A stretch of DNA of 64,000 bases from Ignavibacteriaceae bacterium (GTDB lineage: Bacteria; Bacteroidota; Ignavibacteria; Ignavibacteriales; Ignavibacteriaceae). Positions 1 to 64,000 of this stretch are shown here, in pieces. The notes under the pieces are model-generated. The model did no database searches and was not told the origin of the DNA. It worked only from the letters and a program-made list of their open reading frames with translations. Numbering within the stretch: the first letter of the stretch is position 1; the number at the start of each line of letters is the position of its first letter. The translations under genes and the position numbers were made by a program. The DNA lies in contig JABWCL010000008.1 of assembly GCA_013360295.1 (NCBI GenBank), positions 1 through 64,000 of the forward strand, read 5' to 3'.

Positions 1-1077
1 CCGGATGGAAAAAAGATTGTTGCGGCTAGTGATGATATGACACTTCGTGTATGGGATATAGAAAGAGGCAAATGTCTTAAAACACTTGAAGGGCATGCTG
101 AACCGGTTGATAATCTGAGTGCTACCCTGGATGGAAGGAAAGTTGTATCGGGTGGTAGTGATAATAAACTCCGCGTTTGGGATACGGAAAGCGGCAAATG
201 TTTCCATATACTCGAAGGATATCCCGATTATCGCTCTAGTGTAAACATCACTCCGGATGGGAGGAGAGTTGTTTCAGGGAGTAATGATAAAACGCTTCGT
301 GTCTGGGATATAGAAAGCGGTAAATGTATTCACTTACTTAAAGGGCATTCCGATTTTATTCCTAGTGCATGTATCAGCCCTGACGGGAAAAGATTTGTTT
401 CGGGAAGTAATGATAAAACACTTCGTGTCTGGGATATAGAAAGCGGTAAAGGTCTTCACTCACTTAAGGGCCACGCTTTAGGTGTTTTTAGTATAATTAT
501 CACCCCAGATGGAAAGAGAGCGATTTCGGGAAGTGGTGATATGACACTCCGTGTGTGGGATATAGAAAGCGGAAAGTGTCTTCGCACACTTGAGGGTCAT
601 ACTAATTTTGTTTTTATTGGATGTATCACTCCAGATGGAAAGAGAGCAGTTTCAGGAAGTTGGGATAAAACACTTCGTGTATGGGATATAGAAAGCGGTA
701 AATGTCTTCACATATTAAGTGGGCATAGTCACATCATTTCAAGTGTCCATATAACTCCGGATGGAAAAAAAATTGTTTCGGGAAGCAGTGATAAGACACT
801 CAGAGTATGGGATATAGAAAGAGGGAGGTGTCTTTACATCCTTGAGCATGCTGGTCCTGTAAATAGTATAAGTATTTCCGTGGATGGAATAAAAGTTGCT
901 TCTGGAAGCGTTGATAAAACACTCCGCGTGTGGGATTTGGAGAGTTGTAAATGTTTATTATTACTTGCACAAGAAACAAGCACTCATATAATTATTATAG
1001 ATGACTTGAAGAAAGTAATTTGTATTGGAACCTCAACCGGAGATGTGCTATTTTTTGAAATAAAAAATTTAAGATAA
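1..1077 (+). CDS. WD40-repeat beta-propeller protein, 5' partial
   Basis: The reading frame is open from base 1 (the first codons read PDGKKIVAASDD). The ATG at 37 lies inside a WD40 blade, so the true start is upstream of the window. Eight blades are visible, each with the LRVWD signature followed by SGK, a leucine-rich strand and GH, and a 42-residue period. The last blade is one residue shorter because it reads EHAG where others read EGH. No enzymatic domain is visible, so the likely role is a protein-binding scaffold or target-recognition propeller. The adjacent blades are unusually similar at DNA level. The DUF4062-STAND gene starts 12 bp downstream on the same strand, so co-transcription is likely. 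An effector or NTPase domain could precede the repeats outside the window. Confidence 0.9.
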   Translation, partial: PDGKKIVAASDDMTLRVWDIERGKCLKTLEGHAEPVDNLSATLDGRKVVSGGSDNKLRVWDTESGKCFHILEGYPDYRSSVNITPDGRRVVSGSNDKTLRVWDIESGKCIHLLKGHSDFIPSACISPDGKRFVSGSNDKTLRVWDIESGKGLHSLKGHALGVFSIIITPDGKRAISGSGDMTLRVWDIESGKCLRTLEGHTNFVFIGCITPDGKRAVSGSWDKTLRVWDIESGKCLHILSGHSHIISSVHITPDGKKIVSGSSDKTLRVWDIERGRCLYILEHAGPVNSISISVDGIKVASGSVDKTLRVWDLESCKCLLLLAQETSTHIIIIDDLKKVICIGTSTGDVLFFEIKNLR

Positions 1078-1089
1078 AACAGATACAAT

Positions 1090-3198
1090 ATGCCACAACA
1101 AACCAAAATATTCCGCGTATTTGTAAGTTCTACTTTCAGCGATATGAGAGAGGAACGGAGAATTCTTCAAAAAAATGTTTTCCCAAAACTCGAAAAGTTA
1201 TGTGAGAGTAATGGTGCAAAATTTCAGGCTGTAGATCTGCGCTGGGGGGTAAATGAAGAATCCCAGCTTAACCAGAAGACAATTGATATTTGTCTTAACG
1301 AAATTGCACGGTGCCAGCGCATCTCTCCCAAACCTAATTTTATAGTCTTGCTTGGTAACCGCTACGGGTGGCAGCCAATACCAACCACAATTCCACAAGA
1401 TGAAATGGAACAGATAAAACGATTGTTCACTTATCAGGAAAAAGCATTAATCGAGAAATGGTATTTGCTGGATGAGAATGCCATCCCTTCTGAATATGTG
1501 CTTCAACCGCGCGGAGCAAAGTATGCGGAATACAGCAGCTGGCGGCAAGTTGAAACAGAAATACGATACATATTTCGCGCTTCAGTTAACAAGTTAGATT
1601 TCTCACCAGAACAAAGATTAAAATATTTTGCCTCCGCCACACATCAAGAAATTGTGCACGGCGCTTTAGCTCCGCCCGCCGGAGGGGAAAGACCCGAAGA
1701 GCATGTATTTGCTTTTTTGCGGAATACGGAAGGATTGCCTGATAACGAAGAGGCAAGCGATTTTATAGATTTTATAAACGGCAAACAGGATGAATACTGT
1801 AAAACCAGGCTTAAGGAACTGAAAACAGAACTAAAAGCTAAACTGAAAAATAACTGCAAATCATATGCCGCCACTTGGGCCGGTGATAAAACTGAAATTT
1901 CCGATAAACAAGAATTTGAGAATACTATTTACGGGTTTCTGGAAGGGATCATAAAAGGTCAAATCGAAAAGATAATCACCGGGGATGAGGTAGAACTTGA
2001 AGTTAGGCTACATAATGAGTTCAAAAATAGATTAACCGAACATTTTCAAGGACGTGATGAGGTACTCAAGAAGATAGATAATTATTTAACCGGGCAGGAG
2101 AGAAAAGTATTGGCATTAATTGGCGATTCCGGTTCGGGCAAGTCGAGTGTTATGGCAAAAGCAGCATCAGTTTTAGGGGCGAAAAATACCAACGCGGTTA
2201 CAGTCTTTCGGTTTATAGGAGTAACATCCGGCTCAACAAATATTCTCTCATTGCTTCAAAATATCTGTAAACAGATCGCGCAAGGTTACGGAATTGAATT
2301 ACAGAGTTTAGTTGGTGAGGGGCGCGATAAAGAGAAAGCCTTGTATGAAATGAACGGTTTGACTGAGCTTTTGAATAAATGTCTTGCGCTTGGTACTGCA
2401 GAAAAACCACTCGTAATATTCCTTGATGCGCTCGATCAGCTATCTGATACCGATACGGCTAAAAATCTGTATTGGATTCCGCGGGAACTGCCTGAATACG
2501 CAAAATTTGTTGTCTCTTCTCTGCCTGAACTTGAAGCACGCTTAAACCAATCCGTTAAACTTTTACTGCCTGTCCTGCCTATGGATGAAGCGAAAATCAT
2601 TCTGAGTAAGTGGCTTGATGCGGAGAAAAGAACTTTAACCACAGGCCAATTTGAAGAAGTGCTGAACAAATTCAATAACAGTCAATTACCCATTTATCTG
2701 AAACTGGCTTTCGAAAAAGCCAAGCACTGGCATTCATACGATAAAGATGTAGCGCTCAGGGATGACGTGCCGGGTATTATTAATGATTTTATAGACGGAT
2801 TAATTAAGGATGGCCACGATGCAGATTTTGTTGAAAATGTGATCTGCTATATGCTTAGCGGCAGATACCAGGGATTAGCAGAAAATGAAATTCTCGAAAT
2901 ATTAGCTTTTGATGAAGAATATTGGAAATTATTCATTGAAAAATCACACAAGGATCACAGGCAGGAATTGATAGATTATAAAAAGGAGCTGGATGAATCA
3001 TCCGATGAAAACAAGCAGATGATGAAAATCCCGATTGTGGTATGGTCCCGCTTCTATCTTGACATGGAACCCTTCCTGACAGAACGTGATGCGGATGGCG
3101 TGCCGATTATCACATTCTTCCATAGGCAGTTTAATGAAGTGCTGAGAAAAAGGTATAAGCTGGAGGGAGACGTTGAGGAAGAAAAGTATGCCAAATAA
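1090..3198 (+). CDS. DUF4062 plus STAND (NACHT-like) NTPase
   Basis: A 702-residue protein. The N-terminal 110 residues match DUF4062 (RVFVSSTFSDMREER, then VDLRWGV and LLGNRYGW), a TIR/Rossmann-like module found in front of NACHT-type NTPases in bacteria and in eukaryotic TEP1/NWD1-like proteins. Walker A is GDSGSGKS at residues 345-352 and Walker B is VIFLDALD at 442-449. A helical winged-helix/arm region follows. By family knowledge STAND NTPases are nucleotide-controlled oligomerising switches, often in immunity. In relatives the arm region continues directly into WD40 repeats. Here it stops at 3198 and the WD40 part lies in the next, overlapping gene, so the two products probably act together. 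No clear Shine-Dalgarno precedes the ATG at 1090. Confidence 0.88.
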   Translation: MPQQTKIFRVFVSSTFSDMREERRILQKNVFPKLEKLCESNGAKFQAVDLRWGVNEESQLNQKTIDICLNEIARCQRISPKPNFIVLLGNRYGWQPIPTTIPQDEMEQIKRLFTYQEKALIEKWYLLDENAIPSEYVLQPRGAKYAEYSSWRQVETEIRYIFRASVNKLDFSPEQRLKYFASATHQEIVHGALAPPAGGERPEEHVFAFLRNTEGLPDNEEASDFIDFINGKQDEYCKTRLKELKTELKAKLKNNCKSYAATWAGDKTEISDKQEFENTIYGFLEGIIKGQIEKIITGDEVELEVRLHNEFKNRLTEHFQGRDEVLKKIDNYLTGQERKVLALIGDSGSGKSSVMAKAASVLGAKNTNAVTVFRFIGVTSGSTNILSLLQNICKQIAQGYGIELQSLVGEGRDKEKALYEMNGLTELLNKCLALGTAEKPLVIFLDALDQLSDTDTAKNLYWIPRELPEYAKFVVSSLPELEARLNQSVKLLLPVLPMDEAKIILSKWLDAEKRTLTTGQFEEVLNKFNNSQLPIYLKLAFEKAKHWHSYDKDVALRDDVPGIINDFIDGLIKDGHDADFVENVICYMLSGRYQGLAENEILEILAFDEEYWKLFIEKSHKDHRQELIDYKKELDESSDENKQMMKIPIVVWSRFYLDMEPFLTERDADGVPIITFFHRQFNEVLRKRYKLEGDVEEEKYAK

Positions 3199-5605
3199 AG
3201 CAAAAAAGTATCACAAAAGACTTTCTGAGTATTTTACTAAAGTCGCTGATCCATACAACAATCGCCGCTGGGAGGGTAAAACGGTTCGACCATTTATGGA
3301 ATTACCATTTCAGCTAGAGCAAATTGAAAAAAACAAAATAAATGAATTACTTTGGAATCCTTATTGGGATTATGCGAAGCTTAATCACGCAGATTTCTAT
3401 TCATTAATTTCTGATTTTTTGTATTTTCCAGAGGACATTGATTTGCGGTTAGTCCAAGAAGCCCTTTTTTTGTCAATGAGTACTCTAATTAATGACAAAA
3501 CGCAATTTGTAGGCCAACTTTTTTGCCGACTGAGTTGTATAGATAGGGTGAAAATTAAAGAGTATTTAAAAGAACTGGAAGGTTGGATATATCCACCGTG
3601 GTTGCGTCCGTTATTTCCCCAAACCATTCCTTCACTGATACCGCCAGGTGGGGGGCTTATTTCCCGTTTGGGAGGTCATCTCACGGGCGTTACATCTGTT
3701 TCAATCGTTGATGACGGTTCTCTTGCTGCATCGGGTGCACAAGATGGATCGATAAGTATCTGGGATCTTCAACACCTCAAGCGTCTTCACAAAATAGTGG
3801 GGCACAATGATGAAGTTAACACTTTAATTATTACCCAAATCAATGGTGATTATATACTAGCTTCTGGCGCAGGAAAACGTATTCCCTTTAAATTAACATT
3901 ACAAAACCGTTCCGTTTTAGAGCGCACAGATACACGAACGAGCAGGGATAATAAAATTCGAATCTGGAATATCACTGATGGTAGTTTAAAAACAGTGCTT
4001 GAGGGACACACTGCTGCAGTTCGGTGTCTAATATCTTGCGGTAGATTGCTTCTATCTGGATCGGATGATGGGACAATAAGAATGTGGGATTTGTGTGAAG
4101 GAAGAAGTTTGGGGATTCTAGGGAACCAAGGAGCCCCGGTAATTCTACTTGCTATGATTCCAAATTGTCTGGTTGTTGTTGCTTTTTCTGAATATGATTT
4201 TCAACTATGGAATATATTGGAACGAAGTGGGTCGGGTAAAGGAAAATTTGATTATCGTTGGCAAAATGTACTGGCATTTGATCCGGCAGGAATGTTAGTT
4301 GCACTGCAGGAAACAACTTTAAGTGGTGAAGAATTTCGTCTGAGAATTTGGGACATTCTGAAGTCTCAAGATGGTGATGAGTTTTTGTCTACAGTTACAA
4401 CATCTAATACATCATTTAGTGTGGCGCAATTTATTCCTGATGGGAAACATATTTTTGTTGGTGGGACAGACTGCAGCTTGAGGCTCTTTGATGTAGACAC
4501 AGGAGAAAACATCGAGCAGCTAATGGGGCACAAAGAAGTAGTTACTTGTATCTCCGTATCAGAAACTAATGGGAAATGTATTTCAGGAGCACTCGACGGA
4601 AGTGTTTTGTTTTGGAATTATCAGCCAAAGCAAAGATCTGAACTTAATACTGGTCATTCGGATGATGTCAATTCAATTTCAGTATCTGGTGATGGTCTAA
4701 TTGCTGTAAGTGCTTCCCACGATCGTTCCTTGATTGTGTGGGAAACAAGTGTGGGTAAACCGCTTTTAACTATACATGGACATCAAGGTTCAATAAAAAG
4801 TACTGCTATTAACATAAATGGAACTCATATTCTCTCAGGTTCAAACGATTGGACGGTAAGATATTGGAGTGTTCTAGAAGCAAAGCAATTATATAAATTA
4901 GAAGGACACAAGTACGCGGTCACATGCGTGGCTTTTTCGTCAGATAATTATTATGCTATATCGGGATCAGGAGATAAAACTCTGAAAGTATGGGATCTGT
5001 CTAATGGATGTGAAAGATTGACATTTAAAGGTCATCAATATGGCATTAGAGCATTAGCGGTATTTCACCATAGCAATGTTGTAGTGTCGGGTGATGAGTC
5101 AGGTCTATTGATTGTATGGAACTTGATTAGTGGAAATGAGATACGGCGGATAAAACATTTTTGTGATATAGATAAACTTCATAGCTCAACCAAACACTTG
5201 TGGGGCTTTGCTAACGGACCTGTGTGGCAATCAAGTAAAGAGGAAAGGCATATTCCATGCATAGAATCTATTGCGATCTCACCTGACGACAAGCAGCTTC
5301 TTGTCGCACGAAGAGATAAAGCCATTATTGTTTGGGACATCGAAAACGGAGTAGAATTAGTAAAGCTTCAAGGGCATACTGGCATTGTTTTTGATGTTGC
5401 CATATATTCAAATGGAGAAAGGGCGATTTCAGTTTCAGATGACAATAGTCTAAAGGTGTGGGACCTTATAAATGGTATATGCACTGCAACATTCACGGCG
5501 GACTTCCCATTGTATAGTTGTGCAGTTAGTCCTGATTGCAGAACAATTCTTGTTGGCGAAGGCGCTCGATCTGGAAAAGTACATTTTTTAACCTTAACAT
5601 CGTGA
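3188..5605 (+). CDS. WD40-repeat protein, partner half of the STAND gene
   Basis: An 805-residue protein. I chose the ATG at 3188 because GAGGAAG lies about 9 nt upstream. It overlaps the end of the STAND gene by 11 nt in a different frame, which suggests translational coupling. A TTG at 3173 is also possible. The first 150 residues (KYHKRLSEYF, ELPFQLEQIE) resemble the helical region that normally sits between a NACHT arm and WD40 blades inside one polypeptide. The rest is a run of about 12-14 WD40-like blades (SGSDDGTIRMWD, SGSGDKTLKVWD and others), some degenerate. This looks like the recognition propeller of a split STAND receptor. A frameshift splitting an ancestral single gene is the alternative. 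Confidence 0.85.
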   Translation: MPNKAKKYHKRLSEYFTKVADPYNNRRWEGKTVRPFMELPFQLEQIEKNKINELLWNPYWDYAKLNHADFYSLISDFLYFPEDIDLRLVQEALFLSMSTLINDKTQFVGQLFCRLSCIDRVKIKEYLKELEGWIYPPWLRPLFPQTIPSLIPPGGGLISRLGGHLTGVTSVSIVDDGSLAASGAQDGSISIWDLQHLKRLHKIVGHNDEVNTLIITQINGDYILASGAGKRIPFKLTLQNRSVLERTDTRTSRDNKIRIWNITDGSLKTVLEGHTAAVRCLISCGRLLLSGSDDGTIRMWDLCEGRSLGILGNQGAPVILLAMIPNCLVVVAFSEYDFQLWNILERSGSGKGKFDYRWQNVLAFDPAGMLVALQETTLSGEEFRLRIWDILKSQDGDEFLSTVTTSNTSFSVAQFIPDGKHIFVGGTDCSLRLFDVDTGENIEQLMGHKEVVTCISVSETNGKCISGALDGSVLFWNYQPKQRSELNTGHSDDVNSISVSGDGLIAVSASHDRSLIVWETSVGKPLLTIHGHQGSIKSTAININGTHILSGSNDWTVRYWSVLEAKQLYKLEGHKYAVTCVAFSSDNYYAISGSGDKTLKVWDLSNGCERLTFKGHQYGIRALAVFHHSNVVVSGDESGLLIVWNLISGNEIRRIKHFCDIDKLHSSTKHLWGFANGPVWQSSKEERHIPCIESIAISPDDKQLLVARRDKAIIVWDIENGVELVKLQGHTGIVFDVAIYSNGERAISVSDDNSLKVWDLINGICTATFTADFPLYSCAVSPDCRTILVGEGARSGKVHFLTLTS

Positions 5606-5615
5606 ATTCATAGTT

Positions 5616-6128
5616 ATGAAAGACAACCATTCTACGCTACTCGCAAATTCATTTGTTTTGATCGAGATTGGTAATTTTAAGGCCGCTACTGATACCCTTG
5701 AGAAGCTTATGGATACCCTTCTATGCAAACCATCAAATGATAATGCCTCAGAAATAGTCACCCTTACACAGATTTGCAATAAAATATTTTATTCGGGTGA
5801 AAAAATTGAAATTACATTTATCCAAAAACTAAATTCAATTACATATAGATATTTGGGATCTGAACACCCTATTAATCTATCTACGGAGCTTCAACTTGCC
5901 TCAATGCTATTGAGCCAAGGCCACAATGATAGAGCCGAGAAGATAGCGGTTGAACTGCTGGACAAATGTGAAAAAATACTTGGAAAAAACGATCCCCAAA
6001 CTGTAGCGTGCGCAATGATCCTTTTTGGTTTGTATTCACAAAAAGAGGACATAGCATCCGGGCAAGCATTATTTACAAGGATTCCTGGTTTACAAAAAGC
6101 TATCCTTCAACATCTTATAAATTCTTAA
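5616..6128 (+). CDS. Small TPR-like helical protein
   Basis: A 170-residue protein starting 10 bp after the WD40 gene, so it is probably the last gene of the 1-6128 operon. Residues about 75-150 contain two kinesin-light-chain-style tetratricopeptide units (LGSEHPINL ... LASMLLSQGHNDRAEKIAVE ... LGKNDPQTV). No catalytic motif, signal peptide or membrane segment is visible. It is likely a binding or adaptor subunit for the STAND/WD40 pair. It is strikingly close to the converging minus-strand gene, with only 12 bp between the two stop codons, so transcripts of the two operons may overlap. Confidence 0.7.
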   Translation: MKDNHSTLLANSFVLIEIGNFKAATDTLEKLMDTLLCKPSNDNASEIVTLTQICNKIFYSGEKIEITFIQKLNSITYRYLGSEHPINLSTELQLASMLLSQGHNDRAEKIAVELLDKCEKILGKNDPQTVACAMILFGLYSQKEDIASGQALFTRIPGLQKAILQHLINS

Positions 6129-6140
6129 CTTCATTACAGC

Positions 6141-6800
6141 TTACTTTTTATGCACCACGAAATGCTTATCCGCCTTCTTTCCGGGAATTAAAGCAGAGAA
6201 ATAATTTATTCCTTCAGCTTTAGTAAAATTCACAACCTCCACACCATTCTTCACAGTGTGAGAAAAAAGAGTGGGCAGTTCATTTCGTTTTGCTTTTACT
6301 CTTAATTCAACCGCGCTTTTACCGATCTTTATAATCTGTAAGGATTTACCCTGAAGCACTTTATCCTTTTTCGCTTTTATTGATGTGCCTGTTTTAAAAT
6401 TATTTACCGCCGGAGATTCTTTTAATGCTTCTTCTATTAAATAAGAAAACGGAGTGATTTCATAAGCGGGGTCGATTAATTTTTCGAGGAGTTCATCGAG
6501 CTTGCTTTTTAGAATTTCCCCGGATTTGTCTATATAATTTTCAATGGTCCTGATTATTTTATTTTTATCAGCCCAGCTCATTTTCTTGAATTTACTTCGC
6601 TGATGCTTTTTTACCATTATGGGGAGTTCGCTCAGCATTTCTAAATCAGCTTCAATTTTTGAAACGGCGGCATTGTAATATTCAGCACGCGAGTAACACT
6701 CCCGGCATTCATTAATGTGAATGCCCGCTTTTATGGTTTTTGACGCGGGAAGCTTATTCAGGAAATAGTTCTCTATTTCGGTATCGGTTAAGTGTTTCAT
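6141..6800 (-). CDS. Putative zinc-finger anti-sigma factor
   Basis: A 219-residue protein. The N-terminus has the classic anti-sigma arrangement: a short helix (LTDTEIENYFLNKL) followed by the metal-binding motif H28-x3-C32-x2-C35 (HINECREC). The lysine-rich remainder has no obvious transmembrane helix, so this would be a cytoplasmic anti-sigma factor. Its start overlaps the stop of the 98-residue gene (ATGA). It is the third gene of an operon whose first gene encodes a sigma-like protein, which fits co-translation of a cognate pair. The role is inferred from motif and context. The C-terminal 150 residues are unrecognised and could hold the sensory part. Confidence 0.65.
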   Translation of the reverse strand: MKHLTDTEIENYFLNKLPASKTIKAGIHINECRECYSRAEYYNAAVSKIEADLEMLSELPIMVKKHQRSKFKKMSWADKNKIIRTIENYIDKSGEILKSKLDELLEKLIDPAYEITPFSYLIEEALKESPAVNNFKTGTSIKAKKDKVLQGKSLQIIKIGKSAVELRVKAKRNELPTLFSHTVKNGVEVVNFTKAEGINYFSALIPGKKADKHFVVHKK

Positions 6801-7093
6801 TTTGTTACGAATCTTGCCATCTTAAAAATATCAGTAGACTGTTGTGATAAATAAATCTTGTCAGCTTTAAAAACAATTAAGGAGCTAACAAAACTATAGC
6901 CAGTCTTTAAAATACCGGCTGCCTTTGAGAAGTTGAAACTTTGACTTAAACTTCTCAAAGCAGTTCTGTCTTCCCGATAAATACACAAATTAATCCAATA
7001 AATCGCAGTATTTGTGAGAGCCTTTAACATAATAATGCCAAAAGAATCATTAAAAGCCACACCATTGTTAAAGTTATACAGAATCTTCCACAT
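6797..7093 (-). CDS. Small protein between sigma and anti-sigma genes
   Basis: A 98-residue product that I do not recognise. It is supported as a real gene because it starts 8 bp after the sigma-like gene's stop and its TGA overlaps the ATG of the anti-sigma gene (ATGA). The N-terminal half is moderately hydrophobic (GIIMLKALTNTAIYWINLCIY) but not a convincing transmembrane helix. The C-terminal half is mixed alpha/beta. Its position suggests a third partner in the sigma/anti-sigma switch, or merely a coupling peptide. Confidence 0.5.
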   Translation of the reverse strand: MWKILYNFNNGVAFNDSFGIIMLKALTNTAIYWINLCIYREDRTALRSLSQSFNFSKAAGILKTGYSFVSSLIVFKADKIYLSQQSTDIFKMARFVTK

Positions 7094-7101
7094 ATAAAAA
7101 G

Positions 7102-8283
7102 CTATTTATTCGTAGATTTGGTTTTCACGGATGCCTTATAATAGTCTCTTAACATCAAACTCTCCTGATCATTTCGTTTTAAGATCATTTCCACGAACCT
7201 GGTCTTTGCTTTGTAAGTCCAATCCGGTAAAGAATATCCATCCACTTTACTGAATAATAATTGACCGGCAATAGGTTTAATCCGCTCTTCAAGTTCATTA
7301 AATAAAGGTATAAAAATAACTTCGGCGCTTCTGGTTTGACCAACGAAACTATTTAATATATAATCAAATAATTCCCGCGCATTTAAAAGATAGAGGCGGC
7401 TATTCTCGAATTCTTTTGTTGAAATTCTGCATATGCTTAATAAAAACGCAAAAAGATGTTTTTTGTTTTTTATGTTCCTAATTATATATCCGAGTATGAG
7501 GTAAAGAATTTTATGTTTTTCGTCCAGAAGAAGTGTGTTTAAGGGATTATCATTTGTCCTCCATACCCCTGGTATGGCTACGAAGTTCTTTGATTCCTCC
7601 GCATCGTAATTGGGATAGTTTCGCTTTTTATGCTTATTTGAATTATTTAACTGATCCTTAATAGACAAAAAATCGCTCTTAACGCTTTTTGACCATTTCT
7701 CAATTTCTTTCAGATTCTTTCGGGGCTCCTTTAAAAAAGGCTGCGTTTTTATATCAGAGATCTTCTCCCACAAACACTCGAAAATCACATTTATGTTTTC
7801 TTCAAACCAGTATGGCGATGATTTAAGGATGAAAAGTGCGATAAACTCTTTTTTCGCGTTAAGGAATACACTTTCAAGTGTTTGTCCGCCAAATCCCCCG
7901 GCAATAAATTCTTTAGGAGAGATACCCAGATAGTAATTATAAATGAAAAGCAAAATATACCTGGGATTCCCTTCCTCCCGAACGGTCTCGAAAAGAGTTG
8001 AAAAATCCTTTAAGTAGGCGGTGAATGCCCTGTTGCCAAAACTTGCTTTATTATATTTATAAATGAATCTAAGGAATGCCTGCTTACTCCAATAAAAGAA
8101 AAAACTCTTAATGGTTCCCTTTTCGGGATTATAGGTCGGAAATTTAATCCTGCATAATTCATATGCACTCTGCATAAAATCAAACCACAAATCGGAATCA
8201 TTTGTCTTTTTCCATCGGTAATGCGTTTTAAGATATCCGGAAATCAGGGCTTCGTGTCTTTCCCACTCTATATCAAATTGCAT
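7102..8283 (-). CDS. Divergent sigma-70-family-like factor with C-terminal extension
   Basis: A 393-residue protein. Residues 30-80 resemble sigma region 2 (DLWFDFMQSAYEL, then YNPEKG-IKSFFFYWSKQAFLRFI). Residues 105-152 resemble region 4 (RYILLFIYNYYLGISPKEF, then a turn and VFLNAKKEFIAL). About 240 further residues follow that ordinary ECF sigma factors lack, including a second similar segment near residues 265-320 (ISTKEFENSRLYLLNARELF). It is the first gene of a coupled operon ending in a zinc-finger anti-sigma gene. It is divergent from the J-like/propeller operon, which is its most obvious regulatory target. The assignment rests on motif reading and context. A sigma-derived non-transcriptional protein remains possible. 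Confidence 0.6.
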   Translation of the reverse strand: MQFDIEWERHEALISGYLKTHYRWKKTNDSDLWFDFMQSAYELCRIKFPTYNPEKGTIKSFFFYWSKQAFLRFIYKYNKASFGNRAFTAYLKDFSTLFETVREEGNPRYILLFIYNYYLGISPKEFIAGGFGGQTLESVFLNAKKEFIALFILKSSPYWFEENINVIFECLWEKISDIKTQPFLKEPRKNLKEIEKWSKSVKSDFLSIKDQLNNSNKHKKRNYPNYDAEESKNFVAIPGVWRTNDNPLNTLLLDEKHKILYLILGYIIRNIKNKKHLFAFLLSICRISTKEFENSRLYLLNARELFDYILNSFVGQTRSAEVIFIPLFNELEERIKPIAGQLLFSKVDGYSLPDWTYKAKTRFVEMILKRNDQESLMLRDYYKASVKTKSTNK

Positions 8284-8464
8284 CTTAACTGTTTTCCGGA
8301 ATCCGAATAAATCTATGGTTCATAGCTGAAAAAATAATATGAATTTCGATAAAACCCAATGTAAATGATTATATAAATAAAGATAAAAGCGAGAAATTGT
8401 AAGTATTAGCGTATTATTAAATATCTAAAGTCTGTTCTATTAGTTCATAAAAATGGAGAAAAAT

Positions 8465-9976
8465 ATGTACTGTAGTATCCTTGAAGATTACTCAACCTTG
8501 TTTTTGGGGGATTCTGCCCTGTCAATTTTTAAGGAAAAGCTGGACAATGAATTGAATAACCTTTACAATTTCTGCATAAATAAAGATCTTTATGAAGCGT
8601 ATGGCGTCGGTAAAATCCCTCCTTACGAATCGCTTTTTAAGGAATTACTGGATCTTGCCTCTGATAATCATATTAACACACATAAGGCCATTATGTTATG
8701 TGTAAAAATATATTTTGAAACAAATTTCATCTGCCATAACAACAAGTTGTCACGCCATCATTCTAACAATGAGGGTGGGGCGATTAATCTGATAGATAAA
8801 TGGAAAAATAGCGAGAATCTCGAATCGTATAAATCGGCCTTTGGAGTGAAGTTAGAGGAGATGGCTCTCATACTTAATCACTTATTAAGAAATCACAACT
8901 CGGAATTCAGGGGTATGTGTTCCGATTCAGATAAATTAAAGGTTTATTTGCACTCAATTTATCTGAATGACTGCTACGCCTATGGACTATATGATGAAGA
9001 CGCTATTTGTTTTGAATCCTATTGGCAGAAGAATTTTTCAATCCTGAACAACGAATCAGTTAGTGACCGGGACAAATGGTGGAAATTCTCCTCATCATAT
9101 TACGGACTAAATAATGACATCGGTAATGCCTATACCACACTTGACTCAATAAAATTGCGGAATAAAATCACTTATTCCGAATGGCTTAAACACTTTTCGC
9201 AATATGAAATAGAGACACAAAACCTTTTGTATGAAAAGAAGATGTATGAGATTCAGATTACAATAAAGAATCTGAATTCCGAAATGACCAAAGAGGAATG
9301 TTCGTCAAAAGCCACAATGGAACTACTGGAAGAAGAAAACAAACTCAAAGAACTTCAGAAGAATGCCGGGTGGGCAGACGCTTATGATTTGTCCATTTAT
9401 TCTCATTCACCCATCAATTATAAACGGGTACTTCAGGAGTACCGTCAAAAAATGGATTATTATTACCGTCTTGCCGTAAAACTGCTGCATCCGGACCGGC
9501 GTGATCTCCTATTGAAGGGGAAGGCGCTTAGCGAAGAACAGGAAAAGGAACTGGATGATTTATATAAGGAAATTGTAACTATCAGGGAACAATCTTCTTC
9601 TCATTCTTTTGATATAATTTCCGGAAATTTTATGTCTATAAACAAGTTCATAAGAATAATATCCAGGGCCGAGTCAATTTTCTACACGATTGGAATAGTC
9701 TTGCCGAAATTGAAATATTTAATCCAAGGTGATTCCTATGAAGCCCAGATCGAATACCTAATGACCGAAGAAATGCTGCTCCTTTCCGATTTAGCAAATA
9801 TTGAAGCGGAAACGCAAATCCAATATTCTGACCAGGAATACTATCAAAAAGAGAGCATATTGCAAAGCCCCAAATCTATAGAAAGAGTCAAGCTTAAGTA
9901 TCAGAGTATTATTGATGATTACAAAAAAGAAATATCAGCCCTAAGAGAAGAGCTGGAATATTTGTTTAAGGAGTAA
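8465..9976 (+). CDS. Coiled-coil protein with J-domain-like HPD segment
   Basis: A 503-residue protein. The ATG at 8465 is preferred over the ATG at 8453 because GGAG (8455-8458) lies 6 nt before it. The N-terminal 220 residues are helical and unrecognised. Residues about 240-305 are predicted coiled coil (KKMYEIQITIKNL, LEEENKLKELQK). Residues about 325-375 contain YYRLAVKLLHPDRR, with the HPD tripeptide at 342-344 between two amphipathic helices, as in DnaJ J domains. A second coiled coil ends the protein. It is the first gene of the plus-strand operon divergent from the sigma/anti-sigma operon. An Hsp70-recruiting role for the propellers downstream is a guess; the J-like segment is degenerate. 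Confidence 0.6.
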   Translation: MYCSILEDYSTLFLGDSALSIFKEKLDNELNNLYNFCINKDLYEAYGVGKIPPYESLFKELLDLASDNHINTHKAIMLCVKIYFETNFICHNNKLSRHHSNNEGGAINLIDKWKNSENLESYKSAFGVKLEEMALILNHLLRNHNSEFRGMCSDSDKLKVYLHSIYLNDCYAYGLYDEDAICFESYWQKNFSILNNESVSDRDKWWKFSSSYYGLNNDIGNAYTTLDSIKLRNKITYSEWLKHFSQYEIETQNLLYEKKMYEIQITIKNLNSEMTKEECSSKATMELLEEENKLKELQKNAGWADAYDLSIYSHSPINYKRVLQEYRQKMDYYYRLAVKLLHPDRRDLLLKGKALSEEQEKELDDLYKEIVTIREQSSSHSFDIISGNFMSINKFIRIISRAESIFYTIGIVLPKLKYLIQGDSYEAQIEYLMTEEMLLLSDLANIEAETQIQYSDQEYYQKESILQSPKSIERVKLKYQSIIDDYKKEISALREELEYLFKE

Positions 9977-9981
9977 TAGTT

Positions 9982-10416
9982 ATGTTAAGTCTTGCAGAGT
10001 TAAGATATTTGTGTGTTGAGGCAATGAAATCCAGACCGACACTAAGTATGCTTATTTTAACAGCCATAAAGTATAATAAAAAGGAGCTTGATGCTTTATT
10101 TTATTTTGCCGGATACTCACTGCAGAAATTTAAGGAGGGTCTTCGGGATAATGAAGAGATGGGAAAAATCGAAGATAAGGGTTTGATTGATATTATAAGG
10201 ACGGAATCTAATCCCAATATATTACATTTAATAAAATGGTGCTGCCTCAACAACGAGGGGGTGAAAAGCAAATTAATAAAAGACGGATTAATCATAGAAG
10301 ACTTTATTGGTTATCTGGATACTAAGATCCATTTGGCCGATACAAGGACGATTCTACCGGATAAGACGGTTTCAAATAATCCCCTTTTTCACATTTCCGG
10401 TGAAAGATCTAATTAA
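9982..10416 (+). CDS. Small helical protein of the propeller operon
   Basis: A 144-residue product with no family recognised. AGGAG is present about 11 nt before the ATG, overlapping the end of the upstream gene, so it is clearly in the same operon. The sequence is mostly short alpha helices (LRYLCVEAMKSRPTLSMLILTAI, LDALFYFAGYSLQKFKEGL), with a polar, probably extended tail. No transmembrane helix or catalytic motif is visible. It may be an adaptor between the J-like protein and the propellers, judged only by its position. Confidence 0.6.
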   Translation: MLSLAELRYLCVEAMKSRPTLSMLILTAIKYNKKELDALFYFAGYSLQKFKEGLRDNEEMGKIEDKGLIDIIRTESNPNILHLIKWCCLNNEGVKSKLIKDGLIIEDFIGYLDTKIHLADTRTILPDKTVSNNPLFHISGERSN

Positions 10417-10429
10417 AGCAGGAGGCATA

Positions 10430-12715
10430 ATGAATAAAGAAAATATTGGCCCGGATAATAAACATCTGATAAATCTGAAGGAAATTAATGAACAAATAAT
10501 TACCATAAGAGAAAATATTTATCGTGAGGATAAAAAGGATCCCCCGGGGCATTTCGTTGATTTTGATCTGTTGCCGGTCTCTATGCTGCATACATACGAC
10601 ATTGAAAGAGTTGTTTATGCCGACTATAGCGGCGGCAATGTTGTAAGAGGGTATGATGTAATGACTGGCGAATGTATCTATGAGGATAATTGGAGCTATG
10701 ATACTACGGAATTATTCCGCGGTTATTCTAATTGTTCAAGTTATATTATGACTACAACTCCGGAATCAAATTACCTTAGAGTATTTGATATAAAAAGCAA
10801 ACGCAAACTATCTGCCGACCCCCATCACAGGGGGCGCGTTGTTGATCTGGTTATGGCTCATAAAGAAAACTATACCATCACCGCCGGAGTGGATGGATAC
10901 GTCAATATATTCTCCAACTTCACCTTTGAACTACTGAGGGTACTTAAAGCCGGTAATCACGGAATTCCATATTCCATTGCACTAATTCCATTTGAGCCGG
11001 TTCTTGCCGTTGGTTATTCAGACGGAAATATATTGTTGTTCAATATAAATACAGGAGACTCCATCTTAAGCTTCAGGGGCTGTAAACCCGGATATCTTAA
11101 ATCCATTTGTTCTTCCGAAGAGCACATAGTAGTCGCAACACAAAATGGAATTTCCGCTTTTAGTTTGAATGGTGAACTTATTACTTCTATATCACTCCCC
11201 TTTCAACCCGGAATGATAAAATGCGGTATTGGCGATTTGTGGCAGCATTCACCAAGAAGAATTGCCAACATTAGAAGAAATGATCCGTTTATGACCAATT
11301 CAATCTTCATAACTACAGCGATGGGCGGGGTATATTTATACGATTATCTTGAGAGCAAATTAATTCATACAATCGAAGGACATAATGAAAGTATTACCGG
11401 CTTAATCATATCATCGGATAAGACGCTATTTACCTGCAGCTATGACGGCGCTATAAGGCATTATGATTGCGTTTCAAAGAAATGCATCCGTATATTTTAT
11501 AAAAGCGATGGTTGCCGCAGTGTATCGGTATCGAATAATCTCAAATATCTGGGCACGAGTGGCGTCATTGACAATAAAGCAAAAATAGTTGATATGATCA
11601 CCGGAAAGATAACGCACGCAATAAAGCATCAGGATTCAATAAGATGTGTAAGGTTTGGAGAAGTGGATGGGGATGAATACTTGTTTACCGGTTCGTGGGA
11701 TAGAACCATAAACCAGTATGATGTTTTGTCCGGAGAACTGGTCAGAACATTCAACGCGCCGGGGAGAGTATGTGATTTACTTATATCCTCACCGCTATTA
11801 TTTATAGCTTTTTATGATAGAGATAAAAATGGCGGCTTTCAGATAAACGACATCAAGACGGGTAAGCTGCTATACATATCGAATAATCACGAACAAAAAG
11901 AGCGTTTCTCAAGATGCGTTATTCTGGGTATAATGGAAGAATATTTGTTTACAGGCGGGGATGATGGTAAAATATACCAGTGGAATACCCGTACCTATAC
12001 GATTGTCAGCATTATGGATTGTAAAGGAAGTGTGCGAAATATCTGTTTGGATAATGTCCGGAAATTGCTATTCGCCGGACTGGACGAATCATCAATAATG
12101 GTGTGGGATACTAAGAATGGAGTTTTGTTAAAAACCTTTAAATCATACTGTTCACCGGTTTCAATACTTGTTATAACCGAAGATTATCTGTTTGCAGGAC
12201 ACGAGAATGGGGGTGTATCCCAATATGATATAAGAACCTTCAATTATCTGAAAGCGTACAACTACCATTCACAAAGAATTTGGGACATGTATTATAATAA
12301 AAGCAACAGAACATTAATCACTTCTTGCGGCGATGGAAAAATCAATTTTATCTCAATCGATACCGGAAAGATCAAGGGGAGGTTTTATAATATAAATAAG
12401 GGATATTTATGGGTAACGGAACCGGATGAAGATAATCCGCGCGGCTATTATTGGACAGACCAAACGGACAGGATAATAATTGCGGAAGCTGAAGAACAAA
12501 GCAAAGATATAAAAATCCGTAGTAACATAGTAGCTGAATATCATTCCGTTTATAACAATCGCAAACTGGTTATGTCAAAGATAAATGGTGAGGCTTATTT
12601 TGATATCTTCAAGGAAAAGACAACCCGGTTTCAAAACAAGAATGAAATCACCAAACTTGCAGAAAACACACAGTGTAAAATGCTTGGAGAGGGCTCGATT
12701 GTCAGAGGCGAATAA
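10430..12715 (+). CDS. Giant beta-propeller protein, paralogue 1
   Basis: A 761-residue protein. The start at ATG 10430 is fixed by AGGAGG at 10420-10425, 13 nt after the previous stop. The frame is open further upstream but no better start exists. After about 80 residues comes a long array of degenerate WD40/PQQ-like blades (DYSGGNVVRGYDVMTGECI, CSYDGAIRHYDCVSKKCIR, GSWDRTINQYDVLSGEL). The protein ends with a distinctive tail containing GYLWVTEP, GYYWTDQTD and YNNRKLVMSKINGEAYF. The same tail is in the next gene, so the two form a tandem paralogous pair. No NTPase or nuclease domain is present. The likely role is recognition or scaffolding in the J-like/propeller complex. Confidence 0.85.
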   Translation: MNKENIGPDNKHLINLKEINEQIITIRENIYREDKKDPPGHFVDFDLLPVSMLHTYDIERVVYADYSGGNVVRGYDVMTGECIYEDNWSYDTTELFRGYSNCSSYIMTTTPESNYLRVFDIKSKRKLSADPHHRGRVVDLVMAHKENYTITAGVDGYVNIFSNFTFELLRVLKAGNHGIPYSIALIPFEPVLAVGYSDGNILLFNINTGDSILSFRGCKPGYLKSICSSEEHIVVATQNGISAFSLNGELITSISLPFQPGMIKCGIGDLWQHSPRRIANIRRNDPFMTNSIFITTAMGGVYLYDYLESKLIHTIEGHNESITGLIISSDKTLFTCSYDGAIRHYDCVSKKCIRIFYKSDGCRSVSVSNNLKYLGTSGVIDNKAKIVDMITGKITHAIKHQDSIRCVRFGEVDGDEYLFTGSWDRTINQYDVLSGELVRTFNAPGRVCDLLISSPLLFIAFYDRDKNGGFQINDIKTGKLLYISNNHEQKERFSRCVILGIMEEYLFTGGDDGKIYQWNTRTYTIVSIMDCKGSVRNICLDNVRKLLFAGLDESSIMVWDTKNGVLLKTFKSYCSPVSILVITEDYLFAGHENGGVSQYDIRTFNYLKAYNYHSQRIWDMYYNKSNRTLITSCGDGKINFISIDTGKIKGRFYNINKGYLWVTEPDEDNPRGYYWTDQTDRIIIAEAEEQSKDIKIRSNIVAEYHSVYNNRKLVMSKINGEAYFDIFKEKTTRFQNKNEITKLAENTQCKMLGEGSIVRGE

Positions 12716-14975
12716 GCAAAAGATAGGCTGCGCGGGCAATCAATTAACGGCTCCTTCTGGCCCCCATTCTTCGCTGCTTGGGATAAAAAAAGAGATCTTT
12801 GAAAGCGCGAACCCTAAAAGGCTGACTCATTCGATATCCATAATGAATCCCGGTGAGATTAGCGCCATATTCTCCGATTGTGAATTTGATTCTATTTATG
12901 TAATGTATAACAGCAGCAAACAAATTGTTAAATATGATATCTTATCCGGAGAATGTATCCGGAGGCAAAATTGGATTATGCCAGACAAAGATATAAACGA
13001 TACTTTTGATTTCAATAAATGGACACCATTTTCTGAGAATAAAAAGCATTATCTGTTCCAGAGGCTTCATTTACCAAACGAAGACGCGGGCTATAATTTC
13101 CACTTAAATCAATTACGAATTATTCAAGATTACATCAAAGCGGATAAGGAGTGCCTGTTTCAAAATAATATTTCGGGAGCTTTGGGTTTGTTTTCGCTTA
13201 GGGAGATGAATCTTACAGGGACCATAAATACGGACTCGGTGGCACGGATTACCGCCGCAGCCATAGTTGGATCGCATAAGCAGCTAATCCTTGGTCATCA
13301 GGACGGAATTATTAAATCTTATAATTACATAACAGGTGAACTACTCTACGAAGAAAAAATAGCTAATGAACCAATAATCAGCATCGCTTATTCCGAGCGC
13401 TTTTTTTGCCCGGCTACCGAGCATAAAGTATTTATTTGTTTTTATTCCGGAAACGCTATTGAATTATTCCGGGTAGAGGATAAAATAGTGCGGGTAAAAA
13501 TCAGTTACGAGGACAATTGGGATAAGACGGAATATTATAAAGTTGCCCATACAGCCTCAGCACGATTTCTGTACAATACAATAGTTGTTTATTCTTCAGG
13601 CGGAGAACTATTAATTTATGATATAATTCAAAAAGCTTTTGTTTTAAGATATCCCACAAATAGCGAATATATAGATAACTTGTTTTTAAGGGGAGATGGG
13701 CAAATTTTTTATAGTACAGTCGAAAAAACAGTTCATCATGTTAATTTATTTAAAAATAAGCTTGAGCGTGTATATTACGAGATCGACGGAAATCGAAGTA
13801 TAGCCGCTTCAAAAGACTCGAAATACCTCTGTGTCTCCGGGATAGTAGATCAAAAAGCTAAATTAATCGATTTTCAAAACGGAAGAATCAAATATGAGTT
13901 CAAGCATCAGAAGTCAGTGAGAACGGTAGCATTCGGGAGCATAGATGAAACTGAATTTGTTTTTACAGCGGGATGGGATGGCATCGTCAAACAATGGAGA
14001 GTATCCGATGGTAATCTTGAACGTCAAATTGATATAACAGGGAATATATGCGACCTCAAAATATCCGGTGACATACTTTATGCCGCGTTCTACCCTCAAT
14101 TTACCAACGGCGGGTTTTGTGCTTTTGATATTAAAAAAGGGGAAATGCTCTATAAACGCAGAGACCACAAAGGCGTTGATTTTCCCGGCAGGACTATGGC
14201 GGTACTCCCCCACGGTAATTATGTTTATTCAGCAGGAGATGATGGAATAATTAATAAATATGCGATTGCTAGTGGCATCAGGATTAGCTCCTTTAATCAC
14301 GGGGTTAGCATAAGAAGTCTTGCGATTGCCAAAGACGGAAAAAGATTATTCTCATCAGCTGTTGATGGAACAATTAAAATATGGGACACAATAACCGGTG
14401 CTATGTTAAAGGTACTGCGTGGACACAATGGGCGTATATACTCTATCGAATTATCAGATGATGACAAACACCTGTTCTCAGCAGATGTTTTCGGAAACAT
14501 AAATAAGTTCTGTGTTGAGACCGGCGTGGTAAAACACAGATATTTTTCTCCGGAAAACAGGAGAATCTGGATGCTTAAGATCATAAACAACGGCCGAACA
14601 CTCATATCGTGCAGTGAAGATTATTCAACAGGATTTTATAGTACGGACGATCTAACCAGGATTGGCTCCTGCTACAATTTGTACAAAAGTTATTTGTGGA
14701 CTCTCGAATCTGAAAACAAAGATATGGGTGAATATTATTGGACAGACAGACCGGATTTAATAAATGTATTGAATTCGCATTCTTCTGCAAATTCAGATAA
14801 TGAGAGAATTGATTCAGAGGAGTACCATAGAATATATAATAATCAAAAAGTTGTTATGTCGCGCTTAAATGGAACGGGTTACTTCAATATTCACAAATCA
14901 GCACTGAATTTAAAGTCCGGTAAAAAACAAATCGAGCAACCTAATGTTGAAAAAGCAAAGAAATTATTATCATGA
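12699..14975 (+). CDS. Giant beta-propeller protein, paralogue 2
   Basis: A 758-residue protein, almost the same length as paralogue 1. I propose the TTG at 12699 (GGAGAGGG at 12686-12693), which overlaps the previous gene by 17 nt. Starting further upstream would need over 100 nt of overlap. The blades align with paralogue 1 (YDILSGECIRRQNW against YDVMTGECIYEDNW, and AFYPQFTNGGF against AFYDRDKNGGF). The tail repeats the SYLW, YYWTD and YNNQKVVMSRLNGTGYF signature. The pair clearly arose by tandem duplication and has diverged widely, consistent with a heteromeric assembly or with recognition of different targets. Confidence 0.83.
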   Translation: MSEANKQKIGCAGNQLTAPSGPHSSLLGIKKEIFESANPKRLTHSISIMNPGEISAIFSDCEFDSIYVMYNSSKQIVKYDILSGECIRRQNWIMPDKDINDTFDFNKWTPFSENKKHYLFQRLHLPNEDAGYNFHLNQLRIIQDYIKADKECLFQNNISGALGLFSLREMNLTGTINTDSVARITAAAIVGSHKQLILGHQDGIIKSYNYITGELLYEEKIANEPIISIAYSERFFCPATEHKVFICFYSGNAIELFRVEDKIVRVKISYEDNWDKTEYYKVAHTASARFLYNTIVVYSSGGELLIYDIIQKAFVLRYPTNSEYIDNLFLRGDGQIFYSTVEKTVHHVNLFKNKLERVYYEIDGNRSIAASKDSKYLCVSGIVDQKAKLIDFQNGRIKYEFKHQKSVRTVAFGSIDETEFVFTAGWDGIVKQWRVSDGNLERQIDITGNICDLKISGDILYAAFYPQFTNGGFCAFDIKKGEMLYKRRDHKGVDFPGRTMAVLPHGNYVYSAGDDGIINKYAIASGIRISSFNHGVSIRSLAIAKDGKRLFSSAVDGTIKIWDTITGAMLKVLRGHNGRIYSIELSDDDKHLFSADVFGNINKFCVETGVVKHRYFSPENRRIWMLKIINNGRTLISCSEDYSTGFYSTDDLTRIGSCYNLYKSYLWTLESENKDMGEYYWTDRPDLINVLNSHSSANSDNERIDSEEYHRIYNNQKVVMSRLNGTGYFNIHKSALNLKSGKKQIEQPNVEKAKKLLS

Positions 14976-15726
14976 ACTGTTGACCGGTATCGCAAAACAG
15001 AGGATTTTTATCTTTCGTTTCTTTAATAAATCAGTTCTAAAATAGACCGGTGAGTGCGATGGCGAAAGAATGTATGTTTCAAAAACAGCTATTTACCCTG
15101 GAGCAAACCGATCACCGGGGCGATTTAAGGCAGGGGCATCAACCTAATGTACAGCTGGCGTGACAGAAAAGCTGTGCCCAGAGCATCAAAGAAAATTACT
15201 TTCCAAAAGTATGATAACCGGAAGAATGTAAGTTTTGAAATTGGGCGTGGTTGTGACATCCATCACCCCCCTGCTCTGGAAGGAGTGTTACCTTTGAAGC
15301 AGAGTTGCCAGCCGGGACGCGGTAACGCCACACCACTAAAAACAAACAGATGAATTCTTTGGGTAGTCCCGGCAGATGAAGAATTGCGATATAAGTGTTT
15401 AAGAACATCAGTCCTCTCAGGGTTTGTTCGTCTCGTCTACAATAAGGATAGAAGAATAAGAAAAATATTGTTTAATAATGTTTACAATAATATATACTAT
15501 TGCTATTTTACATTAGGAGTTTTACTCTTTTTAAGCGTCGTGTGCATGCTGTTTCTTCTCCTACTTAAAATAACTGGAACTCCAAACACTTTTTAATATT
15601 AGCGGAGTTTTTATGTTAAATAATGTGCTCTGGAAATCCCAACCGAAGTTAATAACCGCATCATTACTTATATAACAAATGCGCTCACCATGATATTTAC
15701 AATTACTAAAGGGTAAAGGTTGTCAC
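14976..15726 (+). other. Intergenic region without a convincing gene
   Basis: About 750 bp separate the propeller operon from the TIR-NB-ARC gene. Short open frames exist (about 68 codons from 15147, about 70 codons from a TTG at 15384 with one hydrophobic stretch). Neither has a good ribosome-binding site or a recognisable product. The stretch around 15050-15350 is less AT-rich than its surroundings and may be decayed coding DNA. No terminator, repeat or tRNA was identified. Confidence 0.5.
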
Positions 15727-18672
15727 ATGGCTTACGACTGCTTTATAAGCTATTCCTCATCCGATCTAAAATTCGCTGAATCACTTTATAATAAATTATC
15801 GGAACAAAATCTAAAGATTTGGTTTGATAAAACCAGGCTGGAACCGGGATTTGATTGGTATAAAGAAATAGAAAAAGGCTGCGAAAATAGCCGGATAGTT
15901 TTACCGGTCCTGACTCCAAGATGGAAGAATTCTGAATGGACTAAATATGAAACATACGGCGCGGAAGCTGTCATTCCGCTTATTTTCGAAGGAGCCTGGG
16001 AAAATATTTCTACTCCCCCGCTTGAACAATTTCAGGCAGAGGTTATTGATTTTAAGTCGCTTTCTGAACACAACTGGAAACGATTGTTCAATGCAATTAA
16101 CAGGGTAATTGAACAACCAATCCCACAGAAAACAAACAAAATAATCCACCTGCATTACAGGACTAATGACTACTTCGTCGGCAGAGAAAAAGAACTCATT
16201 AGAATACACGAGGAATTACACTCCAACCCAACAGCATCATTAACTCAGGGGCGCGTGCGCGTGATAACCGCTAACGGCGGGTACGGTAAGACCACTCTCG
16301 CACGGCATTACGCGGAAAAATTCTGGAAATGTTATACGCAAATCTTTTGGGTTGATACCCGGCTTGGCTATGAAAATGAATTTGCACACATACATGATCT
16401 GATGTATCCCGATCTGGCAAATATCGGACTAAAAGAGTCGGATAAGGCGAGTCGTATACTGCAGGAATTTAACAGTCAGGAAAAAAGACTTCTAATCCTT
16501 GACAATGCGGATGATGAAGAAACCGCGGTTAAATGGATACCGAAATCAGGTGGATGCCACACAATTCTGACTTCCCGATTCGCGGGATGGTCTGCCTCGG
16601 TAAAAACTTTCCCGATTTGGCTGCTGGATAAAGAACCGACTTTGCAATTTCTGCAGCAGCGTAGCGGATTTAAAGCCGAAGGCGATGAACTGGAAGCCTG
16701 CTGCAAACTTGCCGAAAAACTCGGGTATCTCCCGCTTGCAATTGAACAAGCCGCCGCATACATATTTAAACAAGGCAGGGGGTTCGGTTTCAGTGATTAC
16801 CTGGAAATATATAATGAAGCAGAAAAGGATTTACTTGCACTAAGGGCATCAAGCGGCTCAACCGAATATCCGGATAGTTTATTCTCAACCTGGAAAGCCA
16901 GTATTCAAAAAATGCCAAATGGGGCTAAAGTAATTTTCCGGTTATGCTCTTTTTTGGCTGCTACACCAATACCCTTAGATCTTTTTATTAAAAATGGCGG
17001 GATACTCGCTGAATGCACCCGGATGATGGAAGCCGGGATAACCGATTGTGCCGAGAATCAAGAGCCGGAAAAACCCTCAAAATTTTTGATCAGGCAATGG
17101 AAAGACGCGCTCATTGACTATTCATTAATTCACCAATTAGATGCTGATACTATTATAGTACACGCTTTGGTACAGGGAGTCGAAAGATTGTCAATCGAGA
17201 AAAATGAATATAATGTGTGGGCACAATTAGCGGTTATTCTGGTTAACAATTATATACCATCCAATTCTTCAGAGCCAGCCTCATGGCCTTGCTGGCGGCA
17301 TTTATTAAGGCACGTAGAACATCTATTTAATGTCTTTGAAAAAGATCCAATTGTCTCCGTACCTGTTAATTATCCCAAACAATTAGCTGATTTCTACTTT
17401 TACAAAAGCAAGTACTCAAACGGGCTTGTCTATGCACAGAAAGTCGTAGAATTCTATAAAAATGATAATCGAATTTATAATTCAGATATGTTAAACGCGA
17501 TTCATAGGCTGGGATACTATTATGAAAGACTTGGCAACTACCAAGAAGCAGGAGTATATTACGAGGAAGAATTACGTGGTAGAGAACAGCTTGAGGGCGC
17601 TAGGGGAGTTGGAGTCCTCAGGGCAACACATAGACTTGCATGTCTGAAAGGATTAGAAAGAAATTATGAAGAAGCCATTCCATTGTATGAAAGCGCAATT
17701 CAGGGAATGGAAGAAAAGATGGGTGGTGATAATTATGAGACATTAATTACGATCAATGATCTGGGGTGGTTATATTATCGTAAAGGTGATTATCAAGCCG
17801 CAGAACCATATTATCGAAAATCATTGATCGGACTTGAGAAGCATTATGGATTGGAGTATAGGGATACACATGCTGTTTCGCATAATTTAGCATTATTATT
17901 AGAATTGAAGGGTGAGTTAGACGAAGCAGAAAAATTGTGGCAACGAGCTGTCAATTTCAGTATTAATAATTTCGGAGTAGATCACGAGGATACAAAACTG
18001 CTTATTAGTTCACTTTCTGATTTGTTAGTAAAAAAGGGGGAGAAAGAAAAATCTCTGGACCTTGAATTCTTAAAAAATAAGGCATATGAGCAGGATCCGG
18101 ATTATGAAAAAACAGAGCAATTCGCTATTGATCTTAATAACCTTGGATTAGAGTATCGTAAAATCGGAAGAATTAATGAGGCTGAAATATGCATTCGTAA
18201 GGCATTGTTATATGATATTAAAATTCGGGGAGGGGATCATCCGAAAATTGCCCATCGTCTCAATAACCTTAGTTCTATTCTCCTAATGCAAGGAAAGCAT
18301 AATGAAGCTAAGGATAATCTCATAAACGCCTGGAATTTAAAGAATTTTAAGCACGATATCACCAGCCCAAGAATACTATATGTTAGATTAACCACGGCAA
18401 TACTGCAAAAAGATTCAACAGGTGTTTATATCGGTCAATTAAAAACTCTTTTCTCGTTGGGACCGCTACCTGACTATGCAGAGGTATCAGCTACTTGGGA
18501 GCCGGTACACTTCGTTGAATATCTCAGAACAAATCTTGGTGATGATAATTCTGATTTTCTCTTAGCATTAGCTGATGTTACCAACGACTTTAACTTACTT
18601 TGGATATTAGACAAATACGATATATGGAAGAATCAAGAGCCTGTATCGCTGGATGTGGCCTGGAGTAATTAA
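15727..18672 (+). CDS. TIR-NB-ARC-TPR STAND protein
   Basis: A 981-residue protein. The TIR domain spans residues 3-130 (DCFISYSSSDLKFAESL, IWFDKTRLEPG). The candidate NADase glutamate is E75 in W71-T-K-Y-E75, matching the W-x3-E context of catalytic TIRs. The NB-ARC NTPase has Walker A ANGGYGKTT at 182-190, kinase-2 LLILDNADD at 255-263, TILTSR (RNBS-B-like) and a GLPL-like LGYLPLAIEQAA. The C-terminal half is kinesin-light-chain-type TPR repeats (YRKGDYQAAEPYYRKSL, YRKIGRINEAEICIRKAL). By family knowledge such proteins sense a trigger through the repeats, oligomerise, and deplete NAD or make a signal. AAAGG lies upstream of the ATG. It opens the plus-strand island up to 33766. Confidence 0.92.
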   Translation: MAYDCFISYSSSDLKFAESLYNKLSEQNLKIWFDKTRLEPGFDWYKEIEKGCENSRIVLPVLTPRWKNSEWTKYETYGAEAVIPLIFEGAWENISTPPLEQFQAEVIDFKSLSEHNWKRLFNAINRVIEQPIPQKTNKIIHLHYRTNDYFVGREKELIRIHEELHSNPTASLTQGRVRVITANGGYGKTTLARHYAEKFWKCYTQIFWVDTRLGYENEFAHIHDLMYPDLANIGLKESDKASRILQEFNSQEKRLLILDNADDEETAVKWIPKSGGCHTILTSRFAGWSASVKTFPIWLLDKEPTLQFLQQRSGFKAEGDELEACCKLAEKLGYLPLAIEQAAAYIFKQGRGFGFSDYLEIYNEAEKDLLALRASSGSTEYPDSLFSTWKASIQKMPNGAKVIFRLCSFLAATPIPLDLFIKNGGILAECTRMMEAGITDCAENQEPEKPSKFLIRQWKDALIDYSLIHQLDADTIIVHALVQGVERLSIEKNEYNVWAQLAVILVNNYIPSNSSEPASWPCWRHLLRHVEHLFNVFEKDPIVSVPVNYPKQLADFYFYKSKYSNGLVYAQKVVEFYKNDNRIYNSDMLNAIHRLGYYYERLGNYQEAGVYYEEELRGREQLEGARGVGVLRATHRLACLKGLERNYEEAIPLYESAIQGMEEKMGGDNYETLITINDLGWLYYRKGDYQAAEPYYRKSLIGLEKHYGLEYRDTHAVSHNLALLLELKGELDEAEKLWQRAVNFSINNFGVDHEDTKLLISSLSDLLVKKGEKEKSLDLEFLKNKAYEQDPDYEKTEQFAIDLNNLGLEYRKIGRINEAEICIRKALLYDIKIRGGDHPKIAHRLNNLSSILLMQGKHNEAKDNLINAWNLKNFKHDITSPRILYVRLTTAILQKDSTGVYIGQLKTLFSLGPLPDYAEVSATWEPVHFVEYLRTNLGDDNSDFLLALADVTNDFNLLWILDKYDIWKNQEPVSLDVAWSN

Positions 18673-18692
18673 CAATTAGATAGGAATAATAA

Positions 18693-18770
18693 ATGTCAAT
18701 CAATAATAAAACCGCTATAGAAGAAAGTAACGCTTCCGGGATTAAATGGAAAAGAAGCCACATCCAATGA
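18693..18770 (+). CDS. Possible 25-residue peptide upstream of the SLOG-SLATT gene
   Basis: ATG at 18693 is preceded by AGGA at a suitable distance (18682-18685). It reads 25 codons (MSINNKTAIEESNASGIKW ...) to a TGA at 18768. It is not in frame with the next gene. It could be a leader peptide or a remnant. Nothing beyond the ribosome-binding site supports it. Confidence 0.25.
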   Translation: MSINNKTAIEESNASGIKWKRSHIQ

Positions 18771-18804
18771 AAATACTTTGCCAGTAACTTTATAATAATG
18801 AAGT

Positions 18805-20457
18805 ATGCAAAACGGCAATAACAACGAATCTCTTATTCCGTATCCAATTAGATTTGGGATTACGGGAAGCCGTAATATTTTACTTAGCGAAGAATTGCGG
18901 ATAAGCATTCGTATGGCAATAACCGAAGGCGTTAATAAATTAATCACTCCAAATAATCAACATATTGTTACACCCCGTTCCTGCAAAATAATCACATCCC
19001 TCGCTGATGGTGTTGAGCGAATAGCCGTAAAAGAAGCTATTGATGTATTAAACGCTCAATTGGAAGTATTTCTTCCGATTATAGAAGATGAATACAAAAA
19101 TACATTACTAAGCGATGAATCGAGAACTGAATTCGATAACCTGGTATTAAATGCTGCTTCCATAGAATCATTTATCGATAAACCGCTGAAAGAGAAATAC
19201 CCGGGTAAAGAATTTCACGAATGTTGGCAAGAGGTTTACCAGCGGTTTCAGGAAGAGTTAATCACTAGGTGTGATGTTCTAATCACCCTGACTGAGGACA
19301 ATGAAAACGATTATGGGGAATATGCGAAAGTTAAATATGCAAGAGTTATAAACAAACCAATTTTAATCATTCCGTGTGACACTAATAAGGGATTTCATAT
19401 AGAAAATTACACTAGGAGAATTGAAGAAGAACTAGAAAGTTTTGAGTTTATAAATAATTACAACACCAAAACAAACAAATACCAAAAAAAAATTAAACAG
19501 AGTAATGATGAATTTATAAACAATGCACTAGCCGATAAACTAACCCCTGATAATATCGAGACCGTCAAGAGAGTCTTACTCCCGGTTTACACCAAAATAT
19601 CATTAATTGCAGCTAGATATCAGAACTTGTATAAAAATTCCGGATTGGCGGTGTACCTGTTTTCCCCCTTCGCTGTAGTTATGGTTTCGTTAGCTATTTA
19701 TTATCAAGACTATTCAAACGTTTTCTACTCTATTGAATTTATTCTCCTGTTTATAATACTGTTTGTAATTAGATACGCGGATAAAAAAAGGACGCATAGA
19801 AAATGGTTGTATCATAGATATCTGGCTGAATTACTCCGAAGTACCATCTATTTAGCACTTGCCGGAAAGAAACAGGGTGAAATAAAAATTACTCCAGACC
19901 TCAGGGTTGCTCATAAACCGAATGAGTGGATGATTAAATTCCACTCACAGGTAATTGAGAAGATTGAAAAAAGAATATGTACCACTAATAATTTAGAAGC
20001 GGTTAAGTATTTTATCACTGAGGGATGGCTTAATAATCAAATTGAATACCACGGGAAAAACGCCATTAAACTAAGTAAACGAAATCATGATTTCGAATGG
20101 TATGGATGGATTATATTTGGTACAGCGTTAATACTCGCGTTTAGTCATTTAATTTTATCCGCATTTGATCTGGGAGAGGGGTTTGAGGTTTATTATGAAA
20201 TAGTCCCTTTCCTTGCAATTTCTTTACCGGCTTTTGGTGCATCCGTTGGAGCGATAAGAAATCACAGAGAGTATGCGCGCTTAAGCAGGCGAAGCAAGAA
20301 TATGTGCCAGACTCTGGAATACTTAAAAGATGAATGCAGTAAGATAAAAACCAATGATGAACTGAAACTCTGGTTAAAGAAAGCAGAAAAAATAATGCTT
20401 AGGGAAAGTCAGGACTGGTTGATGCTTATGAAGTATATTAAACTTGATGCAATATAA
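18805..20457 (+). CDS. SLOG sensor fused to SLATT-type membrane effector
   Basis: A 550-residue protein. Residues 13-200 form a SLOG-type Rossmann domain (RFGITGSRNI, then CKIITSLADGVERIA, CDVLITLTEDNENDY). SLOG domains are predicted to bind or process nucleotide-derived ligands. Hydrophobic pairs follow: residues 280-300 and 305-323, followed by KWLYHRYLAELLRS, and a second pair near 430-482 followed by REYARLSRRSKN. This is the 2TM-plus-helix pattern of SLATT (SMODS and SLOG-associating 2TM effector) domains, here apparently duplicated. The expected role is a ligand-gated membrane-permeabilising effector. Neighbours are a TIR-NB-ARC gene and the RelA-SLOG-RyR gene. The start is uncertain because no good Shine-Dalgarno precedes 18805. 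Confidence 0.82.
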   Translation: MQNGNNNESLIPYPIRFGITGSRNILLSEELRISIRMAITEGVNKLITPNNQHIVTPRSCKIITSLADGVERIAVKEAIDVLNAQLEVFLPIIEDEYKNTLLSDESRTEFDNLVLNAASIESFIDKPLKEKYPGKEFHECWQEVYQRFQEELITRCDVLITLTEDNENDYGEYAKVKYARVINKPILIIPCDTNKGFHIENYTRRIEEELESFEFINNYNTKTNKYQKKIKQSNDEFINNALADKLTPDNIETVKRVLLPVYTKISLIAARYQNLYKNSGLAVYLFSPFAVVMVSLAIYYQDYSNVFYSIEFILLFIILFVIRYADKKRTHRKWLYHRYLAELLRSTIYLALAGKKQGEIKITPDLRVAHKPNEWMIKFHSQVIEKIEKRICTTNNLEAVKYFITEGWLNNQIEYHGKNAIKLSKRNHDFEWYGWIIFGTALILAFSHLILSAFDLGEGFEVYYEIVPFLAISLPAFGASVGAIRNHREYARLSRRSKNMCQTLEYLKDECSKIKTNDELKLWLKKAEKIMLRESQDWLMLMKYIKLDAI

Positions 20458-20664
20458 AAACAGGATGATGAAGCGAGCTGTTAACTATTCCTAAAAGAAG
20501 CTAATGAACTTGGTTGGGAGACCCCTCATTTTATTAATCAATTAATCTCTGTATGGGTGTCTTCTTGTCAGTATTGTCATTTTGTTTAATAAAAAAGTAA
20601 ATGAGATGCTCATAATTTTGTGAAAGTATTTGAAGTAAGAAAATAATTAATTAATGAGTTAAAA

Positions 20665-23220
20665 ATGCCCGTCAACAAAGAACAACACCAAAAAGATATT
20701 AAAAGGTTTATTGCGGAGCGGAAGCAGTATGAAACCTTTGCAAAAACACTGGAACAGATATTAACCGCCGCGGCGAATATTTATGCCCCCCTATCCATTG
20801 TGCAGGTACGGGCTAAAAATGTATCCAGCTTTGCCGAGAAGATTATACGCAAAAACAAGTATAAAGACCCTCTGCGCGATATTACCGATCTCTGCGGCGC
20901 GAGGATAATAACCCAGACGCAGGAACAAATTGATAAAGTCTGCGGTTTTATCCGGCAGAACTTTTTAATTGATGAAGCTAACAGCCTTGATGTTGGCGAG
21001 CGGTTACAGATAAAAGAATTTGGCTATCGCTCGGTTCATTTTATTATAACACCGGTTAAAGAGGAAATACTCGGCATTAAAATACCTGACGAACTTAAAG
21101 ATAAAAAAGCCGAGATACAGGTAAGAACCCTGCTTCAGCATACCTGGTCGGACGTATTGCACGACAGGCTCTATAAAACCGCCTTAAAGATACCAAGAGA
21201 ATGGGAGCGGGAATCGGCACGGCTTGCCGCACTTCTCGAAAACGCGGATGAAAATATTTCCCGCATTACTTCCCTCACCGACTCTTACACAGCCAACTTC
21301 GGTAACCGGATGACCGCTGATCAATTGGCGGGGGAAATAGAGACACTCCGGACAATTCTTGATAATGAACCTTCTGAACAGAACAAACCGGCAATAGCCT
21401 TAAAAATCGCCAGGCTTACGAAATTTACCGGTAACCGGAAGAAAATCATCAAACTTCTGACACTCTTTGCAAATGTACCCTCAAAAGTTAATGCCGAAAT
21501 AAAAACAGAATTGGGTTATGCTTTGTGTAAAGAATACAAAACCCGGCCTTCAGGCAAGCAGTTTATAAGGGGTGAAAAATACTTAGCCGGTGTGGCGGGA
21601 ATAAAAGAGCTTGAAGCAGATGCTTCCAAAATATCGCTTAAAAACATTCCTGAAAGTTATTCCTCAAGATTACTGGCGCTCCGGTATCTCGCGGAAACCT
21701 GTGAAGGGAGTCGGCAGGATGATAAAGTTAAGAAATTATATAACCTAGCGTACCGTATGGATTATGATAACCCTTATTTGTTCGCTAAAATGCTTGAACA
21801 TAATAATAATTTCTGCGAGCATAAGATGCTCATAAAAGGTAATATCCTTAAAGCAATAGAATTGTGCCGCGAGCATATTGCGCTTGGTATAGAATCAATA
21901 AAAGCATATTTCACAATAGCGAAATTGTATCTTTTACTGGACGATTCCTACCCCGCCCTGGAAGCGTGCGCTAAAGCTATTGATTTACTCATATCCGAAA
22001 AACTCTGCTTCTGCCGGGAAATGCTTGATGATGAAATTGAATCGTTTGCACGGCTAACTAATAGTGAAAAGGAGAATACTGGAATCGAGTGTGCGATAAA
22101 CCTGCTGCATATTACCAACTATTTGTTGTATGGTGAAAATAAATCCCATAATTACCTGAAAAAGATTGCGACTGTCCTCGACACAGGCAAACCGCCAATT
22201 ACCATTATCGCCGGTGGTTCAGATAACATTTCACCCGTTTCCGCTAATAAATACAGCCGCTTCCTGAACGACGCGGTAAGAAGATACTCCGGGACAATAA
22301 TATCCGGCGGAACAACAAGCGGTGTGCCCGGACTTCTCGGTACGGCGGTGGAACTGGCAAGAAAGCTCGGTAACAGGGAAATCAATTTAATCGGGTACAT
22401 TCCCAAGAAAAATATAAAAGGTATCAAAGCAGATAAAGCCTATAAACTTGTTCAGACTACCGGAGATTCCTTTACTCCCCTGGAGCCGATCCGTATGTGG
22501 TGTGATCTGATCGTAAGCGGAGTTGAACCGAAAAATGTTATAATGCTCGGAATAGACGGCGGGAAAATAGCCGCGATAGAATACCGTTTAGCGCTTGCGT
22601 TCGGCGCGCAACTCGGAATTGTACAAGAGAGCGGACGAGCGGCAAATGAAATTCTTAAAGATATTGATTGGCGTTACCACAATAATTTACTTCCTGTTCC
22701 AAATGAGAGTGAGTCTGTCTGGGCTTTTATCAATTATCGAAGAACCGATTCTTTGTTCAGCGCCGCGCAGCTTGAAGATATGGCAAAGGTGATCCATCAT
22801 AACTACGTACAGGACCAGCTTAAAAACGTAAAACCTGCCGAGAATATTAAAGAATGGAAAGAGCTCAGAGCAGATTATAAGAATTCCAATATTAACCAGG
22901 CGCTTTTTATAAGTGAAATTCTTGCGTTGAACGGATTTGGTATAAGAAAAACATCTGATGACGGGAAAGCAGTAAAGGAATTCACAAAAGATGAACTGCT
23001 TAAGATGTCGAAAATGGAACACGGCAGATTCGTTGCAGAAAGGCTGCTGCAAGGATGGAAGTACGGACCCGAAAAAGATCCGGCAAAGCTGATAAGCCCC
23101 TACTTAATTCCCTGGGATGATGTTCCGCCCGAAATCCAGCAGTTTGACGTAAACAGTATTAACAATTATCCCGGGCTGCTGAAAATGGCGGGATTGGAAA
23201 TTTACCGCGTTGATGATTAA
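20665..23220 (+). CDS. RelA/SpoT synthetase-TPR-SLOG-RyR fusion
   Basis: An 851-residue multidomain protein. Residues 40-175 are a (p)ppGpp-synthetase-like nucleotidyltransferase, with RDITDLCGARI (D75), GYRSVHF (121-126) and EIQVRT (E150), then HTWSDVLH. The metal and catalytic acids of the family are present, and there is no HD hydrolase domain. Residues about 230-500 are helical, TPR-like. Residues 510-660 are a TRPM/LSDAT-like SLOG domain (ITIIAGGSDN, SGTIISGGTTSGVPG). Residues 777-851 form a RyR domain (MEHGRFVAERLLQGWKYG ... ISPYLIPWDD). It may make a (p)ppGpp-like or other pyrophosphorylated signal under control of SLOG/RyR ligand sensing. The Nudix gene follows 15 bp later. Confidence 0.87.
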   Translation: MPVNKEQHQKDIKRFIAERKQYETFAKTLEQILTAAANIYAPLSIVQVRAKNVSSFAEKIIRKNKYKDPLRDITDLCGARIITQTQEQIDKVCGFIRQNFLIDEANSLDVGERLQIKEFGYRSVHFIITPVKEEILGIKIPDELKDKKAEIQVRTLLQHTWSDVLHDRLYKTALKIPREWERESARLAALLENADENISRITSLTDSYTANFGNRMTADQLAGEIETLRTILDNEPSEQNKPAIALKIARLTKFTGNRKKIIKLLTLFANVPSKVNAEIKTELGYALCKEYKTRPSGKQFIRGEKYLAGVAGIKELEADASKISLKNIPESYSSRLLALRYLAETCEGSRQDDKVKKLYNLAYRMDYDNPYLFAKMLEHNNNFCEHKMLIKGNILKAIELCREHIALGIESIKAYFTIAKLYLLLDDSYPALEACAKAIDLLISEKLCFCREMLDDEIESFARLTNSEKENTGIECAINLLHITNYLLYGENKSHNYLKKIATVLDTGKPPITIIAGGSDNISPVSANKYSRFLNDAVRRYSGTIISGGTTSGVPGLLGTAVELARKLGNREINLIGYIPKKNIKGIKADKAYKLVQTTGDSFTPLEPIRMWCDLIVSGVEPKNVIMLGIDGGKIAAIEYRLALAFGAQLGIVQESGRAANEILKDIDWRYHNNLLPVPNESESVWAFINYRRTDSLFSAAQLEDMAKVIHHNYVQDQLKNVKPAENIKEWKELRADYKNSNINQALFISEILALNGFGIRKTSDDGKAVKEFTKDELLKMSKMEHGRFVAERLLQGWKYGPEKDPAKLISPYLIPWDDVPPEIQQFDVNSINNYPGLLKMAGLEIYRVDD

Positions 23221-23235
23221 TATTCCTGTGTAAAA

Positions 23236-23649
23236 ATGAGTAGTGAAAATAAATACCGGTTTCCTCTTTCGAGCGTGAGGGGAATAATACAAAATGATAA
23301 TGGAGAAATACTGCTTCTGAAACGGGCTGCGGGAGACTTCTGCGGGGGTAAATGGTGCCTCCCCGGCGGCAAAGTTGAATATGGCAAAAGAGTTGATGAA
23401 GCGCTTGTCCTGGAATTGAAGGAAGAAACTGATCTCGACTGCGCTGAAGCAAAATTTCTCTTTTATCTGGACAGTTTGCCCTCCGGCGAATACCGCGACC
23501 ATTATATTGTCTTTTATTTTGAATGTAAGGTAAAGGGTGAAATAAAACTGAACGGTGAATCGGAAGAGTACAGGTGGGTAAATCCAAATGACATCAATAA
23601 TTATGATGTTGCATTTGGGAATAAGGTGTCTAATCTGAATGTATCATAA
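23236..23649 (+). CDS. Nudix hydrolase with a partly degenerate Nudix box
   Basis: A 137-residue, single-domain Nudix protein (LPGGKVEYGKRVDEALVLE, then LKEETDL). Compared with G-x5-E-x7-REUxEExGU, the first glutamate is K51, the arginine is L59 and the late glycine is D66. The core metal-binding acids E60, E63 and E64 remain. It lies directly after the RelA-SLOG-RyR gene on the same strand. It could degrade the signal made by that protein or ADP-ribose-type products of TIR enzymes; this is inferred from position. A general dNTP-sanitising role is the alternative. Confidence 0.85.
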   Translation: MSSENKYRFPLSSVRGIIQNDNGEILLLKRAAGDFCGGKWCLPGGKVEYGKRVDEALVLELKEETDLDCAEAKFLFYLDSLPSGEYRDHYIVFYFECKVKGEIKLNGESEEYRWVNPNDINNYDVAFGNKVSNLNVS

Positions 23650-24037
23650 ACAAATTATTTTATATATTTAAACATTATTTATGACAACAATTAACGAAGT
23701 TTAATGATCTTCCTTCATCATCATCAACATATTCCATGTATATGGAGGTGTGGCCGTGATTTAATGAAGAGTGGTTACAGCGCGTTAATAGTGATGTCAA
23801 GAAATACTATAATATGTGTTCTGAGGTGGATATAATTTTGGCAATTGCGATAATTATCTGTCGCATCAATGTGGTTATTGCTGCCCCAATAAATAGCGGG
23901 GTCATGAACTATCGTTATGATAATGATGTTTATTTACTGGGTGCATAGCGTTTTAATTATTCTTTATAATTTTATTATATGCGCTCTTACGACAACTAAA
24001 TAACAATTAATTTTATATTCTATATAATTGTGGCGTA
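23650..24037 (+). other. Intergenic, possible decayed coding sequence
   Basis: About 390 bp. Short open stretches in two frames (for example 23704-23835 and about 23763-23948) look protein-like but lack a joint start and a ribosome-binding site. A frame-shifted remnant is plausible. No structured RNA, repeat or clear promoter was identified. Confidence 0.35.
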
Positions 24038-25420
24038 ATGGAACGGCAAGTATATGTATCATGCTTCCCAGATAACGGTAACACGTTTATAAATGATATG
24101 ATTTATGCATTAGCTCTAAACAAAATCTCTTATAATAACCGTTTTACTGACATAATCAATAATTTAGTGACGTACGATGACATCAGAGCTAAAATAAACA
24201 CCTCTGATGTCTTTTTATATTTTGTAAGCATTAATAATAATAACTCCTATTTTTCTATAAAAGAATACGAATATGCAATTGCTTTGGGCAAATATATCGT
24301 ATTGATCATCTATGAGAACGACGGCTCCCTAATTCCTTACCAGTTAAGGGGTAATGTTAAAGTTGACTTTAGAAATACAAAAGAGCTCGTTCATAAATAC
24401 GAAATTCTCATCAACCTAATTTGCAAATCTACAATTAGTGCTCGAAAAACCTATGGTGATACATCAATGTATTCATTCGATCCATTATTTTTTATTATAT
24501 TAAAAACATATCAGTTGTCTAAGACTGCAATTAGCAAGTATCGCGAATATATTAACAGAAATATGCCTATTGTATCATCTGATGGAAGAGGTGAAAACGA
24601 ATTCACCCTAACCGACTGTCAAACTGATGAAGTTGATTGTTCGCTTTTTACTCCTAGAGTTGCGCAACCGGGTTCAGCAATACTTGTTCAGGTATTTGCG
24701 CATATTCCGGATTTAATCAAGGAGGCAAAAGCTTATGCTTTTGGACTTGATGATAAAACAAAATATCGTGGTATAACATCGTTAGGCACTATAGTCAAGA
24801 AAGGAGAGAATCTGTCATTTAAATTAACTATGGATAACTGCGAGATAGATGAACCATTCCAAGAAATCATTTGGAAGGGGAAAACCACGCGGGTGTCCTT
24901 TAAGGTATCTATCCCCTCGAGCACCTTAAATGGTAATACGATAGGAAAACTATATGTTTATCAAAATACTGTCCCCATTGGAAGTATAAAATTTTCTTTA
25001 CAAATTAATAAGGAATTGAGTTATAGTGAAGGCAAACACTATCCGGCGGGCCAAGCTACTCGATATAAATTAGCATTTATCTCTTATTCTAGAAAAGATA
25101 AAAATAAAGTTTTAGAGCGTGTTCATTTGTTACCGACGTTTGGGATAAGATATTACCAAGATATATTTGATTTAGAACCCGGAGTCGTTTGGAAAAAGAA
25201 ATTATGTGAGTTTATAGATGAGAGTAATATTATGCTTCTTTTTTGGTCAACAAATGCAAAAAAATCCGAGGCGGTAAGGAGTGAATGGGAATATGCATTG
25301 AAGAATAAAGAAGAAGGGTATATAAGACCTGTTCCAATTGAAGGTCCACCAATACCCGAACCACCAGAAGAGTTGAAGCACATAAATTTTGATGAACTAA
25401 TTCTACATATAAAAAAATAG
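24038..25420 (+). CDS. Two-TIR protein with central beta-sandwich domain
   Basis: A 460-residue protein. The C-terminal 120 residues are a good TIR domain (LAFISYSRKDKNKVLERV, YYQDIFDLEPG, IMLLFWSTNAKKSEAVRSEWEYA), with candidate catalytic E416 in V413-R-S-E416. Residues 1-130 look like a second, degenerate TIR/Rossmann domain (VYVSCFPDNGN, then SDVFLYFVS and YEYAIALGKYIVLII). Between them, about 210-330, is a beta-rich region (QPGSAILVQVFAHIP, IIWKGKTTRVSFKVSIP, PIGSIKFSLQI) of a type I associate with bacterial TIR proteins. Probable NAD-consuming effector. The pairing of a worn TIR with an intact one suggests a regulatory and a catalytic copy. Confidence 0.82.
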   Translation: MERQVYVSCFPDNGNTFINDMIYALALNKISYNNRFTDIINNLVTYDDIRAKINTSDVFLYFVSINNNNSYFSIKEYEYAIALGKYIVLIIYENDGSLIPYQLRGNVKVDFRNTKELVHKYEILINLICKSTISARKTYGDTSMYSFDPLFFIILKTYQLSKTAISKYREYINRNMPIVSSDGRGENEFTLTDCQTDEVDCSLFTPRVAQPGSAILVQVFAHIPDLIKEAKAYAFGLDDKTKYRGITSLGTIVKKGENLSFKLTMDNCEIDEPFQEIIWKGKTTRVSFKVSIPSSTLNGNTIGKLYVYQNTVPIGSIKFSLQINKELSYSEGKHYPAGQATRYKLAFISYSRKDKNKVLERVHLLPTFGIRYYQDIFDLEPGVVWKKKLCEFIDESNIMLLFWSTNAKKSEAVRSEWEYALKNKEEGYIRPVPIEGPPIPEPPEELKHINFDELILHIKK

Positions 25421-25693
25421 CCTCGTATATTTATAATATGCGCTAAGTATTTATTATAAACAGAGGGATTCTGAACGAGGTGAGGAGAAACACATTATTA
25501 TGGTTGATATCATATAAAATGAGATGATCTTAAAATCCCCTCACTTATTGGACTCATAACAGTTTTAGGTATAGAAGACAAATTAGAGATGGTTACGCAA
25601 ATCACAGTATTGAGAGATATAAGACGAGGACATGAACAATTTAATTATTATGGAAACTATTTTATGCAAACACAATTTCTTATTGGAGCATAA

Positions 25694-28378
25694 GTGAAAA
25701 ACGTATTAATTACCGGTGACCTGGCAATTGACAACCACATTTACCAGGGAGAACGGCTCTCATCCAAACAAACAAAGGCGCGTGGAGTAAAGGAACTTTA
25801 CGAACTTGGCGGCGCTTTTAACATTTATAAAATTCTTAAACAATGCCTTCTCAAAGCAGCCGAAGCAGATAAAAATAAAAAAGAGGGTGAGGCGAAAAAG
25901 AATGAATCGGATAAAGAAGTGAAGCCATATTATCTTTCCGATCACTGGGAAGTTGGCAGCCGGTTTCCGCAATCCGGTAATAATTCCAAACCCTTGCTTA
26001 TTTCTTATGCGACCTGGAAACCTATTCTCATAAACAACGATAAGGCAAATAAGGATGAGTATGTCTGGAGAATAGACAAGGAAATGGGATATGGTGAACA
26101 GAGCGCCACTCAAGAAATTGGAAAATTATTAAAGAAGGCAAACAATCCTGTAAAGGACACAACCTCGCCAAAAATTCTTGTCGTTGATTCCGCGGGGCAT
26201 CAGTTTAATAATGAAAAAGATACGGAGCTGGCGTTTATAGCACAAAGGTACGATTGGATTATTATAAAGCTATCCTCTCCGATAGCTAAAGGAGAAATAT
26301 GGCAGGAATTAATCACGAGGAACGCCGATAAGTTGATAACTATATTATCCGCCGATGAATTGCGAAAAGAGGATTATAAAATCGCAAAAGGATTAACCTG
26401 GGAACAGACCATAGAAGATACCCGGGACGTATTGTCTTCATCGTTTTCAGTCCTCCAAAAAAGCAGGCACCTGATTATATGCTATAGTAATGACGGCGCA
26501 TTGTGGATTGATAATACAGAGCGAAATAATCCCGTGGCAACATTCTTGTGCGATACAGCCCGGGCAGAAGGAGAATTTTCGAAAGCGATAACGGGGAAAG
26601 TCTTTGGGTATATGTCCTGCTTTACCGCCGGCATCGTTTACAGCCTGATTTCAAAATCCCGCGACGTAGCGGTATCTGAAATCGCAACCGGAATTGAGCG
26701 CGGCTTATCCGCAATGCGGCATTTATTGGAGTCCGGACACGGAACATTTAAAGGAGAGGAAACCGAACAATCTTGTCCCCGGGGTTTTCAGGCAGAACTT
26801 ATCGCGGATGATATTAGAAATCCAAAATACAAAATGGCAAATATTAAAATTCAGTGGCCCCAGCTGGATAGTAATTCTGAAGCCGGTAAGTGGATGATCG
26901 CTGAAATGCTCCAGCGTTCTCCCTCAGCCGGGCAACAGATCTCACTAAGCGGCCTGGCGATGCAGGTAGTCTACTATGGGAAGAAAATATTAAGCGATAT
27001 CCCCCACGCAGTATTTGGGAAACTTACGACAACCGACCGGGGAGAAATTGAAACGCTCCGTCAGATACAAAAATTTATGGAGGATTATCGTAACAACCCT
27101 AAAGCGAAAAAACCAATTTCATTCGGAGTGTTTGGCCCTCCGGGCGCGGGTAAATCATTCGGGGTAAAGCAAATAGCTGAAAAAATAATGGGAAAAGATT
27201 CCTGGATGGAGTTTAATCTATCGCAGTTTTCGGCCGGAAACTTAAATGAATTATATGGAATGTTCCATCAAATCCGCGATAGAGTACTCTCCGGCGTTAC
27301 TCCGGTAGTCCTTATAGATGAATTTGACTCGAAACAATATGAGTGGTTACAATATCTGCTGTCGCCAATGCAGGAGGGTCAGTTTCAGCAGGGACAGATT
27401 AAACATTCCATAGGGAAATGCATTTTTGTCTTTGCTGGGGGAACAAGCCATTCTTTTGAGAAGTTTGGACAATTTCCGAATGATAAAGAAGGTATTGCCT
27501 CGTATAAGGATTTTGTTCTTAAGAAAGGGCCCGATTTCAGGAGCAGGCTGGATGGATATATCAACGTACTCGGGCCAAATCAAAAATTACTTAACCCGGA
27601 AACAGACGAGAGAGATCCGAATGATATCTCCTGGCCTTTGAGACGGGCAATATTTATTTCTTCAAAGATCAAGTATCAATCTTACCTCCCTGCCGGAATA
27701 GATTTTGGATTAGTGAATGCATTATTGCTCGTTCCAAAGTATGTACACGGCTCCCGCTCTCTTGAAAAGCTGCTGTCGTTGCTTCAAACTGCAGATGGTA
27801 CGACAATAAGCCGTTCCAACCTTCCGACCAAAGCTCAACTGGAGATGTATGTTTACCCCGTAAATAAATTTTTTGAATACCTGAATCAGTCCGATAAAAC
27901 ACTTCAGTTCTTGCCGGTAGATGAATTGGCGCCCGCGATACACGAATCATATCGCCTTTTCAGTAAAGAAAACGGATGGCAGATCAATTCCCGCTTCGAT
28001 AAACCTTATGAACAATTAGATCAGGAGGCAAAAGAGGATAACAAAGCCGCCGCGATAAGAATTCAAAATATTCTTGCCGCTGTAAATTTACGGATTAAAA
28101 AAGCAGAAGCCGGTGAGCCCGAAATTGACAAGGCTATCATTGATCATCTTGAGCATCATATCGAATTATTATCGAAGTTAGAACATAATGGCTGGATGAC
28201 TCATAAATTTGCACAAGATTGGAAATACGGTGAAAAGAGAGATGACGGGATAAAACGCCACAATCTTCTTAAGCCTTATGAAGAACTTCCCAACAATGAA
28301 AAACAAAAAGATAGAAATTCCATTAAAGATTATCCGAAGCGGTTAAAAATGGTGGGCTATGAAATTGTCTGGATGTAA
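25694..28378 (+). CDS. Sugar-kinase-like / AAA+ ATPase / RyR protein
   Basis: An 894-residue protein with a GTG start (GGAG at 25685-25688). The N-terminal 350 residues resemble a ribokinase/PfkB-type fold (VLITGDLAIDNHIYQGERL at the start, ILVVDSAGHQF, LSADELRKEDYKIAKGLTWEQ); kinase activity is uncertain. An AAA+ domain follows, with Walker A GPPGAGKS at 481-488 and Walker B PVVLIDEFD at 537-545. Residues about 826-894 are a RyR domain (LEHNGWMTHKFAQDWKYG, then HNLLKPYEELP and YPKRLKMVGYEI), matching the C-terminus of the RelA-SLOG-RyR protein. The two RyR proteins may bind the same kind of nucleotide-related ligand. The biological target is unknown. Confidence 0.78.
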   Translation: MKNVLITGDLAIDNHIYQGERLSSKQTKARGVKELYELGGAFNIYKILKQCLLKAAEADKNKKEGEAKKNESDKEVKPYYLSDHWEVGSRFPQSGNNSKPLLISYATWKPILINNDKANKDEYVWRIDKEMGYGEQSATQEIGKLLKKANNPVKDTTSPKILVVDSAGHQFNNEKDTELAFIAQRYDWIIIKLSSPIAKGEIWQELITRNADKLITILSADELRKEDYKIAKGLTWEQTIEDTRDVLSSSFSVLQKSRHLIICYSNDGALWIDNTERNNPVATFLCDTARAEGEFSKAITGKVFGYMSCFTAGIVYSLISKSRDVAVSEIATGIERGLSAMRHLLESGHGTFKGEETEQSCPRGFQAELIADDIRNPKYKMANIKIQWPQLDSNSEAGKWMIAEMLQRSPSAGQQISLSGLAMQVVYYGKKILSDIPHAVFGKLTTTDRGEIETLRQIQKFMEDYRNNPKAKKPISFGVFGPPGAGKSFGVKQIAEKIMGKDSWMEFNLSQFSAGNLNELYGMFHQIRDRVLSGVTPVVLIDEFDSKQYEWLQYLLSPMQEGQFQQGQIKHSIGKCIFVFAGGTSHSFEKFGQFPNDKEGIASYKDFVLKKGPDFRSRLDGYINVLGPNQKLLNPETDERDPNDISWPLRRAIFISSKIKYQSYLPAGIDFGLVNALLLVPKYVHGSRSLEKLLSLLQTADGTTISRSNLPTKAQLEMYVYPVNKFFEYLNQSDKTLQFLPVDELAPAIHESYRLFSKENGWQINSRFDKPYEQLDQEAKEDNKAAAIRIQNILAAVNLRIKKAEAGEPEIDKAIIDHLEHHIELLSKLEHNGWMTHKFAQDWKYGEKRDDGIKRHNLLKPYEELPNNEKQKDRNSIKDYPKRLKMVGYEIVWM

Positions 28379-28484
28379 TATGGTTCTACGCGCAGAGGAG
28401 TCCGGTAAAAGCATCCGCAAATCTTTAAAGTGTAATGGAACGCGAGATAGACTGAACAATGAAAAATGATAACATTGCATTTTT

Positions 28485-28610
28485 ATGAAATTCCGGAATC
28501 CTGATAAATTCCAAACGGAATTGTATATGCGCGAAAGCTACAAATCCGAATTAATTGCCGGAAGCCGGGTGCAAATAAAACCAGGTTTAATCTTGAAGGA
28601 AATATTATAG
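28485..28610 (+). CDS. 41-codon open frame ending in TAG, in frame with the next gene
   Basis: ATG at 28485 opens 41 codons (MKFRNPDKFQTELYMRE ...) that end at TAG 28608-28610. The next gene's TTG is the very next codon, in the same frame. This is either a short leader gene or the N-terminus of a longer protein interrupted by a nonsense codon. Stops in this frame lie just upstream of 28485. No Shine-Dalgarno is obvious. Confidence 0.35.
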   Translation: MKFRNPDKFQTELYMRESYKSELIAGSRVQIKPGLILKEIL

Positions 28611-29450
28611 TTGAAAAAAGCATCATCATCTCAATCCATATCTAATAGTCTTTCAGAATTGAAAAAGCAAAATGCCATTCTTGAACCATTGCTCGGGTTA
28701 ATAATGGCAGCGCCCAAAGCAATACCTTTTGATATACTTTTTGAGGTCTTGAACACTAATAAACGGGAATTACTAAGGCGTTTGAAAATCCTTCAGGAAA
28801 TGTCAATAATATCAAAAACAGGGACTCATAAAACTCCCCATTTCTCGATGAATGATGATTACCGTCCCAGGCTGTCAAGCACTAAAAGAGGCGAAATGAA
28901 TATTGACGTAAAAATACCGCATAATCAACTGGCGGAATATTGCTGGAAAAAGTATTTAGATGTTTTACCTTTAAAGGATATATACCGTCCCTACTTTATA
29001 TTAGATAGTTACATTATTTATTCATTACCCCATCATCTGAAAAATTCCGGAAAAACAGAAGAGTTCAACCGATTAAGAAACGATATTGCTTACTGGATCA
29101 CAAGATATTGGTTTTTTGATCGGGGATCAGAAAAGGATTTTTGCCCAATCGATACTCCCTGGAGCAAAAAACATTCCTCATATTTAGAGGCTTGGGATCG
29201 AGACTATTTTTTTTGTTTAATGTCCTTCAGCTCAGCCTCAGATACCGTTGATTTTTCCATGAATGAGATAGTAGAAAAACTAAGCTTAACAGAATTTTAT
29301 TTCAAATCTTCAAAACCGTGGGATGATGATTGCTATTGGATGGCAAGGAGTCCTTTTGATAACAAGTATTACGTGTTTGCGGGAATGAGCGCTCCGTACT
29401 ATCGACCCTTTTACATTCTTAATGAACCACCTGCGGATTGGAATGAATGA
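28611..29450 (+). CDS. Winged-helix/arm-like protein, possible STAND fragment
   Basis: A 279-residue product with a TTG start; AAGGA at 28595-28599 lies about 11 nt upstream. Residues 20-75 read as a winged helix-turn-helix (LGLIMAAPKAIPFDILFEV, LLRRLKILQEMSII). The following helices (LAEYCWKKYLDVLPL ... YSLPHHLKNSGK) resemble the region after the NTPase in NACHT/STAND proteins. No P-loop, TIR or nuclease motif is present, so it may be a detached or decayed STAND C-terminus or a DNA-binding regulator. The C-terminal 100 residues are aromatic-rich and unrecognised. The preceding in-frame TAG makes the true N-terminus uncertain. Confidence 0.5.
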   Translation: MKKASSSQSISNSLSELKKQNAILEPLLGLIMAAPKAIPFDILFEVLNTNKRELLRRLKILQEMSIISKTGTHKTPHFSMNDDYRPRLSSTKRGEMNIDVKIPHNQLAEYCWKKYLDVLPLKDIYRPYFILDSYIIYSLPHHLKNSGKTEEFNRLRNDIAYWITRYWFFDRGSEKDFCPIDTPWSKKHSSYLEAWDRDYFFCLMSFSSASDTVDFSMNEIVEKLSLTEFYFKSSKPWDDDCYWMARSPFDNKYYVFAGMSAPYYRPFYILNEPPADWNE

Positions 29451-29633
29451 AACTCGTTATAGGGAATAGTAACTAAGTCCAAATTATATCTGTATAATGT
29501 AATAATACTTAGGATTGATTTAGTTGAGATGGATTTAATATCTTATCAACATCCCGAATATAATTACACTTGGTCTCAGTCAAAGAGAAAACGAAATCAA
29601 GATAATATTTAAAGAGATAAGAAGACATATTTT

Positions 29634-32600
29634 ATGAAATGTACATACTGTAACTCGGAAAACACATACTTCAGTAAAAAGAAAAATCTTTATATATGTG
29701 AAGAATGCGGAAAGGAAAATAAAGCGGTTAATGAATTTATACAGAAACATCTTTTCATTAGCTATGGTCATGATCCTAAGTATAAGGAGCATATTGATAT
29801 TGCGTACAGGTTAAGGGATGATTTGATAAACAGAAATCATAAGGTATGGTTTGATGCGGACAGGCTTAAGCCTGGATATGACTGGGAATTATTTATTGAA
29901 AATGGTCTTGATGAACTTGCAAAAGACAGAGTCAATAGTTTTCTCATCTTACTATTAACACCTTATTCTGTTCGAAGGCCAAACGGTTATTGTCTAAATG
30001 AAGTCGCAAAAGCGCTAGATATGGGTATAAGTATCATACCGCTGATGATTGATCAATGCGTTGTTCCGTTATCAATTTACAGAATACAATGGCTGGACAT
30101 GAAACCCTGTATTCCTGTTAGCCAAAAAGAAGGTGTCTATAATTCTTGTTTTAAACGGTTGACTGAAGCAATCGAAGAGGGTAAAATTGATTTTGAGGGC
30201 ACTCAAAGGCGATTGTTTAGCGTTCTTGACCCAATTGAATTTGAAGCGGACATATTTAGAATGCGCAGAGATTTCACTGGAAGAGAATGGATAATAGAAG
30301 AATTTGATAAATGGGTCAATAATCCATTAGGGAAAAAAGTATTTTGGCTACTTGGTGAACCCGGGGTTGGGAAAAGTGCAATTGCAGCATGGCTTCGTGA
30401 TAATAGATCAGAGATAGCCGCATTTCATTTTTGTAAGATTGAAAGCAAGGAAAAGAGAGATCCCGTAAAGCTTGTTCTTTCTATCGCATATCAGTTATCC
30501 ACACAACTTCCGGAATACGAGTCTAGACTTGCACATCTTAACCTTGAAACCATTATTAAGGAATATCACGATGATGCTTATACACTGTTTGATAAGTTAA
30601 TTGTACAACCATTCGCCAATAAATATCCTGATCCAAGCAGGATCTTTATAATCCTCGTCGATGCACTTGATGAATCCCGCGATAATTCGAAGGATAATAG
30701 GATAATTGATTTCTTGAAGTTAAATGTAGAAGAGACTCCAAAATGGATCCGTTTTTTTATAACATCAAGACCCGAGCCTGAAATTCGTTCCTCTCTAAGA
30801 ACTTTAAACCCTTTTACTCTGGATACGAAATGTGAGAACAATCTCAACGATATAAGAAGATATCTTATAAATCAAATAAGTAATATCTCAGATGAACAGA
30901 TCATTTCTATTATTAATAAAAGTGAGGGGGTGTTTCTTTATATTGTTAACATATGTAAAGAACTTAAATTAAATGGATTGAGTTTAATCAGAAACAATGA
31001 GTTCCCTACTGGGCTTGGGGGCTTTTATAAAAAATATTTCGATCGATATTTTGAGAATGACATAGATTATTATAAAAAAGAGATTAGAGAACTACTTTAC
31101 CCGATCTTTGCATGTTATGAGCCACCAAGTATAGGATTCTTAGTTAAGTATTTAGAATACGATAATGCCGTTGATTTATTTGACAGACTGGACAGGATGG
31201 GTTCATTAATAGTAAAATCAGGTGTTAGGGAGACGGATACTGTAAAACCTTATCACAGGTCAATCAAGGACTGGATTGTAGACAACGATAAGTCAGGGGC
31301 ATATAGTATTGATCTTAATTATGGGCACAAGCGCTTGGCAAAATATGGTTGGGATCTTTATGAGAAAGGCGAACTCTTTGATAATTTATATTTCTTGCAT
31401 TTTTTATCAGAACACTTGCTTCACATAGAATCATGGGATCGACTCTCGATATTATTATCGGACATTGGTTATCTTGATATTATTTATAAAGAAGGGAAGA
31501 AACATGAGTTGATGCGGTGCTTAAGAATAATTTCAGAACATTGTATTTTAAGCGAAATATTCAGTGCATCAATCATTAAACTGAAAGATAAGGGAATCGA
31601 TAAAACTAAATTGTTCAATTTTACTAATCAAATTACTCAGCTTCTTAGAGATATGGGCTTAGCAACAGATGCCCTGCCATTTGCTCTTCAGGCGGTAGAA
31701 TATCTAAAAGTCAATATGCCCAATAACCACCCAAAAATTGCCGACGCATCCAGGGATTTAGCAGAAGTATATAGGCGAAATAAAAGCTATGATCATGCGT
31801 TAGCATATTATAATGATGCTTTAAAAATATACAGCATTAATTACGGGGAAAATAGTTCTCAGGTTGCAACGATATATCATGATTATGCTGAATACTATAG
31901 GGATATTGGAAAATATACTGAGGCTATTAAGTATAATAAATTAGCATTATCGATCAGAAAAAAGATGAATCCCCCCGATATACATGCTTTGGCAGACTGT
32001 ATTAATGATACTGGGGTGTTAATTTGGGAATCGAATATAGAACAAGAAGACGTGCTGCATTATTATGAAGAGTCGCTGGAGTTATTTCAATCTCTTTATG
32101 GCGAATATCATTACGACATATCGGCAGTATTAGGCAATATAGGAAATTATCATTATCACTATTCATATTTTGTCCAGAATAAGGATGAAGCATTAGAAAT
32201 GCTAAAACTTTCTTTGTCTTATTTAGAAAAATCCTATAAAATGATGAGTATGTTTCGCGTAAAACATCATATTGACGTTTGTCGAATAAGAAGATCCCTA
32301 ATTCAAAGTTATGATATTATGGGAATATATACCGCAGCAGCAGAATTACAAAAAGAGGAATTGCGGAGTGTTGAAATAATAAGTCAAAATGGTTCAATAG
32401 AGATATTTCATGCGCGTCAATATTTAGCTAATCTTCAAAAGAAGTGCGGGAATGATAAAGAATACCTGAATTTACATTTGGATAATTATAGAGATGTTAA
32501 ACAATATTTCAAAGATGGATATTCTGGTATGGATAAAAAGGATTTAGAAGAATATTATGTATTTATTAGGAATCTAGCTTATGATTGTTATGAAAACAAT

Positions 32601-32984
32601 ATGCTGAACGAAGCGGTGGAGATATATTATTATTTAATCGAAAATAATTATGAGAAATCCGGAACTTATTGCCATTTAGCAAGAATTTATCTGCTAACAA
32701 ATAGAGAAAAAGAAGCAAAAGACGCCATTTACAAAGCCAGTCAATTCATTGACGATGATAAGCCCTACATAAAAGCTCGTGTTTTGTTTTTTAAAATATT
32801 ATTCGGTTTTATTGATAATAAGAACATGACTGAAATGGTAATACAGCTAAGTGAATTTCTGGAAAATAAGGAACATCGGTTGAAATGGACTATTCAACCT
32901 GTTATGGAAATAATAAAACCCAAATTGCAAGAGAGAGATTATAACGTATTACAAAATTTTGCAGATATTATTAATCGCTGTTAA
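29634..32984 (+). CDS. Zinc-ribbon-TIR-STAND-TPR protein
   Basis: A 1116-residue protein. A zinc ribbon is formed by C3-x2-C6 and C22-x2-C25. The TIR domain spans about 37-190 (HLFISYGHDPKYKEHIDIA, VWFDADRLKPGYDW), with a candidate catalytic E123 in C120-L-N-E123. A STAND/NACHT NTPase follows, with Walker A GEPGVGKS at 241-248 and Walker B IILVDALDE around 339-347, then FFITSRPEP. The C-terminal half holds TPRs (NKSYDHALAYYNDALKIY, IGKYTEAIKYNKLALSI) and less regular helices. Architecture parallels the TIR-NB-ARC-TPR gene at 15727 but from a different NTPase subfamily. The FISUMP gene follows 35 bp later and also starts with a zinc ribbon, suggesting a linked pair. Confidence 0.9.
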   Translation: MKCTYCNSENTYFSKKKNLYICEECGKENKAVNEFIQKHLFISYGHDPKYKEHIDIAYRLRDDLINRNHKVWFDADRLKPGYDWELFIENGLDELAKDRVNSFLILLLTPYSVRRPNGYCLNEVAKALDMGISIIPLMIDQCVVPLSIYRIQWLDMKPCIPVSQKEGVYNSCFKRLTEAIEEGKIDFEGTQRRLFSVLDPIEFEADIFRMRRDFTGREWIIEEFDKWVNNPLGKKVFWLLGEPGVGKSAIAAWLRDNRSEIAAFHFCKIESKEKRDPVKLVLSIAYQLSTQLPEYESRLAHLNLETIIKEYHDDAYTLFDKLIVQPFANKYPDPSRIFIILVDALDESRDNSKDNRIIDFLKLNVEETPKWIRFFITSRPEPEIRSSLRTLNPFTLDTKCENNLNDIRRYLINQISNISDEQIISIINKSEGVFLYIVNICKELKLNGLSLIRNNEFPTGLGGFYKKYFDRYFENDIDYYKKEIRELLYPIFACYEPPSIGFLVKYLEYDNAVDLFDRLDRMGSLIVKSGVRETDTVKPYHRSIKDWIVDNDKSGAYSIDLNYGHKRLAKYGWDLYEKGELFDNLYFLHFLSEHLLHIESWDRLSILLSDIGYLDIIYKEGKKHELMRCLRIISEHCILSEIFSASIIKLKDKGIDKTKLFNFTNQITQLLRDMGLATDALPFALQAVEYLKVNMPNNHPKIADASRDLAEVYRRNKSYDHALAYYNDALKIYSINYGENSSQVATIYHDYAEYYRDIGKYTEAIKYNKLALSIRKKMNPPDIHALADCINDTGVLIWESNIEQEDVLHYYEESLELFQSLYGEYHYDISAVLGNIGNYHYHYSYFVQNKDEALEMLKLSLSYLEKSYKMMSMFRVKHHIDVCRIRRSLIQSYDIMGIYTAAAELQKEELRSVEIISQNGSIEIFHARQYLANLQKKCGNDKEYLNLHLDNYRDVKQYFKDGYSGMDKKDLEEYYVFIRNLAYDCYENNMLNEAVEIYYYLIENNYEKSGTYCHLARIYLLTNREKEAKDAIYKASQFIDDDKPYIKARVLFFKILFGFIDNKNMTEMVIQLSEFLENKEHRLKWTIQPVMEIIKPKLQERDYNVLQNFADIINRC

Positions 32985-33019
32985 TAAAATTGATCCATTA
33001 AGAAATTAAGGAATATTCT

Positions 33020-33766
33020 ATGACTATAACAATGGCTCCTTGCCCGAAATGTGGGAGTTCTAGGGTCGCATTAGATGGTGTATGTTTAAATTGTGATCCA
33101 CGTGGAAAAAAAAGAATGGCTGAATTATTTAATGATATGGACGAGAAAGAATTGTTTGAAAAAAGAAAGAAACAAGGGGTTACAGACATTGATGGCAACA
33201 CTTACAAAACAGTAATTATCGGGACACAGGAATGGATAGCTGAAAACTTGAATGTTGAGCATTATCGTAACGGCGATATTATTCCGCAAGTTCAAGATCA
33301 AAATGAATGGGCATATTTAAAGACTGGAGCCTGGTGTTATTATGATAATGATCCAGAAAACGGTAAAAAATATGGCAAACTTTATAACTGGTATGCAGTT
33401 AATGATCCTCGCGGTTTAGCTCCGGAAGGATGGCATATCCCGAATAACGATGAGTGGAATGAACTGATAAAAGCATTAGGTGGAGAAGATGTTGCCTCAG
33501 GAAAATTAAAATCAAAGGAATGTTGGAAGGGTCCAATTTCAGAATTCCAAAATATGAGTGGCTTTTCAGCTTTACCAGCTGGAGCCCTTGCCAGGATTGG
33601 GAGATTCATCAGTCTTTTTGAAACATGTTATTTCTGGTCTATTTCACAAGGGTTAGATAAAATGCGAGATGCTTATTATTTAAGTTTATCAAATGATAAA
33701 CCTGAATCAAAATTATACTGTTTCAACAAGAAAACATTTTTTTCTTGCAGATGTGTAAAAGATTGA
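33020..33766 (+). CDS. Zinc-ribbon plus FISUMP (Fib_succ_major) domain protein
   Basis: A 248-residue protein with AAGGA before the ATG. An N-terminal zinc ribbon is formed by C8-x2-C11 and C22-x2-C25, followed by a charged linker. Residues about 53-245 are a FISUMP domain (DIDGNTYKTVIIGTQEW, MAENLN-like IAENLN, GKLYNWYAVND, LAPEGWHIPNNDEW, FSALPAGA). FISUMP proteins are normally secreted lipoproteins of Bacteroidota and Fibrobacterota. This one has no signal peptide or lipobox and should be cytoplasmic. With its position behind the zinc-ribbon-TIR-STAND gene, it looks like a repurposed C-type-lectin-like recognition domain. Function is inferred only. Confidence 0.85.
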   Translation: MTITMAPCPKCGSSRVALDGVCLNCDPRGKKRMAELFNDMDEKELFEKRKKQGVTDIDGNTYKTVIIGTQEWIAENLNVEHYRNGDIIPQVQDQNEWAYLKTGAWCYYDNDPENGKKYGKLYNWYAVNDPRGLAPEGWHIPNNDEWNELIKALGGEDVASGKLKSKECWKGPISEFQNMSGFSALPAGALARIGRFISLFETCYFWSISQGLDKMRDAYYLSLSNDKPESKLYCFNKKTFFSCRCVKD

Positions 33767-33810
33767 TTACTTTAAGAACATTTAATTCAGTACTTAAAGA
33801 TTAGTTATAC

Positions 33811-33911
33811 ATGAGTCCGCTCTAAAAAGCACAAATTTATTTTTTTAGGATTTGAATTCGAGCAATAATCAGAACATTTTTTTCAAAACTATCTATTTAG
33901 AGCGGACTCAT
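33811..33911. repeat. Perfect 16-bp inverted repeat flanking a 69-bp spacer
   Basis: ATGAGTCCGCTCTAAA at 33811-33826 is repeated as its exact reverse complement at 33896-33911. The enclosed 69 bp is AT-rich with T runs and no gene. The total span of 101 bp would suit a miniature inverted-repeat element, a long-loop terminator for the island, or a two-site operator before the 88-residue gene at 33964. No target-site duplication is obvious. Confidence 0.6.
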
Positions 33912-33963
33912 ACATATTTAATAATTCATCAATAACATAATACAATCAATTAAAGGAAAAATT

Positions 33964-34230
33964 ATGGAAGACGCAACACCAGAACTAAACGAAAATGAGA
34001 TAAAACAAATTATCAAAGAAATGACCGAAGCTTGGTCGATGAACATGGATTACATTGTTTCAGATGGAGATATTTATGGCAACTATGTGTTATATTATAT
34101 GTATAGAGTAATAAAGGCGCATCGTATTTCATCTGGAACTCAGCAGATAATTGTTGAGGGAAAAGAAGCAATGACAGACATTTTTGAACTGAACAACGGA
34201 AAAAGAGTGCGGATCGGTTATTTTCTGTAG
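33964..34230 (+). CDS. Small protein of unknown function
   Basis: An 88-residue product that I do not recognise. AAAGGA sits about 8 nt before the ATG, a better ribosome-binding site than most genes here. It is acidic and helical at the N-terminus (NENEIKQIIKEMTEAW), then beta-rich (YIVSDGDIYGNYVLYYMYRVI, IIVEGKEAMTDIFEL, KRVRIGYFL). No membrane segment is visible. It lies 52 bp after a perfect inverted repeat. It could be a small antidote or immunity-type protein, but nothing in the sequence proves it. Confidence 0.6.
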   Translation: MEDATPELNENEIKQIIKEMTEAWSMNMDYIVSDGDIYGNYVLYYMYRVIKAHRISSGTQQIIVEGKEAMTDIFELNNGKRVRIGYFL

Positions 34231-35170
34231 AGGGTGACATAATTATTCACCTTGGCTGCGAATGACACAATTATAATATTTAGTACACACTTAAAAAGCG
34301 TATAAAAGATTATAATTAAAAGACTTGGGAGAAAGAGGAGTGGTATAGAAATGCAGAAATTCGCAAGTTTGTAAGAGAAAACTTGCAAGTTACAATGTAT
34401 TGGTTCGAATCTGTAAAAATAATTATGTAATTTCGGCCCGGAAAATTATGGAAACCCACTTCCTAAAATATGTCTTGGAATATTAAGGATATTCTGCCGA
34501 GTGCCTTGACAACAAGCAACCAGTTGATTTTATCAAAATTTTGAATTTCCCGAATCAAAGCCTTTTACTTTTACCCGCCCGGTGGGTGTTGTTAGATTAT
34601 CCCTAAAATATAATCCCCAATATTCACTGTCAAAAAAACTGTGAATTCAATTAGCCCAAAACGAAATATTGAACTTACTATCGGGTTTAACTAAAACAGT
34701 TCTAATTAACGAGCGTTAAACAAAAGTTCTCCAGATATAAGATCTTAATAAACAGTGATTTCAAAATAAGAGAGTATCCGCCGCAGACCCCCTCCGCTTT
34801 TCATTTCCTTTAAAAACAAGCACTTATAGTTCTCCTAAAAATTGCTTGCATACGATAACCCAAAAAGTAACATTCTAATAAAATTATTTTCTGCAGTAAC
34901 CATTCTGATAAGAATAATCTAATTGCCGTATTTATTTTAATTTCAGTAACCAAACAAACCCTAATTATTCTGATGTAAACCCGCATTTACGGAAATAAAA
35001 ATATTTTTATAAAATTTAACCACATCGATTAATCACAAAAGCTTTACGAAATTCCGGGGCCACGGGCAGCCGTCCAGCCAGCACGGCACCTGGTACCTTA
35101 TGGAACCATTATGATGGGACCCATTTTAAAACGTTTCGAGGCCACCCCCCTCTGAAAAATCAACTTCTAT
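34231..35170 (+). other. Long intergenic region with hairpin and GC-rich patch
   Basis: About 0.94 kb before the terminator without a convincing gene. An 8-bp perfect stem (GCAAGTTT 34363-34370 with AAACTTGC 34379-34386) lies inside a short start-less open frame that ends at 34429. The DNA is AT-rich until about 35050. A GC-rich patch (35057-35153) then leads into the terminator at 35171. The patch has no long open frame and could be the 3' portion of a non-coding RNA, or the remains of a mobile element. Confidence 0.4.
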
Positions 35171-35213
35171 AGCCGGACAGGTTGAAAACCTGATCCGGCT
35201 TTTTTTATTTTTA
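35171..35213 (+). terminator. Rho-independent terminator
   Basis: AGCCGGACAGGTT pairs with AACCTGATCCGGCT (35171-35183 with 35187-35200), with one bulged base and a 3-nt GAA loop. Seven T and a further T-rich tract follow on the plus strand. The nearest plus-strand gene ends at 34230, almost 1 kb away, so it either ends that long transcript or an unannotated RNA ending in the GC-rich patch. The minus side has no U tract. Confidence 0.8.
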
Positions 35214-35305
35214 TAAATCACCCCCTGATTGAGCAAATAAAACTTTATCCGTATTAATTTTTCTCAAATCGCGCTTCATAACGGGTGGTGTAAACAAACG
35301 GTTGA

Positions 35306-35947
35306 TTATTTAACATATCTGAGTAAACCGAACTTTAAGAGATGATATTTTGTAAACCATGGTATTTCAAGCAGTTCAACCGGCGTGTATCCATATTTAT
35401 TTTTAATCATCATATTCCAGCCATCCAACGACATATTTGAATGAGGATGGGACGCGTATTCAAGGTTAATAATTTTATCATATATTCTGGTGAAATATCC
35501 GCGAAAACCGAGTTTGTTATCAACCAAATCTTCTAAGATAATCAGCCGTCCATTAGGAGTTAAGATTCTATCAATCTCATCTAATACCTTTATGGGATTT
35601 CCTATATGATGCAGCGTCCATAAAACGGTAACACAATCAAGGCTTTTTTCTTTGAACGGTAAGAATTTTGCGTCGGCCATACAATATTCAAACATGGTGC
35701 TGCTCTTGTTGCCGTTTCTCCTGAAATCCTCAACATCAACACCAACAACGGTTCCTTCTGTATATTTTTTCATTTTTGCAGTAATGTCACAGACTCCGGC
35801 TCCAATATCCAAAATACACTGACAATTTTTAAACCATTCTTTTAATGGAAATTTGCTTTCAAACCAATTTGCTCTGGCCAGCTCAATTTTCTCAAAAACC
35901 GGACTTTTCCGATCCAGCCAATAAATAAACTTCTGAGCATTATTCAT
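35306..35947 (-). CDS. Class I SAM-dependent methyltransferase
   Basis: A 213-residue Methyltransf_11-type protein. Motif I is ILDIGAGVCD (residues 45-54), VVGVDVED gives the acidic residue after strand 2, and the later motifs are LDCVTVLWTLHHIGNP and GRLIILEDL. The substrate is unknown; the family covers small molecules, lipids and quinones. Its start overlaps the stop of the membrane-protein gene (ATGA), so the two are translationally coupled and probably act on the same, perhaps lipid or membrane-linked, substrate. Confidence 0.85.
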   Translation of the reverse strand: MNNAQKFIYWLDRKSPVFEKIELARANWFESKFPLKEWFKNCQCILDIGAGVCDITAKMKKYTEGTVVGVDVEDFRRNGNKSSTMFEYCMADAKFLPFKEKSLDCVTVLWTLHHIGNPIKVLDEIDRILTPNGRLIILEDLVDNKLGFRGYFTRIYDKIINLEYASHPHSNMSLDGWNMMIKNKYGYTPVELLEIPWFTKYHLLKFGLLRYVK

Positions 35948-37155
35948 TTTATAGTATCAAATATTTTGAGTTTATCAAGATTATATATAATACTATCAGC
36001 ATTTACCAAAAGCTGGATAAAAAATACAAACAACGGTATTATGAAAATCGAAGAAAATTTAATCAGGGTGTCGACATCAAACGGCCAAATCGGCATATCC
36101 TCAACCTGCTTATATAGCGCTTTTAATTCAAGTAATTCACCAAGATTACTTTTCGAGTAATTAGGAGGGTCTATTGAAGATTTCAATTTGAACTCTTGAT
36201 AGGCATAATCAAAGAGCCTAAGGAGTCTTTCCAGTTCAATTGATTTAGCTTCTTTCAGAGACCTTCTGACTGATTTTATCGGATAGAAAAACACAAAAGC
36301 CGTAAAAATAAAATATAAGGGATATATTATCTGATGAGTAGCGGGGAATCCGATAATAAGGCTGGTAGCAAACAGATGTGAAAATTGTATAATCACAATA
36401 TAGAATAATAAAAGAGTCAGTCCACCCAACTGCCGCAGCCCCCCCGCCTTATCGGGTGATAGTGGCCTAATATTAAATCGTCCGTCATTATCTAATTTTT
36501 TGCATATTTTTGTTGTGGCAATTGCGGTGGATGTGACACCCCATGCCAGCGGTGGAATTATGATAACATAAAATATAAAATCTTTAATTTGATTTGAAAT
36601 AAACCCAAGCGGATATATACTAAATGAAAAATTCCAATTACCATTAACCTGGTTTGTGAAAAGAGGTATGTATAGTGATGTGCCCAAAAACACTATCAAG
36701 ATGATTGTCTGCAAAACATAATACAATCTTCGGTATTTTGCGTTTTGGAGCAATATAATCTGAGTGTACTTTAAAAGATAGTCCTGGTATTCATTTTTAT
36801 ACCCGTCCTGAAGCCTAACGGAGTTTAAGAAATCGCTTGCTTTTTGCGTCAATACTTCACATACATTATCACCACCCCAAAAACTTCCAACAAATTTTAT
36901 GATCAGGTTGCGAAATAGATATGTAGATAAAAAGAAGGAAAGGAAATAGAGGTAATTCGCGTAATCCTGAATTAATCCAATACCCGCAGCATTATTCCCA
37001 CCGATAATAAGGCTGCCATCGATGTAGTTTAATATAAAAATAAAAACAAACACAGCACCAAAGAATACGGCTGTCTTGATGAATGCCTGCCTTGACTCAC
37101 CTCTGAGAATAATATTTAACAGAAAATAATTACCGAAGAATCCATTATTTCGCAT
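35944..37155 (-). CDS. Polytopic membrane protein of unknown function
   Basis: A 403-residue protein with about seven hydrophobic segments, for example AVFFGAVFVFIFILNYI, YLYFLSFFLSTYLF, IIVFLGTSLYIPLF, FIFYVIIIPPLAWGV, LLLFYIVIIQFSHLF, IYPLYFIFTAFVFFY and a C-terminal FIIPLFVFFIQLL. A soluble helical segment (SLKEAKSIELERLLRLFDYA ...) precedes the last helix. I recognise no family. It is the first gene of a two-gene unit with the methyltransferase. It might be a transporter-like or sensory membrane partner. Confidence 0.75.
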   Translation of the reverse strand: MRNNGFFGNYFLLNIILRGESRQAFIKTAVFFGAVFVFIFILNYIDGSLIIGGNNAAGIGLIQDYANYLYFLSFFLSTYLFRNLIIKFVGSFWGGDNVCEVLTQKASDFLNSVRLQDGYKNEYQDYLLKYTQIILLQNAKYRRLYYVLQTIILIVFLGTSLYIPLFTNQVNGNWNFSFSIYPLGFISNQIKDFIFYVIIIPPLAWGVTSTAIATTKICKKLDNDGRFNIRPLSPDKAGGLRQLGGLTLLLFYIVIIQFSHLFATSLIIGFPATHQIIYPLYFIFTAFVFFYPIKSVRRSLKEAKSIELERLLRLFDYAYQEFKLKSSIDPPNYSKSNLGELLELKALYKQVEDMPIWPFDVDTLIKFSSIFIIPLFVFFIQLLVNADSIIYNLDKLKIFDTIK

Positions 37156-38186
37156 ATAATTACTTTTATAAATCAGTAAAAATTGGATGACTAAACGCCT
37201 ATATCAATTTATGGACTGTATTGCTTGTAAAATAAATCTGAATTTTTGACGATTTTAAGCGGATACGGTCTCTTAACTATTCCCGCGGAACGTAATTCTC
37301 CCCTGCTAAAACAATTCCCCCCTCACATATTAACTCGTAACGAAAATGAACCCGCTTTGCTATAAAATTGACATTTTAAAGTTAACTAATTTCGCGATAA
37401 GTTTTTCATTAGCACAAAACTTCTCATTATAAATATCGTGAAAATGTTAAAAATTTACCGCCCCCGTGTGTAATACGAAGTATATTCAGTATTTATTGAT
37501 ATTCTTTAGCAAAAGGCTCCAAAAAGATTATTTTTATAATTGAAAGAAAATCAAATCAAAAAGATCCTTTATATATGCAAGATACAAAGAAACCATCTGA
37601 ATTCACTGTTGATGAACTTTGAAAACTACAGGAAATAACCCTTGACTTTTTTCTTGGAGAAGTACTGGCAGAAACGTTACGAGAGGTAATGGCCGGGGAG
37701 GTGGAAGAGAAAAGCGGTGAAAAATATGAACGAGGTAAGGAATTCCATCGATGTGGCATCAATTCGTGACCTTTCACAACGCAGGGAGATAAATACAACA
37801 TTTTGAGAAGCGATTAAGAAGTGAAGAACGCTGTAGAAGTCAAGACTAGGTCATCCTAGATGGCGGTCACCCTGCTGTGTATATAGCGGACTATGAGAAG
37901 AATAAATAATGCCGAAAAATATTTTTATTTAAACGAAAATAAAGTAAATTGAATAATCCAGTGACCAAGAAATCCTCTTAGTTAGGTGATGGCCAGGGTA
38001 CTTCAACCAGACTAGCACACTCACCTTATTGAATTATTAAGAAATATAAATAAGTCCTTTTTTCTCAGCAGAAAACGCTATTCTGATTATAAATGATTTC
38101 CACGGAGTCATAATAAAATAGTATCATTATTTATTATTTTATATATTGTATATTATCAATTGTCGGTACTCACATAAAACATTTAT
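37156..38186. other. Intergenic region holding the transposase remnant
   Basis: About 1 kb between the membrane-protein gene and the phosphoribosyltransferase-like gene. Apart from the transposase fragment at 37575-37769 I see only AT-rich DNA and short broken frames; the stretch after 37770 may be further decayed transposase. No tRNA or terminator was found. Confidence 0.5.
37575..37769 (+). pseudogene. IS256-type transposase N-terminal remnant
   Basis: ATG at 37575 starts a 64-codon frame broken by TGA at 37620. The part after the stop reads LDFFLGEVLAETLREVMAG and then a KYERGKEFHR segment. This is the pattern of the conserved N-terminal region of IS256/mutator transposases (E-V-L-x-E...E-x-x-E-x-x-G-x-x-x-x-R-G). 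The frame ends at TGA 37767 and the rest of the transposase is missing or scrambled. No terminal inverted repeats were identified. It marks past insertion-sequence activity. Confidence 0.6.
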
Positions 38187-39092
38187 ATGGAACTAGTACT
38201 TAGATATTCTAGAGCAAATCAGATAGAGTATGACCATAAAATAGAAATTGCCAATCAGAAAGAATGGCTATCAATTATTAGCGATCCGTTATTAACATCT
38301 TCCGTTCTTACGCCGACAGAGAACCGATTTGTAATAGTCTCTAATCGCTATGGTCGAAAGCACCCACATGAGAGGAATTACTCTCACAATGATTTAATCA
38401 TCGAGTCCTATAAAGAAGGCTGTAAGGAGATTGCGAGGGAAATATCAGAAAAATATACTGGTGCAAAATGTCTTATATACGCTCCACTTCGAGGAGCTTA
38501 TCCAATCTGGAAATGTATTTCCGGATATTTGACCGGTATCACCAGTGTGGTATATTTCCCAATTACCTCAAGTTTTATTTTTTTCCCTAAAGAGTTCAAT
38601 ATTGTAAAGTCTAATGGTCGGCCTGCTTCATGCAGATATAATAACACTAGGGAATTGAAAAGATTAATACCATTTCTTGAATCCTTTGATGTTTTTCTCT
38701 ATGTGGATGAAATCGTCTCGGGAGGAATGATGCGGGGTCATATTAAAGAAATGCTCAGCTTAAAAATCAATGACAGATTGCCGATAATTGCGGTTGGACT
38801 GGCGGACGCTTTCGGAGTTAGGTCGATTGCAAATAGAGCGGCGATAAATGAATATCGACTCAACCGTAAATTGGATTCGTTCATATGGAAGGGCTGTAAA
38901 AAGTTAATTACGGAAGATCAGAAATTTTTGCTGGGTATACATTACGTCGATTACAATATTGGTCCACACATTGTCCCAGTATTAAATGGTGATTTAGAAT
39001 ATTATCCTGAAAAGAAGATGTTTGATAAGATTGCATTCTCAGCACCCAATAATAACATCAACAGCTGGAATGGTTTTTGCAATAGCATTTAA
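38187..39092 (+). CDS. Phosphoribosyltransferase-like protein
   Basis: A 301-residue protein. YVDEIVSGG at 172-180 corresponds to the PRPP-binding loop of type I phosphoribosyltransferases (hydrophobic strand, two acids, then a small-residue turn). CLIYAPLRGAYPIW earlier gives the strand and loop expected before it. It is not close to the purine or pyrimidine salvage enzymes I know. An N-terminal 60 residues and a C-terminal tail are extra. It stands alone between a transposase remnant and a convergent operon. It could modify a nucleobase or make a nucleotide-type product. Substrate unknown. Confidence 0.65.
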   Translation: MELVLRYSRANQIEYDHKIEIANQKEWLSIISDPLLTSSVLTPTENRFVIVSNRYGRKHPHERNYSHNDLIIESYKEGCKEIAREISEKYTGAKCLIYAPLRGAYPIWKCISGYLTGITSVVYFPITSSFIFFPKEFNIVKSNGRPASCRYNNTRELKRLIPFLESFDVFLYVDEIVSGGMMRGHIKEMLSLKINDRLPIIAVGLADAFGVRSIANRAAINEYRLNRKLDSFIWKGCKKLITEDQKFLLGIHYVDYNIGPHIVPVLNGDLEYYPEKKMFDKIAFSAPNNNINSWNGFCNSI

Positions 39093-39378
39093 TTCGAATC
39101 CGTTTATAAGCACCAATTAATAATAGATATCAAGCATGGATTCAGTGCAATATTAATAAACTCAACAACATTTAACCCACATCTAAAGATAGCCTCATTT
39201 ATATTCTCGTGCAGTATTTACTTATCTTTTAACTAGGTATCATTACACAACATTATAGTAAGTCTATAAAAATAATAAACTGAAGTGAGAGTTAAAGACT
39301 GCGGTTATATTAACTTTTACAACTTGATTTGCTAATTTGCCGTCTTTTTGTGAGTCTGTATAATAATAAATAATAAAT

Positions 39379-40602
39379 TTATTTTAGGGATTTTCCACAA
39401 TCAAAAACACGGCCTTTTTTTCCTGAATCAAACCACTCGAGGACATACTTCCTCAAATCGCTGGTAACAGGCTTGTTTTTGAACCCCAGCAGATCACCGG
39501 CGACAAGCGACTTTTCTCTAATTCTGACTTCGAAGGTTGCTGATTCACCCTTATAAAGTATTTTATAAAAATAGCTTTTTCCCTTCTTGACAAGCTTGAA
39601 TTTCACAGTCCCGCCGATACAGTTGTTCTGCGTTCTTGCCCAGCTCCGCTGTTCCCTGAAATTCTTAAGGGGAATTATATATTCATTACCGGGTATGGGG
39701 GGCAAGGGGAATTTCTCCTCATCCAGCCTTGCCTTCTCGATTTTTTCATTTGCTTTAATAAGAGTTTGAGGCAGCTCCTCGAATCGTGTGAACTTAAATT
39801 TAACCCCAAATTGCTTTCCGCGTCTGGCAATATCTGAAAGCGAATTGAGGTAGAGTGAAAATTTATTGTCGTTTAATAATGCCTTTATATAATTTGGACT
39901 AATTATATCCAGAACCTCAGGCCGCGCAAACAGCTGAAGCATACGTGAAGTAATTACCGGGCTGTGAGAAAGTATTTTGACCAAACCGGTTCTCGACTCT
40001 CGTGCTAATATTGCGCGAAGCGTTTTAAGATTCCTGATATTAATTGCATCAGCCGCAATTTTTCTGGTTATATTTATCGCCTGATCCGAAGCCGGAAATC
40101 CTGCCAGCCCCAATATCTCTCTTTGCCGTCTCGGCAGTAGTAAGTCAATATAGAAAAAATCATGATACAGTTTGAAGCTCGGATTGAATTCCTCAATATG
40201 CACCAATAAATAAGCAATCGCTGAGTTACTCTCAATCAGCTCCCTGAACCTGGGAATATTACTAATCGCGCTTAATATTTTCCAGTGACTGTCAGAAAAT
40301 ATTTTAACAATGTCCCGAATGTCCGGAGGTATTAAAGCAAAAAATTCCGGGCAGGCCACGGCGTCCTGAAATATGGAGTCTCCTAAGGGAATATTCTCTT
40401 TATGATCAAAGTATATTTCCTCGGTATTAATGTTGATATCCGGTTCTGTTTCGATGTTATAGCCATCAAACGTAAGGAAAGCACGAAGATGTGGATAACC
40501 GGCTAAAACATATTGATGGCCCCTCCATCCAACCTTAAAGAGCAACTCGGGCTTTATCTGCGTCTGAAGGGCTTTAATAGAATTCATGTCAAATAATTTC
40601 AT
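39379..40602 (-). CDS. PcfJ-like domain protein
   Basis: A 407-residue protein. The C-terminal 130 residues match the PcfJ-like pattern: a W/R-rich stretch, QNNCIGG (in place of the usual HCV), an alternating beta region (FKLVKKGKSYFYKILYKGE, ATFEVRI), then LLGFKNKPV and YVLEWF. PcfJ domains are found on conjugative elements and in phage or defence neighbourhoods; their activity is not established. The N-terminal 270 residues are helical and unrecognised. It is the last gene of a minus-strand unit and overlaps the preceding 113-residue gene by 4 nt. Confidence 0.65.
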   Translation of the reverse strand: MKLFDMNSIKALQTQIKPELLFKVGWRGHQYVLAGYPHLRAFLTFDGYNIETEPDININTEEIYFDHKENIPLGDSIFQDAVACPEFFALIPPDIRDIVKIFSDSHWKILSAISNIPRFRELIESNSAIAYLLVHIEEFNPSFKLYHDFFYIDLLLPRRQREILGLAGFPASDQAINITRKIAADAINIRNLKTLRAILARESRTGLVKILSHSPVITSRMLQLFARPEVLDIISPNYIKALLNDNKFSLYLNSLSDIARRGKQFGVKFKFTRFEELPQTLIKANEKIEKARLDEEKFPLPPIPGNEYIIPLKNFREQRSWARTQNNCIGGTVKFKLVKKGKSYFYKILYKGESATFEVRIREKSLVAGDLLGFKNKPVTSDLRKYVLEWFDSGKKGRVFDCGKSLK

Positions 40603-40940
40603 TGTTTATTATGAACAACAGCACACCCATCAGATACAATTTTGAAGTCACGAAGAATATCGTTAAACCATTCCGGATAATCACCTTCCGCAAGATCATT
40701 TGCAATGGAGGGTTTTGCAATCATATCCTCTAATACTGACCTTAAGGAGTATCTTCCGGCTTTCTCAACTGTCGAGATACGCCTGGCCAACACAAAGTAG
40801 CTACCATATAATTCATTATTGGCAACTGCGCTGAGAAGGTATGGATTCTTAAGCAGGTCCTCCAGGAGGCTAATCCGGGCAGCAGCGGATTGTCTGAGGG
40901 TCGGGGAATAAGAATCTTCCGTTAACTTAAAGTATTGCAT
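40599..40940 (-). CDS. Unknown partner of the PcfJ-like protein
   Basis: A 113-residue product. The start is ATG at 40940, preceded by AGGTGAT. The frame is open for 33 further codons upstream, but that would overlap the preceding gene. All-helical (LRQSAAARISLLEDLLKNPYLL, VANNELYGSYFVLARRI), no known motif. The stop overlaps the PcfJ-like start (ATGA), and 14 bp separate it from the 226-residue gene, so the three form one operon. Confidence 0.65.
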   Translation of the reverse strand: MQYFKLTEDSYSPTLRQSAAARISLLEDLLKNPYLLSAVANNELYGSYFVLARRISTVEKAGRYSLRSVLEDMIAKPSIANDLAEGDYPEWFNDILRDFKIVSDGCAVVHNKQ

Positions 40941-40954
40941 TTGATCACCTAAAC

Positions 40955-41635
40955 TTATGCTGCTTTCGCAAAATGAAACAGGTCGCATAATTTTGCAAAC
41001 AAAACAATTGCCGGGTGATGGTTTTCCTCCCTTAAGCATTTATAACAACTCTCCGGATCAGAGTAAATATTTCTAGCCAGAGTAATAGCCTCTCTGTTTG
41101 AATTGTTAAGTTCAACCAGGTCCTCAACCCAATTCCTTGGCAGCTGTAATAAAAACATCTGATCACTGTACAATTCAATTATTTCTTTTGCCTCACTTTT
41201 ATTCTCGACTATTGCCTTCAGAAATGGAGCAATCAATGGATATATATTAGCGGCCGCAAAAGGGAAACTGACATTAAAATAGGTCCTTGGAAAATCCAGG
41301 CGCTGGAGAGCCATCAATTTAAATTCGCTAAGTTTTAATAAGCGTTTCTGCTGCGATTCAACGATTTCCGTGAGCTTATCTAGGGTGGTTTTTTTCTCAT
41401 AGTAGTCAGCAAGAAGAACGAGGTATTCGTTATCGACAGATCTTAATATCGGATCCTCGTATATCCTCAGATCATCCTCAGAAAAGAGGTTAAGATATTC
41501 TGAAAACTCTTCTTTAATCTTTGCGAAAACGGGATTATCGCTTTGTTGAGACCAAGTCTCCAGCTTTTTTATAATCTCAGACTTTACATCTGAAACAGAA
41601 TTGTTTTGCGGTAATTTTGTACTTAATTTTTTCAT
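40955..41635 (-). CDS. Unknown helical protein of the PcfJ unit
   Basis: A 226-residue product with a good ribosome-binding site (GGAG about 7 nt before the ATG). Predominantly helical (IIKKLETWSQQSDNPVFAKI, YYEKKTTLDKLTEIVESQQK), with a conserved-looking LDFPRTYFNVSFPFAAANIYP segment. No nuclease, P-loop or membrane motif. The C-terminus carries C-x2-C (SCYKCLREENHH), which could bind a metal with the following histidines. Role unknown; co-transcription with the PcfJ-like gene is likely. Confidence 0.65.
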   Translation of the reverse strand: MKKLSTKLPQNNSVSDVKSEIIKKLETWSQQSDNPVFAKIKEEFSEYLNLFSEDDLRIYEDPILRSVDNEYLVLLADYYEKKTTLDKLTEIVESQQKRLLKLSEFKLMALQRLDFPRTYFNVSFPFAAANIYPLIAPFLKAIVENKSEAKEIIELYSDQMFLLQLPRNWVEDLVELNNSNREAITLARNIYSDPESCYKCLREENHHPAIVLFAKLCDLFHFAKAA

Positions 41636-41661
41636 GATTAGCTCCGAGGGAATATTTATTT

Positions 41662-41832
41662 TTAATTTTTTCTTAGCTTTGATTTATTTAACTCTGGTGA
41701 TTTTGAATTACCATCCCGTGAATATTTCTTTGATTTATTACCGACTAATAATACCTTTAATATCCCAACAATAACAAAAATAACTCCCAGTGTTAATGAG
41801 ATTATTCCAATAAAGATTATTAGTTCTTTCAT
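41662..41832 (-). CDS. 56-residue single-span membrane peptide
   Basis: A short frame with a strongly hydrophobic N-terminal half (ELIIFIGIISLTLGVIFVIV, continuing to about residue 30) and a positively charged, lysine-rich cytoplasmic-type tail (GNKSKKYSRDGNSK ...). The composition is typical of a small type I or II single-pass protein. No convincing Shine-Dalgarno precedes it. It lies between the Nudix gene and the 226-residue gene on the same strand, 26 bp from the latter. It could be a small toxin-like or regulatory membrane peptide. Support is the hydropathy pattern only. Confidence 0.5.
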   Translation of the reverse strand: MKELIIFIGIISLTLGVIFVIVGILKVLLVGNKSKKYSRDGNSKSPELNKSKLRKN

Positions 41833-42055
41833 TTCATAATAAATTACTCAATACGAAATAAAGTAATCCACGTCAATATTTATTTGGCATAAAATTTGTT
41901 CCGTGCAGATGATGGAACGAACCTCTGACAAACCCATCGCTGTCACAAACACCGCAATTGAAGTATTTCAAAATCCATAATTCTGTTGAGGTAATTGTTT
42001 TTACAAAATTTAAAAGAACAAATAATATTTCACTGAGTTGTGCCAAGCTACAGAT

Positions 42056-42409
42056 TTAAGATCTGATGATCTTGGGGCACGGAAAGAGAGCATTTTCAAA
42101 AAATACCCTCTTTTGAACCCAGGCCATTTTTAATTTCTTTTCCAGCCTTATTTTTCCAAACAGTCCCTCGGAAAGCCTGCCTTTCACGAAATGGATTTCC
42201 CTTCCTGAAATACGCCTGGAAGAGATATATTTAAGTTTCGATAAAAGGATTCCCAATTCCTCTTTAATTTCCCGTTTTGCTGAGGTCAGCACTGTCTCCC
42301 CTTTCTCAATTTTACCTCCAAGTAATACATACTTGTCACCTTTCTTTTCCACGGCTATTTTACCTTTGTAGGTTAACATTGCAGATACTCTGGCGGGTTG
42401 GGAGTTCAT
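42056..42409 (-). CDS. Nudix hydrolase
   Basis: A 117-residue protein with an exact Nudix box: G32-x5-E38-x7-REIKEELGI (residues 46-54). AAAGG lies about 8 nt before the ATG. Short for the family, with no N- or C-terminal extension. It hydrolyses a nucleoside diphosphate linked to some moiety; substrate not deducible. It follows the 107-residue gene by 17 bp on the same strand and is the second Nudix enzyme in this window. Confidence 0.88.
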   Translation of the reverse strand: MNSQPARVSAMLTYKGKIAVEKKGDKYVLLGGKIEKGETVLTSAKREIKEELGILLSKLKYISSRRISGREIHFVKGRLSEGLFGKIRLEKKLKMAWVQKRVFFENALFPCPKIIRS

Positions 42410-42426
42410 TTAAAAGCCTTTCCAGT

Positions 42427-42750
42427 TTAATCGTTCCAATGTTTATTAATATCTCTCCGGGGATTCACACAACCGGCTCCGAACAAGTTGCCAAAAGAGT
42501 CCGTCTTAAATCTGTCTGTTGGCAGAGGAATATCCCGATCAAACGAATGAGTAATTTTATTGAAACTAAACTCAGTCTTAAGACCTGATCCGTCAACGAT
42601 CCGGTTAGAAAATGAATCCACTTTTAATCCAAGATCGCGCCCCCTATCATCATATAGTGAGCCTGAAGGAGTCTGGTGGATGCCGCCCGAGAGCTTTGCG
42701 CCGAGCAGATCACAAAAAATTGAACCTTGAGTTTTAATTGGGTTTATCAT
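42427..42750 (-). CDS. Unknown small protein with repeated DSFG/DRG segments
   Basis: A 107-residue product preceded by AAAGG 8 nt before the ATG. Composition is unusual: glycine-, serine- and aspartate-rich, few hydrophobic residues, with loosely repeated DSF segments (VDSFSNRIVDGSG, HSFDRDIPLP, KTDSFGNLFGAG). It may be largely disordered or beta-turn rich. No family recognised. It is apparently the first gene of the Nudix/PcfJ minus-strand unit. Confidence 0.5.
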   Translation of the reverse strand: MINPIKTQGSIFCDLLGAKLSGGIHQTPSGSLYDDRGRDLGLKVDSFSNRIVDGSGLKTEFSFNKITHSFDRDIPLPTDRFKTDSFGNLFGAGCVNPRRDINKHWND

Positions 42751-43514
42751 TTTAGTACCTTTCTATTAACTGTTGATTAAGTAACTTGTCACTATAAGAA
42801 CAACAAATAATGTGCCAAAAAAAATCGCGTCAATTATATTGCGCTTTAATTTACCGTCCCAAATAATGTTGTTTTACTCGTTATTTTAATATATTTGCCC
42901 TAATTTTGTCCCGATTAACAGAACTACTTTGTTAGCTTTCAACTTGCCGTATGTGTGGTATACTAATCGTTACCTTTGGTGGATATTCAGATACTCCGTC
43001 TTAAAAGTTTTCTTTTTGTATTGAATTCAGACTTCCTAAAGATTCGACCACCTCAAAAAATGTGGAATGTGCCATTCAGAAATAATAGGGAAATTCATAA
43101 AACCCCCTTAAATAAGTCGAGATATTATTTCTGGGCTAAAACGGTTAGGATAGTATATTATTCACGGAACGTTCTTCTCCTTCTTGACAACGTCCCAAGT
43201 CTCAAAATATTTTGAAATACGCATTATTTATCATTTATCTGAAAGCGAGAACACAAATTAGAACTTAAACAGATTAAATTTCCAGTTAGAATTCGACCGA
43301 TCCTAACTGGAGTTATTATTGCATCTTTATATTCCTTCGCCCTAATCTCATGAACTCTAGTTCGAATGCTTGGTCAGATGAAATCTACTTAATGCACTGA
43401 ACCGCATATATTGCACGGGGGCGTAGCCCCTTGCCCCTTAGTGGATTGTGACAAATATTCCTATTTAACCTATTTTACGAGATATCTTTTATATATTAAG
43501 GTGCAGAGCTATAC
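42751..43514. other. Intergenic region without a convincing gene
   Basis: About 760 bp between divergent genes, so it should contain promoters for both. A 79-codon plus-strand frame from 42976 lacks a ribosome-binding site and known similarity. A GC hairpin, GGGGC-GTA-GCCCC, lies near 43420-43435. TATCTTTT near 43488 resembles a Bacteroidota -7 box with one mismatch, upstream of the gene at 43515. Nothing else recognised. Confidence 0.4.
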
Positions 43515-44306
43515 ATGAACTATAAAATTGTTTTACTTTCGGCTGTTATTATTGTTTCGCTTTTTCTTCGCCTAATATCATCATTTGGTGAAGAAAGAAA
43601 CAATAATTTTGCGAAGGATTCTTCAGACTATGTATTAAATTACTCGGATAATGGAGATATTATTTGCACATTGGGAATTATGCATGTCAAATATCCGGAT
43701 ATAGTATTTGAACAATTAGTTGATGTTTTTAGTAGAAAATTGGAATTGTTCAATCGCAGCAATAAAATAACTGGTTACGCGGTGGGAGAGGGCTATATCA
43801 ATACAGGATTTATGAAAGTGGATTCGATTTTATTCAATGCTGACATAGACCCCCTATATTCCGAGCTAACCGAATACCTTATTACGTCTGATATAGAAAC
43901 TGATGAGTATTTTATTCTATCTTCTGATGAGATGAAAAATCCCCCCAAAGCACTACCACTTTTGTATGAAGTAGATACAACTGAGTCAAATTCTATAAAA
44001 TATTATTTGCATAATATCAACGAAATCGCTTCGGATACTCTTGTTTTTTCAAAATCAAATAATTCCTATCAGATAATTCACAATCATTATACATTGTTGT
44101 CAATAAAAAGCAATTCTTACTTTTATAATTTTTCAATCGATTATTTGTTTGATTATGACAACGATAATAAAATCGATTGGATTGGTACTCTCAGCACTAC
44201 TAATGGCGACTACTATATCTTGTACAAATCTTCTCAACCCAACAAAGTTGCTTTATCCTACGAAAGGTTGTGTGATCATAAATGTATGCATGATATAAAA
44301 ATATAA
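43515..44306 (+). CDS. Membrane-anchored or secreted protein of unknown function
   Basis: A 263-residue product. Residues 4-22 form one hydrophobic segment (IVLLSAVIIVSLFLRLI) that could be an uncleaved anchor or signal peptide. There is no lipobox cysteine. The rest is asparagine/aspartate/tyrosine-rich and probably extracytoplasmic. DYDNDNKIDWIGTL near residue 220 resembles a calcium-binding FG-GAP/dockerin-like acidic loop. AAGGTG lies upstream of the ATG. It stands alone, converging with the restriction operon. No family recognised. Confidence 0.6.
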   Translation: MNYKIVLLSAVIIVSLFLRLISSFGEERNNNFAKDSSDYVLNYSDNGDIICTLGIMHVKYPDIVFEQLVDVFSRKLELFNRSNKITGYAVGEGYINTGFMKVDSILFNADIDPLYSELTEYLITSDIETDEYFILSSDEMKNPPKALPLLYEVDTTESNSIKYYLHNINEIASDTLVFSKSNNSYQIIHNHYTLLSIKSNSYFYNFSIDYLFDYDNDNKIDWIGTLSTTNGDYYILYKSSQPNKVALSYERLCDHKCMHDIKI

Positions 44307-44379
44307 TACTAAAAACACCGCCCGAAGTAGTTCCGCGCATTTATTATTATCTCTATCCCCCCAATACGGAGACCGGTCT

Positions 44380-45075
44380 TCACGCCATCACCCTCTCCAG
44401 CCGATCCTTCCACTTTTCCCATGATGGCAGCATTTTGTTTTGAACTTCAAGGAATTTTGTGTTATGCCCGAAATGGACAAGGTGGCAGAGTTCGTGAACG
44501 ATAACGTATTCGATACACCCTTTGGGTGCTTTTATCAATTCTGAGTTTAGTATGATTCTTCCTTTTGCAGTGCAGCTTCCCCAGCGTTTAGGCATATGCT
44601 TAACCAAAACTTCCTTTGGTTTTACATTATATTTGGAAAAGCGTTCAACCCATTCATCGCAGTATTCCGTAAATTTTGCTACGGCGTGTTCTAAATACCA
44701 TTTTTCGAGCAGCTTCTTCGCTTCCCTTTTCTCCTTGCACGTCACGGTGAGAAACCGTCCGTGAAGTTTGACTGAATCCCTTTTACCTTTAAGTACTTTC
44801 AGTCTGTATTGCCTGCCCAGATAAAGAAACGTTTCACCGCTTACATATTTTTTTGGCGCTTGTTTTGGGAAATATGCCATGAAAAATGTTTGCTGCTTCA
44901 GTATCCAGGGAGCTCGTTTGTGCAATATCTGATTTATCTTTTCCTGATTTGCTTTCAATGGCGCTTTAATTAGCACTTCTAATTCTGGTGTAACAGTAAT
45001 TCCAAGGGTCTTTCGGTTAGTGTAACTAAGTATATAATCGATTGTTTTTGAACCGTATTGAAATGCCCTGGTCAT
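44380..45075 (-). CDS. YgjP-type zinc metallopeptidase (DUF45/WLM-like)
   Basis: A 231-residue protein with HELCH at 194-198 in VIVHELCHLVHFGH, the zinc site of the YgjP/DUF45 family. It also has the family's MPKRWGSCTAKGRI block just before. Its start overlaps the HsdR stop (TAATG), and such genes are commonly found at the end of type I restriction operons. Substrate and role there are not established; processing of the restriction complex or of DNA-protein crosslinks (SprT-like fold) has been considered. Complete and intact. Confidence 0.88.
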   Translation of the reverse strand: MTRAFQYGSKTIDYILSYTNRKTLGITVTPELEVLIKAPLKANQEKINQILHKRAPWILKQQTFFMAYFPKQAPKKYVSGETFLYLGRQYRLKVLKGKRDSVKLHGRFLTVTCKEKREAKKLLEKWYLEHAVAKFTEYCDEWVERFSKYNVKPKEVLVKHMPKRWGSCTAKGRIILNSELIKAPKGCIEYVIVHELCHLVHFGHNTKFLEVQNKMLPSWEKWKDRLERVMA

Positions 45076-48000
45076 TATTTATACCTGCGCTTGGCAACTT
45101 CAATGCAGCGTTCTGCAATAGCGTCAATTTCATCAAAGCTGAGTGTAATGTTATATTTATCCCTGACTTCGTCTATCAAATAATCCCCTATATTAATCAA
45201 CATCTTGCCAGTAACATTACTCTTGTCCTGCCAGTCGATTATTGGCTTCCCGCCATCCATAACAAGGTTTTGAATAATTGAATCTATTCCCAAAGCGGAT
45301 TCTGCAGAGACCGATTTTCTCTTAGTCTCGTCAGAAAGGTGCCCGCCTATTGATTCCATCACCAATCCATAGAAAGCCTTGGCAGTATCGTTACCCGACA
45401 GTTCTTCAGGAATATCTTTATCGGTATGTGACAGAACAGAATCCATGATTGAGGTGGTTTGACGAAGGTATTCAAGTTCTGAAATGCGCTTCTCCACATA
45501 TGCCTGTATTGTTTCCCTAAGCATCTGCGAATATTTTTTATAGAACGCTGGATCATCATCCATACTTTCAGAAATATGCCTGGCGGTTCGTGAAGCTATT
45601 GTATCAGCACGGGCTGCCGCGCCGAATGTTTTATCTAATTCCTGGTTAAACTCATCTTTATCGAAAATATTGACAAGCTCTGTTATCGGTTTAACTTCTG
45701 CCGTAGTGATGTGCTTATCGATAAGTTTCTGCAGCTGCTTTCCATACTGTGAAAAGTCAATTGTATCCGAGTATCTTTGATTGACTGATGAACGCAAATT
45801 CAGAAAAAATGCCGCGTCTTCTTTATAAGCGTTGATAAGCTTTTCGGGTGTATCCTTGTGGAACTGAAGCGTTGAAAGCGCCAGCTTAAGGGTACGGGTA
45901 AAAATAGAAACCTTATGATAAAAAGTTGTGCGGATAGCTTCATCGCGCAGCAATTGCTCGTACGCTTCCTCATCCTTTTTGTTTGGCAGGGACTTGAAAA
46001 TATCCCAAAGCTCAGAATGCTGCTGGGGAAGTTTTTTTATTTCTTCAGCGACTGTACTTAAGGTACCGATCAGGTCATCCGAATCATACTCAGCCATTTC
46101 GGTATATTTGTCCATCGCCTCGCCGAGTTCTTTCAGGACGCCATAGTAATCAATAATGTACCCAAAATCTTTGTCGGGATAGACTCGATTTACGCGTGCT
46201 ATTGCCTGCAGCAGGGAGTGATCCCTTAAGTTTCGCGTAAGATATAAAACGGTATTCGCGGGAGCATCAAATCCAGTTAGCAGTTTATCGACCACAATAA
46301 TAATTTCTGGCTGCTGCTGGGTTTTGAAACGGCTTATGAGATTCTCTTCATATTTTTTTTGCGTTCGGTGCTCATTCATCATTTTCTGGTAGAAGTTTTT
46401 CACCAGATCATCACTCTTTTCATAAGCGCTTTCTTCTCCCTCCCTTTCATCTGGGGGAGAGATCAGTACTTCGGTTTCAACAATACCGATTTCGTCAAGA
46501 TAATTTTTGTAGCGTATCGCCGCTATTTTACTCTGGCAAACCAGTTGCCCCTTCAATCCTGTTCCTTGCCAGTTGTCCCTGAAATGAGTGCTGATATCCC
46601 ACGCAATTGCATATACTTTTTGGTCAGCGATATTTAGCTGATCAGCTTTGCTGAACTTCTTTTTCAGGTCAGTCTTCTGGTATTCCGTCAGCGGCTCAGA
46701 AATCTTTAAGAAGTAATCGTCGATTGGCTTTTCATTAACATCCTGAAGGGCGTGCCTCCCTTCATAGAGCAGCGGGACAACCGCTCCATCCGCAACAGCT
46801 TTATCGACCGTGTAAGTATCTATTAATCCCCCAAACTTTACGGCAGTATTCTTCTCCTTTTTCATTAAAGGAGTGCCAGTCATCGCGACGAAACAGGCAT
46901 TGGGCAATGTTTTCATCATCTGGATATTAAAGCTGCCATATTGCGTGCGGTGCCCTTCGTCGACGAGTACAAAAATATCAGGGGAGTTGAAAACTTTATT
47001 GGTTTGCTTTAGCGCGGTTTCAAACTTGTTAATAATGGTTGTTATTACAGCGTCGCTCGCGCTTTCCAGGAGTTCAAGCAGTTTTTTGCCAGTAGTGGCA
47101 TTCTCAACATATCTGCCGCATTTAATGAATGTTCCAGTAATTTGATTATCAAGATCTACGCGGTCTGTTACCAGTATTATCTTGGGATTTTTTATGCTCT
47201 GATCAAGCGCTATCGCCTGCGCCAGCATTACCATCGTTAAGCTTTTCCCGCTTCCCTGAGTATGCCAAATAACCCCGCCCCTGCGCTTACCTTCCTGCAA
47301 AGTTCGGATTCGTTCCATCGTTTTCTTGAGTGCGAAGTACTGGGGATAACGGGCTATTTTTTTAATCCCCGTTTCAAAGACAATAAAATTAAATATAAAG
47401 TCCAGCAGCCTCTCGGGGCGGCAAAGTGAGTAGAGATATCTATCCTGTTCTGAGGAAGTCAATAATTCCTGTTCAAGAGTTTCAAAGTAATTGCGGACAT
47501 ATCTAAAACGTTCTGAAAATATATTGCTCTTAACTTCGGGAGCTAACGGAGTATTTTTCAGATTCTGCAGGGTGGAATTGTAGCTTTGCTCCTGTTCGCT
47601 ATTGTGAAATTTCTCCGTCCAGATGTTCCAGTATTTTTCCTCTGTAGCATTGGTTGCGTACAATGCCTGGTTTGTTGCAATACCCAGCAGCATCTGAGCG
47701 TATACATACAGACTTCTGATTCCGTCATCCTGCTGGTTTCTCAGGTGCTGAGAGATAGACTGTTTGAGCGGATCCTTCATATCAGGCCGCTTGCATTCGA
47801 TTATACAAACAGGTATTCCATTAATGAATAATACGAGATCTGGCCTGTAATGCTCGCTGCTTCCCGCGCGCATCACGCTGTATTCCTCGGTAACATGTAA
47901 CACATTGTTTTCTGGCCGCTGCCAGTCAATAAATTGAATGGTGTAGCTTTTCTTGTCACCGTCAATGCTCTGTTCCAGTGATTTCCCCAGAGTCAGGAGG

Positions 48001-48296
48001 TTATAGACATACTCACAAGAAGCCATATACCCTTCCTGCATCGGTATGTCTTTAAGAAACTGAATTGCAGATTGAATATTTCCAGTTGTGAAGCCGAAGG
48101 TGTTTCCTTTGTAAGTAATGGAATTTATTTTTTCAAGCTGGGAGCGCAAAATTCCCTCCAGAAGTACTGAAGTGGTCTTACCGTTGCGTTGCTTCAGAGC
48201 TTCATCTGGGGAAAGGTAGTTATACCCCAGATTTACCAAAATTTGAAGGGCTGGGATTTGGCTAATATGGTCTTCTTTGAAACTGGGGGTGTTCAT
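45075..48296 (-). CDS. hsdR: Type I restriction enzyme, R subunit
   Basis: A 1073-residue HsdR. The nuclease core is D153 ... E167-C-K169 (PD-ExK type, in VCIIECKRP). The helicase motor has Walker A GSGKS at 348-352 and motif II DEGH at 446-449. It also has motif III-like VAMTGTPL, and the C-terminal helicase motif DAPANTVLYLTRNLRDHSLLQ. The helical C-terminus contacts the M/S core. It cleaves unmodified DNA after ATP-driven translocation when assembled with HsdM and HsdS. It sits 4 bp after the SIR2-like gene. All key residues are present, so it should be active. Confidence 0.95.
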   Translation of the reverse strand: MNTPSFKEDHISQIPALQILVNLGYNYLSPDEALKQRNGKTTSVLLEGILRSQLEKINSITYKGNTFGFTTGNIQSAIQFLKDIPMQEGYMASCEYVYNLLTLGKSLEQSIDGDKKSYTIQFIDWQRPENNVLHVTEEYSVMRAGSSEHYRPDLVLFINGIPVCIIECKRPDMKDPLKQSISQHLRNQQDDGIRSLYVYAQMLLGIATNQALYATNATEEKYWNIWTEKFHNSEQEQSYNSTLQNLKNTPLAPEVKSNIFSERFRYVRNYFETLEQELLTSSEQDRYLYSLCRPERLLDFIFNFIVFETGIKKIARYPQYFALKKTMERIRTLQEGKRRGGVIWHTQGSGKSLTMVMLAQAIALDQSIKNPKIILVTDRVDLDNQITGTFIKCGRYVENATTGKKLLELLESASDAVITTIINKFETALKQTNKVFNSPDIFVLVDEGHRTQYGSFNIQMMKTLPNACFVAMTGTPLMKKEKNTAVKFGGLIDTYTVDKAVADGAVVPLLYEGRHALQDVNEKPIDDYFLKISEPLTEYQKTDLKKKFSKADQLNIADQKVYAIAWDISTHFRDNWQGTGLKGQLVCQSKIAAIRYKNYLDEIGIVETEVLISPPDEREGEESAYEKSDDLVKNFYQKMMNEHRTQKKYEENLISRFKTQQQPEIIIVVDKLLTGFDAPANTVLYLTRNLRDHSLLQAIARVNRVYPDKDFGYIIDYYGVLKELGEAMDKYTEMAEYDSDDLIGTLSTVAEEIKKLPQQHSELWDIFKSLPNKKDEEAYEQLLRDEAIRTTFYHKVSIFTRTLKLALSTLQFHKDTPEKLINAYKEDAAFFLNLRSSVNQRYSDTIDFSQYGKQLQKLIDKHITTAEVKPITELVNIFDKDEFNQELDKTFGAAARADTIASRTARHISESMDDDPAFYKKYSQMLRETIQAYVEKRISELEYLRQTTSIMDSVLSHTDKDIPEELSGNDTAKAFYGLVMESIGGHLSDETKRKSVSAESALGIDSIIQNLVMDGGKPIIDWQDKSNVTGKMLINIGDYLIDEVRDKYNITLSFDEIDAIAERCIEVAKRRYK

Positions 48297-48300
48297 TGCT

Positions 48301-49878
48301 TTATAATTTAGGCGTCAATAAATTTGATACGACTTTAAGCCATATGTCATTTTTTTGTAATCTGGTATCTGGGTTAACACAAATAACCTGAATATTCTCC
48401 TTAAATTTCATATCTAATCGAAGATTAATCATTAACTCTCGACGTATATCCTTGGTATCCTCTTTAATATTAACCCAAAATAGTTTTTTACCTTCTATTT
48501 CTATTAACTCTCGGAATAATCCATTTATATGGCTGTCGTCGGTATTAAAATTATAACCGATCACAATTATTGCATCAGAATTTTTTAATTTGTCAAATAA
48601 CTCAACATATCTTCTCGAAATACTTACGGAGGTCAATGGTTTTAGTCCACTTTGTGTTAAAATGAATGGAACTAGAATTTGATTTTGAGGAACAAAGTCG
48701 ATATCAGAATAATTAGTTACGGTGTTTTTGTAAGGATTGAAATAGTCAGTAACAGCCCCATTTAGGTGATAAATATGTTTGATTTTATTAAGAATTTTTC
48801 CTTCCAATACGTTTTCAATAATATTGTTATAATTGGACGTTCCAATAGCATTGATTTCTAGATCATATTCAGCACAGTTTCTTAAATCGCTATAGTAACC
48901 ATCATTCAAGTATTGTTTGTCAGCAATATTTGCCTTTATAAGAGAATGAGCAGAGCGCAAGAATAGAATCATTTTAGTGAATTTTGCCCATTCTTTTTGG
49001 GGTGAAAACAAGTAACGAAAATGACTATCGATTAATCCCTGATAATCGAGTATATCGCAGAAAAGTGAATCTAATACTTTTTGACATACTTTTACGAATA
49101 AATCCGTGCATTCACACTCCAGATAGTTTTCTAAAGCTTCATTTTTGGAGTTCGCCTGTTTGGTTTCTAAAAGTAATTCTATTGCAATTAAACCTGCTTT
49201 ACTATATTCGATTCTGAACATACCGAAGATATCATCAAAAATTGGAATATCGTCTGGCGCCTTTGTAAAAAGATCCTGATTTAATTTTTGTATCAATTCT
49301 TGTCCGTGCGCTCCCACAAAAAGCTGTAAAAATGCTCCAGCATATCGACGCAAAATATTCGTACTAATTTCGTTTTGAGCTGTACCACTTTTAAGTAAAT
49401 CAAGTATGGAGGAAAAGTATATTGATTCAAATAATTTGCTCTGTTTTGCAAGCATTTCATTAATTTGAACCACCTGACTGTATGTTTCTTCTCCAATACT
49501 CTTGCCTGTTAATTTACCGAATTTTGTCTCCAAAAGAGTTTCTTCAATCCTTAGCTCTTTTGCGGCGTTTCGAAAAAGTAAGTCAAAATTATCGAGTAGT
49601 GATATTATACGCGAGCGATTAACTTCTATAGTAGACTCAATTAAATCTCCAAATTCATTTTTCCCAAATGCATGAATCCTTTTATTTTTATAATCTTTGG
49701 GCAGCCATTCTGTTGCATAAATATCCTTTTCATTTATCTTATAATTCAGTTGATTGTGTAATTCAGTTTTGAGATTGGATACATTCTGTCGGAAAAGCTC
49801 CAGTGCAAATTTTCCACCAGATGGTAACCCATATGAAACTTCTGCTCCAGCACCAAAAAATATTCCTATCTTCTTCAT
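48301..49878 (-). CDS. SIR2-like protein inside the restriction operon
   Basis: A 525-residue protein. The N-terminus GIFFGAGAEVSYGLPS (GAG-x3-S at 9-15) is the NAD-binding start of SIR2-fold proteins. Later motifs are AIGTSNYNN (like TNYD), IYHLNGA (like HG) and AIIVIGYNFNTDDSHIN. The long helical insert (about 100-330) is typical of defence-type SIR2 proteins rather than deacetylases. It starts with a 4-nt overlap on HsdS and ends 4 bp before HsdR. A likely role is NAD depletion as a second line of defence. Catalytic residues are not certain from sequence alone. Confidence 0.75.
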   Translation of the reverse strand: MKKIGIFFGAGAEVSYGLPSGGKFALELFRQNVSNLKTELHNQLNYKINEKDIYATEWLPKDYKNKRIHAFGKNEFGDLIESTIEVNRSRIISLLDNFDLLFRNAAKELRIEETLLETKFGKLTGKSIGEETYSQVVQINEMLAKQSKLFESIYFSSILDLLKSGTAQNEISTNILRRYAGAFLQLFVGAHGQELIQKLNQDLFTKAPDDIPIFDDIFGMFRIEYSKAGLIAIELLLETKQANSKNEALENYLECECTDLFVKVCQKVLDSLFCDILDYQGLIDSHFRYLFSPQKEWAKFTKMILFLRSAHSLIKANIADKQYLNDGYYSDLRNCAEYDLEINAIGTSNYNNIIENVLEGKILNKIKHIYHLNGAVTDYFNPYKNTVTNYSDIDFVPQNQILVPFILTQSGLKPLTSVSISRRYVELFDKLKNSDAIIVIGYNFNTDDSHINGLFRELIEIEGKKLFWVNIKEDTKDIRRELMINLRLDMKFKENIQVICVNPDTRLQKNDIWLKVVSNLLTPKL

Positions 49879-51107
49879 GATCTGTATTCCTTGTTGATAA
49901 TTCGTTTCTTTCCAGTTAACAAAACCTGCATTAAGCCCTTTTTCAGTAAAATAATTTCATCCATTATTTCTTTTAGCCTTATTATTTCTTGGTCAATTTT
50001 TTCCAAAAATTCTGCAATTGCCTTTTGTTCTTCGATTTTGGGAGCCTTAAACGACAGGTTTTGAAGATGTTCCTGATTTAGTGTTTTCCCTTTTACAGCT
50101 TGTCCAGCATCAGATTTATCTACTGCTTTAGGAAGAATATAATATAGTAGTCGATCAGTAATTTTTGCTTCATCTGGATAAATCGCTACAATGGCTTCGT
50201 TTGTATATAAGTCTTTTCCCGCCCATGCCATTTTGCCAAGTGTCAGCTTAAAACTCATTAACAACGTACCCTTGGCTACTTTATTTGGCTTGCATTCACT
50301 TAATGCTATATCGGATAAGTACTCTTTTGAATCGAATAGTACTCTTTCTTTCATGTCTGAGATAGAAATCCAAATATTTTTAGGGTTAGGATTGTCCCAA
50401 TAGTTCTCATTTATACGAGAGGGGGTTTTACCAACTTTTAATGTTGCAACGGCACCAAGTGTAATATATTTCCACTCCCCACTAAACCCCTTCAACCTCT
50501 TTTTTCCAGTGAGCAGTTGCTGCATAAGGTACTTTTTGCGGAGTTCTTTTTGTTTAATAAGCTCCTGCGTTTTTTCAATGGCTTTATCCCAAGTGCTTAG
50601 CAAATTGGCTATGGCTTTTTGTTCGGGGAGAGGAGGAGCTGTGAAAATTATACTGTAAAAATCTTTGTGATTCAAATCTGGAATGGTACTTAAGCCAGCT
50701 TTTACTAAAAGAATATGTTGAACTTTTGTGGATCTTAAATATGCAAGTAAGAATGCCTTGTCAACTTTATTTAGATCATATTTGACCTTAAAGAAATTAT
50801 TATGAAAAACTCCACAAACATTTGAAACAACAATACCTGTATTCCCTGTTCTTGTCATTAAAATATCGTCTTTGTCGCAACAAACAGAACTGTTGGGGTT
50901 CAGGATATATTCTTTCTCTTTTTGGTTATTGAGGTATTGAATAGTAATATAAATTTGGCTACCTTCCACAAAACTTTTGAGCCTTTCATCAATTGGAATT
51001 TGAAGTCCTTGGTTAACGGTGCAAATATCGGAGAATTTTAATTCCTCCCAGTCCTCAGGTATCCACCCAAGTGCAGTAAGCTTAAACCCAGGTTTACTTT
51101 TCTTCAC
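49875..51107 (-). CDS. hsdS: Type I restriction enzyme, S (specificity) subunit
   Basis: A 410-residue, full-length HsdS with two target-recognition domains (about 1-165 and 205-360). Each is followed by a conserved helical spacer: PLPEQKAIANLLSTWDKAIE ... LLTGKKRL, and EEQKAIAEFLEKIDQEI ... LLTGKKRI. The GWIPEDWEE start is typical. It sets the bipartite DNA sequence read by the HsdM/HsdR complex. It overlaps the RhuM gene by 14 nt. A second, half-size S gene is at the head of the operon. Confidence 0.93.
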   Translation of the reverse strand: MKKSKPGFKLTALGWIPEDWEELKFSDICTVNQGLQIPIDERLKSFVEGSQIYITIQYLNNQKEKEYILNPNSSVCCDKDDILMTRTGNTGIVVSNVCGVFHNNFFKVKYDLNKVDKAFLLAYLRSTKVQHILLVKAGLSTIPDLNHKDFYSIIFTAPPLPEQKAIANLLSTWDKAIEKTQELIKQKELRKKYLMQQLLTGKKRLKGFSGEWKYITLGAVATLKVGKTPSRINENYWDNPNPKNIWISISDMKERVLFDSKEYLSDIALSECKPNKVAKGTLLMSFKLTLGKMAWAGKDLYTNEAIVAIYPDEAKITDRLLYYILPKAVDKSDAGQAVKGKTLNQEHLQNLSFKAPKIEEQKAIAEFLEKIDQEIIRLKEIMDEIILLKKGLMQVLLTGKKRIINKEYRS

Positions 51108-52122
51108 TTTTTCTGCCCCTTTTTGGTTTTCCTGAAATCTTTTTTACTTCTTTGTCAAAATCACTCTCAAAGCTCCTGTCCTGCAATACACGGAATTTGT
51201 CATATTCGCTCTGCGCCAATGAAAAAGCAGCTTCATGGGAGACTTTGCCAGCATCTTTGAGTAAGCTGTAATCATTAAACTTAAGGAATCCGTCTAATTT
51301 CGAAGCCCATTCTTTCATGGTCATTGGAATTTTCCGTTCTGCCTGGTTTTCTGCATAATCAAGGTACATAACCACAACCCGATTGAGGGCTTTCAATTCC
51401 TCTTCAGTAAGATAATTCTTCGCGACACCTACGTCGGATTTCATGATTTTTCCTGTTGGGGATTGTTTCCAAGTGGTAAGTCCCATATTTGGCTTGGAGG
51501 CATTAGCCCGTTCAGAAATTAGTTCTGAAGCTGTTTTACCAGTTATTGCCCAGTGCAGTTTGTTTTGTACTGTTTTATAAAACTGTTGGGTTGTGTCTGA
51601 GTTAGGGTCATAATCAATACTGCATTCGGCGTAAATGTCCGTAATCTTCTGATAAAACCGCCTTTCGCTCGCCCTAATTTCCCGTATACGCTCAAGAAGC
51701 TCGCCGAAATAGTCTTTGCCAATTTTTGCACCTTGTTTCAGGCGCTCATCATCCAGAACAAATCCCTTAACTATAAATTCTCGCAGGGTATTTGTAGCCC
51801 AGATTCTAAATGCCGTCGCCTCTCTGGAGTTTACCCTATAACCGACGGCGATAATCGCGTCCAGATTATAAAATTGTATATCTCTGGCGACATTCCTATT
51901 CCCTTCTTTTTGAACTATCCGAAATTTTCGGATAGTTGACGCCGCCTGCAATTCCCCTGAATTAAAAATGACTTCTAAATGATCATTTACAGTACGAACA
52001 TCAACGTTAAACAATTCCGCCATCTTTTTCTGCGACAGCCAGAATGTTTCACCCTCGTAATAAACCTCAACTGTAGCATTACTTTCAGGCGTAGAGTATA
52101 ATAGAATTTCAAAGGTCTGCAT
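51094..52122 (-). CDS. RhuM-family protein
   Basis: A 342-residue protein of the virulence RhuM family: VEVYYEGETFWLSQKKMAEL, a helix-turn-helix-like segment (FNVDVRTVNDHL), the conserved YNLDAIIAVGYRVNSREAT and FRIWATNTLREFIVKGFVLD, and the C-terminal QNKLHWAITGKTASELI. Such genes are often placed between hsdM and hsdS in type I operons. Their function is not established; a DNA-binding or modulating role is usual speculation. It is 2 bp after hsdM. Confidence 0.88.
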   Translation of the reverse strand: MQTFEILLYSTPESNATVEVYYEGETFWLSQKKMAELFNVDVRTVNDHLEVIFNSGELQAASTIRKFRIVQKEGNRNVARDIQFYNLDAIIAVGYRVNSREATAFRIWATNTLREFIVKGFVLDDERLKQGAKIGKDYFGELLERIREIRASERRFYQKITDIYAECSIDYDPNSDTTQQFYKTVQNKLHWAITGKTASELISERANASKPNMGLTTWKQSPTGKIMKSDVGVAKNYLTEEELKALNRVVVMYLDYAENQAERKIPMTMKEWASKLDGFLKFNDYSLLKDAGKVSHEAAFSLAQSEYDKFRVLQDRSFESDFDKEVKKISGKPKRGRKSEEK

Positions 52123-52124
52123 AC

Positions 52125-53657
52125 TTATATTCCCAATTCTTCAAGATATTTCTTCATTTCTTTGCGTACGTCTGCAAGTTCGTTTTCCAGCTCTTCAATG
52201 CGCTTCTGTACGGCGGCGATGTCAATTTCTTCCTCCTCTTCAAACGTATCAACGTAGCGGGGGATATTCAAATTAAATTCATTTCCTTTTATTTCCTCAA
52301 ATGTGGCAACGTAGGCGTATTTCTCTTCAGTCACTCCAGCATTAAGTTTTCCAGAATTGAATTTTCTGTATGTATCAACGATATGGTTAATGTCTTCTTC
52401 GCGCAGCTTGTTCTGGTTTTTTCCCGCCTCAAAATGTTTGCTCGCGTCGATAAATAAGATATTTGTGTTCTTTCTCTTTCCTTTATTGAATATCATTATT
52501 GCGGCAGGAATTCCTGTACCAAAAAACAGATTTGCTGGCAGGCCAATAACGGTCTCAAGAATGTTCTCCTCAATTGTCTTCTGCCTTATCTTTCCTTCCG
52601 CAGCGCCTCTGAACAATACTCCGTGCGGAACAACAATCCCGACTTTACCTTTTCCTTCATAAGCGGTTTCAATCATATGGCAAATAAATGCCCAATCTCC
52701 CTTGCTTTTCGGAGGGACTCCGCGCCAGAAACGGTTATAGGGATCGGTTGCCGCTCCTTCAGCGCCCCACTTATCTAAACTGAACGGGGGATTCGCTACA
52801 ACAGTATCAAACTTCATCAGGGCATCACCTTCTTTAAGCTTAGGATTGCCGATTGTATCTCCCCAGCGTATTGTAGCATTGTCAAAACCATGCAGGAACA
52901 TATTCATCACAGCCAGGGCCCACGTGCTGCCGTTTGCCTCCTGCCCGTAAACAGAAAAATTATCAGAACCAATTTCTTTTGCAGCTTTAATCAGCAGGGA
53001 ACCTGAACCGCAAGTTGGATCACAGATACGGGCGCCAGGGGCTGATTTAGTAAGTCTGGCCAGCAGAGTTGATACTTCGCTCGGCGTATAAAACTCACCC
53101 GCTTTCTTTCCTGCATCGGAGGCGAAATTAGCAATTAAAAACTCATATGCATCACCAATAATGTCCCTGCCTTCCAGGTGCGAAGGACGAAGATCCAGCT
53201 TTGCGTCGCTGAAATCAATCAGCAAATTCTTTAATCGGTTATTCTTATCTTTTGCATCGCCGAGATTACTTGAATTAAAATCAATATTTCTGAAAATACC
53301 AGAGCCATCTTCGCCGCCAAGTTTCTCTCGGTTTGATTCTTCAAGATCGTTAAGTGCAATGTTGATTAGCTCCCCGATATTTGAATCATTCCTGTGATCA
53401 AACAAGTACTCAAATGTGCAATGCTCGGGCACTACAAACCTTTCGTGTTTCATCGCCCTTGCAACACGCTCTTTATCTTTGTTGTACTTCTTCATGTAAG
53501 AATCATAAATATCGCGGTGCACATCGCTGACATATTTGATGAAAAGCATTGTTAGAATGTAATCCTTATACTGACTCGGGTCTATCACCCCCCTGAAAGT
53601 ATCGCATGCTTTCCAAACGATGTTGTTAATTTCTTTTTGAGTTATTTTTGTTTCCAT
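52125..53657 (-). CDS. hsdM: Type I restriction enzyme, M (methyltransferase) subunit
   Basis: A 510-residue HsdM. I take the ATG at 53657 because GCGGA precedes it and homologues begin with KITQ-EINNIVWKACDTFRG. The TTG at 53684 would overlap the half-HsdS gene. N6-adenine methyltransferase motifs are FYTPSEVSTLL, DPTCGSGSLL (SAM binding) and NPPF at 289-292 (catalytic). The C-terminus is a coiled coil (VQKRIEELENELADVRKEM) for contact with HsdS. It protects host DNA and forms the core enzyme. Intact. Confidence 0.95.
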   Translation of the reverse strand: METKITQKEINNIVWKACDTFRGVIDPSQYKDYILTMLFIKYVSDVHRDIYDSYMKKYNKDKERVARAMKHERFVVPEHCTFEYLFDHRNDSNIGELINIALNDLEESNREKLGGEDGSGIFRNIDFNSSNLGDAKDKNNRLKNLLIDFSDAKLDLRPSHLEGRDIIGDAYEFLIANFASDAGKKAGEFYTPSEVSTLLARLTKSAPGARICDPTCGSGSLLIKAAKEIGSDNFSVYGQEANGSTWALAVMNMFLHGFDNATIRWGDTIGNPKLKEGDALMKFDTVVANPPFSLDKWGAEGAATDPYNRFWRGVPPKSKGDWAFICHMIETAYEGKGKVGIVVPHGVLFRGAAEGKIRQKTIEENILETVIGLPANLFFGTGIPAAIMIFNKGKRKNTNILFIDASKHFEAGKNQNKLREEDINHIVDTYRKFNSGKLNAGVTEEKYAYVATFEEIKGNEFNLNIPRYVDTFEEEEEIDIAAVQKRIEELENELADVRKEMKKYLEELGI

Positions 53658-53670
53658 TGTTATTCCGCTT

Positions 53671-54222
53671 TCAAATTTTTTCAATAATTCTTGTATCTGT
53701 GATTTGATCTTTGAGCGACATCAGTTCATTCTGGATGCACTTTTCTTTTTTCCGCAGCTCATCAACTTTAAGGATCAGTTGCTGTATATGAAGGTCGGGG
53801 ATTTTAACTTCCAGATTGCCAAGGGCTTTCATTGATATGGAAGCAATCGATGATCCCTTTGCTTCGGATTTCAATTTTTTTTGGCTGTCGGGGTGATTAA
53901 GGAACCATACGAGGAAATCGGGAAGTATTTCTTTTGTGGGTTTTAATACGAAAAAGGAAGAAGAGGCTACGGCTGAGGGATATTCGTCCCTATAAATCGC
54001 GGCAAGGTTTTTGTCTCCCTTTGCTGCAAACAGAATATCGCCAGCGTTTAGCAGGTGATGGGAGAGTCTATCGGTTATAGATATTTCAGGTATAAGATGA
54101 GTGATCAATTGCCCCCTTTCATTGAAGTCTTTCAATTGAATGTAAACAGTATTGCCGAACTGATTCGGCTTAAGATAAATCCCTGTTTGGATTCTGACTA
54201 TGTCTTTAAGAGCTGGCACCAA
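53671..54222 (-). CDS. Half-size HsdS-like specificity subunit
   Basis: A 183-residue protein with one target-recognition domain (IVRIQTGIYLKPNQFGNTV, SSSFFVLKPT, FLVWFLNHPDSQ, GSSIASISMKAL) and one helical tail (IQQLILKVDELRKKEKC). This is the layout of half-S subunits that act as dimers. It starts at TTG 54222, or GTG 54219. It is the first gene of the operon, 23 nt downstream of a strong Bacteroidota-type promoter. It may offer an alternative specificity to the full HsdS. It is not a fragment of that gene by sequence. Confidence 0.85.
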   Translation of the reverse strand: MVPALKDIVRIQTGIYLKPNQFGNTVYIQLKDFNERGQLITHLIPEISITDRLSHHLLNAGDILFAAKGDKNLAAIYRDEYPSAVASSSFFVLKPTKEILPDFLVWFLNHPDSQKKLKSEAKGSSIASISMKALGNLEVKIPDLHIQQLILKVDELRKKEKCIQNELMSLKDQITDTRIIEKI

Positions 54223-54245
54223 TTTTCTTTCTTGTATGTCTTCTA

Positions 54246-54276
54246 CAAAGATACAATAAAAAAGATAAATTCCAAA
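54246..54276 (-). promoter_or_regulatory. Bacteroidota-type promoter of the restriction operon
   Basis: Read on the minus strand: TTTG (54276-54273), exactly 19 nt, then TATCTTTG (54253-54246). This is an exact match to the TTTG / TAnnTTTG consensus of Bacteroidota primary-sigma promoters. Transcription would start around 54240, about 20 nt before the half-HsdS start. Confidence 0.75.
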
Positions 54277-54565
54277 TATTTATTTAAGTATAATTTCTAC
54301 AAAATAGGGGGATATTTGCCTGCGGGTCATTTCCACACAACCATTTTTTGACTCAGGAATGCCTCTCGTATTTTATCTCCATAGACCTTGAAGATCCTGG
54401 CACGGGAACTTTCTTGACTCCCATCAGCTCAACTCTCACTAATCAATCTGATAAAATACGCCTACGAGAAAGTATCTACACTCCCAGCTTACATCTAATT
54501 TACCCGGTTGCTTTAAATGAATTTCAGTTATTGAATTATTGTAAATAACCTGAACTGGTCTTCGC
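54277..54565. other. Spacer between the TyrRS and restriction operons
   Basis: About 290 bp upstream of the restriction promoter and downstream of the TyrRS stop. Only short frames are present, and there is no clear terminator for the TyrRS operon. A TGGCACG at 54398 on the plus strand resembles half of a sigma-54 site but lacks the -12 GC. Confidence 0.4.
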
Positions 54566-55849
54566 TTAAATAAGATTAATCAAACAATAATTTTTCTTAC
54601 CAATTCGGATTACTAATAATCTTTCAGATATAGCTGATTCAAGGGTTATCGTATAATTGATGTTCGCACACTTTTCATTGTTTATATAAACGCCACCACC
54701 ACTAACCAGATCCCTGGCCTCACGTTTACTAGCGCATAGGTTAATTTTAGTTAATAATTCAATCACATTAATTCCATTGCTTATCGCAGTTTTATCCAGC
54801 TCTCTTTTGGGAACATCATCAAATATTTCTAGTACCTGATCTATAGTCAGGTCCTTAATCTCGCCACCGAATAAAACGTTGGAGGCTTTAATAACTTTTT
54901 GGAGGGCTTCTTCACCGTGAATAATTTTTGTGATTTCGGAGCTCAATATTTTTTGAGCTAATCTCTTTGAAGGATCCTGCCGATGTTCTGAAATAATCTG
55001 TTCAATATTATCAAGCTCCAAAAATGTAAAATATTTCAACATTTTTTCAACATCATCATCAGTAGAATTTAACCAGTACTGATAAAACTTATAGGGAGAT
55101 GTAAGCTCAGAGTCTATCCAAAACGCATTACCTGCGGATTTACCAAATTTTTCTCCATTCGAAGTTGTAACCAAAGGAAAAGTAATTCCAAAAACCTCGG
55201 TTTGCCTTAATTTCCTCACCAAATCTATTCCGGCAGTTATATTACCCCATTGATCATTCCCGCCCCCCTGAATCATGCACTTATGATTATCATATAGGTG
55301 CAGGAAATCGTAAGCTTGCATAAGCATATAACTAAATTCTGTATAACTCAGTCCTGTTTCCCGCTCCTTATCTTCCAATCGTCGCTTAACTGATTCCTTG
55401 CTGAGCATGTAATTAATCGAGAAATATTTGCCAATTTCCCTAAGCCATTCAATAATACTGAGTTCTTTTAACCAATCGTTGTTATTCACCATTACAGCAG
55501 CATTAGTTCCCTCGAAAGTGAAAAATTTACCCAATTGTTTTTTTATGGCTCTAACATTTTGTTCGATATCCTCAGCCGAGAGTAGTTTTCGCTCCGTACT
55601 CCTACCCGAGGGATCACCGATCATACCTGTAGCCCCGCCAACAAGTATAATTGGCTTATAACCGGCTCTTTGTAAGTGACACAATACCATCACTGGGAGC
55701 AGGTGTCCTACGTGTAAACTTGTTGCGGTTGGATCAAATCCTATATATATTGGGACAACGCCTCTTTGCAATTCTTTGATTAATTCTTCTTTGTTGCTGA
55801 TTTGTTCAATCATGCCTCTTTGTAAAAGAGTTTCTAAAACGCTGGTCAT
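54566..55849 (-). CDS. tyrS: Tyrosyl-tRNA synthetase
   Basis: A 427-residue, complete class I synthetase. HIGH-type motif HVGH at 46-49, KFGKS at 234-238, the tyrosine/adenylate pocket sequences GGATGMIGDPSG and QGGGNDQWGN, and a C-terminal S4 RNA-binding domain (ASKREARDLVSGGGVYINNE). It charges tRNA-Tyr. Its start overlaps the 191-residue gene by 4 nt. It ends an operon with a tyrosine-decarboxylase-like enzyme and sigma-54-type regulators, not a housekeeping setting. This recalls tyramine operons of lactic-acid bacteria, where a second tyrS precedes the decarboxylase. Probably a paralogue of a housekeeping copy. Confidence 0.95.
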   Translation of the reverse strand: MTSVLETLLQRGMIEQISNKEELIKELQRGVVPIYIGFDPTATSLHVGHLLPVMVLCHLQRAGYKPIILVGGATGMIGDPSGRSTERKLLSAEDIEQNVRAIKKQLGKFFTFEGTNAAVMVNNNDWLKELSIIEWLREIGKYFSINYMLSKESVKRRLEDKERETGLSYTEFSYMLMQAYDFLHLYDNHKCMIQGGGNDQWGNITAGIDLVRKLRQTEVFGITFPLVTTSNGEKFGKSAGNAFWIDSELTSPYKFYQYWLNSTDDDVEKMLKYFTFLELDNIEQIISEHRQDPSKRLAQKILSSEITKIIHGEEALQKVIKASNVLFGGEIKDLTIDQVLEIFDDVPKRELDKTAISNGINVIELLTKINLCASKREARDLVSGGGVYINNEKCANINYTITLESAISERLLVIRIGKKNYCLINLI

Positions 55850-56421
55850 ATATAATTCTCCGTATTATAAATTTCCTTAAATCTTCTTATCCATTGGGTA
55901 TCAATTGATGAAGAAATATTATAAAAAAATGATTCTTCTAAATGCGCCACATTAACCTCTAATAGGTTGATAATTTTTTTCAAAGTTATCACGCAGAATG
56001 GCTCTTCTAATAATATGTTCCTATAATCATGCAATAACGGGATAATCGCTCTTGAGATATTATCAATATCCATGACTAATAATTCCGGGGAAAAGCGGGG
56101 GGAACATAACCTCTCTAAAGATAATTCATATAGATTTTCAGATGATAGTACGAGAACAGAGCTGTTGCCATGCCTCTTGTTCATAATTTTTAGCCAGACT
56201 TCAGGATAAGGAGGTATATTCCATCTAAGTGTTTTTCTACCATCTTCTATAATACACTCGTAATAATTATTTATTATAAGAATCCTTGCTTTAGAATATT
56301 TCGCAACAGCAACATCATTTAATACATTATCTTTATACTTTTGAATGGACATTATTTGAGATAGAGTATTAACCAACAAGCTCTCTGATCCCACATAAAA
56401 CGCAAATCCGTCGACGATCAT
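55846..56421 (-). CDS. Unknown protein between the decarboxylase-REC and TyrRS genes
   Basis: A 191-residue product with no family recognised. It overlaps tyrS by 4 nt (ATGA) and starts about 1 nt after the decarboxylase-REC stop, so it is tightly coupled to both. It appears alpha/beta (ARILIINNYYECII, SSVLVLSSENLYELSL, ELLVMDIDNIS), then helical. The strand-acid pattern LLVMDID is faintly like a receiver domain, but no phosphorylation triad can be assigned. Probably a dedicated subunit of this operon's product complex. Confidence 0.7.
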   Translation of the reverse strand: MIVDGFAFYVGSESLLVNTLSQIMSIQKYKDNVLNDVAVAKYSKARILIINNYYECIIEDGRKTLRWNIPPYPEVWLKIMNKRHGNSSVLVLSSENLYELSLERLCSPRFSPELLVMDIDNISRAIIPLLHDYRNILLEEPFCVITLKKIINLLEVNVAHLEESFFYNISSSIDTQWIRRFKEIYNTENYI

Positions 56422-56422
56422 T

Positions 56423-58828
56423 TTAGTTGCCGGTTAATTCGGTTAAGTATTCCCAAAATCTTTCCTGAAAAGATTTTGTGAGATTTTGATTCGAGTCCTT
56501 ATCTACACAGTTAATCTTCATATCCGATTTATAAGAACTAATCAACAGATCAATTTTTTCTTTGTTTTGATTTAAATAACTGGAATTAAACAGCACCATT
56601 TTCAGGCTATAATGCATAGGGTCTTTGAGTATGGTTTCGAACAATTCAATTCCCCCCTCATCATTATGTTTTCCAGTTAAATTTATATCAAGTATAACCA
56701 AATCGTACTCCCGGTTGTTTAGGACGCTTATTGCGGTTTCCTTGTTAAGTGCTTGATCAAAAACAATAGCATTATTACCCCTAAAATTAGGAGAATCTAT
56801 CAACTGTTCCTTTATGGTCGGGTTATCATCAATGATTAATATTTTTATTTTTCTCATAAGCTTATCAATCATCATCTTATTAATTTCCACCACTATTGCA
56901 TGTATAAGATAATCACTGAACTCTTGCAATATTGATTGGGAATGAACATTCTGAGCAGTAACAGTGAACGGGCTCATAACCACAGATCTTAATACTGGAA
57001 AATCCGAGTTTTCATCAAGGTCGATTTCGATATTATGATGTGAGAAGTATTTTATTAAGTCCTTAACTTTAAGCTCTGTGCTGACAACCATAAAAGTTTT
57101 ATTTTCAGTTGTAGGCCATAAGTGATATCTTAACAGTCTGTCATGAAGCTCTTTTAACCTGCTAAGTTTTCGAATGTGTTTATTATAAATAAAATAATTA
57201 AGAATATTTGTTTCTGGATATTTATTAATGATATGTATACCAATGTCATACTTGTTATCTTTTTCCAAATGCACCGCAAGACTTAGCGCGCCCATCATAG
57301 ATGATAGTATAATTTTTCCATGACCCGCAGTATTTAGGGGAATAAGGCTTGTGGACAAATAAATTGCCGTGGCGGCAGCGCCCGGCCTTGATCCTTCAAC
57401 AGTAAATCTTCCAACAAACGACGGATCATCTCGCCATAAATAAGGAGCATCAAAAGATACAAATTCAAAGCTTTTTTTGTTCTCAAACAAGATCATACCG
57501 GCTGCGTAGGGAATATAACCGAGCTTATGCGGGTCTAATGCTAGGCTATGTGAATATTTAACCGCAGACAATTTTTTTATAATTTTATCTAATGGCACTA
57601 AATCAAGGAAATTCTGCATCTCATTTAGATCAGGCTCAATTTCAGAAACAAACAGTTCCTTTCTTATGATTTCCTTAATTTCTGCGGATTGTAAGAATTC
57701 TCCCTTAGCGTTCTTTAACGCAGAGAATAAATATCCGCCATATGCTCCGTCTATATGCCACCAGCACCCCAATTCCCGTACTCTGTCTTTAATCTTATCT
57801 ATTTGATCAATGCTGCCTTGCTCGGTTGATCCCAAGATTGATACCGTAGCCAATATAATTTCCTTTTCGCGAATGGCTTTCTCTGTAACTTCGAAATATT
57901 TTTCCGTATCTATACTAAATTCCGAGTTATAATTAACGGCGAGCAATGAATTTTTACCAAGTCCCAATATTTCAATAGCTTTTGGTATGCAGTAGTGTTT
58001 GTTGATAGCTGCAATAATTTTTATTCCACCATTTAAGTACTTTTCATGTTTTTCTTTAGGAAAAGTATCTTTTAATAAATCAAAAAACATACTAATTCCA
58101 AGAGATTGTAAAGAATATTTGTCTATTTCTTTATGATATTCTTCTTTTATGAATTCTGTTTTGGTTGTCACTTCGTCATATATCGTTATTATTTTATCTG
58201 GTGAATATCTTAGAATATCGTAACAAGAACATTCATTTACCAGTTCATCAACTAAGCCTATTTCAATTAGTATTTCCTTTATTATGCTACTTTGAGTATT
58301 CTTGAGCATGCAGCAAAGCGAGAGGGGCCAAAGTTTAATGTTTCTTGCTACCCATAAAGCTTGAATATTCGCGGCAGTACCGCCACTGGTTATATAACCG
58401 CTTCCTTTTTTTGAATCGAATCCAACCATATTCAGGTATTCTCTAATCGCCAAATCCTCTAATTCGCTGGTAATGGGAGATGATTCACGGGCCACATTAT
58501 TTTGATTGTATAAAAGCCCGGCTATATATCCAATTAAACCTGGTATTAACAAATCCGTATTCATGTGTCCCAGATACCTTGACGAAGCAAAAGGAACATT
58601 CTGCTTTGCTCTTGATAAAAAATTAAAAACGGTGTCTCGCATATTATCATAAAATTCCAAGTAATCTTTATTGGTTTTATCCGCGTGTCTGATTGCAGGC
58701 TTATCATTGGGATAAAAATTTCGTCTCCAATAAACATGATCGGCGATTATATCATTTATCAGACTCTGAAATTCCTGATGGTTTTCACCTTTCGGGCCAA
58801 GCATAAAGGATTTTATATTACGATTCAT
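56423..58828 (-). CDS. Tyrosine-decarboxylase-like PLP enzyme fused to a receiver domain
   Basis: An 801-residue protein. Residues 1 to about 655 are a group II PLP decarboxylase closest in pattern to bacterial tyrosine decarboxylases: SSRYLGHMNTDLLIPG, LYNQNNVARESSPITSELE, ITSGGTAANIQALWVARNIK, WWHIDGAYGGYL. The PLP lysine is K435 in LDPHKLGY. Residues about 661-790 form a response-regulator receiver domain: acidic pair D667-D668 (LIIDDN), phospho-acceptor D714 (LVILDINL), FNSS near the switch position. Phosphorylation might control amine formation, or the enzyme might be a sensor. Neighbours are two sigma-54-type regulators and TyrRS. I know of no such fusion. Confidence 0.88.
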   Translation of the reverse strand: MNRNIKSFMLGPKGENHQEFQSLINDIIADHVYWRRNFYPNDKPAIRHADKTNKDYLEFYDNMRDTVFNFLSRAKQNVPFASSRYLGHMNTDLLIPGLIGYIAGLLYNQNNVARESSPITSELEDLAIREYLNMVGFDSKKGSGYITSGGTAANIQALWVARNIKLWPLSLCCMLKNTQSSIIKEILIEIGLVDELVNECSCYDILRYSPDKIITIYDEVTTKTEFIKEEYHKEIDKYSLQSLGISMFFDLLKDTFPKEKHEKYLNGGIKIIAAINKHYCIPKAIEILGLGKNSLLAVNYNSEFSIDTEKYFEVTEKAIREKEIILATVSILGSTEQGSIDQIDKIKDRVRELGCWWHIDGAYGGYLFSALKNAKGEFLQSAEIKEIIRKELFVSEIEPDLNEMQNFLDLVPLDKIIKKLSAVKYSHSLALDPHKLGYIPYAAGMILFENKKSFEFVSFDAPYLWRDDPSFVGRFTVEGSRPGAAATAIYLSTSLIPLNTAGHGKIILSSMMGALSLAVHLEKDNKYDIGIHIINKYPETNILNYFIYNKHIRKLSRLKELHDRLLRYHLWPTTENKTFMVVSTELKVKDLIKYFSHHNIEIDLDENSDFPVLRSVVMSPFTVTAQNVHSQSILQEFSDYLIHAIVVEINKMMIDKLMRKIKILIIDDNPTIKEQLIDSPNFRGNNAIVFDQALNKETAISVLNNREYDLVILDINLTGKHNDEGGIELFETILKDPMHYSLKMVLFNSSYLNQNKEKIDLLISSYKSDMKINCVDKDSNQNLTKSFQERFWEYLTELTGN

Positions 58829-58861
58829 ATTTCTGCCTTATTATAGTATTAATATTGTTTA

Positions 58862-60805
58862 TTAGGTTAAATAGTACTGTTGTAACGCTTGCTTAAGAAA
58901 TTCATCTTTATTGATAAACATTTGTTTTGCCTTATCACTTTGGTTGTCTTTAACCATATTTGATATATTCCCCTGACATATATTATATAAAATATATAGC
59001 AGTTTATCTTCTAGCATCTTTGAGCGCACTGCGTCCGAAACATTAAAAACCTTTAGAAATTCATCTTTCGCGGCTTTAGTCTTGATACTTGAATTTCCGA
59101 ATAATATCTGAGCCACCCCGGTTATTGGTAAAATTGTATCTTCCCGCCGATCATATGACAGCATAAAAATAAATGCTGCTTTAATTAAATTCCCCAACAT
59201 TAACGCTCTTGATTCTTCCATTTTGGGGATTAACCCTTTAAACTCAAGAGGATTTAAAGAATCAAACGGAAAGGCTTGAATTTGCTTTATTAGAGTAGCG
59301 CTTGATTTCAATTCCACTTTATTATTGTCAGTTTTTGCGCCATGGGTAACATTGAGGATGTTTTTAAACTCCAGATGATTAGATGATAAATATCTTAAGA
59401 TTTTAAATTTCTGAACTGCTGAAAATAACACCCTCTCTAACCCTCGAATGTTTTCATCCTTCCAGTCATGATCGATGAGTTTGTTAAGGGCATCATCTGT
59501 TAACTCTCTTTTTTGAGCTGAAAGTAGTTTCTCGAATTTGCGCAGAAAATGAATAGCAAGACTAGGGATATCTTCCTTACGCTCTTTTAAGGATGGAAGG
59601 ATTATTGGTGAAAACGCGTTAATTCTTGCCAGCAAATCGCTTCTATACTTTTTGCCAGAGGCCATTGCTTCGAAGCGATTTGTCGCTAGAACAACCTGTA
59701 TGTTTGGTGTGGGCTCTATGGGGTCTTCTGCACCTAATCTCTTGGTTTCTCTTATGTTTTTATCCAGTAAACGAAGTAACTTGGATTGCACTGTAAGAGG
59801 AATCTCTCCAAATTCATCCACAAATAAAGTTCCTTTATCCGCTTTTTCGGCTGCTCCCTCTTTTGCATAAAGAGCATTGGTAAAGGCTCCCCGCACCCAA
59901 CCAAATAATTCCCCCTCAATAAGTGTTTCACTTACTCCTTCGGTAAACACTGTGTATAGGATACCTTTACGATTAGACATTTTATGAATATAGGAGGCGA
60001 TTAACTCTTTTCCAGTTCCAGTTTCACCAACCACCAAAATATTATCTCCGCCCTTATCGAAATTAATCATACTTCTGTTTCGAGCCTCTCTAAGACATCT
60101 TAAAAGTTCTGTTGAGCCACCAATAATGTAATTGTAATTATTGTTTTTATTATCAGCAATTCGTTCCGCTGTTAGAAATAAACGATCTACCATCTCGTTA
60201 TCTTCTAACAATCCATACTCAAATAGCAGTTTTAGTATTCCCCTATAGCCGTCAATTTCTGTCTTTTCGATAAACCCCATTACACCAAGATAAGAAAACT
60301 TCTTTTCATCATAATCTTCACGTTGACTGGCAGACATAAGGATAATTGGCAGATTATTATATTCCGGCTCCTCTGAGAGAGCTTCAACAACAGTTAATCC
60401 GAAATTCTCCTCATTAAATTTTATATCAAGCAAGATCAAAGACCAGCGGGGACGTTTCTTCCACCCGCGACTGATTGCCTCTTTAACTCCCTCTAAATCA
60501 TTAGTATACTTATCACCTCTAATTTTCTGACCAGAATGGAAAAATACTTTTGCCACAGGGTGATATAAAGGTTCATCTAATCTTAAGCATTGATTTTCCT
60601 CCTTTTTTTTCTCCATATTCATTGGCCTGATATAATTGTATTTATCAGCTATATCTTTACTAATCTGATCAACATCTCTTTCAGTTATATTTATCAGCCC
60701 ATTCGCAATGCAAAAATCTTCTCTGTCTTCAGAATTTTTTTCTCTGCCAAGACGATCGTCAATAACCAATATCCGTGGTAAGTCTGATATAATAATTTCA
60801 TTCAT
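58862..60805 (-). CDS. Sigma-54-type AAA+ response regulator with atypical receiver and GAFTNA loop
   Basis: A 647-residue protein. The receiver has acidic D16-D17 and phospho-acceptor D127 (LILLDIKF). The about 110 residues between them, against about 40 normally, show a large insertion. AAA+ domain: Walker A GETGTGKE at 260-267, the sigma-54 contact loop is GAFTNA (306-311) rather than GAFTGA, Walker B LFVDE (327-331), and arginine finger region RSDLLARINAF. The C-terminal 190 residues lack an obvious Fis-type HTH. The altered loop suggests weakened or changed sigma-54 contact. Overlaps the upstream 161-residue gene by 4 nt. Confidence 0.85.
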   Translation of the reverse strand: MNEIIISDLPRILVIDDRLGREKNSEDREDFCIANGLINITERDVDQISKDIADKYNYIRPMNMEKKKEENQCLRLDEPLYHPVAKVFFHSGQKIRGDKYTNDLEGVKEAISRGWKKRPRWSLILLDIKFNEENFGLTVVEALSEEPEYNNLPIILMSASQREDYDEKKFSYLGVMGFIEKTEIDGYRGILKLLFEYGLLEDNEMVDRLFLTAERIADNKNNNYNYIIGGSTELLRCLREARNRSMINFDKGGDNILVVGETGTGKELIASYIHKMSNRKGILYTVFTEGVSETLIEGELFGWVRGAFTNALYAKEGAAEKADKGTLFVDEFGEIPLTVQSKLLRLLDKNIRETKRLGAEDPIEPTPNIQVVLATNRFEAMASGKKYRSDLLARINAFSPIILPSLKERKEDIPSLAIHFLRKFEKLLSAQKRELTDDALNKLIDHDWKDENIRGLERVLFSAVQKFKILRYLSSNHLEFKNILNVTHGAKTDNNKVELKSSATLIKQIQAFPFDSLNPLEFKGLIPKMEESRALMLGNLIKAAFIFMLSYDRREDTILPITGVAQILFGNSSIKTKAAKDEFLKVFNVSDAVRSKMLEDKLLYILYNICQGNISNMVKDNQSDKAKQMFINKDEFLKQALQQYYLT

Positions 60806-61287
60806 AGTATTAGCTCCTTCTTTAAATCTCTTAATAAATCAAATACTTTCAAAGTTAGTTCATTCATTTTACTCATATGGATTAAAAGAGTGGAAGAGTC
60901 AAGATCATGTTTACAAATGTCAGCGTAAATAAAATCTATCTCAAAAACAAGGTCGGAAATCAGCGGAAGCCCGGGATAAATTTGAATTAACTTGCCTGCT
61001 TTAAGCGCCACAACAAGAAGCTTTTTTTGAAAATCATCTGCATTTTTCAGTGGGTCAAGGCGGAGAAAGCACAGCAGTGTTTGATATGTTTCGTAGTTAT
61101 CAATTAACCACTTTATATTATCCCTTAAATCTTCCCATAGTTTCAATTTTATTCTTAGGTCTGTTATTGCAATGCGATTAATTTTCACCTGTGTTATCGC
61201 TGCACATAATCTTGTTGTGAATTTTGGAAGTTGGTCGTGGGAAATTCCTTCCCTCTGTCTTACCCATGTCAAGTCAGGAGGTGTCAT
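60802..61287 (-). CDS. Small helical protein of the decarboxylase-REC operon
   Basis: A 161-residue product, apparently all alpha-helical (LRIKLKLWEDLRDNIKWLID, FQKKLLVVALKAGKLIQI, MSKMNELTLKVFDLLRDL). No transmembrane segment and no known domain. It begins 3 bp after the NtrC-like gene and ends overlapping the next regulator's start (ATGA). The size and helix pattern would suit an adaptor or a histidine-phosphotransfer-like bundle; several histidines are present but no HPt motif stands out. Confidence 0.65.
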   Translation of the reverse strand: MTPPDLTWVRQREGISHDQLPKFTTRLCAAITQVKINRIAITDLRIKLKLWEDLRDNIKWLIDNYETYQTLLCFLRLDPLKNADDFQKKLLVVALKAGKLIQIYPGLPLISDLVFEIDFIYADICKHDLDSSTLLIHMSKMNELTLKVFDLLRDLKKELIL

Positions 61288-61290
61288 TTT

Positions 61291-62811
61291 TTAATTCATT
61301 AATTCTTCAATATGTGTCCTAATTTGCGGATACTTTTCATAGTCTGATATTCCCCAGGGTGCCTTTGACAGTCTTCTGATTAAATCATTAAATCCTTTTG
61401 CACTCGGAGCCTTGTTTTCGGGATACATTATCCGCATAAATTCTGCTTTCCAGTGATTGCCCTTATAAGATTTTATTCGTTTTTTTAATAAGATCGCCAA
61501 TTTCAATTCCGCAACTATTCTTTCTTCAGCCCAATTCTCAACAATATTCGACATACCATCCGATCCTTGCGAAATACCGGTGGATGACCCTGTTTGTTTC
61601 GTAATATTCTTTAATTCTGCCGGAAGTGAATCTAAATCTATTGTTTCTGACCGGCAGATTATCGCGGCTCTTTCAACTATGTTTTTAAGTTCTCTAACAT
61701 TGCCAGGCCAGGAATATGCTCTTAAGGCAGAAAGTGCATCATCACTGAATCTTTCGGCTCTGTAAGATGCGCCCGGACCCGTCTTAAACTTTTTCAAAAA
61801 CAAATTTGCAAGTATAGGTATATCATCTTTTCTCTTTCGAAGAGGGGGCAAAGATATTTCAAATGACTTAATACGATATAAAAAATCATTTCTTATAAGG
61901 TTATTATTCACCAGAATGTTTATATCTTCATTTGTCGCAGTAATTAGTTGAAAATCGGAGATCAGATTTTCAACTCCTCCAAGCCTGTAAAATGTTCTGG
62001 TTTCTAATACTCGGAGTAGTTTCCCCTGTAGTTCCATTGGAATACTGCCTATTTCGTCTAAAAACAGCACTCCTTTGTGTGCTCTTTCAATTTTACCAAT
62101 GTATCTTTTATCGGCCCCGGTAAAGGCTCCCTTTTCGTGTCCGTACAGCTCATCATCTAACAGTTCTGACCTGGAGTGCGCACAATTTTTATCAATAAAC
62201 GAGTATTTTCTTCTTGGGCCTTGTCTGTGAATAGATCGCGCCACCAATTCCTTCCCTGTGCCACTTTCACCGGTAATTAAGACTGCCGCTGAGCCCCCCA
62301 TAGCAACCCTTACTATCTGAGAACGAATCTTGCGTATTTCATTAGAGTTTCCCCAGAGCGCATAATCAGATTCATACGCATTTGGACTTAAATATATTTT
62401 CAGAAGGTTTTCCAACTCAGCCACCGCAGGCCTTTTAATTAAATACTCATTAGCCCCAAGTTCCATAGCCTTTTCAAGTACTTCCAGATCATTTTCAACA
62501 GATGTCATCATAAATATGGGAAGTAAAGGATATTCACTCCTGACAGCCTTAAGTATTTCCAACCCATACCTATCGTTTTTATCTCCATACATTACATCAA
62601 GAACCATTACATCAACATTACCAATCTCACTAATTTTTTTTAGAACGGGTCTATAAGAATAACTATTAGGTGACTCTTCCGCAGTTTCATAATAGAAATT
62701 AAAAGCGGGATCTTTTGCTAACAAGGAACCGAAAGAGGCAATGATAGTACCTTGTTCTTCCGGACGACACCACTGATCATCAACAAACAATATATTGTAA
62801 AAATTTCTCAT
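61291..62811 (-). CDS. NtrC-family sigma-54-dependent response regulator
   Basis: A 506-residue protein. The receiver domain has D11-D12, phospho-acceptor D72 and lysine in YLIKRP. The sigma-54 AAA+ domain has Walker A GESGTGKE at 181-188, canonical GAFTGA at 228-233, Walker B VLFLDEIG and the arginine-finger region IRNDFLYRIKSFEISLPPLRKR. The C-terminal 80 residues (FMRIMYPENKAPSAKGFNDLIRRL, split here) could be a DNA-binding part but are not a standard Fis HTH. This is the competent sigma-54 activator of the operon; the paralogue at 58862 may modulate it. No histidine kinase is visible in the window. Confidence 0.92.
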   Translation of the reverse strand: MRNFYNILFVDDQWCRPEEQGTIIASFGSLLAKDPAFNFYYETAEESPNSYSYRPVLKKISEIGNVDVMVLDVMYGDKNDRYGLEILKAVRSEYPLLPIFMMTSVENDLEVLEKAMELGANEYLIKRPAVAELENLLKIYLSPNAYESDYALWGNSNEIRKIRSQIVRVAMGGSAAVLITGESGTGKELVARSIHRQGPRRKYSFIDKNCAHSRSELLDDELYGHEKGAFTGADKRYIGKIERAHKGVLFLDEIGSIPMELQGKLLRVLETRTFYRLGGVENLISDFQLITATNEDINILVNNNLIRNDFLYRIKSFEISLPPLRKRKDDIPILANLFLKKFKTGPGASYRAERFSDDALSALRAYSWPGNVRELKNIVERAAIICRSETIDLDSLPAELKNITKQTGSSTGISQGSDGMSNIVENWAEERIVAELKLAILLKKRIKSYKGNHWKAEFMRIMYPENKAPSAKGFNDLIRRLSKAPWGISDYEKYPQIRTHIEELMN

Positions 62812-62813
62812 GA

Positions 62814-64000
62814 TTAAGTTCTATTAAAATATTTATTTGGTAAGTTTTTAATTTGAAGCATTGATAATGAACGATGAAGCCGATCTGCGTTTTGCCAGAA
62901 TCTCTCGAGATCATCCCGGCTATACTTTTCAATGCTTGTGGCTGATTTTACACTCCTAACAAATTTATCCACTTCATTAACAATGCTGTCAGGTTTTGAT
63001 AACATATCACTTATAATCAGTTCATAATCTCTTGTGGGTTGCAACTTATATCGTCTGACATCATCCAGCATAAATGATTCTATTCTTCTTTTTACTTCCG
63101 GCCAGTAATCTAGCGCCCTCTTAACTATATCATACCTTGCCATTACTACTGTGTCATCACGATCATTACCCGAGAGATAGTGAAAATAATCAAAAAGAAA
63201 AGCGCTTTTTTGCTCAACGCTCAGCTCATCAGATATTTCGCCCATTTTTAATAAAAATCTATTTTTAACGTAATCATGGTTTATTATAGATCTTTTTTTT
63301 TCATAATCTCTTATGACTTCATTATTTTCTTTTTTTTTTATTATTTCCTTGCATTCCGTATGTACTTCAGATAATAGATATGTCCACCCATCTTGATTAT
63401 CCGGAGCGGTAGCGTCGTTAGCCTCTTCAGAAAGCATAATTTTTCGAAATATTTTCCATAGCTTTAATATTTTTGACCCATCAATTAAGTCATTATTTTT
63501 CTTCAGATCCTCAGGGCTATTTCTTTCTACCTCTTCTTTAAGAACATCAAACCAGTACTTTCTGGTATCATCCTCTCTATTTATTGGCCCAACCAAGTAA
63601 TCACAACTTGTTCTGCTTTTTGCTTCAGCTAAAGTGTTATCGTCTATAAATATTGTCGTTCTGCTGTTTGAGACTCTGTCTGTTGATGAACTTTGTTCTC
63701 TAATTAATAAATTCTCAGGACTATGTAATACCAAGTAACCATACACCAAGATATCCAATGTAATCACAATATTTATGCCCTGATATTCTACAAATAATTC
63801 CTCAATTCTGTAGTTGTCTATTGATTTGGGCAATCTATGCTCACACTGCTCTATATAAGCAACATTTACGTATGTATAATGATATTTCTCAGTATATCCC
63901 ATATTTATGAGATATTTATTTATGTCATTATAAGTTGTTCTATCATCACCTCCAGAGAAAAATACAATTCGCCCCCCAATACCCAGTATATGAGAAGATA
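62814..64000 (-). CDS. Unknown protein, 5' partial at the window edge
   Basis: The frame runs from the stop at 62814 to the right edge with no stop. The ATG at 63902 is internal, because the upstream codons read HILGIGGRIVFFSGGDD. At least 395 residues are seen. The N-terminal visible part (RIVFFSGGDDRTTYNDI) has an SGG-x-D motif reminiscent of PP-loop ATPases, but the rest does not help. The remainder is charged and helical. It ends 2 bp before the NtrC-like gene, so it belongs to the same operon. No confident function. Confidence 0.65.
   Translation of the reverse strand, partial: SSHILGIGGRIVFFSGGDDRTTYNDINKYLINMGYTEKYHYTYVNVAYIEQCEHRLPKSIDNYRIEELFVEYQGINIVITLDILVYGYLVLHSPENLLIREQSSSTDRVSNSRTTIFIDDNTLAEAKSRTSCDYLVGPINREDDTRKYWFDVLKEEVERNSPEDLKKNNDLIDGSKILKLWKIFRKIMLSEEANDATAPDNQDGWTYLLSEVHTECKEIIKKKENNEVIRDYEKKRSIINHDYVKNRFLLKMGEISDELSVEQKSAFLFDYFHYLSGNDRDDTVVMARYDIVKRALDYWPEVKRRIESFMLDDVRRYKLQPTRDYELIISDMLSKPDSIVNEVDKFVRSVKSATSIEKYSRDDLERFWQNADRLHRSLSMLQIKNLPNKYFNRT

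Follow-up and report, generated by a model that had tools for sequence, protein, structure and literature searches.

In the beta-propeller MoxR-vWA ternary conflict systems, propellers are combined with helical partners and with no conventional effector, and the GAP1-N2 GTPase systems carry HSP70/GrpE together with a DnaJ-fused component (Kaur et al. 2020, PMC7159879). DnaJ also mediates phage sensing by bNACHT25 (PMC12169576). Sigma factors have been described in such settings as well: type III-E CRISPR places CASP-sigma and its dedicated inhibitor Csx30 in a defence locus, where CASP-sigma matches ECF sigmas by HHpred with an E-value of 3.4e-31 (PMC10028731), and EACC2-caspase loci include an ECF sigma factor and DUF1822 (Kaur et al. 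2021, PMC8195603). An earlier note on the DNA analysed here proposed that a dedicated sigma switch controls large recognition proteins; the general idea has precedents, type III-E CRISPR already offering a sigma switch in a defence system.

The DNA is a window of 64,000 nucleotides from an Ignavibacteriaceae bacterium (contig JABWCL010000008.1). The open reading frames that the earlier note had named at 6141-14975 were all present where it had placed them (Table 1). They form a minus-strand cassette (6141-8283) and a plus-strand operon (8453-14975), which face away from each other as had been described, across a gap that is 169 bp and not the 180 bp claimed.

Table 1 Features of the divergent locus, with positions in the window
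Feature	Position	Strand	Basis
Anti-sigma-like protein P0003, 219 aa	6141..6800	-	Codon bias, Hx3Cx2C
ORF P0002, 98 aa, probably non-gene	6797..7093	-	No codon bias, no Shine-Dalgarno
Sigma-like protein P0001, 393 aa	7102..8283	-	Marginal ECF sigma model matches
Divergent intergenic region, 169 bp	8284..8452	.	Between starts at 8283 (-) and 8453 (+)
J-like protein P0004, 507 aa	8453..9976	+	HPD motif at residues 346-348
Helical protein P0005, 144 aa	9982..10416	+	28% identity to same-position gene in G331
WD40 propeller P0006, 761 aa	10430..12715	+	Pfam WD40; family-specific C-terminal tail
WD40 propeller paralogue P0007, 758 aa	12699..14975	+	TTG start overlapping P0006 stop

A rare operon of J-like, helical and propeller proteins

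The plus-strand operon is real, conserved as a unit, and rare. Its genes are separated by 5 bp, then by 13 bp, and finally overlap, so that P0004-P0007 are by all appearances one transcription unit, and Shine-Dalgarno-like sequences are present. The open reading frame of P0007 opens at 12585, but the TTG at 12699, preceded by the Shine-Dalgarno-like GGAGAGG, is the better start, and it overlaps the P0006 stop at 12715. P0006 and P0007 are paralogous WD40 propellers, scoring 89.5 and 77.8 bits with PF00400 against a Pfam cut-off of 27, and their profile matched the PDB WD40 protein 2ymu with an E-value of 1e-56. Both end in a common C-terminal tail that is not WD. The earlier description of an operon encoding a J-like protein, a helical protein and two paralogous propellers of about 760 residues is borne out for the open reading frames, their packing and the WD40 propellers.

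The C-terminal region of P0004 is helical or coiled, and an HPD following a helix (helix II-HPD) is invariant in P0004 and in its homologues from two other genomes, G331 and G066. Resemblance to the J domain is limited to this helix II-HPD stretch: a J HMM gave the three proteins 6.6, 8.0 and 5.3 bits, scores equalled by 4, 4 and 13 of 2000 shuffles (4 for P0004), and the Pfam DnaJ model reached none of them. Neither P0004 nor P0005 is covered by a family in Pfam, NCBIfam, PADLOC or PHROGs, and no effector or toxin domain was recognised in the operon. No PADLOC system model fits it, the sole match in that library being a partial one between a propeller and HEAT-ARM_XIII, over about 115-140 of 1972 positions.

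Among 196 relatives searched, one good homologue of P0004 turned up, in G331, at 35-36% identity. The gene order J-helical-propeller is the same in that genome as here, with identities of 36%, 28% and 30%. A third locus, in G066, was reached by a two-sequence J profile (E 3.4e-6), and the J-like gene there directly follows a propeller gene. Independently of the J profile, the tail shared by the other three propellers picked out the G066 propeller, at 32.3 bits compared with at most 11.9 in 2000 shuffles. Within the order (164 genomes), the propeller-tail profile built from all four propeller sequences was strong (E<1e-50) in only 3 genomes, the same three that carry the J-like protein, a co-occurrence that rests on few events, with three known J-propeller loci. 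The same-genus genome searched, G247, has neither the J-like protein nor the propeller tail. No relatives of the J-propeller proteins were found in phage, plasmid or viral collections, and the J-helical-propeller unit had no counterpart in the family libraries or literature searched.

Three further resemblances were rejected. The G303 match to P0004 is a chance match in a CRISPR Cas-like protein. The match in G509 is a lone J-like protein among ribosomal-protein genes and not the J-propeller system; this 364-aa protein (L028:7418-8512), with a C-terminal coiled coil and a ribosomal-protein/EF-Ts neighbourhood, weakly resembles the P0004 C-terminus. The likeness between the propeller tail and the tail of a G066 WD40-caspase was by eye only and was unsupported when tested.

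A divergent sigma/anti-sigma-like cassette

The cassette had been described as three translationally coupled genes. P0002 has a codon bias of 0.003 bits per codon, against 0.135 for P0001 and 0.197 for P0003, values usual in this window, and 0.08-0.20 for its neighbours; its GC content at codon position 1 is 27% compared with 37-46% in real neighbours; and it has no Shine-Dalgarno sequence and no protein family matches. P0002 is probably a chance ORF, and therefore the coupling of three genes is unsupported: once it is discounted, the two credible genes lie about 300 bp apart.

P0001 had been called sigma-like, and the profile searches that had been named as the test of this assignment left relatedness marginal, not absent. 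Within its N-terminal 160 aa, NCBIfam yielded three ECF sigma models and nothing else; TIGR02937 matched residues 11-85 in the register of region 2 (E=0.0072, below the curated cut-off), and two SigM models matched at E 0.05-0.12. The likeness to ECF region 2 over residues 11-91 is marginal, Pfam gave no match to P0001, and an HMM of ECF sigmas from the source and related genomes did not separate it from shuffles. Residues 107-150 look HTH-like by eye, and a low-confidence model makes them helical, but a region 4 HMM gave no score for residues 91-165. The remaining extension, of about 230 aa, is helical, and the whole protein is all-helical in the same low-confidence model. For P0001, sigma-like is a plausible label, not an established one.

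The putative zinc-finger anti-sigma gene fared similarly. P0003 contains Hx3Cx2C (H28, C32 and C35, the last two its only cysteines), equalled in 0.0225% of shuffles, which is the N-terminal motif of class I zinc anti-sigma (ZAS) factors; no anti-sigma or zf-HC2 match was obtained in Pfam, NCBIfam or PHROGs. A Pfam ATPTG10 match fell under its cut-off and was taken as chance. P0003 is soluble by inspection, with no apparent transmembrane segment, and its low-confidence model has N-terminal helices with the Hx3Cx2C, a long helix and a beta-rich C-terminus. The structure models of P0001 and P0003 were made without alignments and have pLDDT values of 41 and 48, and a Foldseek search returned no matches. 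P0003 is a putative inhibitor of a cognate sigma, and we call it anti-sigma-like.

No relatives of P0001 were found in a sample of the phylum, the whole order (164 genomes), GTDB contigs, IMG/VR or plasmids. Two weak matches in the order, L022 and L024, were dismissed on inspection, and the majority of the remaining ones were in frames interrupted by stops. For P0003, the order gave only weak matches to helical segments, and plasmids gave none.

Genomic neighbourhood

The window also contains genes for DUF4062/NACHT-WD40, TIR, RelA-SLOG-RyR, SLATT and type I restriction proteins. A single plus-strand run at 1-5605, directly upstream of the cassette, encodes a WD40 protein, a DUF4062-NACHT-like STAND protein and a second WD40 protein. 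At 20665-23220 lies an 851-aa fusion of RelA/SpoT-like, SLOG (LSDAT) and RyR parts, the N-terminal part of which matches the PADLOC candidate PDC-S33. An 894-aa protein at 25694-28378 carries an AAA+ domain, a weak match to the bpMoxR of propeller ternary systems, and a C-terminal RyR domain. Farther away, an 801-aa open reading frame (56423-58828) appears by eye to combine a PLP-dependent decarboxylase-like part with a response-regulator-like segment at the C-terminus; its minus-strand cluster also includes two sigma-54-activator-like and one tyrosyl-tRNA-synthetase-like open reading frames, again by eye.

In G066, a WD40-caspase gene (1077 aa) is overlapped by a caspase-DUF4384 gene (L018:13797-18399). 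These caspase genes adjoin the propeller-J pair and are convergent with it on the opposite strand. We infer a defence or conflict role of the operon only from its neighbourhood, here and beside the G066 caspases.

Control of the operon and alternative explanations

The earlier note had stated that a lack of co-occurrence of the two operons would refute its idea, and such a lack was seen at both of the other loci that could be compared. No sigma/anti-sigma pair was found among the open reading frames inspected within 32 kb around the G331 unit or within 20 kb around the G066 unit, and the 164 genomes hold no cassette relatives. A dedicated sigma switch is possible, but it does not belong to the conserved part of the J-propeller system. 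Of the switch proposed over large recognition proteins, what stands is a conserved operon in an island of conflict genes; the cassette does not co-occur with it at the other two loci. In G331, a Ser/Thr kinase (Pkinase) gene and then a gene for an FHA/sigma-54-activator/Fis-type HTH protein precede the operon, the latter at a distance of 700 bp from the J gene. The link between this activator and the operon is only positional, because a simple pattern search found no sigma-54 consensus in the 700-bp gap. No control module was seen at G066. A transcription switch for the operon is plausible here by analogy only, with the G331 activator and kinase.

It is conceivable, though rather unlikely, that P0001 is a true ECF-type sigma held by P0003 and that its release starts transcription of the J/propeller operon within 8284-8452, gating a defence response. 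The divergent arrangement of cassette and operon, the marginal match in the correct register of region 2 with sigma models alone, and the ZAS-type motif of P0003, whose gene is the next credible one on that strand, favour this reading, for which type III-E CRISPR (PMC10028731) and the ECF genes of EACC2-caspase loci (PMC8195603) are precedents. Region 4 went undetected, the local ECF HMM was unsupportive, no clear promoter motif was recognised in the 8284-8452 gap, and neither the companion loci nor the order offer a second cassette, all of which count against it. The missing co-occurrence in G331, G066 and the order, the marginal sigma evidence and the patchwork of conflict genes in the island would suit an inverted 2.1-kb cassette that is an unrelated orphan module, maybe not sigma-related, landed between the DUF4062/WD40 system and the operon. 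We regard this too as somewhat improbable, given that P0001 and P0003 both have coding bias and that a sigma-like protein beside an Hx3Cx2C protein is unlikely by double chance, a regulatory cassette being more likely than nothing.

An operon outside conflict altogether, serving as a housekeeping or surface-assembly accessory such as a membrane or secretion scaffold, would fit the lack of a toxin domain, the small outer-membrane beta-barrel gene after the G331 operon and the gene after the G066 J gene, which reads as a multi-membrane-spanning protein. The downstream genes vary by locus, however, and the very patchy distribution (3/164 genomes) and the defence-island setting here also make such a role highly improbable. 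A more far-reaching reading, in which a dedicated J-domain protein and the paired double propellers would make up the chaperone-driven sensor of a conflict system not described before, its expression gated by a soluble sigma/anti-sigma pair whose sigma factor bears a helical extension of 230 residues, appears distinctly unlikely.

Our preferred reading, held tentatively and at somewhat less than even confidence, is that the plus-strand operon encodes a rare J-like/helical-adaptor/WD40 complex, linked to DnaK and provided with a lineage-specific control module. WD40 propellers are binding scaffolds, and HPD comprises the residues by which J domains stimulate Hsp70. The J-like protein, the small helical adaptor and the large propellers would act together, probably as a complex, with the propellers most likely recognising or scaffolding a target. 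Because the HPD motif is kept in the J-like proteins, DnaK may be used: the J-like protein could hand the target to host DnaK, or DnaK could switch the complex. In the simplest model, the propellers would serve as sensor or scaffold, and DnaK would act on their clients or their conformation. The unit may be kept as an inducible accessory, with a control module that differs from lineage to lineage: here the soluble cassette of P0001 and P0003, probably self-regulating and perhaps regulating the divergent operon, and in G331 presumably the Ser/Thr kinase and FHA/sigma-54 activator instead.

Comparison with known systems

If the J-propeller unit is a DnaK-borrowing sensor, the link between chaperones and bacterial immunity would be widened to a self-contained operon, and interchangeable control modules would show how such units come under inducible control; the sigma cassette alone would be one more marginal case of a known theme. 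In bNACHT25 sensing a J protein also takes part in phage sensing, but it is the host DnaJ with a NACHT protein and not a dedicated J-propeller operon. As in the GAP1-N2 systems, a J-domain protein would belong to a conflict operon, whereas the GTPase, HSP70 and GrpE genes are absent here. The pairing of a sigma-like with an inhibitor-like protein in a defence setting is similar to that of CASP-sigma and Csx30, although the sigma match of P0001 is only marginal and, unlike in type III-E, CRISPR and a protease are absent from the operon. EACC2-caspase loci likewise place a sigma-factor-like gene beside conflict genes, and caspases adjoin the G066 locus, but the operon itself has no caspase, EACC2 or DUF1822. 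Several propellers, helical partners and no conventional effector are features shared with the MoxR-vWA ternary systems, and a tie to a chaperone-type engine would be another. MoxR and a vWA-propeller protein are the hallmarks of those systems; with Pfam, the operon proteins showed neither a MoxR nor a vWA domain, and neither was seen in the open reading frames beside the G331 and G066 units, which were read and in part scanned with Pfam. Here it would be the J-like protein that gives the chaperone link.

Follow-up and report, generated by a model that had tools for sequence, protein, structure and literature searches.

The locus considered here raises the question of why an enzyme resembling tyrosine decarboxylases should carry its own phosphorelay receiver domain and be encoded among a tyrosyl-tRNA synthetase (TyrRS) and regulators of the sigma-54 type. 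The window, a stretch of 64,000 nucleotides from an Ignavibacteriaceae bacterium, corresponds to positions 1-64000 of a 122-kb contig and the two share one numbering. From the window alone, a preliminary description had taken three receivers and no kinase in view as pointing to an outside signal that controls aromatic-amine output.

The operon and its decarboxylase-receiver fusion

Seven minus-strand open reading frames running from 54566 to the window edge overlap or lie no more than 33 bp apart, as had been described. The most downstream encodes a complete TyrRS (54566-55849; TIGR00234, 8e-129) with HVGH at residue 46, KFGKS at residue 234 and an S4 domain, and its start is overlapped by 4 bp by the gene for a 191-aa protein of no family (55846-56421). 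Upstream of these lie the genes for the 801-aa decarboxylase-receiver fusion, TyrDC-receiver (56423-58828), a 647-aa receiver-AAA+ regulator (58862-60805; Sigma54_activat, 3.9e-37), a 161-aa protein (60802-61287), a 506-aa NtrC-like receiver-AAA+ sigma-54 activator (61291-62811; Sigma54_activat 4.4e-55, Response_reg 1.4e-8, TIGR01818 2.4e-85) and a 476-aa protein (62814-64244) whose gene is cut by the window end at 64000. Both AAA+ proteins therefore match the sigma-54 activator family as proposed, but only the NtrC-like protein combines its receiver with the intact GAFTGA loop of NtrC-type activators; its partner reads GAFTNA, and to call the pair two ordinary sigma-54 activators is slightly too strong. 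Profile searches gave no confident family match for the 191-, 161- and 476-aa proteins, and single-sequence comparison of the 191- and 476-aa proteins with their positional counterparts in relatives gave no signal. The 476-aa protein matched the SseK/NleB glycosyltransferases in Pfam (SseK_NleB) below threshold (E ~1e-4, 22 bits against a cut-off of 25), possibly by chance, and that identity is not relied on.

TyrDC-receiver matched Pyridoxal_deC (PF00282) at 1e-20 and Response_reg at 2.6e-7 in Pfam, and TIGR03811 at 8.8e-82 with 275 bits, below the equivalog cut-off of 905. A group II PLP decarboxylase occupies residues ~1-630 and is joined by a long linker helix (633-660) to the receiver (661-801). 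When aligned to the Enterococcus faecalis tyrosine decarboxylase (TDC), 15 of 17 checked active-site positions of the L. brevis and E. faecalis enzymes, with residue roles taken from PMC4904194, were identical, among them K435 (K392), H278 (H241), D360 (D328), Y441 (Y398), Y463 (Y420) and S480 (S440). The two exceptions are T151 in place of S159 and V616 at position 586, where L. brevis TDC retained over 10% of its activity with small residues only (PMC4904194); the substrate may therefore not be tyrosine. The receiver residues are canonical, comprising D667/D668, D714, S749 and K777, the last assigned by position. The PLP lysine K435 and the phospho-acceptor D714 had both been correctly named beforehand and are invariant across five fusions, as is S749. 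An AlphaFold2 model of the full-length protein had a mean pLDDT of 85.8, and its best PDB matches were TDCs with TM-scores of 0.85-0.88 on the target, while the receiver part was less certain (pLDDT ~58-77). Predicted alone, the receiver had a mean pLDDT of 71.6 and its best matches were nearly all response-regulator receivers, so that the CheY-like fold anticipated for it survived structure prediction. The fusion is real, judged by its catalytic and receiver residues and by the two folds predicted for it.

The operon does not end with the window, and the same strand runs on past 64000. The next minus-strand genes encode a 582-aa receiver-HATPase protein (64237-65985), a 778-aa protein with a HATPase-like C-terminus recognised by reading the sequence (65957-68293), a 324-aa class II aminoacyl-tRNA synthetase (aaRS)-like protein close to type-2 SerRS (68244-69218), a 257-aa radical SAM protein (69222-69995), an ABC permease (70001-70774), an ABC ATPase (70758-71549) and a solute-binding lipoprotein of the NMT1/Ssu type (71832-72848). 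From the ABC ATPase to TyrRS, 13 genes overlap or lie within 33 bp of each other, and the solute-binding gene heads the operon 282 bp upstream of them. The class II aaRS-like protein is a stand-alone catalytic core, near type-2 SerRS and amino acid-[carrier protein] ligase.

Contig positions 65985 and 68293 mark the starts of the two HATPase-like genes, both of which read towards the window. HATPase_c was matched by one protein of the window genome at 5e-4, below the Pfam cut-off, the remaining HATPase assignments being made by motif, and an N-box-like stretch is common to the HATPase proteins of three relatives. Searches of the PDB with phmmer returned nothing relevant for the HATPase proteins, a genome scan with the receiver-HATPase protein as query found no relatives, neither HATPase-like protein had a match among plasmids, and the 778-aa protein, searched across the phylum, was found in the source genome only. 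An NMT1-like binding domain at the start of the 778-aa protein was considered, and was unsupported in a pairwise comparison with the operon's solute-binding protein. The observation of three receivers and no kinase holds inside the window, but is an edge effect, since the operon continues with HATPase-like genes just past it. With probable kinases, assigned from weak profile scores and motifs, encoded directly beyond the edge, an outside kinase is probably not needed.

A divergent operon (73519-79149) encodes a vWA-like lipoprotein, a membrane protein, a 276-aa protein, an AAA+ ATPase and a DegT-type aminotransferase. The two operons are 670 bp apart, and this stretch contains two sigma-54-like sites, one facing each operon and each with one mismatch to the consensus, placed 38 nt before the probable start codon of the solute-binding gene and ~70 nt before the vWA-like gene. 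In 1000 dinucleotide shuffles the expectation was 0.01 sites for such a region, and not one shuffle had two sites. The usual C at -12 is missing from both. The genome encodes rpoN, and no sigma-54-like sites were found before the other operons in the upstream stretches scanned. The vWA-like lipoprotein has a MIDAS-type motif by eye and no Pfam match. The AAA+ protein matches PF00004 and is not of the MoxR type; this differs from the vWA-MoxR ternary conflict system, in which a MoxR-type AAA+ accompanies the vWA protein, here assigned by motif only.

Recurrence in other phyla and the second TyrRS

A TyrDC profile run against 84,980 species genomes, followed by genome searches, placed the same two-domain protein in receiver/HATPase operons of five other genomes from three phyla, giving six genomes in four lineages with the window genome. 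The receiver is kept throughout and TyrRS is present in four of the five, namely TM6 GWF2_37_49 (L040) and three Bacteroidota genomes (L045, L145 and L146); a WOR-3 genome (L038) has the operon without TyrRS. This recurrence makes the arrangement more than a chance assembly. What the preliminary description had proposed as a whole is upheld in part: a phosphorelay-linked TyrDC/TyrRS unit recurs in several phyla, but the operon brings probable kinases of its own, as well as an importer, a radical SAM protein and a class II aaRS-like protein. No genome searched within the genus, family or order of the window carries the fusion, and it was also seen on its own (L063).

Gene order is the same in L040 and L145, running from HATPase through an unknown protein, TyrRS, a small receiver-like protein and TyrDC-receiver to two receiver proteins. 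L045 keeps this order as far as its contig reaches, and L146 follows it up to TyrDC-receiver, after which comes a 799-aa protein for which no match was obtained among the other operons' receiver proteins. The WOR-3 operon begins with an importer and a HATPase gene and continues, further along, with TyrDC-receiver, receivers and NtrC. Ahead of the TM6 operon lie genes for a Liv-type importer and two radical SAM proteins, and after it comes a vWA-like/membrane/AAA+/DegT series resembling the divergent operon of the window genome; the AAA+ (E 4e-12) and DegT (3e-26) proteins of the two series are homologous, while the vWA-like and membrane proteins have little or no similarity. In genome G863 vWA-like and membrane genes lie upstream of the HATPase gene, with no adjacent importer. 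Upstream sequence is long enough at four loci, and an importer is seen at three of them; it precedes the HATPase gene in the window genome, TM6 and WOR-3 and is of a different family in each.

Every genome with an operonic TyrRS has a further TyrRS elsewhere, which in the window genome lies at C20:89710-90909 and belongs to a different subfamily from the operon copy. The tree placed the operon TyrRS of the window genome (G000) in one subfamily and the four other operon copies in the opposite one. Operon and housekeeping copies fell in different subfamilies in G000, G424, G863 and G579, and in TM6 they fell in separate clades of the same subfamily. On this evidence the operonic TyrRS has been recruited at least twice, from opposite subfamilies and always as a second copy. 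An association that has arisen at least twice argues for a functional link, and the enzyme probably protects translation while tyrosine is consumed. The operon TyrRS of TM6 is 73% identical to that of the Bacteroidia, which points to transfer of the unit.

Two side observations came from these searches. Salinibacteraceae-type TDC-like proteins (L050, L070, L084, L170-L173) end in a degenerate receiver without the acceptor aspartate, a pseudo-receiver. Near the TM6 operon, L129:193-6708 was read as encoding a receiver protein, a HATPase protein (783 aa) and a fusion of a receiver to a TraG/VirD4-like ATPase (939 aa).

Comparison with known systems

One of the nearest known systems is the tyramine (tdc) operon that enterococci and lactobacilli carry (tyrS-tdcA-tyrP-nhaC), where a second TyrRS likewise stands beside a group II tyrosine decarboxylase; here the two genes are separated only by that for the 191-aa protein. 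An extra tyrS is general in tyramine operons, with proposed roles in tyrosine sensing or in securing protein synthesis during decarboxylation (PMC3315439). The operon described here differs in having no tyrosine/tyramine antiporter among its genes, in the receiver fused to the enzyme, and in the presence of an importer, HATPase-like proteins and sigma-54 regulators. No T-box leader was found, Rfam returning a tRNA only in the 40 kb searched. On a plasmid of Photobacterium sp. DA100 (L030:6480-12523), a tyrosine decarboxylase is accompanied by flanking transporter genes and a second TyrRS, so that proteobacteria too have a counterpart of this tyramine operon.

The joining of a PLP decarboxylase to a CheY-like domain is not unprecedented, since acid-inducible Orn/Lys/Arg decarboxylases of the extended AAT fold have an N-terminal receiver-like wing used in oligomer building (PMC8503589). 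The present protein differs from these in belonging to the PF00282 family, in its C-terminal receiver with a canonical acceptor aspartate and in its phosphorelay operon. With response regulators of enzymatic output it shares a canonical receiver covalently joined to an enzyme and encoded with HATPase-like proteins, but here the output is an amino-acid decarboxylase, a case not found in the papers searched. The open-licence literature searched yielded no description of the fusion or the operon. The presence of similar clusters in unrelated bacteria suggests that an amino-acid-consuming enzyme is controlled by signal relay in a manner not yet described. If this is true, a response regulator with an amino-acid decarboxylase as its output would link two-component signalling directly with the production of amines or the depletion of tyrosine. 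Why decarboxylase operons should include an aminoacyl-tRNA synthetase is an old question, and one that can be tested directly here, an extra TyrRS having repeatedly been recruited next to such an enzyme.

Proposed mechanism and alternative explanations

The reading preferred here, to which we give about an even chance, is a self-contained phosphorelay module that has two outputs, a group II decarboxylase gated by its receiver and sigma-54-dependent transcription, with the second TyrRS protecting charging. The cue would be either an internal one or a solute that the ABC importer system of the operon captures, and would be read by the two HATPase (histidine-kinase-like) proteins. These would phosphorylate the receivers of the decarboxylase, at D714, and of the AAA+ regulators. 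Phosphorylation would alter decarboxylase activity by way of the linker helix between enzyme and receiver, and an aromatic amino acid, most likely tyrosine, would then be decarboxylated on demand. The NtrC-like regulator would fire the sigma-54 promoters of both the main operon and the divergent vWA/AAA+/DegT operon, and the second TyrRS, foreign to the genome's own TyrRS lineage, would keep Tyr-tRNA charged during tyrosine consumption. Control of aromatic-amine output, as first suggested, is plausible.

Two alternatives deserve weight, both of them fairly unlikely. The first is an anti-phage or abortive conflict system, in which infection would be sensed and the decarboxylase switched on, tyrosine drained and translation stalled, the extra TyrRS serving as an immunity or recovery factor. 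The surroundings lend themselves to this: the window reads as rich in conflict-type genes, type I restriction-modification genes (45075-54222) lie directly downstream of TyrRS in the window genome, restriction genes lie near the G863 operon (L167:5100-17000), the WOR-3 copy has candidate ubiquitin-like/JAB/E1 genes as neighbours in a region that looks mobile, and the patchy distribution of the unit, together with the identity between the TM6 and Bacteroidia TyrRS, points to transfer. However, PADLOC families match the core proteins only as generic AAA+ or receiver proteins, and the importer and sigma-54 control fit nutrient sensing better. A mobile and hitherto undescribed immune or signalling system, whose histidine-kinase-like phosphorelay would directly switch on a tyrosine-consuming enzyme with the foreign TyrRS as the cell's protection, is likewise regarded as unlikely. 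An attachment-site repeat of the nearby tRNA-Ser, expected for an integrated island, was not found in the 90 kb checked.

In the second the signalling architecture is the same, but the decarboxylase would take a different amino acid or a derivative, such as one made by the radical SAM or class II aaRS-like protein, to give a specific amine signal. V616 at the specificity position and the presence of those two proteins in the operon favour such a substrate, but TyrRS in five of the six operons points to tyrosine and at the remaining active-site positions checked the residues agree with tyrosine decarboxylases. It is very unlikely that the decarboxylase domain is a non-catalytic sensor of tyrosine or PLP feeding the phosphorelay, as its fusion to a receiver and its position among regulators might suggest, because loss of catalytic residues would then be expected, whereas the PLP lysine, catalytic tyrosine and cofactor-binding residues are intact and conserved across the fusions. 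A chance neighbourhood of unrelated genes, consistent as it is with the failure to find the fusion in other searched members of the family and order, is extremely improbable and is refuted by the recurrence of the fusion in such operons with overlapping genes.

Some further genes around these operons were recorded by reading their sequences. In the window, the conflict-type genes 15727-18672, 20665-23220 and 25694-28378 read, respectively, as a TIR-NB-ARC-TPR-like protein, a RelA/SpoT-like protein with a possible SLOG domain, and an AAA+ protein whose C-terminus is similar. The WOR-3 operon is followed directly downstream by L038:16975-19145, which encodes a candidate ubiquitin-like protein (213 aa), a JAB-peptidase-like protein (260 aa) and a ThiF/E1-like protein (268 aa).

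Follow-up and report, generated by a model that had tools for sequence, protein, structure and literature searches.

A group II PLP decarboxylase fused to an atypical receiver domain in a two-component operon of an Ignavibacteriaceae bacterium

The window analyzed here, a 64,000-nucleotide stretch from an Ignavibacteriaceae bacterium (GenBank assembly GCA_013360295.1, contig JABWCL010000008.1, positions 1 to 64,000), reaches into a tight run of ten co-directional minus-strand genes that overlap or are separated by gaps of 1 to 33 bases, from a seryl-synthetase-like gene to tyrS (Table 1). From upstream to downstream, these encode proteins of 324, 778, 582, and 476 aa, a receiver-AAA+ protein with a GAFTGA motif, a 161-aa protein, a second receiver-AAA+ protein with GAFTNA in its place, the decarboxylase-receiver fusion, a 191-aa protein, and a tyrosyl-tRNA synthetase. 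This synthetase is the second copy in the genome, with 34% identity to the other, and its gene lies about 570 bases downstream of the fusion gene with one gene between them. A radical SAM protein and two ABC transporter proteins are encoded just upstream on the same strand, and downstream of the operon come the genes of a type I restriction system, RhuM and SIR2-like genes among them.

Table 1. Features of the operon, of the fusion protein, and of two related decarboxylases
Feature	Position	Strand	Evidence
324-aa protein, type-2 seryl-tRNA-synthetase-like catalytic core	L024:6244-7218	-	3w3s E 1e-14
476-aa protein, no family assigned	62814..64000, start beyond the window at L024:2244	-	open frame
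Receiver + sigma-54-type AAA+ protein with GAFTGA	61291..62811	-	PF00158 E 4e-55, PF00072 E 1.4e-8, motifs
161-aa protein	60802..61287	-	no significant family
Receiver (long insertion) + sigma-54-type AAA+ protein, GAFTNA replacing GAFTGA	58862..60805	-	PF00158 E 4e-37, receiver hhalign E 1.3e-8, motifs
Fusion gene, decarboxylase + receiver, 801 aa	56423..58828	-	open frame, Pfam PF00282 + PF00072, frame-consistent codon use
Group II PLP decarboxylase, residues 1-655	56864..58828	-	phmmer, Foldseek, 5hsi alignment
Predicted helix 633-660, from enzyme C-terminal domain straight into receiver	56849..56932	-	AlphaFold2
Receiver domain, residues 661-801	56423..56848	-	PF00072, hhalign, residue comparison with 52 genome receivers, predicted strand/helix order (low pLDDT)
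191-aa protein	55846..56421	-	no significant family
Tyrosyl-tRNA synthetase, HVGH and KFGKS present	54566..55849	-	TIGR00234 E 8e-129, over cut-off
EF-hand-tailed decarboxylases	L060:9890-12295 (Scytonema), L061:9917-12301 (Sorangium)		Pfam PF13499

The fusion gene is a single open frame of 801 codons with an ATG start and no internal stop, in which both halves are matched by Pfam, as the original prediction of a receiver joined to the C-terminus of a PLP decarboxylase had it. When the three forward frames were compared by codon score in 39 overlapping windows of 40 codons, the annotated frame came out best in 38, those across the junction (codons 621-660 and 641-680) included, and tied with another frame in the remaining one (codons 481-520). 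The decarboxylase part stops at the same point as its tailless homologues. An assembly join or frameshift could in principle have merged two genes, and it would fit this explanation that the fusion is known from only one of the genomes searched. However, the frame and its codon bias continue unbroken over the junction and the contig is 122,255 bases long, making an assembly join unlikely; the 4.46-Mb genome (92 contigs) is scored 100% complete, and the neighboring genes fit signaling. We regard such an artefact as very improbable: the fusion of receiver and decarboxylase in a two-component operon is real, and it is rare.

Among 58 relatives searched, 20 carried plain decarboxylases (open frames of 255 to 567 aa) and none a receiver fusion. 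At the thresholds used, no second fusion was found in 390 other genomes of the class sample or 394 other genomes of the phylum sample, and no sister gene in 163 other genomes of the order; these four samples overlap. A decarboxylase match was present in 22 other genomes of the phylum sample, 19 of them with a locus in which the matches were read to their ends. Viral contigs contained no decarboxylase with a receiver matching the query, none of the 30 matches listed from 201 plasmid records went past residue 665, and decarboxylase matches in eight phage records ended by residue 658. A tyrosine decarboxylase gene of the bacterial type, which may be host DNA, is present in four records (OR849037.1, OR847390.1, OR846876.1, and OR846598.1) that carry no annotation and are labelled as phages of Listeria and Enterococcus. 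A two-motif scan of 84,980 genomes returned at least 596 stretches, and the best 80 all ended by residue 670. No orthologous fusion that would show selection for the joined form was found in these searches. Operon partners gave a similar picture: nothing usable was found for the 582-aa kinase among 244 further genomes of the class or in plasmids, for the 778-aa and seryl-synthetase-like proteins in plasmids, or for the partners in two viral scans. The receiver of the 647-aa GAFTNA protein had no close relative in plasmids and one weak match (E 9e-6) in 295 other phylum genomes.

Membership of the first half in the group II PLP decarboxylases rests on a PF00282 match in three stretches (E 1e-20, 74.3 bits against a cut-off of 27) together with K435, H278, and D360. 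By phmmer, the closest solved proteins were two tyrosine decarboxylases, from Enterococcus faecalis (7cwx, E 8e-70) and Lactobacillus brevis (5hsi, E 2e-64), together with a noncanonical aromatic decarboxylase from Psilocybe cubensis (6ebn, E 1.2e-60). Foldseek with the AlphaFold2 model ranked the same structures at the top (7cwy, E 2e-39). Using the 5hsi alignment and the residues of L. brevis TDC named in the available portion of PMC4904194, we could map the catalytic set onto the fusion protein: PLP lysine K392 corresponds to K435, H241 to H278, D328 to D360, A330 to A362, D389 to D432, Y398 to Y441, S440 to S480, and the catalytic Y420 to Y463. T151 is also among the residues noted for this part. 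Comparison of residues 1 to 655 with tyrosine decarboxylases thus bears out the expected kinship, and the lysine motif LDPHKLGY, with K435, lies exactly where it had been placed. Judged by these residues, the protein is likely an active aromatic-type decarboxylase that probably works as a dimer on an aromatic L-amino acid. Tyrosine as the substrate stays putative, since the tyrosine decarboxylase equivalog TIGR03811 scored 275.4 bits, far from its cut-off of 905.3. The profile for Orn/Lys/Arg decarboxylases gave no match to the fusion protein (Pfam, E up to 1), and the one other PF00282 gene of the genome encodes a plain 490-residue enzyme.

The second half is more equivocal. PF00072 matches residues 663 to 743 (E 2.6e-7), clearing its cut-off by one bit (31.2 against 30.2), and the match spans profile positions 1 to 72 of 111, leaving the C-terminal half weak. 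Residues 664 to 801 aligned with a profile built from 52 receivers of the genome at an hhalign E of 1.3e-11, compared with 0.06 to 0.5 for four other segments of the same operon. The acidic pair and the phospho-acceptor aspartate are present at the predicted positions (D667, D668, and D714), and G726 is kept too. At the Thr/Ser position, at the end of strand 4, there is Asn748, where all 52 receivers of the genome have T or S, and we class the receiver as atypical on this ground. The conserved lysine is probably K777, which follows the predicted fifth strand (772-776), though MAFFT places K785 there instead. Three residues before it stands Cys774 or, if the lysine is K785, Asn782, a position held by Tyr or Phe in 48 of the 52, so that the aromatic switch residue seems lost in either placement. 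Both neighboring AAA+ proteins retain T/S and Y/F in their receivers. The AlphaFold2 model gave a roughly receiver-like order of strands and helices at low confidence (block pLDDT of 32 to 65), from an input alignment that held no other receivers, which limits the model. The earlier expectation that the receiver triad is intact and that each half looks functional therefore stands for the catalytic residues and the acidic pocket but not for the switch as a whole: the domain seems to keep its phosphorylation pocket but to lack an intact classical switch.

The genes around the fusion make a two-component setting likely, namely the two receiver-AAA+ proteins and a histidine kinase. In the 582-aa protein, a histidine-kinase ATPase region was recognized by hhalign (E 7.7e-8), with a PF02518 match below cut-off (E 5e-4) and, at the N-terminus, a weak likeness to a receiver (E 8e-4). 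Signs of a kinase in the 778-aa protein are weak (hhalign E 6e-4, probability 28%). Both are putative soluble histidine kinases of the operon, the first supported and the second weakly so. Neither AAA+ protein had a Pfam DNA-binding or HTH match at E up to 1, and in the GAFTNA protein the long insertion sits between the first and third receiver strands. For the 476-aa protein, Pfam gave a match to SseK/NleB that stayed below threshold, lay in a stretch rich in helices, and is probably due to chance. The sigma-54 promoter motif matched 8 times in L024 (chance mean 3.6, with as many in 9 of 200 shuffles) and 13 times in the window, where chance gives a mean of 12.4; no match was convincingly placed before the operon, and scans for sigma-70 promoters and terminators did no better than shuffles.

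The best single reading of these data, one we would give an even chance of being right, is that the protein is an atypical enzymatic response regulator in which a phosphorylated receiver directly tunes the decarboxylase. The AlphaFold2 secondary structure runs from a helix at 633 to 660 into a strand at 662 to 666 (ten-residue block pLDDT of 87, 92, and 77), so the receiver would be joined to the last helix of the enzyme with no flexible linker between them. D714 would receive its phosphate from a soluble histidine kinase encoded in the operon, and the phosphorylated receiver may then dock differently on the catalytic dimer, turning turnover up or down; in the noncanonical aromatic decarboxylase of a fungus, an unrelated appendage at the C-terminus plays a comparable part with calcium. 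The same kinase or kinases could set both receiver-AAA+ proteins, so that one signal would reach an enzyme as well as a transcriptional or other AAA+ output. In favor of such a switch are the unbroken frame with its consistent codon use, the mapped catalytic residues, the receiver alignment with its three aspartates, the close spacing of the operon genes, the adjoining kinase and two receivers, and the reliance of the homologous fungal enzyme on its own C-terminal appendage (PMC13062060). Against it are Asn748, the lost aromatic, the one-bit Pfam margin, the low receiver pLDDT, the weak kinase signs in the 778-aa protein, and the failure to find an orthologous fusion. Because the receiver is non-canonical at both the Thr/Ser and the aromatic switch positions, control by phosphorylation can only be inferred.

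Tails on related decarboxylases bear on how the C-terminus is used. An EF-hand pair ends two long-tailed homologues, those of Scytonema and Sorangium, and suggests calcium control of these enzymes; the Sorangium protein is a close relative of the enzyme that calcium activates in the fungus (6ebn, E 3e-168), and a Polyangium homologue (L063) has a tail similar in length to the EF-hand ones. In the fungal homologue, a double beta-barrel C-terminal appendage mediates calcium activation, and the enzyme is inactive without it, as stated in the part of PMC13062060 available to us. Five decarboxylases of one family (f53; L117, L119, L120, L121, and L122) end in a tail of 130 residues, which hhalign aligned with the receiver profile over its full length (E 3e-4, probability 40%). 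No Pfam match was found in the four of these tails that were scanned, and a simpler HMM search did not support a receiver, so we offer only as a suggestion that the tail may be a degenerate receiver. We take this family to be Salinibacter-like. Together, the EF-hand, possible receiver, and fungal barrel tails make control of the decarboxylase by a C-terminal domain plausible. The receiver found here, set beside the EF-hands of Scytonema and Sorangium and the fungal beta-barrel, also suggests a general and testable rule, namely that decarboxylases of this family offer their C-terminus as a site for regulatory domains.

A different role for the receiver would be that of a drifting pseudo-receiver that serves in docking or dimerization independently of phosphorylation and tethers the decarboxylase to an operon partner, such as an AAA+ protein or TyrS. 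The lost Thr/Ser and switch aromatic, the weak C-terminal half of the domain, and the possible degenerate receiver tails of the f53 homologues are what such drift would look like, but all three aspartates are retained and a two-component setting lies alongside. Docking ranks next after phosphorylation control, as a possible though clearly less probable account.

Another decarboxylase, L033, was tried as a pseudo-receiver relative and rejected: its tail of about 115 residues appeared Rossmann-like by eye, hhalign gave an E of 0.08, and AlphaFold2 confidence was low. Its relatives in the phylum sample (4 others of 292) had only frames of 643 to 712 aa. A decarboxylase tree of 120 rows was built, leaving out rows without DPHK, rows shorter than 450 aa, copies of the window gene, and L134, L109, L116, and L040; its EF label took in L063, known here by the length of its tail. 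The window gene had a branch of 1.76 and no starred neighbor, so the tree does not place its origin. Six rows labelled 'pseudo', L033 included, were reported as one group with support of 90, and we claim no common origin for them, since that count omits 110 rows and L033 is drawn apart from the other five.

The surroundings of the operon suggest an island, which does not in itself prove a role in defense. The RhuM and SIR2-like genes lie among type I restriction subunits (45075-54222), and conflict-type proteins abound in the remainder of the window, as judged by eye and in part by profile scan. Further features include an AAA+ protein with a terminal RyR domain and a sub-threshold match to the bpMoxR of ternary conflict systems (25694-28378), a protein with a sub-threshold SLATT match (18805-20457), and, beyond the operon, a tRNA-Ser at L024:18092-18181 that may mark an island edge. 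In a conflict system triggered by infection or stress, the activated decarboxylase would drain tyrosine and halt growth, in the manner of receiver-bearing Detocs-type effectors, with the second TyrS as control or immunity. The conflict-type genes nearby, the absence of the fusion from the related genomes searched, and the link to a second TyrS all speak for this. On the other side, PADLOC matched the scanned operon proteins to no specific defense model beyond shared AAA+ and receiver domains, and no PNP domain was among their Pfam matches. We consider this explanation improbable. Much the same low probability attaches to a bolder model of the operon, in which a cytosolic phosphorelay would drive the two receiver-AAA+ proteins along with a decarboxylase that is switched by its receiver, removes an aromatic amino acid, and is tied to its own TyrS, striking at translation or growth by draining a tRNA substrate, possibly for immunity. 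Detocs, as described in the available part of PMC11249213, is likewise a two-component-derived multi-gene set with an enzymatic effector. The fusion operon has no PNP nucleosidase by Pfam and differs in domain order and gene content.

A fourth view, which we think more doubtful still, is that the operon makes or senses a small molecule, drawing on the decarboxylase for an amine, on the two synthetase-like proteins for aminoacyl adenylates, and on the upstream radical SAM protein and ABC importer. The type-2 SerRS catalytic core of the 324-aa protein, which we take to resemble amino acid:carrier protein ligases, would suit such a pathway, as would the spacing of the radical SAM and ABC permease genes, 3 to 5 bases upstream on the same strand. 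Yet no carrier protein, oxidoreductase, or exporter was recognized in the operon, and its genes are mostly for signaling.

Set beside known systems, the decarboxylase half has the fold and catalytic set of bacterial tyrosine decarboxylases (7cwx, 5hsi; TIGR03811) over residues 4 to 621, but at 24-26% identity, below the TIGR03811 cut-off, and with a receiver added. The presence of tyrS in the gene group recalls the tdc operon (tdc-permease-nhaC-tyrS), as on a Tetragenococcus plasmid, although the fusion operon includes neither an amino acid permease nor NhaC. The Psilocybe cubensis enzyme has a homologous catalytic part whose activity depends on a C-terminal appendage (PMC13062060, in part); there, a double beta-barrel and a calcium activator take the place of the receiver and proposed phosphate of the fusion. 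LdcI and AdiA, of the Lys/Arg/Orn decarboxylases, also combine a PLP decarboxylase with an added domain, in their case an N-terminal wing, whereas they belong to another decarboxylase family and the addition in the fusion is C-terminal. This wing has a CheY-like fold. Lysine, arginine, and ornithine decarboxylases were listed in 2009 among 'probable' receiver-linked enzymes of P2CS, in the part of PMC2716373 available to us, and we therefore count the kind as known. The original prediction had called phospho-control of such an enzyme unusual; the likely two-component setting agrees with it, but novelty has to be narrowed. Decarboxylases linked to receivers are already known in another family, as are regulatory appendages at the C-terminus in this one, and a literature search judged mainly from titles turned up no receiver fused to a decarboxylase of the present kind. 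Ours is a single example with an atypical receiver and a putative function. CheB, PleD, and RpfG are enzymatic response regulators that join a receiver to an enzyme; the fusion differs from them in that its receiver is C-terminal and its output a metabolic amino-acid decarboxylase. Two-component outputs mostly act on DNA or second messengers, and if the receiver directly gates the decarboxylase, this operon would provide a metabolic two-component output that can be read by a simple assay.
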